From NCBI GenBank assembly GCA_032622095.1, contig CP136069.1, forward strand, positions 103,072,278-103,136,277: a stretch of DNA of 64,000 bases, written 5' to 3'. This stretch comes from Siphonodentalium dalli. Its lineage: Eukaryota > Mollusca > Scaphopoda > Gadilida > Siphonodentaliidae. Below the pieces are notes generated by a model, which was given only the letters and a program-made list of their open reading frames with translations, was not told the DNA's origin and ran no database searches. The translations under genes were made by a program, and so were the position numbers. Shown in pieces: positions 1 to 64,000 of the stretch; position 1 is the stretch's first letter, and every line of letters starts with the position of its first letter.

Positions 1-2600
1 ACTTGGGTCCGCCCTTTCCCTGAAGAGTTACCGCCCATAGTTGGCAAACCTCTATTTTATTGTACTCTGTTGTCCTCCCGTATCATTCCAGATAACTGTA
101 TTTGGTTTTTGTAGTCGTGTTGACCGTTGTCAGCTTAGTCCGAGGAAGAAAATTTGACAGGGTTGGACATATATTTTTACACTGGGGTGGGGGCAATATT
201 TTCGCAATTTTTTTTTATTATTGACATTCATCTATTTAAGTATGTAGATTCCCTGAACGAAAACAAACCCATACCGGAAAGGATTTTTGTAATCCGAGAA
301 GAAATGCAAGAGTTACGGGCCCTCAAAGTTTGCAAGTGTCGGTCCCATGTGCTTGTGACCCTATCTCCTCCGAAGATGTCGAACTTTGGATGTCGTCTGA
401 TATCCCAGTGCGTGCGGTCTGAAGAGAGCACGCGATGGGCCAAATTTTGCCAGTGTCGGTTCAGTGTTGTGGGTCAGGGGAGGGGTGGTCCGGGGTACCA
501 ATTTTGTATTCTTCTCCGAATCGGATGAAACTTGGAATATAACATCCATACCGCCAACCGATCTAGAAACTGAAAGAATTTCGAAAATCCAATGAAAAAT
601 GTCAGAGTTGTGGGCCTTCAAACAATGCAAATTTGGCCCCATATGCTTGTGATCACATCTCCTCCGAAGATGTCAAACTTTGGATGTCAACTGATACGCC
701 AATGCGTGCGGTCTGAAGAGAGCACGCGATGAGCCAAATTTTGCCAGTGTCGGTTCAGTGTTGTGGGTCAGGGGAGGGGTGGTCCGGGGTACCAAAATTT
801 ATTTCGTCTCCGAATCATATGAAACTTGATATATAACATATACCATACACGTTGATCATAAAACTGAAAACAGATTGTAAATCCGTTAAAAAATGGCGGA
901 GATTTGGGCCCTCAAACTTTGAATGTGGGCCCGTATTCTTTCCAATAAACAAAATGTTATTCGTCTCTGAATCAGACAAAATTTATAACAAATAATCAAT
1001 GTAAGTAGCTGATCACAATACTCAAAACAATTTTTAAATCCATTGGAAAATAACGGAGTTACGGGCTCTCAAAATTCGCATTTTGGGCCGGGTTTGACTA
1101 TTTCCCAATCCCGTCACCCAATTTCGAGGCAGGGGTGGGGTCACTCCCAAACACTTGAGATCAACCCACACATGTTAAGGGAAAGATATAATCATCCTAA
1201 TTCATATTTTCCGTCCCTTAACTGCGATTTATTGAGCTCATGATTTGCCCTATTATTATACTTCCATGGTGTAACCAAGGAAGTATATTGTTTTTCTACT
1301 GCGGCCGTTTTCTGTTTAATTGGAAATACTCAGAAACTAATGGGAGGAGGACCGCGAAATCTCTAGCGAATGTAGGCATCTAAGGTCTACTAAAAATAAT
1401 GCTATCCGGATGTTGGTCCAATATATTTTGACAGAGTTATGGCCCTTTTTCGATTATTTTTCATTATTATTATTATTATACTGGACACTTTTGCAACCCT
1501 TATTACTCGAAAAGTACCAGGAGTAGCACATTAAAACTTGGTACGTATCTTGGGATCAAAGAGTTGTATGCCATCGTCGCATAACGAATATTGTCCGCGT
1601 TTTCCCCGAGGAGTTATCTCCCTTTATTTGAAAAAATGTCATTTTATTATCTCGGAAATTATAAGAAGCAGAGCATCGAAAATTAGACCGTATGCACATC
1701 TCGATATGCACTACTGCCCACGGGCATAAAAACTTGGGTCCGCCCTTTCCCTGAAGAGTTACCGCCCATAGTTGGCAAACCTCTATTTTATTGTACTCTG
1801 TTGTCCTCCCGTATCATTCCAGATAACTGTATTTGGTTTTTGTAGTCGTGTTGACCGTTGTCAGCTTAGTCCGAGGAAGAAAATTTGACAGGGTTGGACA
1901 TATATTTTTACACTGGGGTGGGGGCAATATTTTCGCAATTTTTTTTTATTATTGACATTCATCTATTTAAGTATGTAGATTCCCTGAACGAAAACAAACC
2001 CATACCGGAAAGGATTTTTGTAATCCGAGAAGAAATGCAAGAGTTACGGGCCCTCAAAGTTTGCAAGTGTCGGTCCCATGTGCTTGTGACCCTATCTCCT
2101 CCGAAGATGTCGAACTTTGGATGTCGTCTGATATCCCAGTGCGTGCGGTCTGAAGAGAGCACGCGATGGGCCAAATTTTGCCAGTGTCGGTTCAGTGTTG
2201 TGGGTCAGGGGAGGGGTGGTCCGGGGTACCAATTTTGTATTCTTCTCCGAATCGGATGAAACTTGGAATATAACATCCATACCGCCAACCGATCTAGAAA
2301 CTGAAAGAATTTCGAAAATCCAATGAAAAATGTCAGAGTTGTGGGCCTTCAAACAATGCAAATTTGGCCCCATATGCTTGTGATCACATCTCCTCCGAAG
2401 ATGTCAAACTTTGGATGTCAACTGATACGCCAATGCGTGCGGTCTGAAGAGAGCACGCGATGAGCCAAATTTTGCCAGTGTCGGTTCAGTGTTGTGGGTC
2501 AGGGGAGGGGTGGTCCGGGGTACCAAAATTTATTTCGTCTCCGAATCATATGAAACTTGATATATAACATATACCATACACGTTGATCATAAAACTGAAA
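1..2600. repeat. Satellite array, long (~1731-bp) unit type
   Basis: The sequence starting at 1 restarts at 1732, so one full unit of 1731 bp (1-1731) is followed by a second copy cut by the assembly gap at 2601. Within each unit, a subunit of about 292 bp occurs twice in diverged form (about 310-601 and 602-893 in unit 1). Both subunits start after a 'gagtt' phrase and share the 'gtgcggtctgaagag' and 'ttgccagtgtcggttcag' segments. The ~300-bp excess over the 1434-bp units further right matches this extra subunit. The array is cut by the left window edge. Short open frames inside it repeat only because the DNA repeats. I see no gene. Confidence 0.93.
1257..1287. repeat. Stem-loop present in every satellite unit (first copy)
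   Basis: The arms are tatacttcc and ggaagtata, followed inward by an A/A mismatch, then tggt/acca around a GTA loop, giving 13 base pairs over 31 bases. The same structure recurs once per unit in both unit types, for example near 3176, 4613, 6048, 7484 and 8919. The 8919 copy has one substitution (ctgcc). Confidence 0.85.
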
Positions 2601-2700
2601 NNNNNNNNNNNNNNNNNNNNNNNNNNNNNNNNNNNNNNNNNNNNNNNNNNNNNNNNNNNNNNNNNNNNNNNNNNNNNNNNNNNNNNNNNNNNNNNNNNNN
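2601..2700. other. Assembly gap (100 N)
   Basis: Exactly 100 unknown bases separate the long-unit part of the array from the short-unit part. A round 100-N run is the usual placeholder for a gap of unknown size, so the true array length and the transition between unit types are unresolved here. Confidence 0.99.
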
Positions 2701-5700
2701 GTTTATGGTTCCATATTTTATTTAGTCTCCGAATCAGATGAAACTTGGAATATAACATCTACCCTACAAACTTATCACGACGCTGAAAACAGATCTCAGA
2801 TCCGTTGGAAAATGGCGGAGATTTGGACCCTCAAAGTTTGAACTTGGGCCCATATGCTTTCCAATAACCGAAATGTTTTTCGTCTCCGATTCAGATGAAA
2901 TGCATTCCATACAATATATGTGAGCAGCAGATCACAAAACTGAAAACAATTTTTAAATCCATTGGAAAATAACGGAGTTACGGGTCTTCAAAATTCGCAT
3001 TTTGAGCCTGGGTTGACAATTTCCCAATCCCGTCACCCAATTTCGAGGCAGGGGTGGGGTCACTTGCAATCACTTGAGATCAACATAAACATGGTAAGGA
3101 CGTGATATAATCATCCTACTTCCTATTTTCCGTCCCTAAACTACGATGTTTTCAGCTCAAGATTCGCCCTATTATTATACTTCCATGGTGTAACCAAGGA
3201 AGTATATATTGTTTTTCTACTGAGGTCGTTTTCCGTTTATTTCGAAATACTCAGAAACTGATTGCAGTAGGAACGCGAAATCTCTAGCGAATGTAGGCAT
3301 CGAAGGTTTACTAGATATAATGGTATCCGGATTTCCGCCCAATGTTTCTTGGCGGAGTTATGGCCCTTTTGCGATTATTTTTCATTGTTATTATTATTAT
3401 ACTTGACACTTTTGTAATCACTATTACTCGAAAAGTACAAGAAGTAGGACACCAAAACTTGGTAAGTAGGTTGGGGTACATGAGTTCTAACCATATGGCC
3501 CATAACGATTTTGTCCGCGCTTTCACCGAGGAGTTATCTCCCTTTATTTGAAAAAATGTCATTTTATTATCTCGGAAATTATAAGAAGCAGAGCATCGAA
3601 AATTAGACCGTATGCACAGCTCGATATGCACTACTGCCCACGGGCATAAAAACTTGTGTCCGCGCTTTCCCTGAAGAGTTACCGCCCATAGTTGGCAAAC
3701 CTCTATTTTATTGTACTCTGTTGTCCTCCCGTATTATTCCAGATAACTGCATTTGGTTTTTATAGTCGTATTGACCGTTGTCAGCTTAGTCCAAGGAAGA
3801 AAATTTGACAGGGTTGGACATATATTTTTACAATAGGATGGGGGTGCCAAATTAAAAAAAAAAATTCGTTACGAAACTCGTCTATTTATGTGTATGGCTT
3901 GACTGTGTAAAGCTGATCAAATACCGCGAAAGATTTTTGAAATCTGAGTAGAAATACCAGAGTTGTGGGCCCTCAAATTTTTTTTTTGGTGGACAATCGG
4001 GTTGTCGCCCTATCTCCTTTAAAACGGACAATCATTGCAAATAGTGACACGCTTCTAAGTATCCAGACTAACTAGTGCTCGGTGTGAGCCAAATTTTGCC
4101 AGTGTCGGTTCAGTATTGTGGTTCTGGGGAGGGGTGGTTTATGGTTCCATATTTTATTTAGTCTCCGAATCAGATGAAACTTGGAATATAACATCTACCC
4201 TACAAACTTATCACGACGCTGAAAACAGATCTCAGATCCGTTGGAAAATGGCGGAGATTTGGACCCTCAAAGTTTGAACTTGGGCCCATATGCTTTCCAA
4301 TAACCGAAATGTTTTTCGTCTCCGATTCAGATGAAATGCATTCCATACAATATATGTGAGCAGCAGATCACAAAACTGAAAACAATTTTTAAATCCATTG
4401 GAAAATAACGGAGTTACGGGTCTTCAAAATTCGCATTTTGAGCCTGGGTTGACAATTTCCCAATCCCGTCACCCAATTTCGAGGCAGGGGTGGGGTCACT
4501 TGCAATCACTTGAGATCAACATAAACATGGTAAGGACGTGATATAATCATCCTACTTCCTATTTTCCGTCCCTAAACTACGATGTTTTCAGCTCAAGATT
4601 CGCCCTATTATTATACTTCCATGGTGTAACCAAGGAAGTATATTGTTTTTCTACTGAGGTCGTTTTCCGTTTATTTCGAAATACTCAGAAACTGATTGCA
4701 GTAGGAACGCGAAATCTCTAGCGAATGTAGGCATCGAAGGTTTACTAGATATAATGGTATCCGGATTTCCGCCCAATGTTTCTTGGCGGAGTTATGGCCC
4801 TTTTGCGATTATTTTTCATTGTTATTATTATTATACTTGACACTTTTGTAATCACTATTACTCGAAAAGTACAAGAAGTAGGACACCAAAACTTGGTAAG
4901 TAGGTTGGGGTACATGAGTTCTAACCATATGGCCCATAACGATTTTGTCCGCGCTTTCACCGAGGAGTTATCTCCCTTTATTTGAAAAAATGTCATTTTA
5001 TTATCTCGGAAATTATAAGAAGCAGAGCATCGAAAATTAGACCGTATGCACATCTCGATATGCACTACTGCCCACGGGCATAAAAACTTGTGTCCGCGCT
5101 TTCCCTGAAGAGTTACCGCCCATAGTTGGCAAACCTCTATTTTATTGTACTCTGTTGTCCTCCCGTATTATTCCAGATAACTGCATTTGGTTTTTATAGT
5201 CGTATTGACCGTTGTCAGCTTAGTCCAAGGAAGAAAATTTGACAGGGTTGGACATATATTTTTACAATAGGATGGGGGTGCCAAATTAAAAAAAAAAAAT
5301 TCGTTACGAAACTCGTCTATTTATGTGTATGGCTTGACTGTGTAAAGCTGATCAAATACCGCGAAAGATTTTTGAAATCTGAGTAGAAATACCAGAGTTG
5401 TGGGCCCTCAATTTTTTTTTTTGGGGGACAATCGGGTTGTCGCCCTATCTCCTTTAAAACGGACAATCATTGCAAATAGTGACACGCTTCTAAGTATCCA
5501 GACTAACTAGTGCTCGGTGTGAGCCAAATTTTGCCAGTGTCGGTTCAGTATTGTGGTTCTGGGGAGGGGTGGTTTATGGTTCCATATTTTATTTAGTCTC
5601 CGAATCAGATGAAACTTGGAATATAACATCTACCCTACAAACTTATCACGACGCTGAAAACAGATCTCAGATCCGTTGGAAAATGGCGGAGATTTGGACC

Positions 5701-8700
5701 CTCAAAGTTTGAACTTGGGCCCATATGCTTTCCAATAACCGAAATGTTTTTCGTCTCCGATTCAGATGAAATGCATTCCATACAATATATGTGAGCAGCA
5801 GATCACAAAACTGAAAACAATTTTTAAATCCATTGGAAAATAACGGAGTTACGGGTCTTCAAAATTCGCATTTTGAGCCTGGGTTGACAATTTCCCAATC
5901 CCGTCACCCAATTTCGAGGCAGGGGTGGGGTCACTTGCAATCACTTGAGATCAACATAAACATGGTAAGGACGTGATATAATCATCCTACTTCCTATTTA
6001 CCGTCCCTAAACTACGATGTTTTCAGCTCAAGATTCGCCCTATTATTATACTTCCATGGTGTAACCAAGGAAGTATATATTGTTTTTCTACTGAGGTCGT
6101 TTTCCGTTTATTTCGAAATACTCAGAAACTGATTGCAGTAGGAACGCGAAATCTCTAGCGAATGTAGGCATCGAAGGTTTACTAGATATAATGGTATCCG
6201 GATTTCCGCCCAATGTTTCTTGGCGGAGTTATGGCCCTTTTGCGATTATTTTTCATTGTTATTATTATTATACTTGACACTTTTGTAATCACTATTACTC
6301 GAAAAGTACAAGAAGTAGGACACCAAAACTTGGTAAGTAGGTTGGGGTACATGAGTTCTAACCATATGGCCCATAACGATTTTGTCCGCGCTTTCACCGA
6401 GGAGTTATCTCCCTTTATTTGAAAAAATGTCATTTTATTATCTCGGAAATTATAAGAAGCAGAGCATCGAAAATTAGACCGTATGCACAGCTCGATATGC
6501 ACTACTGCCCACGGGCATAAAAACTTGTGTCCGCGCTTTCCCTGAAGAGTTACCGCCCATAGTTGGCAAACCTCTATTTTATTGTACTCTGTTGTCCTCC
6601 CGTATTATTCCAGATAACTGCATTTGGTTTTTATAGTCGTATTGACCGTTGTCAGCTTAGTCCAAGGAAGAAAATTTGACAGGGTTGGACATATATTTTT
6701 ACAATAGGATGGGGGTGCCAAATTAAAAAAAAAAAATTCGTTACGAAACTCGTCTATTTATGTGTATGGCTTGACTGTGTAAAGCTGATCAAATACCGCG
6801 AAAGATTTTTGAAATCTGAGTAGAAATACCAGAGTTGTGGGCCCTCAAATTTTTTTTTTGGTGGACAATCGGGTTGTCGCCCTATCTCCTTTAAAACGGA
6901 CAATCATTGCAAATAGTGACACGCTTCTAAGTATCCAGACTAACTAGTGCTCGGTGTGAGCCAAATTTTGCCAGTGTCGGTTCAGTATTGTGGTTCTGGG
7001 GAGGGGTGGTTTATGGTTCCATATTTTATTTAGTCTCCGAATCAGATGAAACTTGGAATATAACATCTACCCTACAAACTTATCACGACGCTGAAAACAG
7101 ATCTCAGATCCGTTGGAAAATGGCGGAGATTTGGACCCTCAAAGTTTGAACTTGGGCCCATATGCTTTCCAATAACCGAAATGTTTTTCGTCTCCGATTC
7201 AGATGAAATGCATTCCATACAATATATGTGAGCAGCAGATCACAAAACTGAAAACAATTTTTAAATCCATTGGAAAATAACGGAGTTACGGGTCTTCAAA
7301 ATTCGCATTTTGAGCCTGGGTTGACAATTTCCCAATCCCGTCACCCAATTTCGAGGCAGGGGTGGGGTCACTTGCAATCACTTGAGATCAACATAAACAT
7401 GGTAAGGACGTGATATAATCATCCTACTTCCTATTTTCCGTCCCTAAACTACGATGTTTTCAGCTCAAGATTCGCCCTATTATTATACTTCCATGGTGTA
7501 ACCAAGGAAGTATATTGTTTTTCTACTGAGGTCGTTTTCCGTTTATTTCGAAATACTCAGAAACTGATTGCAGTAGGAACGCGAAATCTCTAGCGAATGT
7601 AGGCATCGAAGGTTTACTAGATATAATGGTATCCGGATTTCCGCCCAATGTTTCTTGGCGGAGTTATGGCCCTTTTGCGATTATTTTTCATTGTTATTAT
7701 TATTATACTTGACACTTTTGTAATCACTATTACTCGAAAAGTACAAGAAGTAGGACACCAAAACTTGGTAAGTAGGTTGGGGTACATGAGTTCTAACCAT
7801 ATGGCCCATAACGATTTTGTCCGCGCTTTCACCGAGGAGTTATCTCCCTTTATTTGAAAAAATGTCATTTTATTATCTCGGAAATTATAAGAAGCAGAGC
7901 ATCGAAAATTAGACCGTATGCACATCTCGATATGCACTACTGCCCACGGGCATAAAAACTTGTGTCCGCGCTTTCCCTGAAGAGTTACCGCCCATAGTTG
8001 GCAAACCTCTATTTTATTGTACTCTGTTGTCCTCCCGTATTATTCCAGATAACTGCATTTGGTTTTTATAGTCGTATTGACCGTTGTCAGCTTAGTCCAA
8101 GGAAGAAAATTTGACAGGGTTGGACATATATTTTTACAATAGGATGGGGGTGCCAAATTAAAAAAAAAAAATTCGTTACGAAACTCGTCTATTTATGTGT
8201 ATGGATTGACTGTGTAAAGCTGATCAAATACCGCGAAAGATTTTTGAAATCTGAGTAGAAATACCAGAGTTGTGGGCCCTCAAATTTTTTTTTTGGGGGA
8301 CAATCGGGTTGTCGCCCTATCTCCTTTAAAACGGACAATCATTGCAAATAGTGACACGCTTCTAAGTATCCAGACTAACTAGTGCTCGGTGTGAGCCAAA
8401 TTTTGCCAGTGTCGGTTCAGTATTGTGGTTCTGGGGAGGGGTGGTTTATGGTTCCATATTTTATTTAGTCTCCGAATCAGATGAAACTTGGAATATAACA
8501 TCTACCCTACAAACTTATCACGACGCTGAAAACAGATCTCAGATCCGTTGGAAAATGGCGGAGATTTGGACCCTCAAAGTTTGAACTTGGGCCCATATGC
8601 TTTCCAATAACCGAAATGTTTTTCGTCTCCGATTCAGATGAAATGCATTCCATACAATATATGTGAGCAGCAGATCACAAAACTGAAAACAATTTTTAAA

Positions 8701-11700
8701 TCCATTGGAAAATAACGGAGTTACGGGTCTTCAAAATTCGCATTTTGAGCCTGGGTTGACAATTTCCCAATCCCGTCACCCAATTTCGAGGCAGGGGTGG
8801 GGTCACTTGCAATCACTTGAGATCAACATAAACATGGTAAGGACGTGATATAATCATCCTACTTCCTATTTTCCGTCCCTAAACTACGATGTTTTCAGCT
8901 CAAGATTCGCCCTATTATTATACTGCCATGGTGTAACCAAGGAAGTATATTGTTTTTCTACTGAGGTCGTTTTCCGTTTATTTCGAAATACTCAGAAACT
9001 GATTGCAGTAGGAACGCGAAATCTCTAGCGAATGTAGGCATCGAAGGTTTACTAGATATAATGGTATCCGGATTTCCGCCCAATGTTTCTTGGCGGAGTT
9101 ATGGCCCTTTTGCGATTATTTTTCATTGTTATTATTATTATACTTGACACTTTTGTAATCACTATTACTCGAAAAGTACAGAAGTAGGACACCAAAACTT
9201 GGTAAGTAGGTTGGGGTACATGAGTTCTAACCATATGGCCCATAACGATTTTGTCCGCGCTTTCACCGAGGAGTTATCTCCCTTTATTTGAAAAAATGTC
9301 ATTTTATTATCTCGGAAATTATAAGAAGCAGAGCATCGAAAATTAGACCGTATGCACATCTCGATATGCACTACTGCCCACGGGCATAAAAACTTGTGTC
9401 CGCGCTTTCCCTGAAGAGTTACCGCCCATAGTTGGCAAACCTCTATTTTATTGTACTCTGTTGTCCTCCCGTATTATTCCAGATAACTGCATTTGGTTTT
9501 TATAGTCGTATTGACCGTTGTCAGCTTAGTCCAAGGAAGAAAATTTGACAGGGTTGGACATATATTTTTACAATAGGATGGGGGTGCCAAATTAAAAAAA
9601 AAAAATTCGTTACGAAACTCGTCTATTTATGTGTATGGCTTGACTGTGTAAAGCTGATCAAATACCGCGAAAGATTTTTGAAATCTGAGTAGAAATACCA
9701 GAGTTGTGGGCCCTCAAATTTTTTTTTTGGGGGACAATCGGGTTGTCGCCCTATCTCCTTTAAAACGGACAATCATTGCAAATAGTGACACGCTTCTAAG
9801 TATCCAGACTAACTAGTGCTCGGTGTGAGCCAAATTTTGCCAGTGTCGGTTCAGTATTGTGGTTCTGGGGAGGGGTGGTTTATGGTTCCATATTTTATTT
9901 AGTCTCCGAATCAGATGAAACTTGGAATATAACATCTACCCTACAAACTTATCACGACGCTGAAAACAGATCTCAGATCCGTTGGAAAATGGCGGAGATT
10001 TGGACCCTCAAAGTTTGAACTTGGGCCCATATGCTTTCCAATAACCGAAATGTTTTTCGTCTCCGATTCAGATGAAATGCATTCCATACAATATATGTGA
10101 GCAGCAGATCACAAAACTGAAAACAATTTTTAAATCCATTGGAAAATAACGGAGTTACGGGTCTTCAAAATTCGCATTTTGAGCCTGGGTTGACAATTTC
10201 CCAATCCCGTCACCCAATTTCGAGGCAGGGGTGGGGTCACTTGCAATCACTTGAGATCAACATAAACATGGTAAGGACGTGATATAATCATCCTACTTCC
10301 TATTTTCCGTCCCTAAACTACGATGTTTTCAGCTCAAGATTCGCCCTATTATTATACTTCCATGGTGTAACCAAGGAAGTATATTGTTTTTCTACTGAGG
10401 TCGTTTTCCGTTTATTTCGAAATACTCAGAAACTGATTGCAGTAGGAACGCGAAATCTCTAGCGAATGTAGGCATCGAAGGTTTACTAGATATAATGGTA
10501 TCCGGATTTCCGCCCAATGTTTCTTGGCGGAGTTATGGCCCTTTTGCGATTATTTTTCATTGTTATTATTATTATACTTGACACTTTTGTAATCACTATT
10601 ACTCGAAAAGTACAGAAGTAGGACACCAAAACTTGGTAAGTAGGTTGGGGTACATGAGTTCTAACCATATGGCCCATAACGATTTTGTCCGCGCTTTCAC
10701 CGAGGAGTTATCTCCCTTTATTTGAAAAAATGTCATTTTATTATCTCGGAAATTATAAGAAGCAGAGCATCGAAAATTAGACCGTATGCACATCTCGATA
10801 TGCACTACTGCCCACGGGCATAAAAACTTGTGTCCGCGCTTTCCCTGAAGAGTTACCGCCCATAGTTGGCAAACCTCTATTTTATTGTACTCTGTTGTCC
10901 TCCCGTATTATTCCAGATAACTGCATTTGGTTTTTATAGTCGTATTGACCGTTGTCAGCTTAGTCCAAGGAAGAAAATTTGACAGGGTTGGACATATATT
11001 TTTACAATAGGATGGGGGTGCCAAATTAAAAAAAAAAATTCGTTACGAAACTCGTCTATTTATGTGTATGGCTTGACTGTGTAAAGCTGATCAAATACCG
11101 CGAAAGATTTTTGAAATCTGAGTAGAAATACCAGAGTTGTGGGCCCTCAAATTTTTTTTTGGGGGGACAATCGGGTTGTCGCCCTATCTCCTTTAAAACG
11201 GACAATCATTGCAAATAGTGACACGCTTCTAAGTATCCAGACTAACTAGTGCTCGGTGTGAGCCAAATTTTGCCAGTGTCGGTTCAGTATTGTGGTTCTG
11301 GGGAGGGGTGGTTTATGGTTCCATATTTTATTTAGTCTCCGAATCAGATGAAACTTGGAATATAACATCTACCCTACAAACTTATCACGACGCTGAAAAC
11401 AGATCTCAGATCCGTTGGAAAATGGCGGAGATTTGGACCCTCAAAGTTTGAACTTGGGCCCATATGCTTTCCAATAACCGAAGTGTTTTTCGTCTCCGAT
11501 TCAGATGAAATGCATTCCATACAATATATGTGAGCAGCAGATCACAAAACTGAAAACAATTTTTAAATCCATTGGAAAATAACGGAGTTACGGGTCTTCA
11601 AAATTCGCATTTTGAGCCTGGGTTGACAATTTCCCAATCCCGTCACCCAATTTCGAGGCAGGGGTGGGGTCACTTGCAATCACTTGAGATCAACATAAAC

Positions 11701-14700
11701 ATGGTAAGGACGTGATATAATCATCCTACTTCCTATTTTCCGTCCCTAAACTACGATGTTTTCAGCTCAAGATTCGCCCTATTATTATACTTCCATGGTG
11801 TAACCAAGGAAGTATATTGTTTTTCTACTGAGGTCGTTTTCCGTTTATTTCGAAATACTCAGAAACTGATTGCAGTAGGAACGCGAAATCTCTAGCGAAT
11901 GTAGGCATCGAAGGTTTACTAGATATAATGGTATCCGGATTTCCGCCCAATGTTTCTTGGCGGAGTTATGGCCCTTTTGCGATTATTTTTCATTGTTATT
12001 ATTATTATACTTGACACTTTTGTAATCACTATTACTCGAAAAGTACAAGAAGTAGGACACCAAAACTTGGTAAGTAGGTTGGGGTACATGAGTTCTAACC
12101 ATATGGCCCATAACGATTTTGTCCGCGCTTTCACCGAGGAGTTATCTCCCTTTATTTGAAAAAATGTCATTTTATTATCTCGGAAATTATAAGAAGCAGA
12201 GCATCGAAAATTAGACCGTATGCACATCTCGATATGCACTACTGCCCACGGGCATAAAAACTTGTGTCCGCGCTTTCCCTGAAGAGTTACCGCCCATAGT
12301 TGGCAAACCTCTATTTTATTGTACTCTGTTGTCCTCCCGTATTATTCCAGATAACTGCATTTGGTTTTTATAGTCGTATTGACCGTTGTCAGCTTAGTCC
12401 AAGGAAGAAAATTTGACAGGGTTGGACATATATTTTTACAATAGGATGGGGGTGCCAAATTAAAAAAAAAAATTCGTTACGAAACTCGTCTATTTATGTG
12501 TATGGCTTGACTGTGTAAAGCTGATCAAATACCGCGAAAGATTTTTGAAATCTGAGTAGAAATACCAGAGTTGTGGGCCCTCAAATTTTTTTTTTGGGGG
12601 ACAATCGGGTTGTCGCCCTATCTCCTTTAAAACGGACAATCATTGCAAATAGTGACACGCTTCTAAGTATCCAGACTAACTAGTGCTCGGTGTGAGCCAA
12701 ATTTTGCCAGTGTCGGTTCAGTATTGTGGTTCTGGGGAGGGGTGGTTTATGGTTCCATATTTTATTTAGTCTCCGAATCAGATGAAACTTGGAATATAAC
12801 ATCTACCCTACAAACTTATCACGACGCTGAAAACAGATCTCAGATCCGTTGGAAAATGGCGGAGATTTGGACCCTCAAAGTTTGAACTTGGGCCCATATG
12901 CTTTCCAATAACCGAAGTGTTTTTCGTCTCCGATTCAGATGAAATGCATTCCATACAATATATGTGAGCAGCAGATCACAAAACTGAAAACAATTTTTAA
13001 ATCCATTGGAAAATAACGGAGTTACGGGTCTTCAAAATTCGCATTTTGAGCCTGGGTTGACAATTTCCCAATCCCGTCACCCAATTTCGAGGCAGGGGTG
13101 GGGTCACTTGCAATCACTTGAGATCAACATAAACATGGTAAGGACGTGATATAATCATCCTACTTCCTATTTTCCGTCCCTAAACTACGATGTTTTCAGC
13201 TCAAGATTCGCCCTATTATTATACTTCCATGGTGTAACCAAGGAAGTATATTGTTTTTCTACTGAGGTCGTTTTCCGTTTATTTCGAAATACTCAGAAAC
13301 TGATTGCAGTAGGAACGCGAAATCTCTAGCGAATGTAGGCATCGAAGGTTTACTAGATATAATGGTATCCGGATTTCCGCCCAATGTTTCTTGGCGGAGT
13401 TATGGCCCTTTTGCGATTATTTTTCATTGTTATTATTATTATACTTGACACTTTTGTAATCACTATTACTCGAAAAGTACAAGAAGTAGGACACCAAAAC
13501 TTGGTAAGTAGGTTGGGGTACATGAGTTCTAACCATATGGCCCATAACGATTTTGTCCGCGCTTTCACCGAGGAGTTATCTCCCTTTATTTGAAAAAATG
13601 TCATTTTATTATCTCGGAAATTATAAGAAGCAGAGCATCGAAAATTAGACCGTATGCACATCTCGATATGCACTACTGCCCACGGGCATACAAACTTGTG
13701 TCCGCGCTTTCCCTGAAGAGTTACCGCCCATAGTTGGCAAACCTCTATTTTATTGTACTCTGTTGTCCTCCCGTATTATTCCAGATAACTGCATTTGGTT
13801 TTTATAGTCGTATTGACCGTTGTCAGCTTAGTCCAAGGAAGAAAATTTGACAGGGTTGGACATATATTTTTACAATAGGATGGGGGTGCCAAATTAAAAA
13901 AAAAAAATTCGTTACGAAACTCGTCTATTTATGTGTATGGCTTGACTGTGTAAAGCTGATCAAATACCGCGAAAGATTTTTGAAATCTGAGTAGAAATAC
14001 CAGAGTTGTGGGCCCTCAAATTTTTTTTTTGGGGGACAATCGGGTTGTCGCCCTATCTCCTTTAAAACGGACAATCATTGCAAATAGTGACACGCTTCTA
14101 AGTATCCAGACTAACTAGTGCTCGGTGTGAGCCAAATTTTGCCAGTGTCGGTTCAGTATTGTGGTTCTGGGGAGGGGTGGTTTATGGTTCCATATTTTAT
14201 TTAGTCTCCGAATCAGATGAAACTTGGAATATAACATCTACCCTACAAACTTATCACGACGCTGAAAACAGATCTCAGATCCGTTGGAAAATGGCGGAGA
14301 TTTGGACCCTCAAAGTTTGAACTTGGGCCCATATGCTTTCCAATAACCGAAATGTTTTTCGTCTCCGATTCAGATGAAATGCATTCCATACAATATATGT
14401 GAGCAGCAGATCACAAAACTGAAAACAATTTTTAAATCCATTGGAAAATAACGGAGTTACGGGTCTTCAAAATTCGCATTTTGAGCCTGGGTTGACAATT
14501 TCCCAATCCCGTCACCCAATTTCGAGGCAGGGGTGGGGTCACTTGCAATCACTTGAGATCAACATAAACATGGTAAGGACGTGATATAATCATCCTACTT
14601 CCTATTTTCCGTCCCTAAACTACGATGTTTTCAGCTCAAGATTCGCCCTATTATTATACTTCCATGGTGTAACCAAGGAAGTATATTGTTTTTCTACTGA

Positions 14701-15167
14701 GGTCGTTTTCCGTTTATTTCGAAATACTCAGAAACTGATTGCAGTAGGAACGCGAAATCTCTAGCGAATGTAGGCATCGAAGGTTTACTAGATATAATGG
14801 TATCCGGATTTCCGCCCAATGTTTCTTGGCGGAGTTATGGCCCTTTTGCGATTATTTTTCATTGTTATTATTATTATACTTGACACTTTTGTAATCACTA
14901 TTACTCGAAAAGTACAAGAAGTAGGACACCAAAACTTGGTAAGTAGGTTGGGGTACATGAGTTCTAACCATATGGCCCATAACGATTTTGTCCGCGCTTT
15001 CACCGAGGAGTTATCTCCCTTTATTTGAAAAAATGTCATTTTATTATCTCGGAAATTATAAGAAGCAGAGCATCGAAAATTAGACCGTATGCACATCTCG
15101 ATATGCACTACTGCCCACGGGCATAAAAACTTGTGTCCGCGCTTTCCCTGAAGAGTTACTGCCCATA
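2701..15167. repeat. Satellite array, short (~1434-bp) unit type
   Basis: Eight complete near-identical units follow a partial one. Using the 'acttgtgtccgcg' phrase as the start, units begin at 3652, 5086, 6523, 7958, 9392, 10826, 12260 and 13694, and a final partial unit starts at 15129. Lengths are 1433-1437 bp and differ mostly in A/T homopolymers. The array ends near 15167, where the 'gagttactgcccata' phrase runs into unrelated DNA. The units resemble the long type but lack one ~297-bp subunit. A 106-codon minus-strand frame and a 69-codon plus-strand frame recur once per unit. Two units break the former with the same 1-bp deletion, so I do not treat these as genes. Confidence 0.95.
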
Positions 15168-15372
15168 AATAGGGACACACTACACACCAGGATGAATAAA
15201 CCAAGTGTTTTTTGTTTTTTTTTGTTTTTTTTTATAAGTACAGAGCTCTAAACTTTTTATAGCATATTCCGAATTGGACGAGAAATTCGGACTCGAATAT
15301 ACCGCTTAAACATGTTTTTACCCAGGACTTTCCGTGTTACGGGGTACGGAAATATTGCAACTATTTTTCCCG
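15168..15372. other. Unique-looking spacer, no gene seen
   Basis: This is the right-hand junction of the satellite array: T-rich DNA with poly-T runs near 15205-15233. No coding or RNA gene is apparent. Confidence 0.6.
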
Positions 15373-16170
15373 CCAAATCCAAACCGGCTGATTAAAGAGC
15401 AAGATAATGTCGTAGCAGGTACGTTGACATACTTTATGTACGTCCCAGAAGTTTGACGGCTATACTGTAAATGTAACATGCCCAACGGAGAATGCGTGTC
15501 AGGGTGGGTTGAGACATTTGGAAAATTCCACGAAAATTGCAAAGGGGGGAAATTCAAACATCGAGATAAATTTTTTTAACGAGTACATCTGATGGCTAGT
15601 GTTCACGCGCATCTAGAGGGCGATTTTCTAATTTTCAGATGGAACGGTTTACTCGTGACAACACTATATATCATAAATGTGTTTACTTATGTAGTCTATC
15701 ACTAACCGATTTTTAGCCCCAAATCCAAACGGGCTAATGTAGAGCGAGTTTCTCGCAGGCGCATGTAAGCCGGTATACTGTAGGTACGCCTACTAAATTT
15801 GACCGCTCTACTATAAACGCAACCTGCTCAAGGGAGTGTTTGTGTCGAGTGGGTTCAGATTTGGCAAATTCCACCGAAGATCAAATGGGGAAAATTACTC
15901 CGAAAATCAGATATTGAGATACAAACTTTTCGACGAGTGAGTGTGATAAGTAGTATAGAAACGCAAGATTAGGACGCTTTTTAAAGATTTAGATTGGACG
16001 GTTTAACCCTGGTAGCGTTTAACGTTGTAACGGGTGATATATAATACTCAAATTCAAACCCTCTCTTCATGACGCAAATTCAAACGGACTTGTCTAAAAG
16101 CAAGGCAAATGCATGAACATGCTCACCGATATACTATACAGGTATGTCCGCTCTACTATAAAAGTAACCT
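15373..16170. repeat. Diverged tandem repeat, ~350-bp period
   Basis: Three degenerate units start with 'ccaaatccaaac' at 15373, the same phrase at 15719 and 'gcaaattcaaacgg' at 16074. Each start is followed by a 'cggctgat/gggctaat' phrase, a 'ggtatactgta'-like phrase and 'ctactataaacgcaacct'-like DNA. Spacing is 346 and about 355 bp. The third unit runs into Helitron-like relic sequence. No coding content is seen. Confidence 0.7.
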
Positions 16171-16171
16171 A

Positions 16172-16577
16172 TTGTTACGATTTGACCTGTCCAAAACACT
16201 CCCCGGACAAAAGTTTTCCTAGGTATCAAATTTTGTCGAAATCCGTTCGTTTTACCCGATTTGACCTTGAACTGACCATTTCGAAGGTCAATGTTAGGTC
16301 GGGCCACAATTGGACCCACCCAAAAGACTCCCCGGATAAAAGTACCCCTAGGTATCAAATTTCGTTGAAATCAGTCTGTTTTGCCCTATTTGACCTTGGA
16401 TTTACATTTTTGAACGCCAAGGTCAGGTCGGGGGTCGCGATTTGACCCGTCCGAAACACTCCATGAATAAAAGTACCCATATTTATCAAAGTTTGTCAAA
16501 ATCCGTCCAGCAGTTTTCCCGGTCATAGCTAACAGACAAACAAACAGACAGACAGAAGTCCCAAAATATATATTAAA
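16172..16577 (-). mobile_element. Helitron-like relic (partial)
   Basis: On the minus strand this begins in an AT-rich tract with 'ttttgggacttctg', then TCTG/TTTG repeats, then 'gaccttgaa'-rich DNA like that in the neighbouring Helitron-like elements. The other end fades into the ~350-bp repeats, so only part of an element is visible. It abuts the CTAG end of the next element at 16578. Confidence 0.45.
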
Positions 16578-17328
16578 CTAGCAGGTGGACCCGACTTCGA
16601 CCGAGCTCTTTCCCCTTTGGTTTTCGGCGAATTGCGCGATTTGACCTTGAATTGTCAATTTTGAAGGTCAATGTAAGGTGGAGTCACGATTTGACCCGTC
16701 CAAAACACTGCCCGGAAAAAAGTACCCGACAGAAGTACCCGTCGAAATCCATCCTGTTTTACCCGATTTGACCTTGAAGTGATCACTTTGAAGGTCAAGG
16801 TCGGGTCGGGGTCACGATATAACCCGTCCAAAACACCCAGTGGACAAACGTAACCATAGGTATCAAATTTCATGGAAATCCCATCAAAATTCCCGATTTT
16901 ACCTTGAATTGACCCGATTTAAAGGTCACGTCGCACGGGCAAATGAATAGGCGTATGAGACTCCCCATACTAAAGTATCCCTAGACACTAATTTTAATTG
17001 AAATCCACGGCGTTTGACCTTGAAGTGACCCGATTTCAAGGTCAATGTCACGTCGCACGGGCAAATTAATAGGCATATGCCACTCCCCGGCCGTATGTAC
17101 CCCCACATACCAAGTTTCATCAAAATCCCGTGATATTCCGGCGTTTGACCTTGAAATGACCCGATTTCAATGTCAAGGTCACGTCGCACGGGCAAATTAA
17201 TATGCCTATGCCACTCCCCGACCGAAAGTACCTCCACATACCAAGTTTCATCGATATCGGTTCGGCCGTTTTCGAGTTCATCGCGATCACACACACACAC
17301 ACCCTGATCTTCCAAAATGGATAATAGA
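16578..17328 (-). mobile_element. Non-autonomous Helitron-like element (family H1)
   Basis: On the minus strand the element starts with 5' TCTATTAT and 'ttttggaagatc', followed by a GTGT microsatellite. It continues through several 'tttgaccttgaa...ttcaaggtca' inverted motifs and ends with a short hairpin (ggtcgaagtc-like) followed by CTAG and a T. A 5' TC, a 3' hairpin close to CTRR and a T after the end are Helitron hallmarks. There is no Rep/helicase frame, so it would be non-autonomous. An RTE- or SINE-type 3' module is an alternative. Confidence 0.6.
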
Positions 17329-18764
17329 TTTAGAAATGACAATGCAAGTGCACCATCGGATCAAAAGGCACCAATATGCATTCGTATAAAGAGGAACACA
17401 TACACACGCATAACACTCACATGGGATGGGATGGGATGGGATACCATGGAAGTATATCTGATTCCATGGAATCTGACCTCTAGTTATAATTGTTGTTAGA
17501 GTGAACATGGCAGTAAAGTTGCCGCATTCGTTACCTAACGGGTGTGTAGTGGTTGCTATGGACATACCCACATTTGAAAGCATACCATATGTATGAGTTT
17601 CTGGTAATTTAACTGATATAACTGTTTCATGATATGGTATGAGTTTTGGGAAATTTGCATGATATAATTGTTTCATAATATGTCATATTATGCTCATATT
17701 GACAATAATACATAACTAAAGGTTGTTGTGTTGTGTACTGACGCATTCTCGTGTGGCAAATTGGTATTGAGGTTTCATTGTTGCTAGGTAACCACCTACC
17801 ATTGACAAATCTTCTTTAAACTGACAGACTGTTCAGTTAGTTTTATCAGAATCACATACCTGTGTGGAGTTTACTATTGTTTCTTCCATGATTCGATTTT
17901 TGGAATACATTTTGATGAGACATGTAAAAATATTGACCCACATTTATGTCGATACCACCTGAACCCCCTCCATGGAATCCGACATTTGCACTACATTTGA
18001 CAATGGCATCAATGCAGAACACTCTATCACGGTGTGGTAGAATCCGCATACCAGTTGCTATACGGTATGAACTAACTGTGTTTCTTTCATATCCATGCCA
18101 TAACTACATATATGTCAATACATGGTCATGAGTCATTTACAAGTCTATAGGAGCTCGTACATGAGCGTGGACTATATATTTCAGATTGAGATACCATGAA
18201 CTACCCTTTGGAACCGGTGACTAATACCCATTTACATGGGTAGCCATGGGCCCATTACCAACCCACAGTTACTAAGGAACAGCACCCAATGACGTGTCTT
18301 AACTACTGTGTCCATGTCATAGAAAGGGGCCTGGGCCGATGATATACTATTTAGGGTTCGTTCTATTGATTTGCCTGGGTACATGTCATGTGTACATAAC
18401 TATAGACACTTGTGTATTTGCACTACATGTGGTGTTACTTTAAACATATTTTATTTGTAATAATACAAAGTGGATTGGGGCACAAGTTACATAACTTAAT
18501 GAGCCCCTCTCCAGTATACATTGTTACAAAATTACATAATTGACAAAGTGGCACAATAAGTAACTTATTTACAGCTGTGTGGAATGTGAGAGAATGGTGA
18601 CTGGTGAATGATGATCTTGCGGATCGTTAGGAAAGGATGATGTAAGGTGGTGGGGGTGCCAACGTCGATTGTGTTTATTTAAAACATTGTTATGGCCGAG
18701 CAAGTACCAGGTCGAAAAAAACAATAAACAACAATAAACTTATTAATTAAGTTAATATCATTTG
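17329..18764. other. Gene-poor AT-rich stretch with 'ccatgg'-type quasi-repeats
   Basis: The stretch is rich in 'ccatgg', 'tacatatatg' and 'gatatggtat' words and has a short 'gggat' run near 17421-17440. The part next to the LINE fragment (about 18590-18764) may be LINE 3' untranslated sequence. No convincing gene is seen. Confidence 0.5.
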
Positions 18765-19421
18765 TCAGAAACGTTTAGTTTCCGTAATAAAATGTTGTAC
18801 TATTTTGAACAATTTCACATTTTGTTTTATATCTATGTTTTGGATGCCAGAAAGTAAATCATTCATATGTGTTAATTTGAGTCCTTCTCTGTGTAGCGAA
18901 TGATACATTTCTATTCGTTCTGATTGGTACAGGGAACACATGAAAAGGTAATGATATGCATCTTCGCATTGGTTGCCGCATGCGCAACGTGGGCTGTCAG
19001 ATATGTAGTTTTGGAATTTATCAGACTTTAGATCACTGCAATAGTTCCGTAATTTTGCGTGAAGTACGTTACATTGCCTGCGTCCCGTGTAGAAATACCT
19101 CGGGGGTCTAGTGACGGGGTCAATTATTCTAAGATACGTTTTGAAATCTGAAATTGTGGGGGCATCCGTTATTACGGACGGCATGTCATTCCACGCTTTT
19201 ATGGTTGAAGGGAAAAATGACTTTTTGTAATTCTCAGTGTTACTGAAATATGTGTAGAATTTTTCGGGATATCTGAATTCATACTCTGATATGTCAGCTA
19301 TTCTGGGTGGTAATATGTTTGTGAGATAAATAGGGGCATTCCGATTGATAATGTTGTACATAGTTTGTAATTTGTGTAATTCACGCCTCCTTCTCAGTGG
19401 GGGCCAGCCATTGTGTTTATA
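18765..19421 (-). pseudogene. 5'-truncated LINE (non-LTR retrotransposon) ORF2 C-terminus
   Basis: About 218 codons are open on the minus strand up to a stop at 18765. A methionine occurs at 19361, but the homologous-looking frame continues upstream (NGWPPLRRRRELHKLQ) to an in-frame stop at 19422-19424, so that methionine is not a true start. The protein has the arrangement typical of the region after the reverse transcriptase in LINE ORF2: a 'WPPLRRRR...YNIINRNAP' entry, an 'FFPSTIKAWNDMP' block, then 'YFYTGRRQCNVLHAKLR'. A cysteine/histidine knuckle follows, CACGNQCEDAYHYLFMC. The reverse transcriptase and endonuclease domains are missing, so this is a dead fragment. Family assignment within LINEs is uncertain. 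Confidence 0.8.
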
Positions 19422-20559
19422 TCAGAGACTGTGGTGTTCATATGGGTCCATAGCGTATGCGTGGCTGTGGTTATAACATAGATAGTCATGGCACATGTAC
19501 ATTCATGGGATGGGTTCATGTTTTACATATAAATGTCTTGTAATAAAGTCATAACTAAATCAGCCTGGATACATGGGCTGTCCATAGTGGCCCGTCTCAA
19601 TTTCCTACCTATATGAGCCTGGGTCCATAGCCAAGCTATGGTGGTGCACACGACCAATCGATAGGGACCTTCATGCTATAGGGCGTTGGTCGAATGGCTG
19701 AAAACGGACGTACGTATACGGTATTCATATAGTATAGAGACGTGGATCCATGCACCAGCATATATGTGAATCTATGAAATGATTGATAACGCCGGTGCGT
19801 AGCTTTTATTTAGGGACATGTGGCCATGTCCTACATATAGGCACCTGTATCACTGCATACATCATAATAGTCACTTGTGTATTAACACTATTTAAACTTG
19901 CCTGGGTCTTTGGTGTAGATATATCACGTACGAGGGGTGGGTCCATATCCTACATATAGACAAACACCTGCTTATGCCTGGGTATAATTCAATATGGCAT
20001 ACATATATCGGCATTGGTCCATGGCCTACACGTATGGATATGTGTCCATGGCCAACATACAGTGCCATATGTGTATGGGCTATTTATAAGGCCCCCCCCC
20101 CATCCTTAACTTTCGTCTATGTGGCATCGGTCCAATATCTATATATAGGTTGGTCTGTCATAAAACTGTCTCATATGTTCATACCATATATAGGTTCCTG
20201 AAGCCATGGTGCACTAATCTATTGTGCATCGGGCTTGGTCTATGGTATCTTAGTACATGGTCTATCTGTGGGCACTTGGTTATTTGCACCATGTAACAGT
20301 GTCATGGTCATGATCATAGATATCATACATGTATGGTTATATGAAGCGGTCTGGTTCATGGACTATACATATCCTACGTACATAGCATATATGTATGGAC
20401 ATGGGTCCTGTGAGTATATATGTGCCTGGGTTCCTAACCTAACTATTGTAGGCTAGGGCCATGGCTAACATATTGGTGGCTGACCCTAGCTATGTTCTTC
20501 ATATATAGTAGAGTTGGTCCGTGACTTACATTATATAACTAGCTGTCTGGGTCTATGGC
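19422..20559. repeat. Degenerate short-period quasi-repeat ('catggcctacatata' words)
   Basis: Phrases such as 'ggtccatggcctacacgta', 'ggccatgtcctacatata', 'gtccatatcctacatata' and 'ggttcatggactatacata' recur at roughly 40-70-bp intervals with heavy divergence. There is a poly-C run at 20092-20101. Open frames here follow the repeats and are not convincing genes. Confidence 0.5.
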
Positions 20560-21140
20560 TTATATAACTATTATGGCCATGCCTCATATTAAATATAAGC
20601 AACAACTTTTCAACTCTCACTTTGAATTCCCGATATCTAAACTGATGGACCACAACGGATAAGTGTACCCATATTCTGGTTAGACTCACACTAACAACAT
20701 TTATAATTGTTTTCACCATAAAAACGTTAATACTACCATAATATCAGTCATATGTGCATGTTTGTATTTCGGGTGTGACCCTGGCAACAGTTACCACTCA
20801 TATAAGTAAGAATTATATGGGGTTTTTTCCAGCCATCTCAACTCTAACAAGAACTATTCTAATTGCTTTCAACACAAAAGTGCTATTAGGTGTAGTTTAG
20901 TTTGTTAAAGCTACCATAATATCAGTCATATGTGCATTTTTAGATTGTGTGTGCGTCCCTAGCAACCGCCACCCATTGTAAGTAAGTAATATGGCAATTT
21001 GTCAGTCAGGTCAAAACTGACAACAAATATGTTCACCATAAACATGCTACACGACGTAGTTTAGTTTGTTAGAACACGTATAATATCAGTCATATGCATT
21101 AATCCGATGCCGGGTAGTTGCCTAGCAACCGTTGCTAAGA
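20560..21140. repeat. Diverged tandem repeat, ~165-180-bp period
   Basis: The phrase 'aatatcagtcatatg' recurs near 20739, 20918 and 21081. Each copy is followed by a 'cctagcaaccg'-like phrase, and the interval carries 'gtagtttagtttgtta' and 'caccataaa' words. A fourth, weaker unit precedes the first. No coding content is seen. Confidence 0.6.
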
Positions 21141-22740
21141 AGAGCCTGTTGCAAATGACGCCACATGTGAAAATGAGCAGTAGCGTATAAGGAACATATG
21201 TGTCAAGTTTCATGCTTGTATTGCCCTTTTCACAGTTGGTGTGTTTTCTACAACAAGCACTTGGGCTAGCGGAAGGACAAAATGTGACGAGAGCCAGTTT
21301 AGGGGATAGGGTTATTTTTTACAAGTATTGACCACTTATCATAGGTATAGTTGCTAATCCCGCATATTATGTTGGAGGAGTGATATCTGTGCAGTTTTTT
21401 AAACAAATTGCTTGCGCCTACGTAATGAATAGCCCGAGAAATTTGACATCGAATAATACAGATTGTCTGAAAAAATTGTCATTTTTTGGGTTCATTATGT
21501 TATTTTATATCCATATCTGCGAAATTCATTCAAATCCCCCCGTTGAATTTGTATCTCTGGTTCGAGAATTGTGTATTGAACAATATTGAGTACATTTGGT
21601 ATATGTTTCGGCTGAAAAATTGTTATAACATCCCATTATTCCTATGATTGTGAAAAATATATAAGTTTTTATTTTTTTATGAAAAAAATAGGTTAACTCC
21701 GAAAGCTCAACTCCGATTTTAGGGGACTTTTCGTGACGCATCCGCGATGTTATGGCCTAAATAATATTAAAAAAAATCAGCTTTCCGGGATTTATTTCCT
21801 TACTTTTCCCCTTTCACGCCTAATGTGCCTGGACTATACACCTTTCAATAGCAAGGGAATGATTACTTACTCTCATGCGCGTAAATATTGTACGGTCAGT
21901 TTGGGAAGGATTGTGGATAAGGTTGGTTCTAACTCGAAGTTTCGTTTGAAACGGCTTTTTCTCTCCAGATTTCGAAGTTCTACCAAGCATCTGACCCGAA
22001 AATCTTCAACATGGTTTGTCTAGAGCTGTCTTTTGAATTAAATGAGAGTAGTAAGAAGAACGCCACTACTCTGACCTCTAGGATTTTGAAGTTTGAGTAC
22101 CAGTTTTTCCGCTATATGTTGTTCAAAGACCACGTCTTGTAATAAACTGCTCGTGCAACATGAGGAAATTTTAAAAGCGTAGAAAGCCATTCTATACAAA
22201 GCGTAAATATATAACGGATATATAGCTTCCTAGTTCAGATCGGACAGCATTATTAAATGCATATTTTCCAACTCCAAGAATATCTTTGCAATGTGATATA
22301 CATGAACTTTTTCACACGAATAAAGTTCTTTACTGTGTTTAGTTATTCCTGTTGCCCAAATTTCATTTCCGTTTTAGAGGATGGGTTTAATTAATTTATC
22401 ACATAATTAGCCCCTAAACCCGACCTCGTATTTTTAGTGAGACACGCGTGTATTATCGGAACGTGCAGTGCATTATCCGAACGCGCAGTAATGCCGGAAA
22501 TTTTTCAGTTCTGATTATTAGAATATAATTATGTGTTGGGTTATTTAGTTTTGACTGTGAGATAAACATGGGCTGATCAATTTTAAATTGAACTATACTT
22601 TTTCTTGCAGGTGTCTTTACTTCGTCCTTGGTTGTGATAAGGAAATCAATGTTAATTGTTTTAAAAACCCCAGCCGTTTCGAGACCGATTTTCCTTGCTG
22701 AAATATGATTATGTGATAATTCTCTCTCAAATTCGTCGCA
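21141..22740. other. No gene recognised
   Basis: AT-rich sequence without recognisable domains, repeats or RNA genes. The short frames of 69-96 codons have no familiar motifs. Confidence 0.5.
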
Positions 22741-22745
22741 AATTA

Positions 22746-22839
22746 TACGAAATTTATTAACCTCATCTGCTAAATTCGATTCGATCCTCGCTAAAGTTCG
22801 GTCGAATCGAATTTAGTGCACTCGGTTAATAAATGTCGT
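22746..22839. repeat. Cruciform-forming inverted repeat
   Basis: Perfect 15-bp inner arms (ctaaattcgattcga and its complement) flank a 17-base loop. Outer arms near 22747-22762 and 22824-22838 (aatttattaacc / ggttaataaatg) extend the fold with mismatches. It could be a small foldback element remnant. Confidence 0.7.
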
Positions 22840-23094
22840 ATGGGGGTTGCGGTTTCAATTTATGGTATATTGAATTAATAAAATTAATTACTTAACAACA
22901 AAATACCATCAATAACACAGAACATGGCATTCGGAAAATAAAATGACACAATGCATGTACTTTACCCTAATTTCAAAAGGCACAGTATGTATCTACAATG
23001 TGCAGCGGCATTTTTATAATTGATTTGATTGGTTGGGGTTTAGCGTCGTTTTAGCAACAAAGCCATATCACGACGCGGCAGTTTTAACATAGTG

Positions 23095-23345
23095 AAAACT
23101 ATTATTGTGATGATGACAGTGACTATGGTGATGAATATGCGACGATGATGATTTATGATGGTGATTATGTTGGTGACGATGACGAGAGCGAAGATAATAC
23201 GATGGTGGTGACGACGACAAAGGCGACTGCCATTGACGGCGATGATAACGACGATGATGATGATGGTGACGACTATGAGGATGGTGATATGGAGTATGAC
23301 AACAATTATGGTGATGTATAATGGTTATAATGATGAGAATAATAG
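23095..23345. repeat. Degenerate GAT/GAC/GGT trinucleotide repeat
   Basis: Long runs of gatgatgat-, gacgac- and ggtgat-type triplets. The His-rich minus-strand frame over it (about 96 codons) is a by-product of the triplet repeat. Confidence 0.85.
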
Positions 23346-25011
23346 TAAAAATGGGCACCCCATTACCATAAGAAAATGCAAGCCACCAAACAGTGGCCCC
23401 GTTTTGTAAATAAATGTATATATGTTACTTATTACTCTGTGTTCGCCCCTCAATTGTGGCGTTGAGTTAAATAAACATTAAAATTCACGTGGGATTTCTG
23501 AAGAAATCCACTTAGTATGTCATCAAGAAATGAATGTAAATATTCGCTATTATAGATTTCGTTATTTACCTGTTATCCTTCGCTGCTCTAGAAATTAAAC
23601 ACATCCAGACGAATGACATCTTGATAAGGAAAAAGGTGGTATATAATCGAGACAATGCTATTTCCTCATCGGTAATGGGTTGGGTATTTTTTACAAGGAA
23701 GCGAGCACGCGACGTCCTTATGATTCCGGCTAAACTTCCACAAATGCGTGTGTTGAAGCATGCTGGCCTTTGTGATTGAACGGCATAGCTTTAACTCTCT
23801 TTCTGCCGCTATCGCCAGTTCGTTGGCGGTCCTTTGTGTGCATGTGCGCAAAAAATAAATTAGATGTAGTGCGGGATTTCATACACGACAATCAGGTTCA
23901 TCATGTGTGGTACAGTTGTTCATTGATTCGTGTATATATTATTTAAATACAAAACCGCACACACACGACCCCGCCCATTCATATTCGCCAGTCTGGACTA
24001 TTTAATAATCCGGAAAGCTTTTGTTAGAGTGTTTGGCAATTAGAGGTTATTACTTGGTTAAATACCGGCCGTGATATCAGCCAGAGATAAATTCATAGCA
24101 GACTGAGACCGGGGCCATATTCGCCGACTTGTTCTATTTCACAAGTTCTGGTCCGCCTCAATACTATTGACACACAGTTAGTGGTTAAGAATCAACAAAC
24201 ACGGACGATTAGTGCAATGATCGCATGAAAAAAAAAACCCACTTTCTGTTGTCTTCGACTCTTAGCGAGTATATATAAAAAGGATAACTTGAGTTCTTTA
24301 TAGCGCGTCCGACTTGTAATGGTGTCAACTCACTAGCATTAATTCACCGCCCTCCATGCAGAAGATTAGTGAGTCTCACGTAACAGTGGCTTGGTTGATT
24401 AAGCGATATCTGGCTGTTCTCACCTGGACGCGAAATAGGAACCTAGCGTGTTGGGCAAGCGAATATATATTTCTGGACGACACCCCCGTGTGCTTTGCTT
24501 TTGCTCACTCAATTTTTCGAGAACATCACCCACTAGTATATATAGTTCCTGGCATTCCACGCTGAAAAAACATATGCCGGTATATAGTAGAAAATGTCAA
24601 TGAAGCATATAGGATTGAACAGAATTTAAAATAAAATCAGTGTCATTCTCAATATGCTCGCGATATGGAGGGACCACTGTCGGTCAAAATCGAGGACCAA
24701 GATGTCACTAAAAGCGGACAGTGCAGTAAATATGCGTAGCACGTAAGGAATTATGATGAGTTTTCGCGTGTATTTATATGTATCTGAGACTGATCAATTG
24801 GACTGCAAATGTCATCTGAAATATGAATCCATAACATGTTCGAAATAGCGTGTACATATCTATTCTGAACCGATTTTAATTTAAATTAATTCAACATCCA
24901 TCTCAGCATTCAAATTTGCGATTCCAAAAAGGTGAATTTCAAAGGTGATAACGTGATGCCATGCAGCAACCGGATATTCGTTTAGTATTAACATATATAT
25001 ATATATATATA
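23346..25011. other. No gene recognised
   Basis: Mostly unique-looking AT-rich DNA ending in a TA tract at about 24991-25011. No domain, RNA gene or element end is recognised. Confidence 0.45.
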
Positions 25012-25727
25012 CTAGAAGGTGACCCGACTTCGTCCGGGCTTTGACCTTGAATTGACTATTTTGAAGGTCAAGGTCAGGTGGGGTCAAACACCAACACCCC
25101 AAAAATGGTGGAAATCGGCCCAGCGGATACCGGGAAATCGGCCCAGCGGATACCGAGATACCGTATGCATCAAATTTCGTCCGTAAAAATCCGCCAGTTT
25201 AACCCGATTTGATTTCCATTCAAGTATATAAACGCGCCTCATATACACACGCTCATTAATTATTAAGTTTCAACGTAAAGATAAATTACCATCGGTGCCC
25301 GAGATATCGCCAAGACGTCTGAAACAGTCAAATGCATCGGCCGGTTAAGCGTTAACGTGATCTAACGTTATGACCTCTAACGACGTCATAGAAGTTACGC
25401 ATTGTTTTTATCCTGATGGAAGCTATAGTACCACTTCTTCTTGATAATTGAGGCAGATAACTAAAACGGATACATACGCATCATATATCGTTGGAAAGAG
25501 GAAACACGAAAGATTCTCACAGTCCCGTAACACAGCGTAAAAACAGATTTGACCTCGGCGCGTGAAAAGTTGACCTCGGATCTGAAAATTAATATGCCTA
25601 TGTCACCCCCGGCCGAAAATACACCCACATACCAAGTTTCATCGAAATCGGTTCTGCCGTTTTCGAGTCCATCGATTACAGACAGACAGACATATATACA
25701 CCCCCCACACACACCCCGATCTATATA
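25012..25727 (-). mobile_element. Non-autonomous Helitron-like element (family H1)
   Basis: In minus orientation the 3' end is CTAG at 25012-25015, preceded by the 'ggacgaagtcggg' hairpin. The body shares long segments with the elements at 31622 and 37561: a 'ctgggccgatttcc' duplication, 'gatatcgccaagacg', and the 'accaagtttcatcgaaatc' region next to a TCTG microsatellite. The 5' end near 25727 is eroded. It lies directly beside a second copy in the same orientation. Confidence 0.6.
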
Positions 25728-25729
25728 TA

Positions 25730-26486
<757 letters not shown>

Positions 26487-27648
26487 CACATATAGACCAC
26501 ACATGCAGGACGAACACTACGAAGTATCAACGATTTGTTATAATCATGTTATTTTACAGACTTTATGACTCGTTCCCACTCGAGTAGACCGTTACACGAC
26601 AATGAAACCGAATCATCTTATTGAATACAGATATCGTACAGCTATACATTACACACTGTCTTGATTTTTCAAGAGTCATCAGATAATATTGTGACGATTC
26701 TATTTTAACCCCAAACATCCATACACATATGATCACAATGGATTATGTGTGGCACACTTGTGTGCCTTCTCATCTGGAAGCCGATAGGCCTGTCACCTCT
26801 TTATTGTGTCTATGTAACACATGTGGTCAGCATGAGCTTACCAAGCTACAACAATACGTATACACAAAATCAGACTCAAAATTGATTCTCCAATCGCCGG
26901 ACGTGTTCGGTGTGACACAGTATACATTTTAAATACCCAATACATGCATGTATATACATATATAATCGTGGCACATGCAAACAATACAGATCCCTCGTGT
27001 ATTTCGCTGTATGGACGCACGAGTATGCGTGTTGGGGCGTCATACTGGGGTATTCGTTCGTAGTTGCGCGTTGGTTGGTGGGGTTTTGGTGCATGAGGGT
27101 GGAGTGGCTGTCATTCGGATATATATGAGTGGTGTAACGTATACACAATGCGCTTGCCAATACACCATTGAAAATAATAACACAATGCATTTAACAGTTA
27201 CATGTAGGAACCCAGAATCGCCCTTTTGGTTATCGATTTACCCTTGGGGTATATACATACTATATATACAACATACTTACTGCTATTGGTATAATATACC
27301 TTCACTGTGAAACAAATTTATACGGGCATGATTGTTATGTCACACGTAAATTACACTATAATTTATAAACTTTCTAATGCAGTTCTTGGATCACATGCAG
27401 TGGGCATAATATTTACATAAGACTTTACTATGTTATCATATATGTTGTATATACTGTAATTGATATGTATGTTTAACCGAAATGAATCTTATCTTATCAG
27501 CGGACTCCGTCTGAGCATGCATTTCAGAGTTTGGTTTATAATTCTAACCAACATTGTTATGGATGTTCAGCGTCACTATGACTCAAGTCGTATTGTTCGC
27601 ATATTTAATTTTCGGCCAGGGACCACCTAGCTACGTTCCTTCTAACTC
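26487..27648. other. No gene recognised
   Basis: AT-rich DNA with no recognisable domain, terminal repeat or RNA gene. Confidence 0.45.
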
Positions 27649-27651
27649 ATG

Positions 27652-29380
27652 GGCCGGATTCGTCATCTCAGGTTTAAACCTCCGAGTTTAAACCTGGTTT
27701 AAACCTACATTGGCGGTCCAGCCAAACCGGGTCTAAGGGGGCGTTTTTGTCGTTCAGTTTCCAGCCAATTGACAACTCGAGTCGGTGATATGAGCAAGCA
27801 GTCAAACTACCCTCTTACCAATCGGTCAAAAAGACAAGCCGATATAATGGTTATTGACATGTCATAAATGATCACTTGCACGCTCAATGGATTTATTCAT
27901 TGAGAAATGAGTATCGCTCCTGGACCATTAATCCGATCTCTTTGTGGGTTTAAATCATCTGACAAAGGGCATGTCTATCAGCACGAGTTTCACGCACTGT
28001 TTATCACTTTGTTTGTGATAGAATTTCTACACGATGCTTTACCCGCAAAGACAAACTTTGGTGTATTTGCATTTATATCTGTATATATTAAAGTGTATAG
28101 GAGCTGTATGTCCGTTTGTCTGTTCGCAACTGGTATACAACTGATTTGAAAATAAGACAATTTAATTTGTTTAAAATGAAAAAAATTGTGTTGTTAAATT
28201 GAGTAAGGAGTTGTATCTAACAAGAAACAATATTAAAAATATATAGTAATAACTGTTTGTTTTAAATTTAATTAAATATTTTTTTAAATTAAAATGTTCA
28301 AATGATCAAAAGTGCGTAAATTTGACGCAGGCTCCTTTCGCACGAAGGGGCCGCAGGCCCCTCTCACGCCGAATAAAGTCTCCATAATCGAGTCAATACT
28401 GGACCAAGAGGTCAGTCAAGTAAAAGCAATTTGCTTATGTGTGCACACCAGAAGCGGCATCTGAACTGTTTGAAGTGGGCAACCATATTGCATGCGTTGC
28501 TTTTTTTTTCAATGTAATAAATTTTCCATCGTCCAGAAAATCAACAAGTTCCCAGGTTTTGAACTGGTGGAATATTATAGGAATCTACATCAAAATATGT
28601 TATCAAATTTGACTCGTATAGCAATATAAGTTTAGGATTGCAAACTATGTGCATAGCATATCTGGTCATGGAGTAGCATGGTTTTGGTGCAAAATTAAAA
28701 CGTTGAACCATTCAAATTAATTCGTAGAAACACCAGTATTTGTGATTGCCACAAGCCAAAAAAAAATAAATTAAATGAACATGTCCGTATCTGAGCAAAG
28801 CTAGTGTGCGAATGAATCAACTGTGACATGGTAACACCAGTCGGCAGCCGCCACTTAGACACGCCCCCACTCGAGATAATTTACAGCTCCACCCTTTGAT
28901 TGATTGTTGACAATTCTAAACCGCGATGAAGAAAAGACGGATTCGTCATCTCAAGTTTAGCCTTGGTAAAGCTGGTTTAGCTGGACCGCCGATTTAGATG
29001 GTTTAGTTGGCGGTTTAAGCTTATAAAACGCAAACAAAATATCGAAATTGACAAAAACTTATCCCCACATGCTTTATAGGTGTGAGTGCTTCTCGCTTAT
29101 AAATTTCCAATCAAAATATGGTCGCTGTCGTAATTATTGATTTTCGCAATCAATAAAATGAGGCGGTCCGCATTAGGAAAGTACGATTATTTATCTCGAA
29201 GATACAGAAACATTACTGCTACACCACCAGTCTGGCTAGACCAGGTTTAAACCAGAGATGACGAATGCGTCACTTAGACCTGCGGTCGCGGGTTTAAACC
29301 ACGGATTTTGCTGACTCACGGCGGTTTAAACCTAGAGGTTTACGTAGACCAGGTTTAAACCTGAGATGACGAATCGGGCC
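27652..29380. mobile_element. Non-autonomous TIR DNA transposon, possibly PIF/Harbinger-like
   Basis: The left terminus GGCCGGATTCGTC continues as 'atctcaggtttaaacct' and is matched over about 30 bp, with one mismatch, by the inverted right terminus ending at 29380. ATG at 27649-27651 and 29381-29383 flanks it as a possible 3-bp target-site duplication. A 3-bp duplication and GG-starting ends suit PIF/Harbinger, but no transposase is present and the ATG site is not the usual TWA. Extra 'attcgtcatctc' copies inside show nesting or terminal duplication. Confidence 0.65.
28939..29268. mobile_element. Nested MITE with the same terminal motif
   Basis: A second pair of inverted 'attcgtcatctc' termini lies inside the larger element, at 28939-28952 and 29255-29268, about 330 bp apart. 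'ggtttag/ctaaacc' words follow inward. It looks like a short relative inserted in, or derived from, the surrounding element. Confidence 0.55.
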
Positions 29381-29383
29381 ATG

Positions 29384-31621
29384 ATGTACACTGATTTAAT
29401 GTTTCCATTCGTTGTACAGTTCCGGGCCTATACTGACGAATAACACAGAATAGCATATACTATTAATATGACAGTAGCACATAAAACACAACAAACATAC
29501 ACGTTTTCGCCCTTGCACTTGCACCCTCACCCTAAAGATGGTCCATGCGCCGGCCTGTCCGAATGATAACGGGGATATTTTCAAGCAGAAACAATCAAAA
29601 TGCGAAGTATATCATCCTCATCTTTGACATCCCAAATCCGGTTTGGCGACATCTCATCGCAGGATCGATCCGCGGCTTTGACACATATATATATATTTCA
29701 CCTCACCCGGAAATGCCGTCTTCTGATTGTCCGAGAGCTATGTCAACAGAGAGCTATGTGGTGTAGTATTGTGCTGAATTTAGCCCCCACTGCACCAAAC
29801 TCGCATGCTAAAATCAATGAACAGATGAAACAATCTCGAGAGTCGAGAACATACATGTATATACAGAAATGTGTCTACCAATTTAAGCGTATCTGAATGA
29901 AATTAAAACATTAAAGTGTTTTGACAGGAACGACGTCAACTTGCGACTTGGCAACATTCGGTTCAATTCACATTGTGGTACAGTTTCGGGTTTTCGTGCA
30001 TTCAAACCTAAACCGAAATACTGCGCGATTCGGTTTTATGAAATATATTTCAACACATTATGTTTATTGAAAAGTGGATAATCGTATTTGTTCTCAGTAA
30101 AACGAGTAGTACTTTTTAAAATTTCTGTTAAAGTCTTATGAAGGATATTTGAACAGTCCAGGAATTGGTGTTTGTAGGATATACGGTTATGTAGTATGCA
30201 TGCTACAAATTCGAATTGTTCGGTGAAATATAATAAATAGAGCATTTTCTGTCATTAACTATAGGCTTCGCGTCGTGAACTATACACACCACGCCACAGG
30301 CACTATATCCCGCGTAGTAAACTACAAGCCATGCCCTATTTAATAAATATATTTGGTCAAAGAATCTATACCTTTATCTCTAAATATACACCACGCATGT
30401 GTCATGCGATAATTTATATTATTTGAATTGTATTAATTATATTACTCTGTATGCCAATATACGACAATGAGTTATACAATATATTAAAATTGAATTGAAT
30501 TGGCAACGAATTAGTTATTTCGTGGCCAAGAAATAAAAAAAAACCAGTTCCCTATGTCAAAACCAACCCCCGTATAAACCAGCCACCGTAGTGTATTAGC
30601 ATGTCTCCAGTTGAATAATATAAGACATATATAGTTGCAGCCATGCAAATGTTAATTTGACCCCTCTAGATTATATTCAGACATGGACTTGGGTGAAGGC
30701 GTGTGCAACCAAATCAAAAACATAACTAAGTGAGATTACATTTACGCCCCACTCCTCTGATTGAACTTTTGTAGCCAGTATATCAAGGTTTTCAACTGTT
30801 GAAAATTTGTAACCTGATGCCTGCTATCTTTGGAAAATTTCTAACTGATCCCTTTCAATACCAAAATTTGACGAAAACTTGGAAAATATTCGAAAAGTTG
30901 GTCTAAAACTAAATATTTCACACTACCAGAACAATTCCAACATATTTTCCGCCTGAAATTTCCAACTGATACATTTTGTGTCATGTATGGAATTTCCAAA
31001 TTATGAACATTTTGACCAAAGCTGTAGTATGACACTCCCACCCCCTGTCGTCCATATCTTCTTCATATCCGCGTCGAATTCAGAGACGAATGATAAAAAA
31101 CTACATAGATATGATCAACGCGCCGTATAGTATAATCAATTACTATGATACCAAATGAAATCAATCAATGTGGCTGCAATGAACTAATTGTTATACATTG
31201 TGCCCGACTCACTCGTTATTGCCACAACGCATATAACACCATGCGACATTGCATATTATGGAGTATAACGTTACTTTTGACAAATTGCTTGGGCATGTAT
31301 GCCAAAATGTATGATTTACCGGTGTCACACGTTTAAGATTTATTATGCATGCATGAGCAGCACTCGACCGGGGGAGGGGTGTTAGTAAAACAATTGCAGT
31401 AAGGTATGCCGTTTTTTTAGGGAATCTGGGAGTTTTGGAAACCCACCACCTGCAAGCCTTTAAAAAATTACACCTGCAACGCACATTTCACTAACTACTG
31501 AGTGCAGTATATATATATATATGCTCCCACGTGTAGAGCTCAGTCGCATGGGGAACGATTCTTAGCAGCAAAACAGCAGATATGTGATTTCTACATTTAT
31601 CGATTGAGATGAAAATCGGGA
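29384..31621. other. No gene recognised
   Basis: AT-rich sequence with several frames of 60-98 codons that show no family motif. No element ends are recognised apart from a short TA tract near 31510. Confidence 0.45.
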
Positions 31622-31954
31622 CCGAGGTATGCATTTGACTGTTTCAGACGTCTTGGCGATATCTCGGACACCAATGGTAATTTATCTTTACGTTGAAACT
31701 TGATAATTAATGAGCGTGTGTATATGAGGCGCGTTTATATACTTGAGTGGAATTCAAATCGGGTTAAACTGGCGGATTTTTACGGACGAAATTTGATGCA
31801 TAGGGTATCTCGGTGTCCGCTGGGCCGATTTCCCGGTATCCGCTGGGCCGATTTTCACCATTTTTGGGGTGTTGGTGTTTGACCCCACCTGACCTTGACC
31901 TTCAAAATGGTCAATTCAAGGTCAAAGCCCGGACGAAGTCGGGTCACCTTCTAA
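31622..31954 (+). mobile_element. Helitron-like element, 5'-truncated (family H1)
   Basis: Plus-strand copy sharing 'gtttcagacgtcttggcga', the duplicated 'ctgggccgattt' phrase and the 'ttgaccttcaaaatggtca' segment with the minus-strand copies at 25012 and 37561. It ends 'gaagtcgggtcaccttctaa' at 31954, so the terminal tetramer is CTAA, still within CTRR. The 5' TC-end is missing. Confidence 0.6.
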
Positions 31955-31990
31955 TATATATATATATCTATATATATATATATATATATG
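31955..31990. repeat. TA microsatellite
   Basis: TA-rich tract directly after the Helitron-like 3' end and before the foldback element. Confidence 0.9.
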
Positions 31991-32002
31991 GCTGCTTTCA
32001 GC

Positions 32003-32780
32003 ATTAGGCAGACATGACCATATTACCATCATTAGGCAGACATATACAAAAAACTTTTAAACCGCTCAATTTTAAACACGCTTTCTCTAGTTTTGTTCTA
32101 AATGTGACCACCAAGCTGTGATCAATTGGAATTTGTGATTCCTCAAGTAATATGAAATATACAAATTCTCAGGTCTGCCTAATTCTAAGAGGACCATCAT
32201 TAGGCAGACTGTGACATTATGCAGACCAAATCCGGTCTGCCTATTTTTTACATGTCAGTCACAACTAGTTATCTGGTGCTTTAATTGTTAACACCTCTCC
32301 TTGTTCTACCGATTTAGGTTGTCTTTTGTCTATAAAAGGATGGGATTGAAAAAAAAAAATTGTTAAAGGCATTTCAGCCCCGTTAGTTTTGAGACATGTA
32401 TATTCTGTCGATATATAATTTCATCATTGTGTGGTCGAAACATCCACAGCGGTCTTGAAAAATAAACTTTTCTGGTTTTTGCATTTTTATGTATAGGATG
32501 CAGCAGAAAAGAAGATAACAGCTCAAATGTCATTAAAACATCGAAAAATCTGGTGTATACATCGAAATTAAGTACAAATTTCGGGATTGAAAAAATACCG
32601 CACAATGATGAAACTGTATATCGATCGAATATACATGTCTCAAAATTATCGGGGCGGAAATGCCCTTAACAACATTTTTTTCAATCCCATCATTTTATAA
32701 ACAAAAGACAACCTAAATCCGTTGAACAAGGAGAGGTGTTAACAATTAAATCGCAATATAACTAGTTGTGACAGGATTGC
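32003..32780. mobile_element. Foldback/MITE element, copy A (right side truncated)
   Basis: It begins with 'attaggcagacatgacc' and repeats 'catcattaggcagac' several times. It contains a long inverted repeat: the left arm 'tagttatctggtgct...caaaattg' (about 32225-32440) pairs with the reverse-complementary stretch at about 32600-32765. The right outer portion is missing and replaced by a TA tract. The second copy at 38336-39161 preserves that portion instead. No protein is encoded. Confidence 0.65.
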
Positions 32781-32781
32781 A

Positions 32782-32829
<48 letters not shown>

Positions 32830-32855
32830 CTATATATATATATATATATATATAT
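32781..32855. repeat. (TA)n microsatellite
   Basis: TA dinucleotide tract with one 'agct' interruption, between the foldback element and the PLE. Confidence 0.95.
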
Positions 32856-33009
32856 ATTGTCCAAGAATAACATAAGACATGTCTATAGAAAATTAATTAA
32901 TTAAAATAAAATGTCTATAGGCCTTTCGTGGCATTGCCACTTTTCAATAGACGATAAATTGAATTATGACGTCATAGTGTCAAGGGAGATAACTCAGCTT
33001 CACACAACG

Positions 33010-33790
33010 TCATTTCCTGGGGGCATTTAGCTTGCTTCGGAAGTGATCAATGTAGAAATCTTCCTTCCGGGTTCGGCGTATTCTGTTTGCTGAGAACAGT
33101 TTTTGGAATGGGAAGATCGAATATTCATTCTTTCCACATTCATCCAAATGTTCACTCAGTGCAATTTTGCGATATTCTGGTTGCTTTATCTGTTGTCTAT
33201 GGATCCGCGTTCTTTCTCGTAATTTATTGCCTGTTTCTCCGATATAACTTTCCGAACATCCATGACAGACAATACAATATATAATATCTTCCGAGTTACA
33301 GTCCATAGATATATTCGGATAGATTGTCATTCCATTTTTTAATGTCAGTGACCCTCCAGTGTGAAGATAATTGCACGTGTCACACCGTTTGTCACCACAT
33401 TTACTGACTATGTGATTTGGAATCCCATCAGTTGTGAACTTTGCTTTGGTCAATATTTTTTTCAGATTTTTCGGTTGGCGTTTGCTAGGTAGAATGTCAT
33501 CTGATTTTATTATAGAATTCATTTTTTCCACTTTTCTGTATGATGGGGAAGAGCTGTTTTGCAACTGTAGCCATATTAGGATGGTGAGGATTATGTGTGG
33601 AAATAATCGGAATTGGGTCTGGCTTTGGTTCTGGTGACCTCTCTGCGCGTAGCTCCGCGATTGGAATGGCTCTAGCGCGTTTTATGCCATCCTGTATTAG
33701 TTTCTGCGTATAGTTTTTTTTTTTTAAACAAAACATTTAGTTCAGAGAGTCTGTGATCACGTTGCTTGTTTTGGCTGACAATTGTGCATA
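33010..33790 (-). pseudogene. PLE linker plus GIY-YIG endonuclease domain, inverted copy
   Basis: The longest open part is 184 codons (33010-33564). It carries the linker 'SDDILPSKRQPKNLKKIL', a cysteine cluster KCGDKRCDTCNYLHTGG, then the GIY-YIG nuclease: 'IIYCIVCHGCSESYIGET', 'RERTRIHRQQI' and the terminal 'RKEDFYIDHF'. The nuclease domain is complete and intact here, unlike in the plus-strand copy. Upstream, the frame continues after one shift near 33530 (HHPNMATVAKQLFPIIQKS) and another shift in a poly-T/A run near 33715. There is no reverse transcriptase on this strand, so it cannot act alone. The role is known for the PLE family: target nicking for retrotransposition. Confidence 0.85.
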
Positions 33791-33814
33791 CACGTCTTGC
33801 AAGACAGTAAGGAA

Positions 33815-36146
33815 CAAGTAGCTAGCGTCGACCACAAAACGGACAAAACAATAGAGCAAACCGTTTTTATGACAAGGCTACTCTCAGGTCACAAGGATCA
33901 AACAAAACAGAATGTATCAAGCAAAGAACCAATATGCGGCATACATATAGATCCTAAAATAATAAACCTATCAAACAGAACACTGACTGAAGTCGAAATT
34001 AAGGTTCTTGAACGTGGCTTAAAATTCACCCCAACACCAAAGAAAGATACAAGAGAATTTGAAACAGATGTCTTGGAATTTGGTAGAAAATTACGACTTA
34101 TTGAATACCATAATGGAAAGGAATTCACATCAGATGGATCATAAGTTCGTAATAAATCAAACAGAACACCGTCAAAAGGACGTGACCCCCATCTAGATGG
34201 GTACATAGAAACATTGGCTAAAATTCCCCCTACGGAAATAACTGTGAAGCAAAATATCTCAAAAAGAGAAAACGATGCTTTAAAATGCTTACAACAGGAC
34301 AAAACCATCATAATCAAGGAGGCGGATAAAGGGGGAGCCATAGTCATCATGAACACAATATATTATCAACATCTAATAGAAGAATTACTCCAAAACAAAG
34401 AATTCTACGTAGAAAATAATGAAAATATCGACAAACGAACGATTAAAAAAATAAAGAATCTTCTAAGAACATTTCCAAATTGTACAACAGAAAAAGAAAG
34501 AGACTATCTCATAAAATTTGAATACCACAGCAGTATCATATACGGTCTTCCAAAAATACACAAGAGTAAACAAATACAAGAAGCCATCAAACTTCAGAAC
34601 AACTCCTATGTCAAAATGGAAGAACCGACAGATCTCAAATTACGACCCATAATCGCTGGGTCATCGTGCCCAACAAATCGTTTGAGTAACTTTGTAGAAA
34701 TTATCCTCAAACCCCTCGGTGGAAAATTACCGAGCTTCCTCAGAGATGACATGGACTTTATCCGTAAATTACCACGTGAAATAAAAGAAGGGTCGAAACT
34801 AGTGAGCTGTGATGTTACAAATTTATATTCATTCACTTGGAAAGGACGCACTTATAATTTGGATGAAGGAACATAATGACATACTGGACCATCGCTTCAG
34901 TGAGGATTTTATTCTAAACGCAGTGAACATCGTTTTAGAAAATAATAATTTTTTCTTTGATGAGCGATATTTCCTCCAAGTTAAAGGTACTGCTATGGGT
35001 ACAAAAATGGCCCCAACCTACTCAAATTTAGTGATGGGATATCTCGAACACCAACTGTATATACACACAAAGGAAACTTTCCCGACTAACATCAGTGACC
35101 ATATTATCCACACCTGGAAAAGATATCTGGATGACTGCTTTATTATTTGGGAAGAATCTGAACTTTTGAATTCACTTCATCCATCAATCAAATTCACATC
35201 AGAACGGGGCCGTGAGAAATTGCCCTATCTAGATGTACTTGTTTTGGCTGACAAAAACAAATTACAAACGGATATATTCTACAAAATAACAGATACACAT
35301 CAATATCTAGACTTCCGTTCGTGTCACCCGTCGCATACTAAGCGCAACATTCCTTACTGTCTTGCAAGACGTGTATGCACAATTGTCAGCCAAAACAAGC
35401 AACGTGATCACAGACTCTCTGAACTAAATGTTTTCTAAAAAAAAAAAAACTATACGCAGAAACTAATACAGGATGGCATAAAACGCGCTAGAGCCATTCC
35501 AATCGCGGAGCTACGCGCAGAGAGGTCACCAGAACCAAAGCCAGACCCAATTCCGATGATTTCCACACACAACGCTCACCATCCTAATATAGCTACAGTT
35601 GCAAAACAGCTCTTCCCCATCATACAGAAAAGTGAAAAAATGAATTCTATAATAAAATCAGATGACATTCTACCTAGCAAATGCGAACCGAAAAATCTGA
35701 AAAAAATATTGACCAAAGCAAAGTTCACAACTGATGGGATTCCAAATCACATAGTCAGTAAATGTGGTGACAAACGGTGTGGCACATGCAATTACCTTCA
35801 CACTGGAGGGTCACTGACATTAAAAATGGAATGACAATCTATCCGAATATATCTATGGACTGTAACTCGGAAGATATTATATATTGTCTGTCATGGATGT
35901 TCGGAAAGTTATATCGGAGAAACAGGCAATAAATTACGAGAAAGAACGCGGATCCATAGACAACAGATAAAGCAACCAGAATATCGCAAAATTGCACTGA
36001 GTGAACATTTGGATGAATGTGGAAGGAATGAATATTCGATCTACCCATTCCAAAAACTGTTCTCAGCAAACAGAATACGCCGAACCCGGAAGGAAGATTT
36101 CTACATTGATCACTTCCGAAGCAAGCTAAATGCGCCCAGGAAATGA
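33815..36146 (+). pseudogene. Penelope-like reverse transcriptase/GIY-YIG polyprotein, multiply disrupted
   Basis: Domain order follows Penelope-like elements. The N-terminal 'NLSNRTLTEVEIKVLERGL' region comes first (about 33960-34060). The RT core follows: LRPIIAGSSCPTNRLSNF near 34640, motif A DVTNLYS near 34810, motif B GTAMGTKMAPTYSN near 34990, catalytic YLDDC near 35130 and LPYLDVLV near 35220. The cysteine cluster and GIY-YIG nuclease end at a TGA at 36144-36146. Disruptions seen are an in-frame TAA at 34142-34144, a frameshift just after motif A (about 34833), one in the poly-A run at 35439-35450, a single-base loss near 35823, and a few-base loss near 35880 relative to the inverted copy. 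The N-terminus is cut at the junction with the inverted arm. Confidence 0.88.
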
Positions 36147-36370
36147 CGTTGTGTGAAGCTGAGTTATCTCCCATGACACTATGACGTCATAATTCAATTT
36201 ATCGTCTATTGAAAAGTGGCAATGCCACGAAAGGCCTATAGACATTTTATTTAAATTAATTAATTTTCTATAGACATGTCTTATGTTATTCTTGGACAAT
36301 ATATAATACTGTGCACACGTTACTTTAAACTGTGAAGAAAAAAAAAAAAAATATATATATATATATATAT

Positions 36371-36806
36371 TCTCATATATATTTTGAAGACCTCTGTCTG
36401 TATGTATGTTTGTTTGTTTGTTTGTTTGTTTGTCTGTCTGTCTGTCATTTATACAAATCTACGATTCTCGACCGATCGGGACGAAACTTGGTACGTGTGT
36501 GGAGTTTGACCAGGCGGTGAACGTTGTCGTATTGGCGAGTCCGTGCGGCGCCCGCTTCGCGCATGCGCAGACGAGATCTCGGAAACGGGTGGAGCTATCG
36601 ACTTGAAATTTGCTATGTGAATGTATCTTGCCCCGGATACGAATTTTATCGGGTCGCCGAGCCCGTGCGACGCCAGCTTCGCGCATGCGCAGACCAGATC
36701 TCGGAAACGGGTAGAGCTATCGACTTGAAATCGTCGGGCTGGGTAGAGCTATCGACTTGAAATTTGGTTTTTGAATAGCCCGGACAACGTCGGGCTCATC
36801 GGCTAG
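36371..36806 (+). mobile_element. Non-autonomous Helitron-like element (H1-related)
   Basis: It starts TCTCATATATATTTTG, followed by TTTG and TCTG microsatellites. The body contains a duplicated module ('cgcatgcgcaga', 'ctcggaaacgggt', 'gctatcgacttgaa') and ends with an 8-bp bulged hairpin (AGCCC...GGGCT plus GAC/GTC) eight bases before CTAG at 36803-36806. The next element begins at the following base. No protein is encoded. Confidence 0.65.
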
Positions 36807-37532
36807 TCTATTATATATTTTTGGAAGATCTGTCTGTGTGTGTGGTGTGTGTGTGTGTGTGTTCGCGATGAACTCGAAAACGGCCGACCCGATTTCGATG
36901 AAACTTCGTATGTGAGGTTACTATCGGTCGGGAAGTGGCATAGGCATATTAATTTTCAGATCCGAGGTCAACTTTTCACGTGCCGAGGTCAAATCTGTTT
37001 TTACGCCGTTTTGCGCTAATATATTTCAGTTCGGTGCTCACAAATCGATTCGATATAGCGCGAATAATAAATTGCCAGTCATATAATTTGCACGGTTATA
37101 ATCTGTGGCGCTTCCTCTTTCCAATGATGTATCACACGCCTGTGTACGTTTAAAGTTTCTACCTTAATTATCGGGAAGAACGCAGGACCATGCCTCGCTC
37201 ATCGAAAAACATTCTGTAAATATATTACGCCGTCAACAGATCGTGACGTGATCGCGTTTAACTCTTATCCGGCCGATGTCGCGTTAACTCATCACCGGCC
37301 GAGGTATCCGCAAATGACATTGGGCAATATATATATCTCGGAAACGGGTGGAGCTATCGACTTGAAATTTGGTATGTGAATGTATCTTGCCCCGGATACG
37401 AATTTTATCGGGTCGCCGAGCCCGTGCGACGCCAACTTCGCGCATGCGCAGACCAGATCTCGGAAACGGGTGGAGCTATCGACTTGAAATTTGGTTTTTG
37501 AATAGCCCGGACGAAGTCGGGTCACCTTCTAG
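36807..37532 (+). mobile_element. Non-autonomous Helitron-like element (family H1)
   Basis: It begins TCTATTATATATTTTT directly after the CTAG of the preceding element and carries a GTGT microsatellite. Its 5' half matches the element at 37561-38328, while its 3' half matches the 36371 element, so it is a chimera of the two subfamilies. It ends with the 'ggacgaagtcggg' hairpin and CTAG at 37529-37532. Confidence 0.65.
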
Positions 37533-37560
37533 TATATATATATATATATATATATATATA
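37533..37560. repeat. (TA)14 spacer
   Basis: A 28-bp pure TA tract separates two oppositely oriented Helitron-like 3' ends. Confidence 0.97.
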
Positions 37561-38328
37561 CTAGAAGGTGACCCGACTTCGTCCGGGCTTTGACCTTGAA
37601 TTGACCATTTTGAAGGTCAAGGTCAGGTGGGATCAAACACCAACACCCCAAAAATGGTGGAAATCGGCCCAGCGGATACCGGGAAATCGTCCAGCGGATA
37701 CCGAGATACCCTATGCATCAAATTTCGTCCGTAAAAATCCGCCAGTTTAACCCGATTTGATTTCCACTCAAGTATATAAACGCGCCTCATATACACACGC
37801 TCATTAATTATCAACTTTCAACGTAAAGATAAATTACCATCGGTGCCCGAGATATCGCCAAGACGTCTGAAACAGCCAAATGCATCGGTCGGTTAAGCGT
37901 TAACGTGATCTAACGTTATGACCTCTAACGACGTCCTGATGGAAGATAGTACCACTTCTTCTTGATAATTGAGGCAGATAACTAAAACGGATACATACGC
38001 ATTATATATCGTTGGAAAGAGGAAACACGAAAGATTCTCACAGTGTCATTATTATGACTGACATTTCATTATTCGCGCTGTTTCGAATCGATTTGTAAGC
38101 ACCGAACTCAAATGAAAGTCCCGTAACACAGCGTAAAAACAGATTTGACCTCGGTACGTGAAAAGTTGACATCGGATCTGAAAATTAATATGCCTATGCC
38201 ACTTCCCCACCGATAGTACCCTCACATACGAAGTTTCATCGAAATCGGGTCGGCCGTTTTCGAGTTCATCGCGAACACACAGACAGACACACCACACACA
38301 GACAGATCTTCCAAAAATATATAATAGA
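37561..38328 (-). mobile_element. Non-autonomous Helitron-like element (family H1)
   Basis: Minus orientation: 5' TCTATTATATATTTTT at 38328, GTGT/TCTG microsatellite, 'ctcgaaaacggcc' and 'gatgaaacttcgtatgtgag', then the 'gatatcgccaagacg' region shared with 25012 and 31622. The 3' hairpin and CTAG are at 37561-37564. It is 768 bp with both ends present and is the best full-length reference for family H1 in this window. No protein is encoded. Confidence 0.7.
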
Positions 38329-38335
38329 TAGCTAT

Positions 38336-39161
38336 GTAGAGTAAGCATTAGGAGGACCATTGACCATCATTAGGCAGACTGCGACTTTATGCAGACGAAA
38401 TCCTGTCTGCCTAATTTTTGCATGTCATTCACAACTAGTTATCTTGCGCTTTAATTGTTAACACCTCTCCTTGTTCAAGCGATTTAGGTTGTCTTTTGTC
38501 TATAAAATGATGGGATTAAAAAAAATTGTTGTTAAGGGCATTTCCGCCCCGATAATTTTGAGACACGTATATTCGATCGATATATAGTTTCATCATTGTG
38601 CGGTCTTTTTTTAATCCCGAAATTTGTACTCAATTTCGATGTATACACCAGATTTCTCGATGTTTTAATGACATTTGGCCAGCTATCTTCTTTTTTGCTG
38701 CATCCTATACATACAAAACGCAAAACCAGAAAAGTAGATTTTTTCAAGACCGCTGTGGATGTTTCGACCGCACAATCATGAAACTATATATATCGACAGA
38801 ATATACAAGTCTCAAAATTATCGGGGCTGAAATACCCTTAAAAAAAATCGGTCGAACAAGGAGAGGTGTTAACAATTAAAACACCAGATAACTAGTTGTG
38901 ACTGGTATGCAAAAAATAGGCACACCGGATTTGGTCTGCATAATGTCGCAGTCTGCCTAATGATGATCAATGGTCCTCCTAATATTAGGCAGACCTGAGA
39001 ATTTGTATATTTCATATTACTTGAGGAATCACAAATTCCCATTGATCATATCTTGGTGGTCACATTTATAACAACACTAGAGAAAGAGTTTTTAAAATTG
39101 AGCAGTTTTAAAGTTTTTTGTATATGTCTGCCTAATGATGGTATTAGGGTCATGTCTGCCT
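38336..39161. mobile_element. Foldback/MITE element, copy B
   Basis: The left arm (about 38349-38600) is matched inverted by about 38700-38983. Paired landmarks are 'attaggaggaccattga', 'aactagttat' and 'acacctctccttgttc'. Outside the right arm, 'attaggcagacctgag' through 'catgtctgcctt' corresponds to the inverted outer part of copy A at 32003-32200. The left outer part is missing next to the Helitron-like element at 38328. The two copies together describe a symmetrical element with nested inverted repeats. Confidence 0.7.
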
Positions 39162-39164
39162 TAT

Positions 39165-40038
39165 ATATATATATATTTATTTTTTTGAGACTTCCGTATA
39201 TATATGTATATATGTGTGTATATATATATGTGGGTACTTTATAGAATCGAAACGACTGTTCGGATCCAGCTCAAACTTCGTATATAAGTGTAAAATCCCA
39301 CGAACACCGTCGTGGTCGCGTTTTGGAGAAGCTCAGAGCACCTCTTCTCCCTTCCCAATCATCAAAATCACCGCAAGCGCCACTTCGGGGGTTAAGGCAT
39401 CAACGATCTTTATATTGACCATATTCGGAGGTGTTAAGGATTAACGCTCTTTATTGCAATGGACGTGGCTAAACGACTGACCCCATGCGTCCGAAATACG
39501 TATGCGCGACGAAATGCAATCATCTCGATTAAAAAGGCAGAATTGATCTAAGCAGCGTTTGTTTACAATTCAACGCAACGCTATCGCTCGAAATATTATG
39601 CAGAGAGATTTCACGACGGGATTAATTGACTGTCCTCTCTTTTCGGGGAGACGGGTACCATGAATTAACTCATTGAAAAACAAACAATGCGTTGTCTGTC
39701 GTTCCTAGGAAGGGGGGGGGGTTTCATCGGGTCAATTCGGGGACTAATCTGGGAACGGGGATGTTTAGGACGGGTACCATGAATTATCTCATTGAAAAAC
39801 AAACAATGGGTTGTCTTTCGTTCCTAGGAAGGGGGGATTTCATCGGGTCAAATTTTCCGCCAGAAACAAAAAAATCATTTAAAAAATTAATTAAAACAAT
39901 TTAAAATTAAAAACAATTTAAAAATAATTTATTAAATTTAAAAAAACATTAAATTAATATATATAAAAAAAACAAAAACAAAATTAAAAAAATGTCATGT
40001 CTCTGACCAACCACGCCAGTGGCGGGCTAACCTGCTAG
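39165..40038 (+). mobile_element. Non-autonomous Helitron-like element (family H2)
   Basis: The 5' end lies in an AT tract before 'ttttgagacttccg', followed by TA/TG repeats, 'catagaatcgaaa', 'gcgttttggagaagctc' and a 'cacgacgggattaattg' segment. A ~125-bp stretch containing 'gacgggtaccatgaatt' occurs twice (about 39651-39850). The 3' end has the CGCC-AGT-GGCG hairpin, then 'ggctaacctg' and CTAG at 40035-40038. No protein is encoded. Confidence 0.65.
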
Positions 40039-40142
40039 TATATATATATATTTTGAGACTTCCGTGCACAATTAACTGATTGAAAAGCGAAAAAAAAGTC
40101 ATGTTTCGGACCAACGCCGCCAGTGGCGGGCTAACCTGCTAG
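40039..40142 (+). mobile_element. Minimal 104-bp Helitron-like derivative (family H2)
   Basis: Only the 5' AT tract with 'ttttgagacttccg' and the 3' terminal segment remain, ending in a CCGCC-AGT-GGCGG hairpin and CTAG at 40139-40142. It sits head-to-tail between two longer copies, so it shows the shortest terminal sequence that the family retains. Confidence 0.65.
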
Positions 40143-40790
40143 TCTATCTACTATATATTCTGAGAACTCCGTATATATATATGTGTGTGTATATATGTGT
40201 GTATGTGGGTACTTCATAGAATCGAAAACGGCTGCGCGGATTGAGCTCAAACTTCCTATCTAAGGGTCAAAACCCACGGGAATCGTCGTCGTCGCGTTTT
40301 GGACAAGCTCTGAGCACTCATTCTTCACTCCCAATCATCAAAATCACCGCAATCGGCACTTCGGGGTTAATCGCGTTGATAGTTAAAGAACGTTCCTATC
40401 CGCAGTGTAGTTGATAAAGAGCGTATGTGCGTAAATGTGATACTTACGTCTGGGTCTGGGCATGTGCGTCATTATACAGACATGAGCATTTTGTGTGATT
40501 CTTTTAGGGCTTCGTAGGAACGCGGATCGGGTCAGTTTTTCCGCCCTAGGTGATCTTCACCTTGAAACGGGTACCCACAAATGATATATATGTGTGTGTC
40601 CTTTATAGACTGGAACCGGTTGAGCTCAAACTTGCTACCTACGGGATGTGTCATGGACGGGTTAAATTGTGACCCCGACCTGACCTTGACCTTGAAAATG
40701 ATCAATTCAAGGTCAAATCGGGTAAAATATTGAAAAACCAAAAATTAATTCAAAAATATAAACAAAATATAAACAAAAAATAAGATGTTT
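40143..40790 (+). mobile_element. Helitron-like element, 3' end missing (family H2)
   Basis: It begins TCTATCTACTATATATTC right after the preceding CTAG. The usual 'catagaatcgaaaacggc' and 'gataaagagcg' segments follow, and it fades in A-rich DNA after 'gtcaaatcgggtaaaatatt'. No CTAG end is found before the GINGER-like transposon, which may have removed or split it. Confidence 0.5.
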
Positions 40791-42022
40791 AAATCATCAT
40801 CAATGTTCCTGTTTTTCTCGATTTTTTAAATGGAAATATACCAGTTACAAATTTAGTTGCACTTTTTTGTAGACAAAACAGAAGCACGGATGATTTTCAC
40901 TTAGCTCAATACAAACTCATCATCTACTTGTTTTTACATGTTGGGCTGTTGTGACATGGTGAATTACATTTCAATTGAGCCTTGAAACATTTACATTTGG
41001 CAGTCATGCATGTCCCCTTACAATTACATTTCTTAAATCCTTGACCACCTGTTGCAGATTGGTCCCTGACTGCAGAGCATAGAGGGAGAATCTTTGTTTG
41101 GCAGATGTGATCGGTAGTCAAAAGTATCTCCGGGCACAAATCAAATTGGTTGCGAGAATACTTTTCGCTCAGAATGCCTGATTTGACAGCGATTGTGTAT
41201 AAGTCTCTGTCGAGGTTGGCAACGATGTGCCGGACAGGCCAATCCGAGCTTCACAGCCGAATACAGCTGAATAAGGCGAACATTTAATGCCAGAATGATG
41301 AGCTGAATTCTTCTGGAACTGAATAAACTTCAAACCGTTAGGCCAGTCTGTTGTTTCATTGTCAGCGAGCCAAGCCACTAGCATATCCTTGATATCACCA
41401 TTGGCCCTTTCAACTGAACCTTGGCTTTGGGGGTGTCGTGGTTTTCCGTGAACCATGGTCAACTCTGGCCACATATCCTTCAGATCTTTGATGACATTAG
41501 CCGTGAACTCGGAACTCGGATCCATTGTCACTCTGCAGAATGGCTGGTGCTCCGAACATAAGGAAGATATCCAGAAGCTGGAAGGCTACCTCCGTTGCTC
41601 TTTTGCTTTTTAACGGTCTCAGTATACAGAATTTGGTGAGGTGGTCTTGATACACCATTATCCTCTTATAGTCGGAGACTGCTAGGGATTGCATATCAAT
41701 CAAATCCACATGACATCGACTCGTAAACTCTTTCGTCAGAATTGGTCGCACCACCACCCCTTTCGTCTTCGGCCGAACCCTCTTTTTCTGGCACTCCATA
41801 CACAACGATTTGAAGAGCTCTAGAGCTTTTGTTGAGATGTTTGCGTATTTTTTCTGTAATTCTTTTATCATTCTGTCGCGGCCGCCATGACCAGTAGCGA
41901 GGTGAGCTCGTTGAATGACATCAAACGTTTCTTCCATTGTGACGAAATATAGAATAGGTTCCTCGGGGTTGCTACGTCGTTTGATCAGTTTCTCGACATC
42001 ACCGCACTGCATGATTTCATAT

Positions 42023-42246
42023 CTGTAATGACAAACATACGGGTCATTAATTTAAAGAAAATGTGATACTGGCATGCAAATTTTGATATATAATATTATA
42101 AATTAGACAATAACTATTCGAATTATTAACTTTTATATTAAAAACAAAACATAATTATGTTGTTAGTAATCTGCAATTACATGTAGCTATCAATGTGCAA
42201 TAAGGACTACTATGCAGTTAAAAAATTAACTATAAAATTTACTTAC
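42023..42246 (-). other. Spliceosomal intron, 224 bp
   Basis: The minus-strand donor is GTAAGT (consensus) and the acceptor is TTACAG at 42028-42023. The intron is AT-rich, and joining its flanks restores one lysine codon (AA|A) and a continuous frame. This was predicted from sequence only. Confidence 0.8.
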
Positions 42247-42419
42247 TTGCTCAGCAAATAGTAAGCGTTCCTATCCTTGGTTTTAGAATTTTCACTAGCT
42301 AATTTCAGTTGAGTAATAACTTTAGAATATTCCGATTTCTGAAAGAGATTATTACTCCACAGCTCATATTGCATAAACAATTCATTTTTAAACCTCTCCT
42401 CCTTGTTATCGGACGCCAT
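42247..42419 (-). CDS. Transposase exon 1
   Basis: 57 complete codons plus two bases, from ATG 42419 to the donor. The start is chosen because it is the first ATG of the open frame and the reading continues across the splice. The protein begins MASDNKEER and ends NAYYLLS plus a split lysine codon. The GTAAGT donor follows at 42246-42241. No known domain; in this family the N-terminal segment precedes the zinc-binding region. Confidence 0.75.
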
Positions 42420-42639
42420 TTCTGAATGAAGATGAATGTATAGAAAACAACCCAGTATTTATAGTAATGAGCAGCTATTAATTTTAGTATCACTCAAATG
42501 ATTAACATAAACAACTTCCATAATAGCACTTAGCTGTTAAATTATAATAATGCCAACAGAGAAGCTAATTAGTCATTGAGATAACTTTTCTGGACTTATA
42601 TTGTGTAAAGTAGCAAATGTGACTCTTAAAATCCATCAC

Positions 42640-42846
42640 ACTAATTTACTGAAATCTGACCAGTAAGAATGTGTAAAATCAATTAACACATTTCAGTGAT
42701 TACGCGTAATCCCTAGCCACTTTTAGTGATTTCATGAAATCCCTGACACATTCAGTAATTACGTGTAACCACGGACCATGTTTAGTGGTTTCATGTAATC
42801 CCTAGGGATTTCGCGTAATTACTAATTTCACTGATTTACTGTAACA
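42640..42846. repeat. Terminal region with five spaced 14-bp palindromes
   Basis: Two palindromes are perfect (gattacgcgtaatc at 42698-42711 and gatttcatgaaatc at 42728-42741). Three are imperfect, centred near 42763, 42793 and 42813. Core-to-core spacings are 30, 29, 30 and 20 bp. Regularly spaced inverted motifs next to a transposon terminus are candidate transposase-binding sites. Confidence 0.75.
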
Positions 42847-43931
42847 TATATATGTGTGTACTTCATAGAATCGAAAACGGTTCGCTCGATTGAGTTCAAA
42901 CTTCCCATCTAAATGTAAAAACCCACGGGAATCGTCGTCGCGGCGTTTTGGAGAAGCTCAGAGCACGCGTTCTCAACTCTCAGTCACAAAAAACGGCACT
43001 GCGGTGGTTAATAGCGTTGATAGTTAAAGAGCGTTCGTGTCCGCAGTGTGTTGATAAAGAGCGTATGTGTTTAATGTGAATCTTACGTCTGGGTCTCGGC
43101 ATGAGCGTGTAAGACTGTATCCAGACATGAGCGTGTTGTGTGACGACATTCCCAACACCTAACAGGGACAAATATCCATTAGTCACCATCAAGGCGAGTA
43201 ACGACATTCCCAACACCTAACAGGGACAAATATCTATTAGCCACCATCAAGGCGAGTATTGCGACGTATTAATTCAAATGCTTTCGATCAAACAATATTC
43301 TTTGTCGCACTCATATTTCGTCATCTCTACGAAAGCAGCACATGTCGCGTTGGTGATGGGGTGCGCGGCGGGATTAATTTAAATATGTCATGTTGGTAAC
43401 AATATCTAGCCGAGAATTCCTCAGACCTACAGACGAATGCGACCAGCAAATTTCAAAATTGGTCACTCGACCTCCCCATGAATATCTCCTGGAAAATGCC
43501 AGGGAATGCGTGTCCATTATCGGGCCATTGTGTGTGTCGCGGTCGCGCAATTTGAACACTTTCGATGTAAATACACGTGGTTGTGAATTATGTCACGCCA
43601 CGTGGATCCAGGCGGAAGTTAAACTGACCCTTCCAATGCCACATACGTTAGTGATACTGGAGTTATAGCGTGCGCGTTATGTTTTTTGACTGACCACAGT
43701 GCCCGATCCGCCGAATGTGAGCATGTTATCACCTGTTACGGCAGTCCGTGGTCCACGGCAGTCAATTGTCGTGTCGAATATTAAAGCCTACTGATCAATT
43801 CAAGGTCAAATCGGGTAAAACTCGCTGTTTTCGACGAAAGTCTACACCTAGGTGCAGCATGTATACGTGTCTCGGAAGCTGTTGCAATTGCTTTTTCGAA
43901 CAAAGCCACGAGACGAACCACGCCATGCTAG
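42847..43931 (+). mobile_element. Helitron-like element (family H2), 5' AT tract eroded
   Basis: It starts in 'tatatatgtgtgtacttcat' and carries the family segments 'gaatcgaaaacggtt', 'gttaaagagcg' and 'gataaagagcg'. A 59-bp tandem duplication ('cattcccaacacctaacag') lies at about 43143-43260. It ends at CTAG 43928-43931 with an atypical 3' module ('gaccacgcc'-like without the full hairpin) that is also present inverted at 63373-63480. It could be the right half of the element interrupted at about 40790. Confidence 0.55.
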
Positions 43932-45017
43932 TCTATATATATATTTTGAGACTTCCGTATATATATATGTGTTTGTGGGTACTTCATAGAATCGAAAACA
44001 GCTGCGCGGATCGAGCTCAAATTTCGTATATAAGTGTAAAAACACACGGGGATCGTCGACGTCGCAGTTTGGACAAGCTATGGGCTCTCCTTGGCCCTTA
44101 AAGGGCGACCTTCGTTTCGATACGGTGGGTTTCGCTATCGATTCGCTCGCGATCCAAGAGGCGTAACTCTACATTTTTTATATCTGTATATGTATATTTT
44201 TATATCCATATTCACTCCACACTGATAAACCCGTTGAGCCAAAACTTGCTAATACCTTCCAAAATATAGAATTTATATTTTCTGATATATACATTTCTTG
44301 TTACGGCTGAAAATCTTAGTCTATTTTCGATACATTCATATAAACAAGCTATAAACATACACCCCTCAAATCGTGCTAACTCACGCAGCTTATATGGCTG
44401 CTGAAATTCAGTAAATACCAGGCAGTGCGATACGTCCCCGAATCTGACGGGACTTCCACTGCCTTCTCCTTTGACTATCTCGTAAAGGTGGGGGGTCAAT
44501 CCCAAGCCGTGAATGCCAACAACAACGACATTGTTAGCGAGAAAATAATTAATAAAATTAATAAATCCACACAATGCTAATTTTCTCTTTACGGCAATGT
44601 GAGAATCTTCGGGCGAAAATTTTCGGGTGGCCACCAAGCCGTGAATGCCAACAACAACGACATCGTTGGCATTCCTCTTTTAGGGACGGGTATCAACAGA
44701 ATTAACTCATTAAAAAATGCGTGTTGCCCCAAGCCGTGAATGCCAATGACAACGACATCGTTGGCATACCTCTTTTACGGACGGGTATCATAATTCCTCT
44801 TGATTAAAAAGACAGAATTAACTCATTGAAAAATGCGTGTTGTGTGATTCTTATGTCTGGTGAAATTTTCATCGGGTCAGTTTGTACCTTAAGTCATACC
44901 TCTTTTAGGGATGGGTACCATAATTCCTCTTGGTTAAAAAGTCACAATTAACTCATTGAAAAGCCAAAAAATGTCATGTTTCGGACCAACGCCACCAGTG
45001 GCGGGCTAACCTGCTAG
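43932..45017 (+). mobile_element. Non-autonomous Helitron-like element (family H2)
   Basis: 1086 bp, beginning TCTATATATATATTTTG directly after a CTAG and ending with 'ccagtggcgggctaacctg' and CTAG at 45014-45017. Internally, the phrase 'aagccgtgaatgccaac' occurs three times (near 44506, 44636 and 44732). A 141-codon minus-strand frame (44212-44637) has no recognisable motif and overlaps these repeats, so I do not call it a gene. Confidence 0.65.
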
Positions 45018-45736
45018 TCTATACTATATATTTTGAGACTTCCGTATATCTATATATATATATATATATAGCTATAGCTATATATATATATATATATGTA
45101 CTTTATAGAATCGAAAACGGCTGGCTCGATTGAGTTCAAACTTCCCATCTAAGGGTAAAAACCCACGAATACCGTAGTTGTCGCGTTTTGGAGAAGCTCT
45201 GAGCACCCTTTATCCACTCCCAAATCACCGCAAAGGCACGGCGCGTGGGTTAATCAAGTGATTATTTAATGAGCGTTTGTTTTTGACGCATCGCTATAAA
45301 GAGCGTCTGTTTACCATTCAACTTATTAGCATCTGCAGAGAGATATACGGGAACATTGAGTGGTTTCCTATGCGGGGAGATTTATTGGATGCCATAGTAC
45401 TCTTACAACATCATTGTTATAGTATGTATGACACTTAGGTCAGGGCTTAGGGGGGGGGGTAGTTATAGGCATAATGCTTCTCAGAAATCCCGGTTAAAAA
45501 CCAACACTCACAATTTCGTATTTACGCAAAGGTATACGGGAACAGCAGCGTGATTGTGACTGTGGGTCATGTATGTGTGGGACCCCTTTTCCTATAGGAC
45601 TATGGCTCCATAGTATGTCAACGCCCCCTTTCCTATGCTTTGTATGTGTATATATGGCCCCATGGTATGGTAACGCCCCCTTTAATTATTATATATCGCT
45701 CCTCCTTCCCACGTAATTTCTGGAACATTTTTATTG

Positions 45737-45754
45737 TTCTGGAAAATTCTGGAA
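45737..45754. promoter_or_regulatory. Heat-shock-element-like tetramer (left arm)
   Basis: Reads TTCtgGAAaaTTCtgGAA, four contiguous alternating nGAAn units, within a cluster of further TTCnnGAA pairs. HSF binds such arrays. Function here is inferred, and the array may have arisen by local duplication of a short repeat. Confidence 0.4.
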
Positions 45755-46984
45755 CATTTTTTTTGTTCTGGAACATTTTTATTGTTCTGGAACAATCTGG
45801 AACATTTTTTTTCTAGTAAAATCCATAATGTATTCGTGTAATAAAATTTATATTTGTCTACGGCCTCTTTAAAATTATACAACTGTAAAGTCCCAATGTT
45901 AATTTCACACGGTACACACATTGGGTATCATAGCATCTATCTATTTACCGTTCTCCACGCATAGAATATAGGCAGTTAAAATCATTTATTTTTGTCTTCT
46001 ACAACATTCTAGTAAATCCATAATGTATTCGTGTAAGACACTTCATACTCGCATATGGCCATTTAAACTAACAAGGCTGAAGGCAGACGCACCTTTGTCT
46101 GTTAATTAACTTCTAAGCACGGGGGAACACAATGCACCTACTGCAGGGCACAGAGCTCTCAAGCTAATAACACAACATATAACCATTCTGGAACATTCTC
46201 CATACCGACGGGGATAAAGCGGTGAAACAGATTAATGAGATTATGCATTATACCACTAGGTGATAAAACATTTAAGCCTTTGAATAAATCCATACCGATG
46301 GGGATAAAGCGGTGAAACAGATTAATGAGATTATGCATACCACTAGGTGATAAAACATTTAAGCCTGCACTAATTTGAATAAAAAAACATTCAGGGTGAA
46401 TTTGCACATATTGGTTAGGAAAAATAAAATGCCTTTCTAGCTGCCTCTGAAACAATTAATAAAATTAAAATAATCTACAAAGTTCTCAGCACGTGGGAGA
46501 CCATCTAGGTATTAAATACACATCTAACTCCAAGCAGCCAACATATGCTTACAGAGCATAACCCATGCAATTTAACTCTCACAAAAGTTATACCGCTAGC
46601 GGAATGAACCCTGAATACATACTGACTCCCCATTATGTATCCCTCCTAATGGTCAACTGTTATGGTACAATTGATTAAATCATCACTAACATTAGTTAAG
46701 CTTTTTCTCTAAATACCCCTTTAATATCTGTAATCGAACTATTAGGAATCAATCAACGCCTTGCCAATAGATATTTGAACATTTCAAATAAAGTAAATCC
46801 TACACACAATATCTCGAAGATTCGTAATTAAACACATGTTTAAGTTATTTAATGCCACGATAGGTCTTTCATTCAAATGCATGCTCCTAATGGCTTCTGC
46901 ATCTGTGGAGACTGAGAGATAAACAAAATTAATGTTTCTGTAGAAATTAAGGTTTTCTAGTGTGTCACTACTTCAGATATGGTT

Positions 46985-48900
46985 CAAATAGCATACAAAT
47001 CACCGCATTTTGGTCACATACCTTAAAGGTACACGTCATTTGTGCATTTAAACCTAATTCCGCGTATACATCAATAAAAACGCTCTTTATTTTCCAAATA
47101 GTTTGAATGTACCTAGTTTTAACAAACATTTATGCAATCTACATGCTTTCATTCATATAAAATTTACGAAATGTATCTTAAACGACAACAACATTGTAAC
47201 AGACTGGCCACTTACCTTCAATTTATAGGTCATATTAGCCTGTACATTTATGGGAGACAGACATACATAATATAATGCATTGGCACAGTGTTAGTGATAA
47301 TAATAAGGTGTCATTACTTCAGAAATGGTTCATATAGCATACTATTGTACCCGTGGTCACGTACATTAAATGAACACGTCACTTAAGCATTTAAACCTAA
47401 CTCAGTGTATCTATCAATAAAACGCTCTTTATTTTCAAATTTGTCTGAATTGTACTAAATTTACATTTAAAATCAAGCATTTAAACCTAGTTCCGTCTAT
47501 CCGTAAATAAAAAACGCTCTTTATTTTCAAAATTTGTCTTAATGTCCATCGTTTACTAAATTTATATTTAAAATTAAGCATTTAAACCTAATTCCGTCTA
47601 TCCGTAAATAAAAAACGCTCTTTATTTTCAAAATTTGTCTTAATGTCCATCGTATACTAAATTTATATTTAAAATTAAGCATTTAAACATAATTCATCGT
47701 ATCTATCAATAAAACGCTCTTTATTTTCAAAAACGTCCATAGTTTTAACAAAGATTTTGCAATCTACATGCTTTAATTCATATAAAATTACCCAGTGTGT
47801 GTTAGACAACAAAATTATAACATATTGGCTTTCAAGTTACATATGCATGTACATTCGATGCACGAGGAAACATTGTAGGAAATGAAGGTATTGATGTGTC
47901 ACTACTTCAGAAATTGTTCATACAATTGACCGTATTTTGATCACATACCTTAAAGGTACACGTCACTTTGTCTATAAACAGACAATACATTACACGTAGG
48001 GTTAAACATGTCCATCGTAGTAAGCTTATTTACTTCAGAAATGGTTCATATAGCATACTATGCACCCGTGGTCACATACCTTAAAGGAACACGTCACTTA
48101 GGCATTTAAACATAACTCAGTGTATCTATCAATAAAACGCTCTTTATTTTCAAAATTGTCTTAATTGTACTAAATTTACATTTAAAATCAAGCATTTAAA
48201 CCTAATTCCGTCTATCCGTAAATAAAACACACTCTTTATTTTCAAAATTTGTCTTAATGTCCATCGTTTACTAAATTTATATTTAAAATTAAGCATTTAA
48301 ACATAATTCATCGTATCCATAAATAAAAAACGCTCTTTATTTTCAAAAACGTCCATAGTTTTAATAAAGATTTTTGCAATCTACATGCTTTCATTCATAT
48401 AAAATTACCCAGTGTGTGTTAGACAACAACATTATAACATATTGGCTTTCAAGTTACATATGCATGTGCATTCGATGCACGAGACAACATTGTAGGAAAT
48501 GAAGGCATTGATGTGTCATTACTTCAGAAATTGTTCATACAATTGACCGTATTTTGATCACACACCTTAAAGGTACACGTCACTTTTGTCTATAATCACA
48601 CAAAACATTACACATATAGGGTTCAACATGTCCACCGTAGTAAGCTTATTTACTTCAGAAATGGTTCCAATAACATAGTATTGTACCGGTGGTATCACAT
48701 ACCTTAAAGGTACACGTCACTTTTGTCTATAATCAGACAATAAATTACACGTAGGGTTAAACATGTCCACCGTAGTAAACTTATTTACTTCAGAAATGGT
48801 TCCAATAGCATAGTATTATACCCGCGGGGTCACATACCTTAAAGGTACACGTCATTTGTGTCTATAATCAGACAATACATTACGCATAGGGTTCAACATG
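46985..48900. repeat. Iterated-motif region, left arm
   Basis: Inverted counterpart of 58540-60455. It mixes units headed by CGCTCTTTATT (complement of AATAAAGAGCG), 'accttaaaggtacacgtca' phrases and 'acttcagaaatggtt' phrases at irregular spacing. No coding region is apparent. Confidence 0.85.
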
Positions 48901-49953
48901 GTCACCGAAGCAAACTAATCCAAAAGCAACGAACACCCATTACTGAGTCCCGCTGTTACACACAACACAATTACTCGGGATTAAGGTCTTCTAGTAATGA
49001 GTTATGGTTGTATACTTTAGAAATGGTACCTATAGCATAATATTGTACCCCATTGATGCACATCACGTTTCATGTGAATTACATGAGCAGGTAACTCAAT
49101 TCTCTGCATATTATATACAGTGTTATTTAGCTTAGAAATGGTTGTTATTTTATATCAATATACCAGTTTATGTCACAGACAAAATGCGTACTCACTCTTC
49201 ACATATACTAATATGTAAGCATTTGTATCATTTAGAATGTCAAAATATGGTCTACGTCAGTCGTATTAGCTATATATGGCCACTTACCGTTCAAGTTATA
49301 ACCCCATTAAAACTATGCTTCAAATGTAAATTATATGTAACTTGAATATGATCGGTCCCCAGGCCCTTTTTAGGTCATAGGTTCTAACCGACCATCGTTC
49401 ATACTCGAACGCGTGTGTATATGATAGCTATGGTAATGGTAGAGAAATCTAGAGAGCTACGTAGACCCACTGCCTACATCAATATATATATACGATATAC
49501 ATGCACTGGTCGCAATGGGTTCCCGTTACTAGCCTATAGACATGAAGTATTAAAGTTATACACCTTCATCAGCGCGCTCTTAATGAGTTTTGAATTGGCA
49601 TATGGGTACGAATCCAAACCATTCCGATGTAATTTATCGGAATGCCAATCATAACCATCTGCACAGAGAAAGCTAGTGGGGACGATACACACTGTTTGCG
49701 TAATTGACTAGACACATTGAGGTAAAGAAGCACCCTGATGTATCAAAGGTATATTTCAAGGATTTTTAATCGGCAGCCATTATTGAATATATCTTTGTTG
49801 GGCATGGTCATATGCACCACTGTGTTTCATATAAAACAAAGAACTAGTGGGTGGTGAAATCACCGAAGGCCAATATTCCCGATGGTAAGTTAATTTTAGG
49901 ATATGGGATACATTTATGACTAAATCGGTTATAGGAAATGAGGTAAATTGCAC

Positions 49954-49959
49954 TTTATT
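49954..49959 (-). promoter_or_regulatory. Polyadenylation signal AATAAA for the 198-aa gene
   Basis: AATAAA on the minus strand about 140 bases after the stop codon at 50098. The same signal is at 57481-57486 in the other arm. Confidence 0.5.
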
Positions 49960-50097
49960 ATTTAAAAGGAATAACGCTATACAAGCTTAAACACACAAAC
50001 CATGAGTTTTATCAACTTATTACGTATAGCATATTTGGAGTTTAGTTATGTTCATCAAACACCGGTACTTGACACCTCTGTCTGTATATTTTTGTTA

Positions 50098-50694
50098 TTA
50101 CGATTGGGTCCCGTGTTCACCCTTTTTAGTTGTAAGCGAATAGTCTCCATAGCTCCAAATCGTTCCGAATGTCCAAACTAATTCACTATCTAATTCTGAA
50201 ATAGGTTTAGTTGTGCTTACAATGTAATCCAAAACTAGTTGTTCATTGAACATCTTTTCAATCGTGAAAATAGGACAAGGTTCCCTCATAATAATGTAAC
50301 CATAAATTGATGTAACTTCTTCGAATTCCAAACTATAGTCATTAAAAACCGTGCTACGGTATTCAGCGAAGCGGGAAAAGTTATCACCGATAAGTACACG
50401 AATCTCATATATGTCTTTTTTAGTAATACCACTAAATATCCAACACTCAGAAAACAGTTGATCCAAAGTATCCAGTAAGATATCTGTTTCAAATTCTGAT
50501 CTCTCCATCAAAGCATTCAATCTCTTTCTACCATCATCAAAATTTCCTTCTAGAAGTTCCGTAATTATTAATTTACTCTCCCTTAAGAACCATGTATGTT
50601 GTAATTCTGTTTTCATGTCTCCATGTATCGTTGACGCGTTAACTAACTCCTTGTAAATTTTCTCAAGCATTTCTGTGGGTAATATTTCCTCCAT
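50098..50694 (-). CDS. Unrecognised 198-aa protein of the palindrome (intact copy)
   Basis: Intact frame of 198 codons, the longest in the palindrome, starting MEEILPTEMLEKIYKEL and ending TTKKGEHGTQS. I do not recognise the family. It is acidic and probably soluble: no signal peptide, no convincing membrane span, few cysteines. The N-terminal LPTEMLEKIYKEL loosely resembles the first helix of F-box or other helical adaptor domains, but this is weak. The ATG at 50694 is the first in frame and lies about 170 bases below a TATA-like box (50861-50868). An AATAAA follows the stop, so the gene has plausible promoter and 3'-end signals and no visible intron. The other arm carries a frameshifted copy. 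Function is unknown; linkage to the mobile palindrome suggests that it belongs to the element rather than to the host. Confidence 0.6.
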   Translation of the reverse strand: MEEILPTEMLEKIYKELVNASTIHGDMKTELQHTWFLRESKLIITELLEGNFDDGRKRLNALMERSEFETDILLDTLDQLFSECWIFSGITKKDIYEIRVLIGDNFSRFAEYRSTVFNDYSLEFEEVTSIYGYIIMREPCPIFTIEKMFNEQLVLDYIVSTTKPISELDSELVWTFGTIWSYGDYSLTTKKGEHGTQS

Positions 50695-50860
50695 AATTCC
50701 TAATTTACAAAACCATCTGTTTATTCGAGTAAATCCGCTAACTCACATGTCATTGGCCATGAGTTCCTCATATAATTAACACAATCGGTTGTTCGTACCC
50801 ATACCTAGTGAGCTTTTGATCTATAATAGCTATCGGTAAAGTATTTAGTTCTTATTATAA

Positions 50861-50868
50861 TATTTATA
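50861..50868 (-). promoter_or_regulatory. TATA-like box for the 198-aa gene
   Basis: TATAAATA on the minus strand next to an ATTGG (reverse CCAAT) word, about 170 bases upstream of the ATG. Both are mirrored in the right arm. Confidence 0.45.
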
Positions 50869-52877
50869 ACCAATCAAAATCCGTTGCTGAATTTAGCTAT
50901 ACGAGGACAAACGGAATGATAACATCCGTTCAACAACTTGGTATTCCAGTCATAGTCATAGTTCATTTCATATTATTACTCTAAAATCTCCATTACATGG
51001 AGAAAATAAAGAGCCCATCTGATGTAAACTAGTATATAAGTACTTAGTGATTTATTTTCATCAATTATATGTATTGTTACTCCTATAAATATAGTCTGTT
51101 ATACAGAGGATACATCGCCCACGTGACAGTATCGTGTCGCGAAAGGTCTATACAAGTATATAAATGCGCGTCAGGTTTATGTATATGTCCCTGTTTCTTA
51201 AAGCAAATCCAGTACATATACGTGCGTTAAGACACGTGCAATTGCCACTAGTAAATCACGTATAAAATCTCTTTACTGCATAGTTAAACTGTTGAGTTTT
51301 CACACGTATTCTATGTCGTTTTTTATGGACTATATACGTGGTATATGTCAGTATATACACGAATGTAATGTATAATCACGTATTAATTTCATATATTCTT
51401 CTCAAAACAACTCAGCACAACGCATCAATTCTGATGACTATGGCGGTTCAAACAGTGTACACTTTCAGTGTTGTTACAGTTTAATGCATACCATACTCAT
51501 TTATGCATAATAACGCGGGTCTACATCGTTGCTATATACCTATATACGTCCATATTTCTTAAAGTATAGTATCTATACGTACATCATGGCGTATATTAAA
51601 CCCCCTTTCACTGGTAAATCACGTATAAACGCTCTTTATTGTATAGTCAACTAACCATTTCGACATACACGCTGCTCTGTGGTGGTCTGTTGTGTCTTAC
51701 CATTATACCATTATATGTAGAAGGTAATGTGGTCAAATATGTATAAGTCTGATTTTGTGTCAATGTGCCTGTTATTAATCTCATCAATTGGGTCGTTTAT
51801 AAGTCGTCAAACATGATGATTTCTAATCATCTAATAGGTATTATAAAAAATGCCTACTTCACAAATATTTTGAGTGCATTTCAGTGTATGTTTCGTGCTC
51901 TGTAAAAACGTGATTTGACCGCTAGTGATGTAGTGAAATAACGTATTTTATAGTTGTCAAATACGTACTAAAAATATTGTCAATTTATGACTCATCTAAT
52001 GAATTTTCCACACCTAGTGTCTACAATATGTTTATATATTGTGACTCATTACTACGATTGCAGTATGTCCACGTATGTCAGATATTACATAACCTTGATA
52101 ACTATGTTTAGAAATACCTGGTATATGAGATCATATTGTAGCTTACAGAGACTGGAATGCGACTTGCATCTACCATCACGTGCGTTCGAATGAAGTTACA
52201 TGTACGATATGAGCCATTATATGTGTCGATGAGGTGTTATATCAGTATATTCATGCAATATTCGTAAATGACAGCAACATATCTTTTCCCTCCCATTATC
52301 AAGCGAGATTTTGTGGTTAGCTGACAAACATGGCATTTTCGAATATATATAGCCTATTGGACACTTACTTCAAATGCTAAAATTGCCTCTTCAAAATAGT
52401 TAAAAGTACACATTTTTATTTCGAATTTCATTGTTTACGGTTAATTTCCTGTTATGAAATTGGTCCTTTTATAAATGCTTAATACGCAGTTACAAAAAGC
52501 CCTAATTGACAAACATTTTAAGCGCTATTATGACTATATTTGACGAATAAAAAAAACGCCATTTGACGTAGTACAACAACGTGAAATGACTACTTTTTTA
52601 AACGCGAATTTGAAACAAAACTAATATACAAAAGAATTTTAAATTAAAATAATAAGTTTGGTTGATGTATAGTTTGGTTGACAGCATTTTCACACACAGA
52701 AGCGTTATGATACAGTTTCACCACTCACACAGAAGCGATCTTATACGGTGTAGCGGTATGTTACAGAGTTATCGTTCTTTTCGAGGCTAAAAAAAGCGCA
52801 GGCCGGCCCCCTCCCTCTCCCCCGTTTTAAAAGGGGCGGTGTTAAGGGGAGCGATCGAGCGTCACGAAAAAATGTCA

Positions 52878-54564
52878 TAGAAGAAAAGTATAAGGCAGAG
52901 GAAATGGATGGGGGAAACGACACAGTATGAGGGGTAATGGGGTGTGGGAAATGGGGATGTGATGATATGACCGTGTATTAATTGGAGATGATAATGGATT
53001 AGGTAGTGTACACTGTTCATGGTTTTTAATATATGAATTAACATATAGTGAAGAGCTTAGGAGGCTAGGAAAAGCCACTCAATATAGGTTTATACATGTA
53101 GATGGTGCAAAAAGGGGGAGGAGATGGGGAGAGCGAGAGGCAAGAAATTGGGGGGAAGGGTATAATTTGGAGAAAACATTGAGGTGTAAGCCTTACTTTC
53201 CTAGGAAAACATTGGGATTGTTGTGGGTAGAACAGAGGTAAAATAAGAGTTGTATAAAATGGAAAAGGGAGACATGAAAAGAATGAAAGGTGCTTATGGG
53301 AAAAAGGGTAAAGGGGCAGTGGGAGAGTGTACAGCGGTGTATAGCGAAGAGTATAGGAGGCTAAGAAAAGCCACTCAATATAGGTTTATACATGTAGATG
53401 GTGCAAAAAGGGGAAGGAAATGGGGAGAGCGAGAGGCAAGAAATTGGGGCAGAAGGGTATAATTTGGAGAAAACATTGAGGTGTAAGCCTTACTTTCCTA
53501 GGAAAACATTGGGATTGTTGTGGGTAGAACAGAGGTAAAATAAGAGTTGTATAAAATGGAAAAGGGAGACATGAAAAGAATGAAAGGTGCTTATGTGAAA
53601 AGGGTAAAGGGGCAGTGGGAGAGTGTATAGAGGTGTATAGCGAAGAGTATAGGAGGCTAAGAAAAGCCACTCAACAGAGGTTTATACATGTGTAAAAAGG
53701 GGAAGGCGATGGGGAGAGTGAGATGCAAGTAAATGGGAGCAGAAGGGTTTAATTTGGAGAAAACATTGAGTAGTAAGCATTACTTTCCTAGGAAAACATT
53801 GGGATTGTTGTGGGAAGAACAAAGTGTTTAGAGGTACAAAAGGGGAAGGTAAAAAAGAATGAAAGGTGGTTATGTGGAGAAAGGTAAATGGGGTATAGGG
53901 TAAAATAAATAGAGGTGTATAGCAGAGAGCTGGGGTGGGGAACATGTACATAATTAAAGTAGATGAGATAAGAATAATCATTGAGTATATACCTAAATCA
54001 TATGAAATGTGGGGGTTTTGCGTTGGAAGGAGAGGGGTAACCATGATTGCAGACAGTAATTAGGGGGTAAGAGCCGGCAATGGGGCTTAAATGGTATAGA
54101 AAATAAAATGGCACCAGGTAGAGGAAAGCAGAGGGAGTGAGAGAAGAGGGCCATAGGGGTAAAAGTATAACTAAATCATATGAACTGGGGTGGAGAGGAG
54201 AAGAGATGGGTAAAAGGGGACATATATACATATATATAATTTAGGTGTAAGCAGTTGGTCGAAAACATAGGGGATGTAACGCGACAAAAGAGTAAACATA
54301 AAGCAGAGAATGAATGGAAAGTATTACGTATATGTGTATGAACTTGGGGGTTTGTGTATTAAGGATACAGTAGTAAAAAGGAGAACACATGCAAAATGGT
54401 GTAAACTTATAGGAAATGACAGGGACATAGGGCAAAGAACATGAATGATGCACAAAGTAGCATAAAGATGATGGCTAAGAAGTTCGGAAGAGAGGGGGTT
54501 ATATTGGGTAAGGGTAAAAGTAGAATTGTGGTAAATATGTAGAAGGGTTATGTGTAAAATAGGG
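52878..54564. other. Purine-rich centre of the palindrome
   Basis: This 1.69-kb single-copy centre has a strong G+A bias on the plus strand, unlike the AT-rich arms. Its left half is three 296-bp tandem units. An ATG-less open frame of 91 codons (52966-53241) reads SEELRRLGKATQYRFIHVDG and later YNLEKTLRCKPYFPRKTLGL. Part of it persists in unit 2, where a 1-base insertion breaks it. It is unrecognised and may be only a product of the purine bias. Minus-strand frames rich in S, P, L and F are the complement of the same bias. Confidence 0.75.
53050..53880. repeat. 296-bp tandem repeat, three units
   Basis: Units start with 'gaagagcttaggaggc' at 53050, 'gaagagtataggaggc' at 53347 and the same phrase at 53643. 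Units 1 and 2 are nearly identical; unit 3 is more diverged and loses similarity near 53880. Confidence 0.88.
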
Positions 54565-55789
54565 TGACATTTTTTCGTGACGCTCGATCGCTCCCCTTAA
54601 CACCGCCCCTTTTAAAACGGGGGAGAGGGAGGGGGCCGGCCTGCGCTTTTTTTAGCCTCGAAAAGAACGATAACTCTGTAACATACCGCTACACCGTATA
54701 AGATCGCTTCTGTGTGAGTGGTGAAACTGTATCATAACGCTTCTGTGTGTGAAAATGCTGTCAACCAAACTATACATCAACCAAACTTATTATTTTAATT
54801 TAAAATTCTTTTGTATATTAGTTTTGTTTCAAATTCGCGTTTAAAAAGTAGTCATTTCACGTTGTTGTACTACGTCAAATGGCGTTTTTTTTATTCGTCA
54901 AATATAGTCATAATAGCGCTTAAAATGTTTGTCAATTAGGGCTTTTTGTAACTGCGTATTAAGCATTTATAAAAGGACCAATTTCATAACAGGAAATTAA
55001 CCGTAAACAATGAAATTCGAAATAAAAATGTGTACTTTTAACTATTTTGAAGAGGCAATTTTAGCATTTGAAGTAAGTGTCCAATAGGCTATATATATTC
55101 GAAAATGCCATGTTTGTCAGCTAACCACAAAATCTCGCTTGATAATGGGAGGGAAAAGATATGTTGCTGTCATTTACGAATATTGCATGAATATACTGAT
55201 ATAACACCTCATCGACACATATAATGGCTCATATCGTACATGTAACTTCATTCGAACGCACGTGATGGTAGATGCAAGTCGCATTCCAGTCTCTGTAAGC
55301 TACAATATGATCTCATATACCAGGTATTTCTAAACATAGTTATCAAGGTTATGTAATATCTGACATACGTGGACATACTGCAATCGTAGTAATGAGTCAC
55401 AATATATAAACATATTGTAGACACTAGGTGTGGAAAATTCATTAGATGAGTCATAAATTGACAATATTTTTAGTACGTATTTGACAACTATAAAATACGT
55501 TATTTCACTACATCACTAGCGGTCAAATCACGTTTTTACAGAGCACGAAACATACACTGAAATGCACTCAAAATATTTGTGAAGTAGGCATTTTTTATAA
55601 TACCTATTAGATGATTAGAAATCATCATGTTTGACGACTTATAAACGACCCAATTGATGAGATTAATAACAGGCACATTGACACAAAATCAGACTTATAC
55701 ATATTTGACCACATTACCTTCTACATATAATGGTATAATGGTAAGACACAACAGACCACCACAGAGCAGCGTGTATGTCGAAATGGTTA

Positions 55790-56460
55790 GTTGACTATAC
55801 AATAAAGAGCGTTTATACGTGATTTACCAGTGAAAGGGGGTTTAATATACGCCATGATGTACGTATAGATACTATACTTTAAGAAATATGGACGTATATA
55901 GGTATATAGCAACGATGTAGACCCGCGTTATTATGCATAAATGAGTATGGTATGCATTAAACTGTAACAACACTGAAAGTGTACACTGTTTGAACCGCCA
56001 TAGACATCAGAATTGATGCGTTGTGCTGAGTTGTTTTGAGAAGAATATATGAAATTAATACGTGATTATACATTACATTCGTGTATATACTGACATATAC
56101 CACGTATATAGTCCATAAAAAACGACATAGAATACGTGTGAAAACTCAACAGTTTAACTATGCAGTAAAGAGATTTTATACGTGATTTACTAGTGGCAAT
56201 TGCACGTGTCTTAACGCACGTATATGTACTGGATTTGCTTTAAGAAACAGGGACATATACATAAACCTGACGCGCATTTATATACTTGTATAGACCTTTC
56301 GCGACACGATACTGTCACGTGGGCGATGTATCCTCTGTATAACAGACTATATTTATAGGAGTAACAATACATATAATTGATGAAAATAAATCACTAAGTA
56401 CTTATATACTAGTTTACATCAGATGGGCTCTTTATTTTCTCCATGTAATGGAGATTTTAG
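55790..56460. repeat. Diverged ~360-bp repeats, right arm
   Basis: The phrases 'aataaagagcgtttatacgtg' (shortened: AATAAAGAGCG plus ttatacgtgattta) at 55801 and 'agtaaagagattttatacg' near 56164 head two related stretches. Both include 'ttaagaaa(ta/ca)ggacatata'-like DNA. They are mirrored in the left arm at about 50980-51650. Confidence 0.55.
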
Positions 56461-56572
56461 AGTAATAATATGAAATGAACTATGACTATGACTGGAATAC
56501 CAAGTTGTTGAACGGATGTTATCATTCCGTTTGTCCTCGTATAGCTAAATTCAGCAACGGATTTTGATTGGT

Positions 56573-56580
56573 TATAAATA
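56573..56580 (+). promoter_or_regulatory. TATA-like box, right-arm gene copy
   Basis: TATAAATA preceded by ATTGG, 167 bases before the ATG at 56747. Mirror of 50861-50868. Confidence 0.45.
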
Positions 56581-56746
56581 TTATAATAAGAACTAAATAC
56601 TTTACCGATAGCTATTATAGATCAAAAGCTCACTAGGTATGGGTACGAACAACCGATTGTGTTAATTATATGAGGAACTCATGGCCAATGACATGTGAGT
56701 TAGCGGATTTACTCGAATAAACAGATGGTTTTGTAAATTAGGAATT

Positions 56747-57342
56747 ATGGAGGAAATATTACCCACAGAAATGCTTGAGAAAATTTACAAGGAGTTAGTT
56801 AACGCGTCAACGATACATGGAGACATGAAAACAGAATTACAACATACATGGTTCTTAAGGGAGAGTAAATTAATAATTACGGAACTTCTAGAAGGAAATT
56901 TTGATGATGGTAGAAAGAGATTGAATGCTTTGATGGAGAGATCAGAATTTGAAACAGATATCTTACTGGATACTTTGGATCAACTGTTTTCTGAGTGTTG
57001 GATATTTAGTGGTATTACTAAAAAAGACATATATGAGATTCGTGTACTTATCGGTGATAACTTTTCAGCTTCGCTGAATACCGTAGCATGGTTTTTAATG
57101 ACTATAGTTTGGAATTCGAAGAAGTTACATCAATTTATGGTTACATTATTATGAGGGAACCTTGTCCTATTTTCACGATTGAAAAGATGTTCAATGAACA
57201 ACTAGTTTTGGATTACATTGTAAGCACAACTAAACCTATTTCAGAATTAGATAGTGAATTAGTTTGGACATTCGGAACGATTTGGAGCTATGGAGACTAT
57301 TCGCTTACAACTAAAAAGGGTGAACACGGGACCCAATCGTAA
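56747..57342 (+). pseudogene. Frameshifted copy of the 198-aa palindrome gene
   Basis: Identical in layout to the left-arm gene up to the sequence for IGDNFS. There 'ttcccgcttcg' is replaced by 'ttcagcttcg' (net loss of one base near 57068), so the first frame ends after 135 codons with an unrelated tail. The original frame resumes to the same TTKKGEHGTQS end. The promoter-like and polyadenylation signals are retained. The copy was probably inactivated after the palindrome formed, although a sequencing error is possible. Confidence 0.7.
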
Positions 57343-57480
57343 TAACAAAAATATACAGACAGAGGTGTCAAGTACCGGTGTTTGATGAACATAACTAAAC
57401 TCCAAATATGCTACACGTAATAAGTTGATAAAACTCATGGTTGGTGTGTTTAAGCTTGTATAGCGTTATTCCTTTTAAAT

Positions 57481-57486
57481 AATAAA
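57481..57486 (+). promoter_or_regulatory. Polyadenylation signal, right-arm gene copy
   Basis: AATAAA 139 bases after the stop codon, followed by 'gtgcaattt'. Mirror of 49954-49959. Confidence 0.5.
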
Positions 57487-58539
57487 GTGCAATTTACCTC
57501 ATTTCCTATAACCGATTTAGTCATAAATGTATCCCATATGCTAAAATTAACTTACCATCGGGAATATTGGCCTTCGGTGATTTCACCACCCACTAGTTCT
57601 TTGTTTTATATGAAACACAGTGGTGCATATGACCATGCCCAACAAAGATATATTCAATAATGGCTGCCGATTAAAAATCCTTGAAATATACCTTTGATAC
57701 ATCAGGGTGCTTCTTTACCTCAATGTGTCTAGTCAATTACGAAAACAGTGTGTATCGTCCCCACTAGCTTTCTCTGTGCAGATGGTTATGATTGGCATTC
57801 CGATAAATTACATCGGAATGGTTTGGATTCGTACCCATATGCCAATTCAAAACTCATTAAGAGCGCGCTGATGAAGGTGTATAACTTTAATACTTCATGT
57901 CTATAGGCTAGTAACGGGAACCCATTGCGACCAGTGCATGTATATCGTATATATATATTGATGTAGGCAGTGGGTCTACGTAGCTCTCTAGATTTCTCTA
58001 CCATTACCATAGCTATCATATACACACGCGTTCGAGTATGAACGATGGTCGGTTAGAACCTATGACCTAAAAAGGGCCTGGGGACCGATCATATTCAAGT
58101 TACATATAATTTACATTTGAAGCATAGTTTTAATGGGGTTATAACTTGAACGGTAAGTGGCCATATATAGCTAATACGACTGACTTAGACCATATTTTGA
58201 CATTCTAAATGATACAAATGCTTACATATTAGTATATGTGAAGAGTGAGTACGCATTTTGTCAGTGACATAAACTGGTATATTGATATAAAATAACAACC
58301 ATTTCTAAGCTAAATAACACTGTATATAATATGCAGAGAATTGAGTTACCTGCTCATGTAATTCACATGAAACGTGATGTGCATCAATGGGGTACAATAT
58401 TATGCTATAGGTACCATTTCTAAAGTATACAACCATAACTCATTACTAGAAGACCTTAATCCCGAGTAATTGTGTTGTGTGTAACAGCGGGACTCAGTAA
58501 TGGGTGTTCGTTGCTTTTGGATTAGTTTGCTTCGGTGAC

Positions 58540-60455
58540 CATGTTGAACCCTATGCGTAATGTATTGTCTGATTATAGACACAAATGACGTGTACCTTTA
58601 AGGTATGTGACCCCGCGGGTATAATACTATGCTATTGGAACCATTTCTGAAGTAAATAAGTTTACTACGGTGGACATGTTTAACCCTACGTGTAATGTAT
58701 TGTCTGATTATAGACAAAAGTGACGTGTACCTTTAAGGTATGTGATACCACCGGTACAATACTATGTTATTGGAACCATTTCTGAAGTAAATAAGCTTAC
58801 TACGGTGGACATGTTGAACCCTATATGTGTAATGTTTTGTGTGATTATAGACAAAAGTGACGTGTACCTTTAAGGTGTGTGATCAAAATACGGTCAATTG
58901 TATGAACAATTTCTGAAGTAATGACACATCAATGCCTTCATTTCCTACAATGTTGTCTCGTGCATCGAATGCACATGCATATGTATCTTGAAAGCCAATA
59001 TGTTATAATGTTGTTGTCTAACACACACTGGGTAATTTTATATGAATGAAAGCATGTAGATTGCAAAAATCTTTATTAAAACTATGGACGTTTTTGAAAA
59101 TAAAGAGCGTTTTTTATTTATGGATACGATGAATTATGTTTAAATGCTTAATTTTAAATATAAATTTAGTAAACGATGGACATTAAGACAAATTTTGAAA
59201 ATAAAGAGTGTGTTTTATTTACGGATAGACGGAATTAGGTTTAAATGCTTGATTTTAAATGTAAATTTAGTACAATTAAGACAATTTTGAAAATAAAGAG
59301 CGTTTTATTGATAGATACACTGAGTTATGTTTAAATGCCTAAGTGACGTGTTCCTTTAAGGTATGTGACCACGGGTGCATAGTATGCTATATGAACCATT
59401 TCTGAAGTAAATAAGCTTACTACGATGGACATGTTTAACCCTACGTGTAATGTATTGTCTGTTTATAGACAAAGTGACGTGTACCTTTAATGTATGTGAT
59501 CAAAATACGGTCAATTGTATGAACAATTTCTGAAGTAGTGACACATCAATACCTTCATTTCCTACAATGTTTCCTCGTGCATCGAATGTACATGCATATG
59601 TAACTTGAAAGCCAATATGTTATAATGTTGTTGTCTAACACACACTGGGTAATTTTATATGAATTAAAGCATGTAGATTGCAAAATCTTTGTTAAAACTA
59701 TGGACGTTTTTGAAAATAAAGAGCGTTTTATTGATAGATACGATGAATTATGTTTAAATGCTTAATTTTAAATATAAATTTAGTATACGATGGACATTAA
59801 GACAAATTTTGAAAATAAAGAGCGTTTTTTATTTACGGATAGACGGAATTAGGTTTAAATGCTTAATTTTAAATATAAATTTAGTAAACGATGGACATTA
59901 AGACAAATTTTGAAAATAAAGAGCGTTTTTTATTTACGGATAGACGGAACTAGGTTTAAATGCTTGATTTTAAATGTAAATTTAGTACAATTCAGACAAA
60001 TTTGAAAATAAAGAGCGTTTTATTGATAGATACACTGAGTTAGGTTTAAATGCTTAAGTGACGTGTTCATTTAATGTACGTGACCACGGGTACAATAGTA
60101 TGCTATATGAACCATTTCTGAAGTAATGACACCTTATTATTATCACTAACACTGTGCCAATGCATTATATTATGTATGTCTGTCTCCCATAAATGTACAG
60201 GCTAATATGACCTATAAATTGAAGGTAAGTGGCCAGTCTGTTACAATGTTGTTGTCGTTTAAGATACATTTCGTAAATTTTATATGAATGAAAGCATGTA
60301 GATTGCATAAATCTTTGTTAAAACTAGGTACATTCAAACTATTTGGAAAATAAAGAGCGTTTTTATTGATGTATACGCGGAATTAGGTTTAAATGCACAA
60401 ATGACGTGTACCTTTAAGGTATGTGACCAAAATGCGGTGATTTGTATGCTATTTG
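58540..60455. repeat. Iterated-motif region, right arm
   Basis: AATAAAGAGCG starts at 59099, 59292, 59715, 59814, 59915, 60007 and 60349, with a variant at 59200. Most copies are followed by 'ttttatt(ta/ga)' and a 'gg(a)ttaggtttaaatgctt'-type phrase, at intervals of about 90-100 bp or multiples. Interleaved are 'gtgacgtgtacctttaaggta' (shortened: tgacgtgtacctttaagg) and 'aaccatttctgaagtaa' phrases. The region is a mosaic of at least three short repeat families. Confidence 0.85.
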
Positions 60456-61057
60456 AACCATATCTGAAGTAGTGACACACTAGAAAACCTTAATTTCTAC
60501 AGAAACATTAATTTTGTTTATCTCTCAGTCTCCACAGATGCAGAAGCCATTAGGAGCATGCATTTGAATGAAAGACCTATCGTGGCATTAAATAACTTAA
60601 ACATGTGTTTAATTACGAAGCTTCGAGATATTGTGTGTAGGATTTACTTTATTTGAAATGTTCAAATATCTATTGGCAAGGCGTTGATTGATTCCTAATA
60701 GTTCGATTACAGATATTAAAGGGGTATTTAGAGAAAAAGCTTAACTAATGTTAGTGATGATTTAATCAATTGTACCATAACAGTTGACCATTAGGAGGGA
60801 TACATAATGGGGAGTCAGTATGTATTCAGGGTTCATTCCGCTAGCGGTATAACTTTTGTGAGAGTTAAATTGCATGGGTTATGCTCTGTAAGCATATGTT
60901 GGCTGCTTGGAGTTAGATGTGTATTTAATACCTAGATGGTCTCCCACGTGCTGAGAACTTTGTAGATTATTTTAATTTTATTAATTGTTTCAGAGGCAGC
61001 TAGAAAGGCATTTTATTTTTCCTAACCAATATGTGCAAATTCACCCTGAATGTTTTT

Positions 61058-61241
61058 TTATTCAAATTAGTGCAGGCTTAAATGTTTTATCACCTAGTGG
61101 TATGCATAATCTCATTAATCTGTTTCACCGCTTTATCCCCGTCGGTATGGATTTATTCAAAGGCTTAAATGTTTTATCACCTAGTGGTATAATGCATAAT
61201 CTCATTAATCTGTTTCACCGCTTTATCCCCGTCGGTATGGA
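61058..61241. repeat. Direct ~90-bp duplication within a 98-codon frame
   Basis: The segment from 'ttattcaaa' through 'ccgtcggtatgga' occurs at 61058-61151 and again at 61152-61241. The second copy has a 3-base 'ata' insertion and lacks an 11-base 'ttagtgcag'-type stretch. A 98-codon frame (60985-61281) stays open across both, giving two GLNVLSPSG...NLFHRFIPVGM repeats. It is mirrored at 46159-46455. Too little evidence to call it a gene. Confidence 0.6.
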
Positions 61242-61685
61242 GAATGTTCCAGAATGGTTATATGTTGTGTTATTAGCTTGAGAGCTCTGTGCCCTGCAGT
61301 AGGTGCATTGTGTTCCCCCGTGCTTAGAAGTTAATTAACAGACAAAGGTGCGTCTGCCTTCAGCCTTGTTAGTTTAAATGGCCATATGCGAGTATGAAGT
61401 GTCTTACACGAATACATTATGGATTTACTAGAATGTTGTAGAAGACAAAAATAAATGATTTTAACTGCCTATATTCTATGCGTGGAGAACGGTAAATAGA
61501 TAGATGCTATGATACCCAATGTGTGTACCGTGTGAAATTAACATTGGGACTTTACAGTTATATAATTTTAAAGAGGCTGTAGACAAATATGAATTTTATT
61601 ACACGAATACATTATGGATTTTACTAGAAAAAAAATGTTCCAGATTGTTCCAGAACAATAAAAATGTTCCAGAACAAAAAAAATG

Positions 61686-61703
61686 TTCCAGAATTTTCCA
61701 GAA
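61686..61703. promoter_or_regulatory. Heat-shock-element-like tetramer (right arm)
   Basis: TTCcaGAAttTTCcaGAA inside a run of 'aatgttccagaa' repeats at 61636-61720. Mirror of 45737-45754; function inferred only. Confidence 0.4.
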
Positions 61704-62540
61704 CAATAAAAATGTTCCAGAAATTACGTGGGAAGGAGGAGCGATATATAATAATTAAAGGGGGCGTTACCATACCATGGGGCCATATATACACATACAA
61801 AGCATAGGAAAGGGGGCGTTGACATACTATGGAGCCATAGTCCTAAAGGAAAAGGGGTCCCACACATACATGACCCACAGTCACAATCATGCTGCTGGGA
61901 ACAAGTGCTTTCCTATTTTTAGAACGCAACACATGATACCAAACAAAATTACGTCGCGTTGGTGATGGCGTTCACGACGGGATTAATTGACTGTCCGCTC
62001 TTTGCGAGGATGGGGTTCACGACGGGATTAACTTTGCAAGGACTATTGACCATCTCGTAAGGGTGGACAACCTCTGTCAGGGGCTGCTTAATGGCCACGG
62101 GCAGGTTAAAAAAAAGCATACCTCTTCTGGGTCTGGGCGTGTATAGACATGAGCGTGTTGTGTTCCTAAGAACGCGGAGCGTGTTGTGTTCCTAAGAACG
62201 CGGATCGGGTAAGTTTTTCCGCCCTAGGTGAGCTCAAACTTCGTATATAAGTGTAAAAACACACGGGGATCGTCCACTTCGCATTGTGTGAAACATTCTT
62301 ATGTCTGTCGTTCCTAGGAACGGGGGAATTTTTCATCGGGTCAGTCTTAACCTTCAAACGGGTACCCACAAATGATATATTGTGACCCCGACATGACATT
62401 GACCTTGAAAATTATCAATTCAAGGTCAAATCGGGTAAAATATTGAAAAACCCAATATTAACTCATTGAAAAACACAAACAAAACATAAAACATTGTCAT
62501 GTTTCTGACCAAGCACGCCAGTGGCGGGCTAACCTGCTAG

Positions 62541-63123
62541 TACTATATATTTTGCGACTTCCGTATATATATATGTGTGTACTTTATAGAATCGAAAACG
62601 ACAGCACCCATCGAGCTCATTCCCATCTAAGGTTAAAAACCCACGGGAATGGTCGTCGCGGCGTTTTGGAAAAGCTCTGAGCACCCGTTCTTCACTCCCA
62701 ATCATCAAAATCACCGTCAACGGCACTGTGGGGGTTAATCCGGTTGATAGTTAAAGAGCGTTCCTATCCGCAGTGTAGTTGATAAAGAGCGTATGTGCGT
62801 AATGTGATTTTTACGTCTGGGTCTGGGCGTGTGCGTGTAAGACTGTATCCAGACATGCGCGTGTTGTGTGACGACATTCCCAACACCTAGCAGGGACAAA
62901 TATATATTAGCCAGTATCAAGGCGAGTTTTGTGACGTATTAATTCAAATGCTTTCGATCAAACAATATTCTCTGTCGCGCTCATATTTCGTCATCTCTAC
63001 GAATCCACTGCAATCGACCTATTTTTAGAACGCAACACATGTCGCGTTGGAGATGGGGGTGCACGGCGGGATTAACTTAAATATGTCATGTTGGTAACAA
63101 TATCTAGCCGAGAATTCCTCAGA
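62541..63123 (+). mobile_element. Helitron-like element, 5' part (family H2)
   Basis: It begins TACTATATATTTTGCGACTTC immediately after CTAG (one base away from the usual start) and matches the 42847-43931 element through 'gataaagagcg', 'cattcccaacacctagcag' and 'gagaattcctcagacct'. It is then interrupted by PLE sequence at about 63124. Confidence 0.6.
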
Positions 63124-63126
63124 CCT

Positions 63127-63368
63127 ATGTGTAACCTCAAAAGGAATGAGATCGGGATTGCATTCTTTAGTTTTGTCTGTGCGGAGCTCTATGAGAGGAA
63201 TTTTCTTGGCTTCAACAATACCATTATCAATTAGTTTTTTCGGGTATTCTTGTGCCAAGAGGAATGTCCGGAGTTCCTCCAGTCGGATGTTTCTCTGAGC
63301 GATATCGTCCACAATGGTACAAACCCACCGTGCGAGGCAATACGGAACATTCCGTTTGGTGTGTTTTA
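63127..63368 (-). pseudogene. PLE polyprotein fragment between RT and GIY-YIG (inverted)
   Basis: The minus frame reads KHTKRNVPYCLARWVCTIV, then LEELRTFLLAQEYPKKLID and KKIPLIELRTDK, ending PDLIPFEVTH. It corresponds to the region just after the RT core of the first PLE (SHTKRNIPYCLARRVCTIV). The fragment stops at the exact point where the plus-strand fragment at 63487 begins. It belongs to a different PLE subfamily from the 33815 element, judged by many residue differences. Confidence 0.8.
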
Positions 63369-63372
63369 TATA

Positions 63373-63480
63373 TATATAGTAGCAGGTTAGCCCGCCACGG
63401 GCGTGGTTCGTCTCATGGCTTTGTTCGAAAAAGCAATTGCAACAGCTTCCGAGACACGTATGCTGCACCTACCTTGAATT
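63373..63480 (-). mobile_element. Helitron-like 3' end fragment (family H2), inverted
   Basis: On the minus strand, 'gcagcatacgtgtctcgg' through 'gaccacgcc'-like sequence and 'ggcgggctaacctgctac' matches the 3' module at 43840-43931 and the H2 terminus, with CTAC in place of CTAG. It lies between two halves of a PLE. Confidence 0.55.
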
Positions 63481-63486
63481 GATCAG

Positions 63487-64000
63487 TATCACAATCCTCG
63501 CCATCCAAATGTTATGCAAACGGCTAAATCATTGATACCAATGCTTCACAAAAGTCCAAAGATGAAGCAATTGGTAAAACTGATCACTTACTACAGAGCA
63601 AGCGACAGCCTTGGAATATAAAACGAGCCAAGTTTGACAGTGGCGAAAAACGAGATAAAGAAATCACCAAATGTGGCGACCCCAGATGCGGGACATGTTT
63701 CTGTATATTAACCGGGACACACTTCCTATTAAAGAATGGACAAGATGTTCGCCCCAATGAAGACATGGACTGCAATTCCCAAAATCTAATTTATGTTATA
63801 ATATGTTCGGGGTGGAGGGAATTCTATGTTGGAGAGACGAGAAATTCCCTTGTGGAAAGAACACGGATCCACCGCTCGCAGATCAAACATCCGGCATTAC
63901 GGATGATTCCCTTAAATGGACATCTCGATGACTGTGGCGGTAAATCCTTCCGGATTTTCCCAGTACACAAGATGGTGGAAGTTAGCAGATTCAAAATACT
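63487..64000 (+). pseudogene. PLE linker and GIY-YIG endonuclease fragment (cut by window end)
   Basis: The plus frame reads HNPRHPNVMQTAKSLIPML, a one-base frameshift near 63577, then HLLQSKRQPWNIKRAKFDSG, the cysteine cluster KCGDPRCGTCFCILTG and the nuclease core LIYVIICSGWREFYVGETR with RTRIHRSQIKHP. It is open to the right edge. It continues in protein order from the inverted 63127-63368 fragment, so one PLE has been split and half of it inverted. Confidence 0.82.

What the first reader, a model, noticed from the sequence alone, without database searches (positions are those of the whole stretch)
45545..61895. 16.35-kb palindrome flanked by a 7-bp direct repeat: candidate mobile element with giant inverted arms
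Inverted arms of ~7.33 kb with a unique 1.69-kb centre, bounded on both sides by GGGAACA (8-mers CGGGAACA and TGGGAACA). A perfect 7-bp repeat exactly at both arm tips is what a target-site duplication would look like. The arms contain no known transposase, polymerase or integrase, and the one sizeable gene is unrecognised. Arm divergence (frameshift, TAC/TAA, substitutions) and a distinct centre argue against a read-chimera artefact.
Basis: partly seen in the sequence, partly recalled or inferred. Interest (0 to 1): 0.88.

Follow-up and report, generated by a model that had tools for sequence, protein, structure and literature searches.

The report
Giant palindromic Polinton-derived mobile elements
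A 16-kb near-perfect DNA palindrome proves to be one copy of a family of mobile elements that insert like virus-like Polintons but carry almost no genes, each copy being two mirror-image arms that seem to be copied from one another.

Summary
The palindrome is real: arms 45544-52877 and 54565-61896 (99.69% identical), centre 52878-54564. It is one of 33 elements with paired ends identified in a 2.23-Gb genome. The true end is (AGC)2 and the duplicated target is 6 bp (GGGAAC), not 7. Of 33 elements, 30 have an exact 6-bp duplication, against 0 of 1056 mismatched flank pairs. A 6-bp duplication with short repeats at the ends is the Polinton/Maverick signature. All 14 copies read in full are palindromes; 13 of the 20 others carry mirrored genes. 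Arms hold gene X (as here) or a PC4-domain gene Y; both lie side by side in an ordinary Polinton of this genome (X 55% identical). Some centres hold a Polinton-type packaging ATPase. Of 24 Polinton ORFs compared with the 14 copies, only X, Y and ATPase match; no polymerase, integrase or capsid gene does. Arms of one element differ by 0.23-0.44% in 10 of 11, much less than elements differ from each other, and module swaps appear in both arms at once. Best reading: a non-autonomous Polinton satellite whose arms are renewed by fold-back copying (inferred). No helper with (AGC)2 ends was found. New variant of a known kind.

The parts
45538..45543 (.). left copy of the 6-bp target duplication, GGGAAC
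45544..52877 (+). left arm, 7334 bp; tip (AGC)2 = AGCAGC
47453..47732 (+). tandem repeat, 101-bp unit, in the left arm (mirror copy 59708-60057)
48556..48916 (+). tandem repeat, 135-bp unit, in the left arm (mirror copy 58524-58883)
50098..50694 (-). gene X, 198 aa, open; homologue of a gene of ordinary Polintons in this genome (55% identity, E 8e-74)
52878..54564 (.). centre, 1687 bp, 70% purine on the + strand (C only 7.5%), not mirrored; conserved at 92-99% in 9 of the 14 copies read
53044..53821 (+). tandem repeat, 296-bp unit, in the centre
54565..61896 (-). right arm, 7332 bp, mirror of the left
56747..57151 (+). right-arm copy of gene X, broken: frame-shifted, so the open frame ends early; the left-arm copy is open
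61897..61902 (.). right copy of the 6-bp target duplication, GGGAAC

Best explanation
It is a non-autonomous, Polinton-derived mobile element (a satellite) whose whole body is a giant palindrome. SHOWN: a family with common (AGC)2 ends inserts and duplicates 6 bp of target; the arms keep one Polinton gene (X, or the PC4-like Y), some centres keep a Polinton-type packaging ATPase, and the replication, integration and capsid genes are missing; the two arms of one element are nearly identical and change modules together. INFERRED: a Polinton elsewhere in the genome supplies protein-primed polymerase and integrase. The (AGC)2 ends serve as jumping-back origins. A displaced single strand of such an element can snap back into a 7-kb hairpin with a 1.7-kb loop, and fold-back (copy-back) synthesis or mismatch repair in that hairpin makes one arm from the other before the element re-inserts. 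So an arm change is either lost or mirrored at each round.
For: 6-bp target duplications: 30 of 33 exact (4 of these need one extra AGC unit at one end), 2 of 33 with 5 of 6, 1 none; mismatched flank pairs 0 of 1056 at 6 of 6 and 5 of 1056 at 5 or more (the control was run without the AGC shift). Vertebrate Mavericks have 6-bp duplications and doubled AGT ends, and the end repeats are read as jumping-back sites (adenovirus and phage phi29). Gene X 55% identical to X of Polinton P952; Y has a PC4 domain (1.5e-13) and matches P952's Y, next to X (3e-22). 24 ORFs of two Polintons against 14 palindromes: only ATPase, X and Y match; 0 of 69 PolB genes lie inside the 33 elements. 14 of 14 fully read copies palindromic. 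Arms 0.23-0.44% different in 10 of 11, sisters with 100% support in 8 of 9 X-type elements, first 30 bases of the two ends identical in 25 of 33 against a mean of 1.5 and a maximum of 8 in 10,000 shuffles. E13 combines a Y module like E3's (97.7%) and an inner part and centre like E1's (98.8%) in both arms alike. Between clades dN/dS of X is about 0.38, so X has been kept by selection.
Against: No autonomous Polinton with (AGC)2 ends was found: P1312 starts AGTAGT, P952's ends were not reached. Only 69 of 1596 PolB candidates were scored. Arm identity could also come from gene conversion in the chromosome after insertion. E7 (arms 1.04% different, recombinant ends) and C1:188123945 (ends differ at 7 of 30 bases) kept unlike arms. 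C2:182270925 has X in one arm and Y in the other, so unlike arms can insert. Among close copies dN/dS is not clearly below 1 (few changes). One copy of a second X-bearing palindrome family showed neither AG ends nor a 6-bp duplication. No extrachromosomal or hairpin form was observed.
Confidence: 0.75

Rival explanations
1. The elements are Polinton derivatives, but the arms are made alike after insertion, by gene conversion in the chromosome, as in sex-chromosome palindromes.
For: Arms agree better within an element than between elements; palindromes are known to convert (recalled).
Against: E7 and C1:188123945 kept unlike ends next to (nearly) intact 6-bp duplications, and C2:182270925 kept X in one arm and Y in the other. 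Differences in most elements are spread along the arm rather than cleared in blocks.
Confidence: 0.17
2. Another class of cut-and-paste or foldback transposon that has picked up Polinton genes.
For: No PolB, integrase or capsid gene in the 14 copies read; foldback elements also have long arms with inner tandem repeats (recalled; tandem repeats).
Against: 6-bp duplication, doubled trinucleotide ends that sometimes gain a unit, and three different Polinton genes in one family.
Confidence: 0.07
3. Assembly or read artefact (missed hairpin adapter, chimeric amplification).
For: Near-perfect palindromes are a typical long-read artefact (recalled); C4:140631333 has mirrored flank for at least 90 bp.
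Against: A unique centre, flanks that are not mirrored, and the same ends with different 6-bp duplications at 30 of 33 places; genes X, Y and ATPase in mirror pairs at many places while 69 PolB genes give 0 opposite-strand pairs.
Confidence: 0.01

Closest known systems
Polinton/Maverick (vertebrate Mavericks, PMC8097293, passages and section 7 seen)
   Same: 6-bp target duplication, short repeats at the ends ((AGT)2 there, (AGC)2 here), similar total size (12.7-24.6 kb there, 11.5-20.6 kb in 32 of 33 here), genes X and Y and packaging ATPase shared with Polintons of this genome
   Different: no PolB, integrase or capsid gene; inverted arms of about 5.1-7.7 kb in the copies measured against 46-1447 bp there; most of the element is mirrored
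Adenovirus defective genomes with large inverted end duplications (recalled, not found)
   Same: protein-primed linear DNA with palindromic derivatives of one genome end that keep both origins
   Different: those are short-lived by-products of infection; here the palindromes are inherited, diverged into subfamilies and share a kept gene
Foldback and Galileo-type transposons (recalled)
   Same: long inverted arms with inner tandem repeats and a variable middle
   Different: different target-site length (recalled) and no Polinton genes (recalled)
MITEs and other deletion derivatives (recalled)
   Same: ends kept, enzymes lost, moved in trans
   Different: here the element is as large as its presumed parent and keeps one or two intact genes

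Membership tests
Polinton/Maverick | 6-bp target-site duplication | tested here: met
   30 of 33 exact, 2 of 33 five of six, 1 of 33 none; control 0 of 1056
Polinton/Maverick | terminal inverted repeats starting with a short AG-type repeat | tested here: met
   (AGC)2 in 33 elements, 4 with a third unit at one end; reference motifs
[quoted passage not shown]
   PolB ORFs (in pieces) of two Polintons: no match in 14 copies; 0 of 69 scored PolB genes inside 33 elements
Polinton/Maverick | retrovirus-type integrase | tested here: not met
   integrases of both Polintons: no match in 14 copies
Polinton/Maverick | capsid genes | tested here: not met
   probable capsid ORFs of both Polintons (named by resemblance; no Pfam match): no match in 14 copies
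Polinton/Maverick | packaging ATPase | tested here: inconclusive
   absent from this copy; present in the centre of E3 (Pox_A32, 1e-6); 16 of 16 close relatives of it lie between mirrored Y genes
Non-autonomous Polinton derivative | an autonomous partner with the same ends | tested here: inconclusive
   none found; P1312 ends AGTAGT, P952 ends not reached; capsid-gene and centre searches did not complete
Foldback transposon | transposase of the foldback or Galileo class | not tested
   no transposase model was searched against all frames; the only large ORF of this copy has no significant Pfam match

The most novel reading that the evidence does not exclude
A self-copying palindromic form of genome: the satellite's single strand folds into a multi-kilobase hairpin, one arm repairs or templates the other at each round, and this lets Polinton genes persist in separate palindromic segments (an X segment, a Y-plus-ATPase segment and others) that travel with helper Polintons, so that the set behaves like a multipartite virus-like system.
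Probability: 0.25. Interest if true: 0.93.

Novelty: new variant of a known kind. Interest (0 to 1): 0.82.

Why it matters
Polinton relatives are thought to replicate by protein priming, but their replication forms are little known. A family of satellites that is palindromic throughout is a natural record of fold-back synthesis by such a system, and a rare case where long palindromes are stably inherited in many copies in a large genome. The mirrored exchange of modules makes a testable prediction about how arms are renewed. It also shows that annotation looking for short terminal repeats and enzyme genes can miss a whole class of large elements.

Tried and rejected
A 7-bp duplication was rejected in favour of 6 bp after comparing copies. 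Assembly artefact was rejected (different duplications at 30 of 33 places). Finding gene X elsewhere: the search for homologous proteins gave no hit at E 0.001 for X or Y, and viral contigs gave none for X, for an X alignment or for the P952 integrase. AlphaFold models of X had mean pLDDT 48 and 45 and were not used for a fold search. Rfam found nothing in the window, ARAGORN no tRNA. The ends of a second X-bearing palindrome family were walked by small probes; the one copy gave no AG end and no 6-bp duplication. Paper searches: (listings only) showed no paper on palindromic Polintons; searches failed, of which 82 was repeated as 120 and 84 in altered form as 121; the foldback search was not repeated. 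The library lacks most subscription journals. Rows dropped before counts: E4 (degraded left end) from the 33 target-site tests; E4, E5 (nested insertion) and E14 (arm duplication) from the 11 arm-divergence counts; E4 from the arm tree.
Full report
OBSERVATION. The reported palindrome is present. The two arms, 45544-52877 and 54565-61896, differ by 21 substitutions and 2 single-base gaps (99.69%), around a 1687-bp centre, 52878-54564. The element has no N; the window's only gap is at 2601-2700.

A FAMILY WITH DEFINED ENDS. The first 1001 bases match many places, mostly in inverted pairs 6-20 kb apart (40 of 241 candidates scored). The exact end AGCAGCATGNTTGTGACT occurs 74 times, the reversed control 0 times; 62 of the 74 form 31 inverted pairs 4.7-20.6 kb long. 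With E1 (this copy, one base different in the left end) and E13, 33 elements have both ends. I read flanks of all 33: 30 have an exact 6-bp duplication, four of them only if one extra AGC unit is allowed at one end; two (E6, E7) match at 5 of 6; one (C4:140631333) has none. Pairing each left flank with other elements' right flanks gave 0 of 1056 at 6 of 6 and 5 of 1056 at 5 or more, without the AGC shift. For E1 the duplication is GGGAAC.

ALL COPIES READ ARE PALINDROMES. Fourteen copies were read in full, E1 and 13 others (E2-E10, E12-E14, E17), picked from the best matches to E1's end. All 14 have giant inverted arms. E4 has a degraded left end, E5 a 7.1-kb insertion in one arm, E14 a direct duplication within one arm. 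For the 20 other elements the positions of genes X and Y were used: 13 have the gene in mirror orientation in both halves, one (C2:182270925) has X in one half and Y in the other, two show a single copy, and four had no gene among the scored hits. The mirror offsets are often equal within a few bases (for example 4406/4401 and 2948/2947), though in some they differ by hundreds.

GENES. The arms of ten of the 14 copies carry X (198-201 aa, this copy included) and those of four carry Y (188 aa). Y has a PC4 domain (1.5e-13). X has no family (best match E 0.069, below cut-off). The centre of E3 carries a poxvirus-A32-like packaging ATPase (1e-6). The genome holds many Polinton polymerases (PF03175; 69 of 1596 candidates scored). 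I read two such places. Polinton P952 (C1:212057000-212076999) has polymerase, an integrase with chromodomain (3.2e-15 and 8.6e-8), a probable capsid ORF (by resemblance, no Pfam match), and, side by side, homologues of X (55%, 8e-74) and Y (PC4 5e-14; 31%, 3e-22). P1312 (C3:61229000-61248999) has 525-bp terminal repeats starting AGTAGT. Of 24 ORFs of 150 aa or more from these two places, four match the 14 palindromes (two ATPase pieces: E3; Y: E3, E5, E12, E13; X: the other ten); polymerase, integrase and probable capsid ORFs match none, and 0 of 69 PolB genes lies inside the 33 elements. In this copy the left-arm X is open and the right-arm X is broken by a frameshift; open copies exist elsewhere.

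MIRROR PAIRS GENOME-WIDE. X: 150 of 1533 candidates scored; 49 divergent pairs, 0 convergent, 5 same-strand. By identity, 48 of 64 (90% or more), 2 of 9, 46 of 61 (62-68%) and 2 of 16 (below 62%) hits are in pairs. Y: 150 of 711 scored; of 46 genes at 90% or more, 40 form 20 convergent pairs; of 65 genes at 45-53%, 3 divergent pairs; of 30 at 40-45%, 9 divergent pairs, 8 with gaps of 8.29-8.39 kb and one of 8.83 kb. ATPase: 130 of 3173 scored; the 16 close relatives are unpaired and all 16 lie between mirrored Y genes; 82 of the other 114 form 41 divergent pairs, none inside (AGC)2 elements. Control: 69 polymerase genes gave 0 opposite-strand neighbours within 26 kb. The intended capsid control did not complete. 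So several palindrome families exist. One copy of the 62-68% X family was checked by probes: perfect mirror at 2, 3 and 4 kb outside the gene, tip at about 4.2 kb, but no AG end and no 6-bp duplication. One ATPase pair mirrors to 1.5 kb outside the gene but not at 2 kb. Their relation to Polinton insertion is therefore not shown.

THE ARMS BELONG TOGETHER. Within elements the arms differ by 0.23-0.44% in 10 of 11 and 1.04% in E7; between elements the shared parts are about 88-98% identical. In a tree of 18 arms the two arms of one element are sisters with 100% support in 8 of 9. The first 30 bases of the two ends are identical in 25 of 33 and differ by one base in 6 more, with 29 distinct versions among all ends; shuffled partners gave a mean of 1.5 and a maximum of 8. 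E13 has, in both arms alike, a Y module 97.7-98.1% like E3 and an inner part plus centre 98.8% like E1. Swapping a module in both arms at once is most easily explained if one half is the template for the other. Exceptions are E7, C1:188123945 (unlike ends) and C2:182270925 (X and Y halves), which show that unlike halves do get inserted. C4:140631333 is mirrored together with at least 90 bp of host flank (57 of 60) but not at 2 kb, as if half an element and its flank had been copied back.

SELECTION. X of E1 and E14 are 63% identical with dN/dS 0.38, and 0.41 between E1 and P952. Among close copies there are few changes and the ratio is 0.24-0.73 or undefined, with several pairs showing only amino-acid changes. 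So X was kept by selection between subfamilies; recent constraint is not shown.

MECHANISM. Maverick end repeats are held to allow jumping back during protein priming (PMC8097293, passages), as in adenovirus with its doubled 3' GTA (PMC4974454, passages). (AGC)2 with an occasional third unit fits. The missing polymerase and integrase must then come from elsewhere (inferred). A palindromic strand can fold into a hairpin whose closed arms restore the double-stranded origin; copying or repair within that hairpin would keep arms alike (inferred). The strongly purine-biased centre (70% purine, 7.5% C in this copy), conserved in nine of 14 copies, would be the loop; a spacer may also keep the palindrome stable in the chromosome (inferred).

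NOVELTY. The ends and target site fit Polintons, but three core genes tested are absent, so this is not filed as a Polinton but as a Polinton-derived palindromic satellite. No paper on such elements appeared (listings), in a library that lacks most subscription journals.

Noticed in passing
window 2701-15167: Array of about 1.43-kb tandem units, 99.6-99.7% alike, next to a 100-base gap at 2601-2700 and a diverged relative at 1-2600.
   Followed up: no
window 33010-35438: ORFs with weak GIY-YIG (1.9e-4) and reverse transcriptase (1e-3) matches, both under the curated cut-off: possibly a Penelope-like retroelement (name recalled).
   Followed up: no
window 41497-42012: Piece of a retrovirus-type integrase (Integrase_H2C2 2.2e-5, rve 3.3e-5, both under cut-off).
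   Followed up: no
window 45345-45355: ATACGGGAACA occurs here as well as at the left edge of the element (45534-45544), about 190 bp away.
   Followed up: no
G000:C4:140631333-140643808: The host flank is mirrored too (57 of 60 bases at 31-90 bp outside the tips, not at 2 kb): half-element plus flank looks inverted and duplicated.
   Followed up: partly
G000:C2:182270925-182283441: Asymmetric element with gene X in one half and gene Y in the other, with an intact CGCCAT duplication.
   Followed up: partly
G000:C1:96599269-96603073 and 40 similar pairs: ATPase genes in divergent pairs, most about 2.07 or 3.6 kb apart, not in (AGC)2 elements: another, shorter palindrome family.
   Followed up: partly
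G000:C1:195395286-195405142 and 8 similar pairs: Distant Y genes (44%) in divergent pairs, 8 of 9 with gaps of about 8.3 kb: probably a further palindrome family.
   Followed up: no
L029-L031 (C8:92760759-92781311): E14 has a direct duplication of several kb within one arm only, giving three copies of X.
   Followed up: partly
L015, L016 (C6:127680770-127699854): E5 has about 7.1 kb of unrelated DNA inside the right arm, probably a nested insertion.
   Followed up: no
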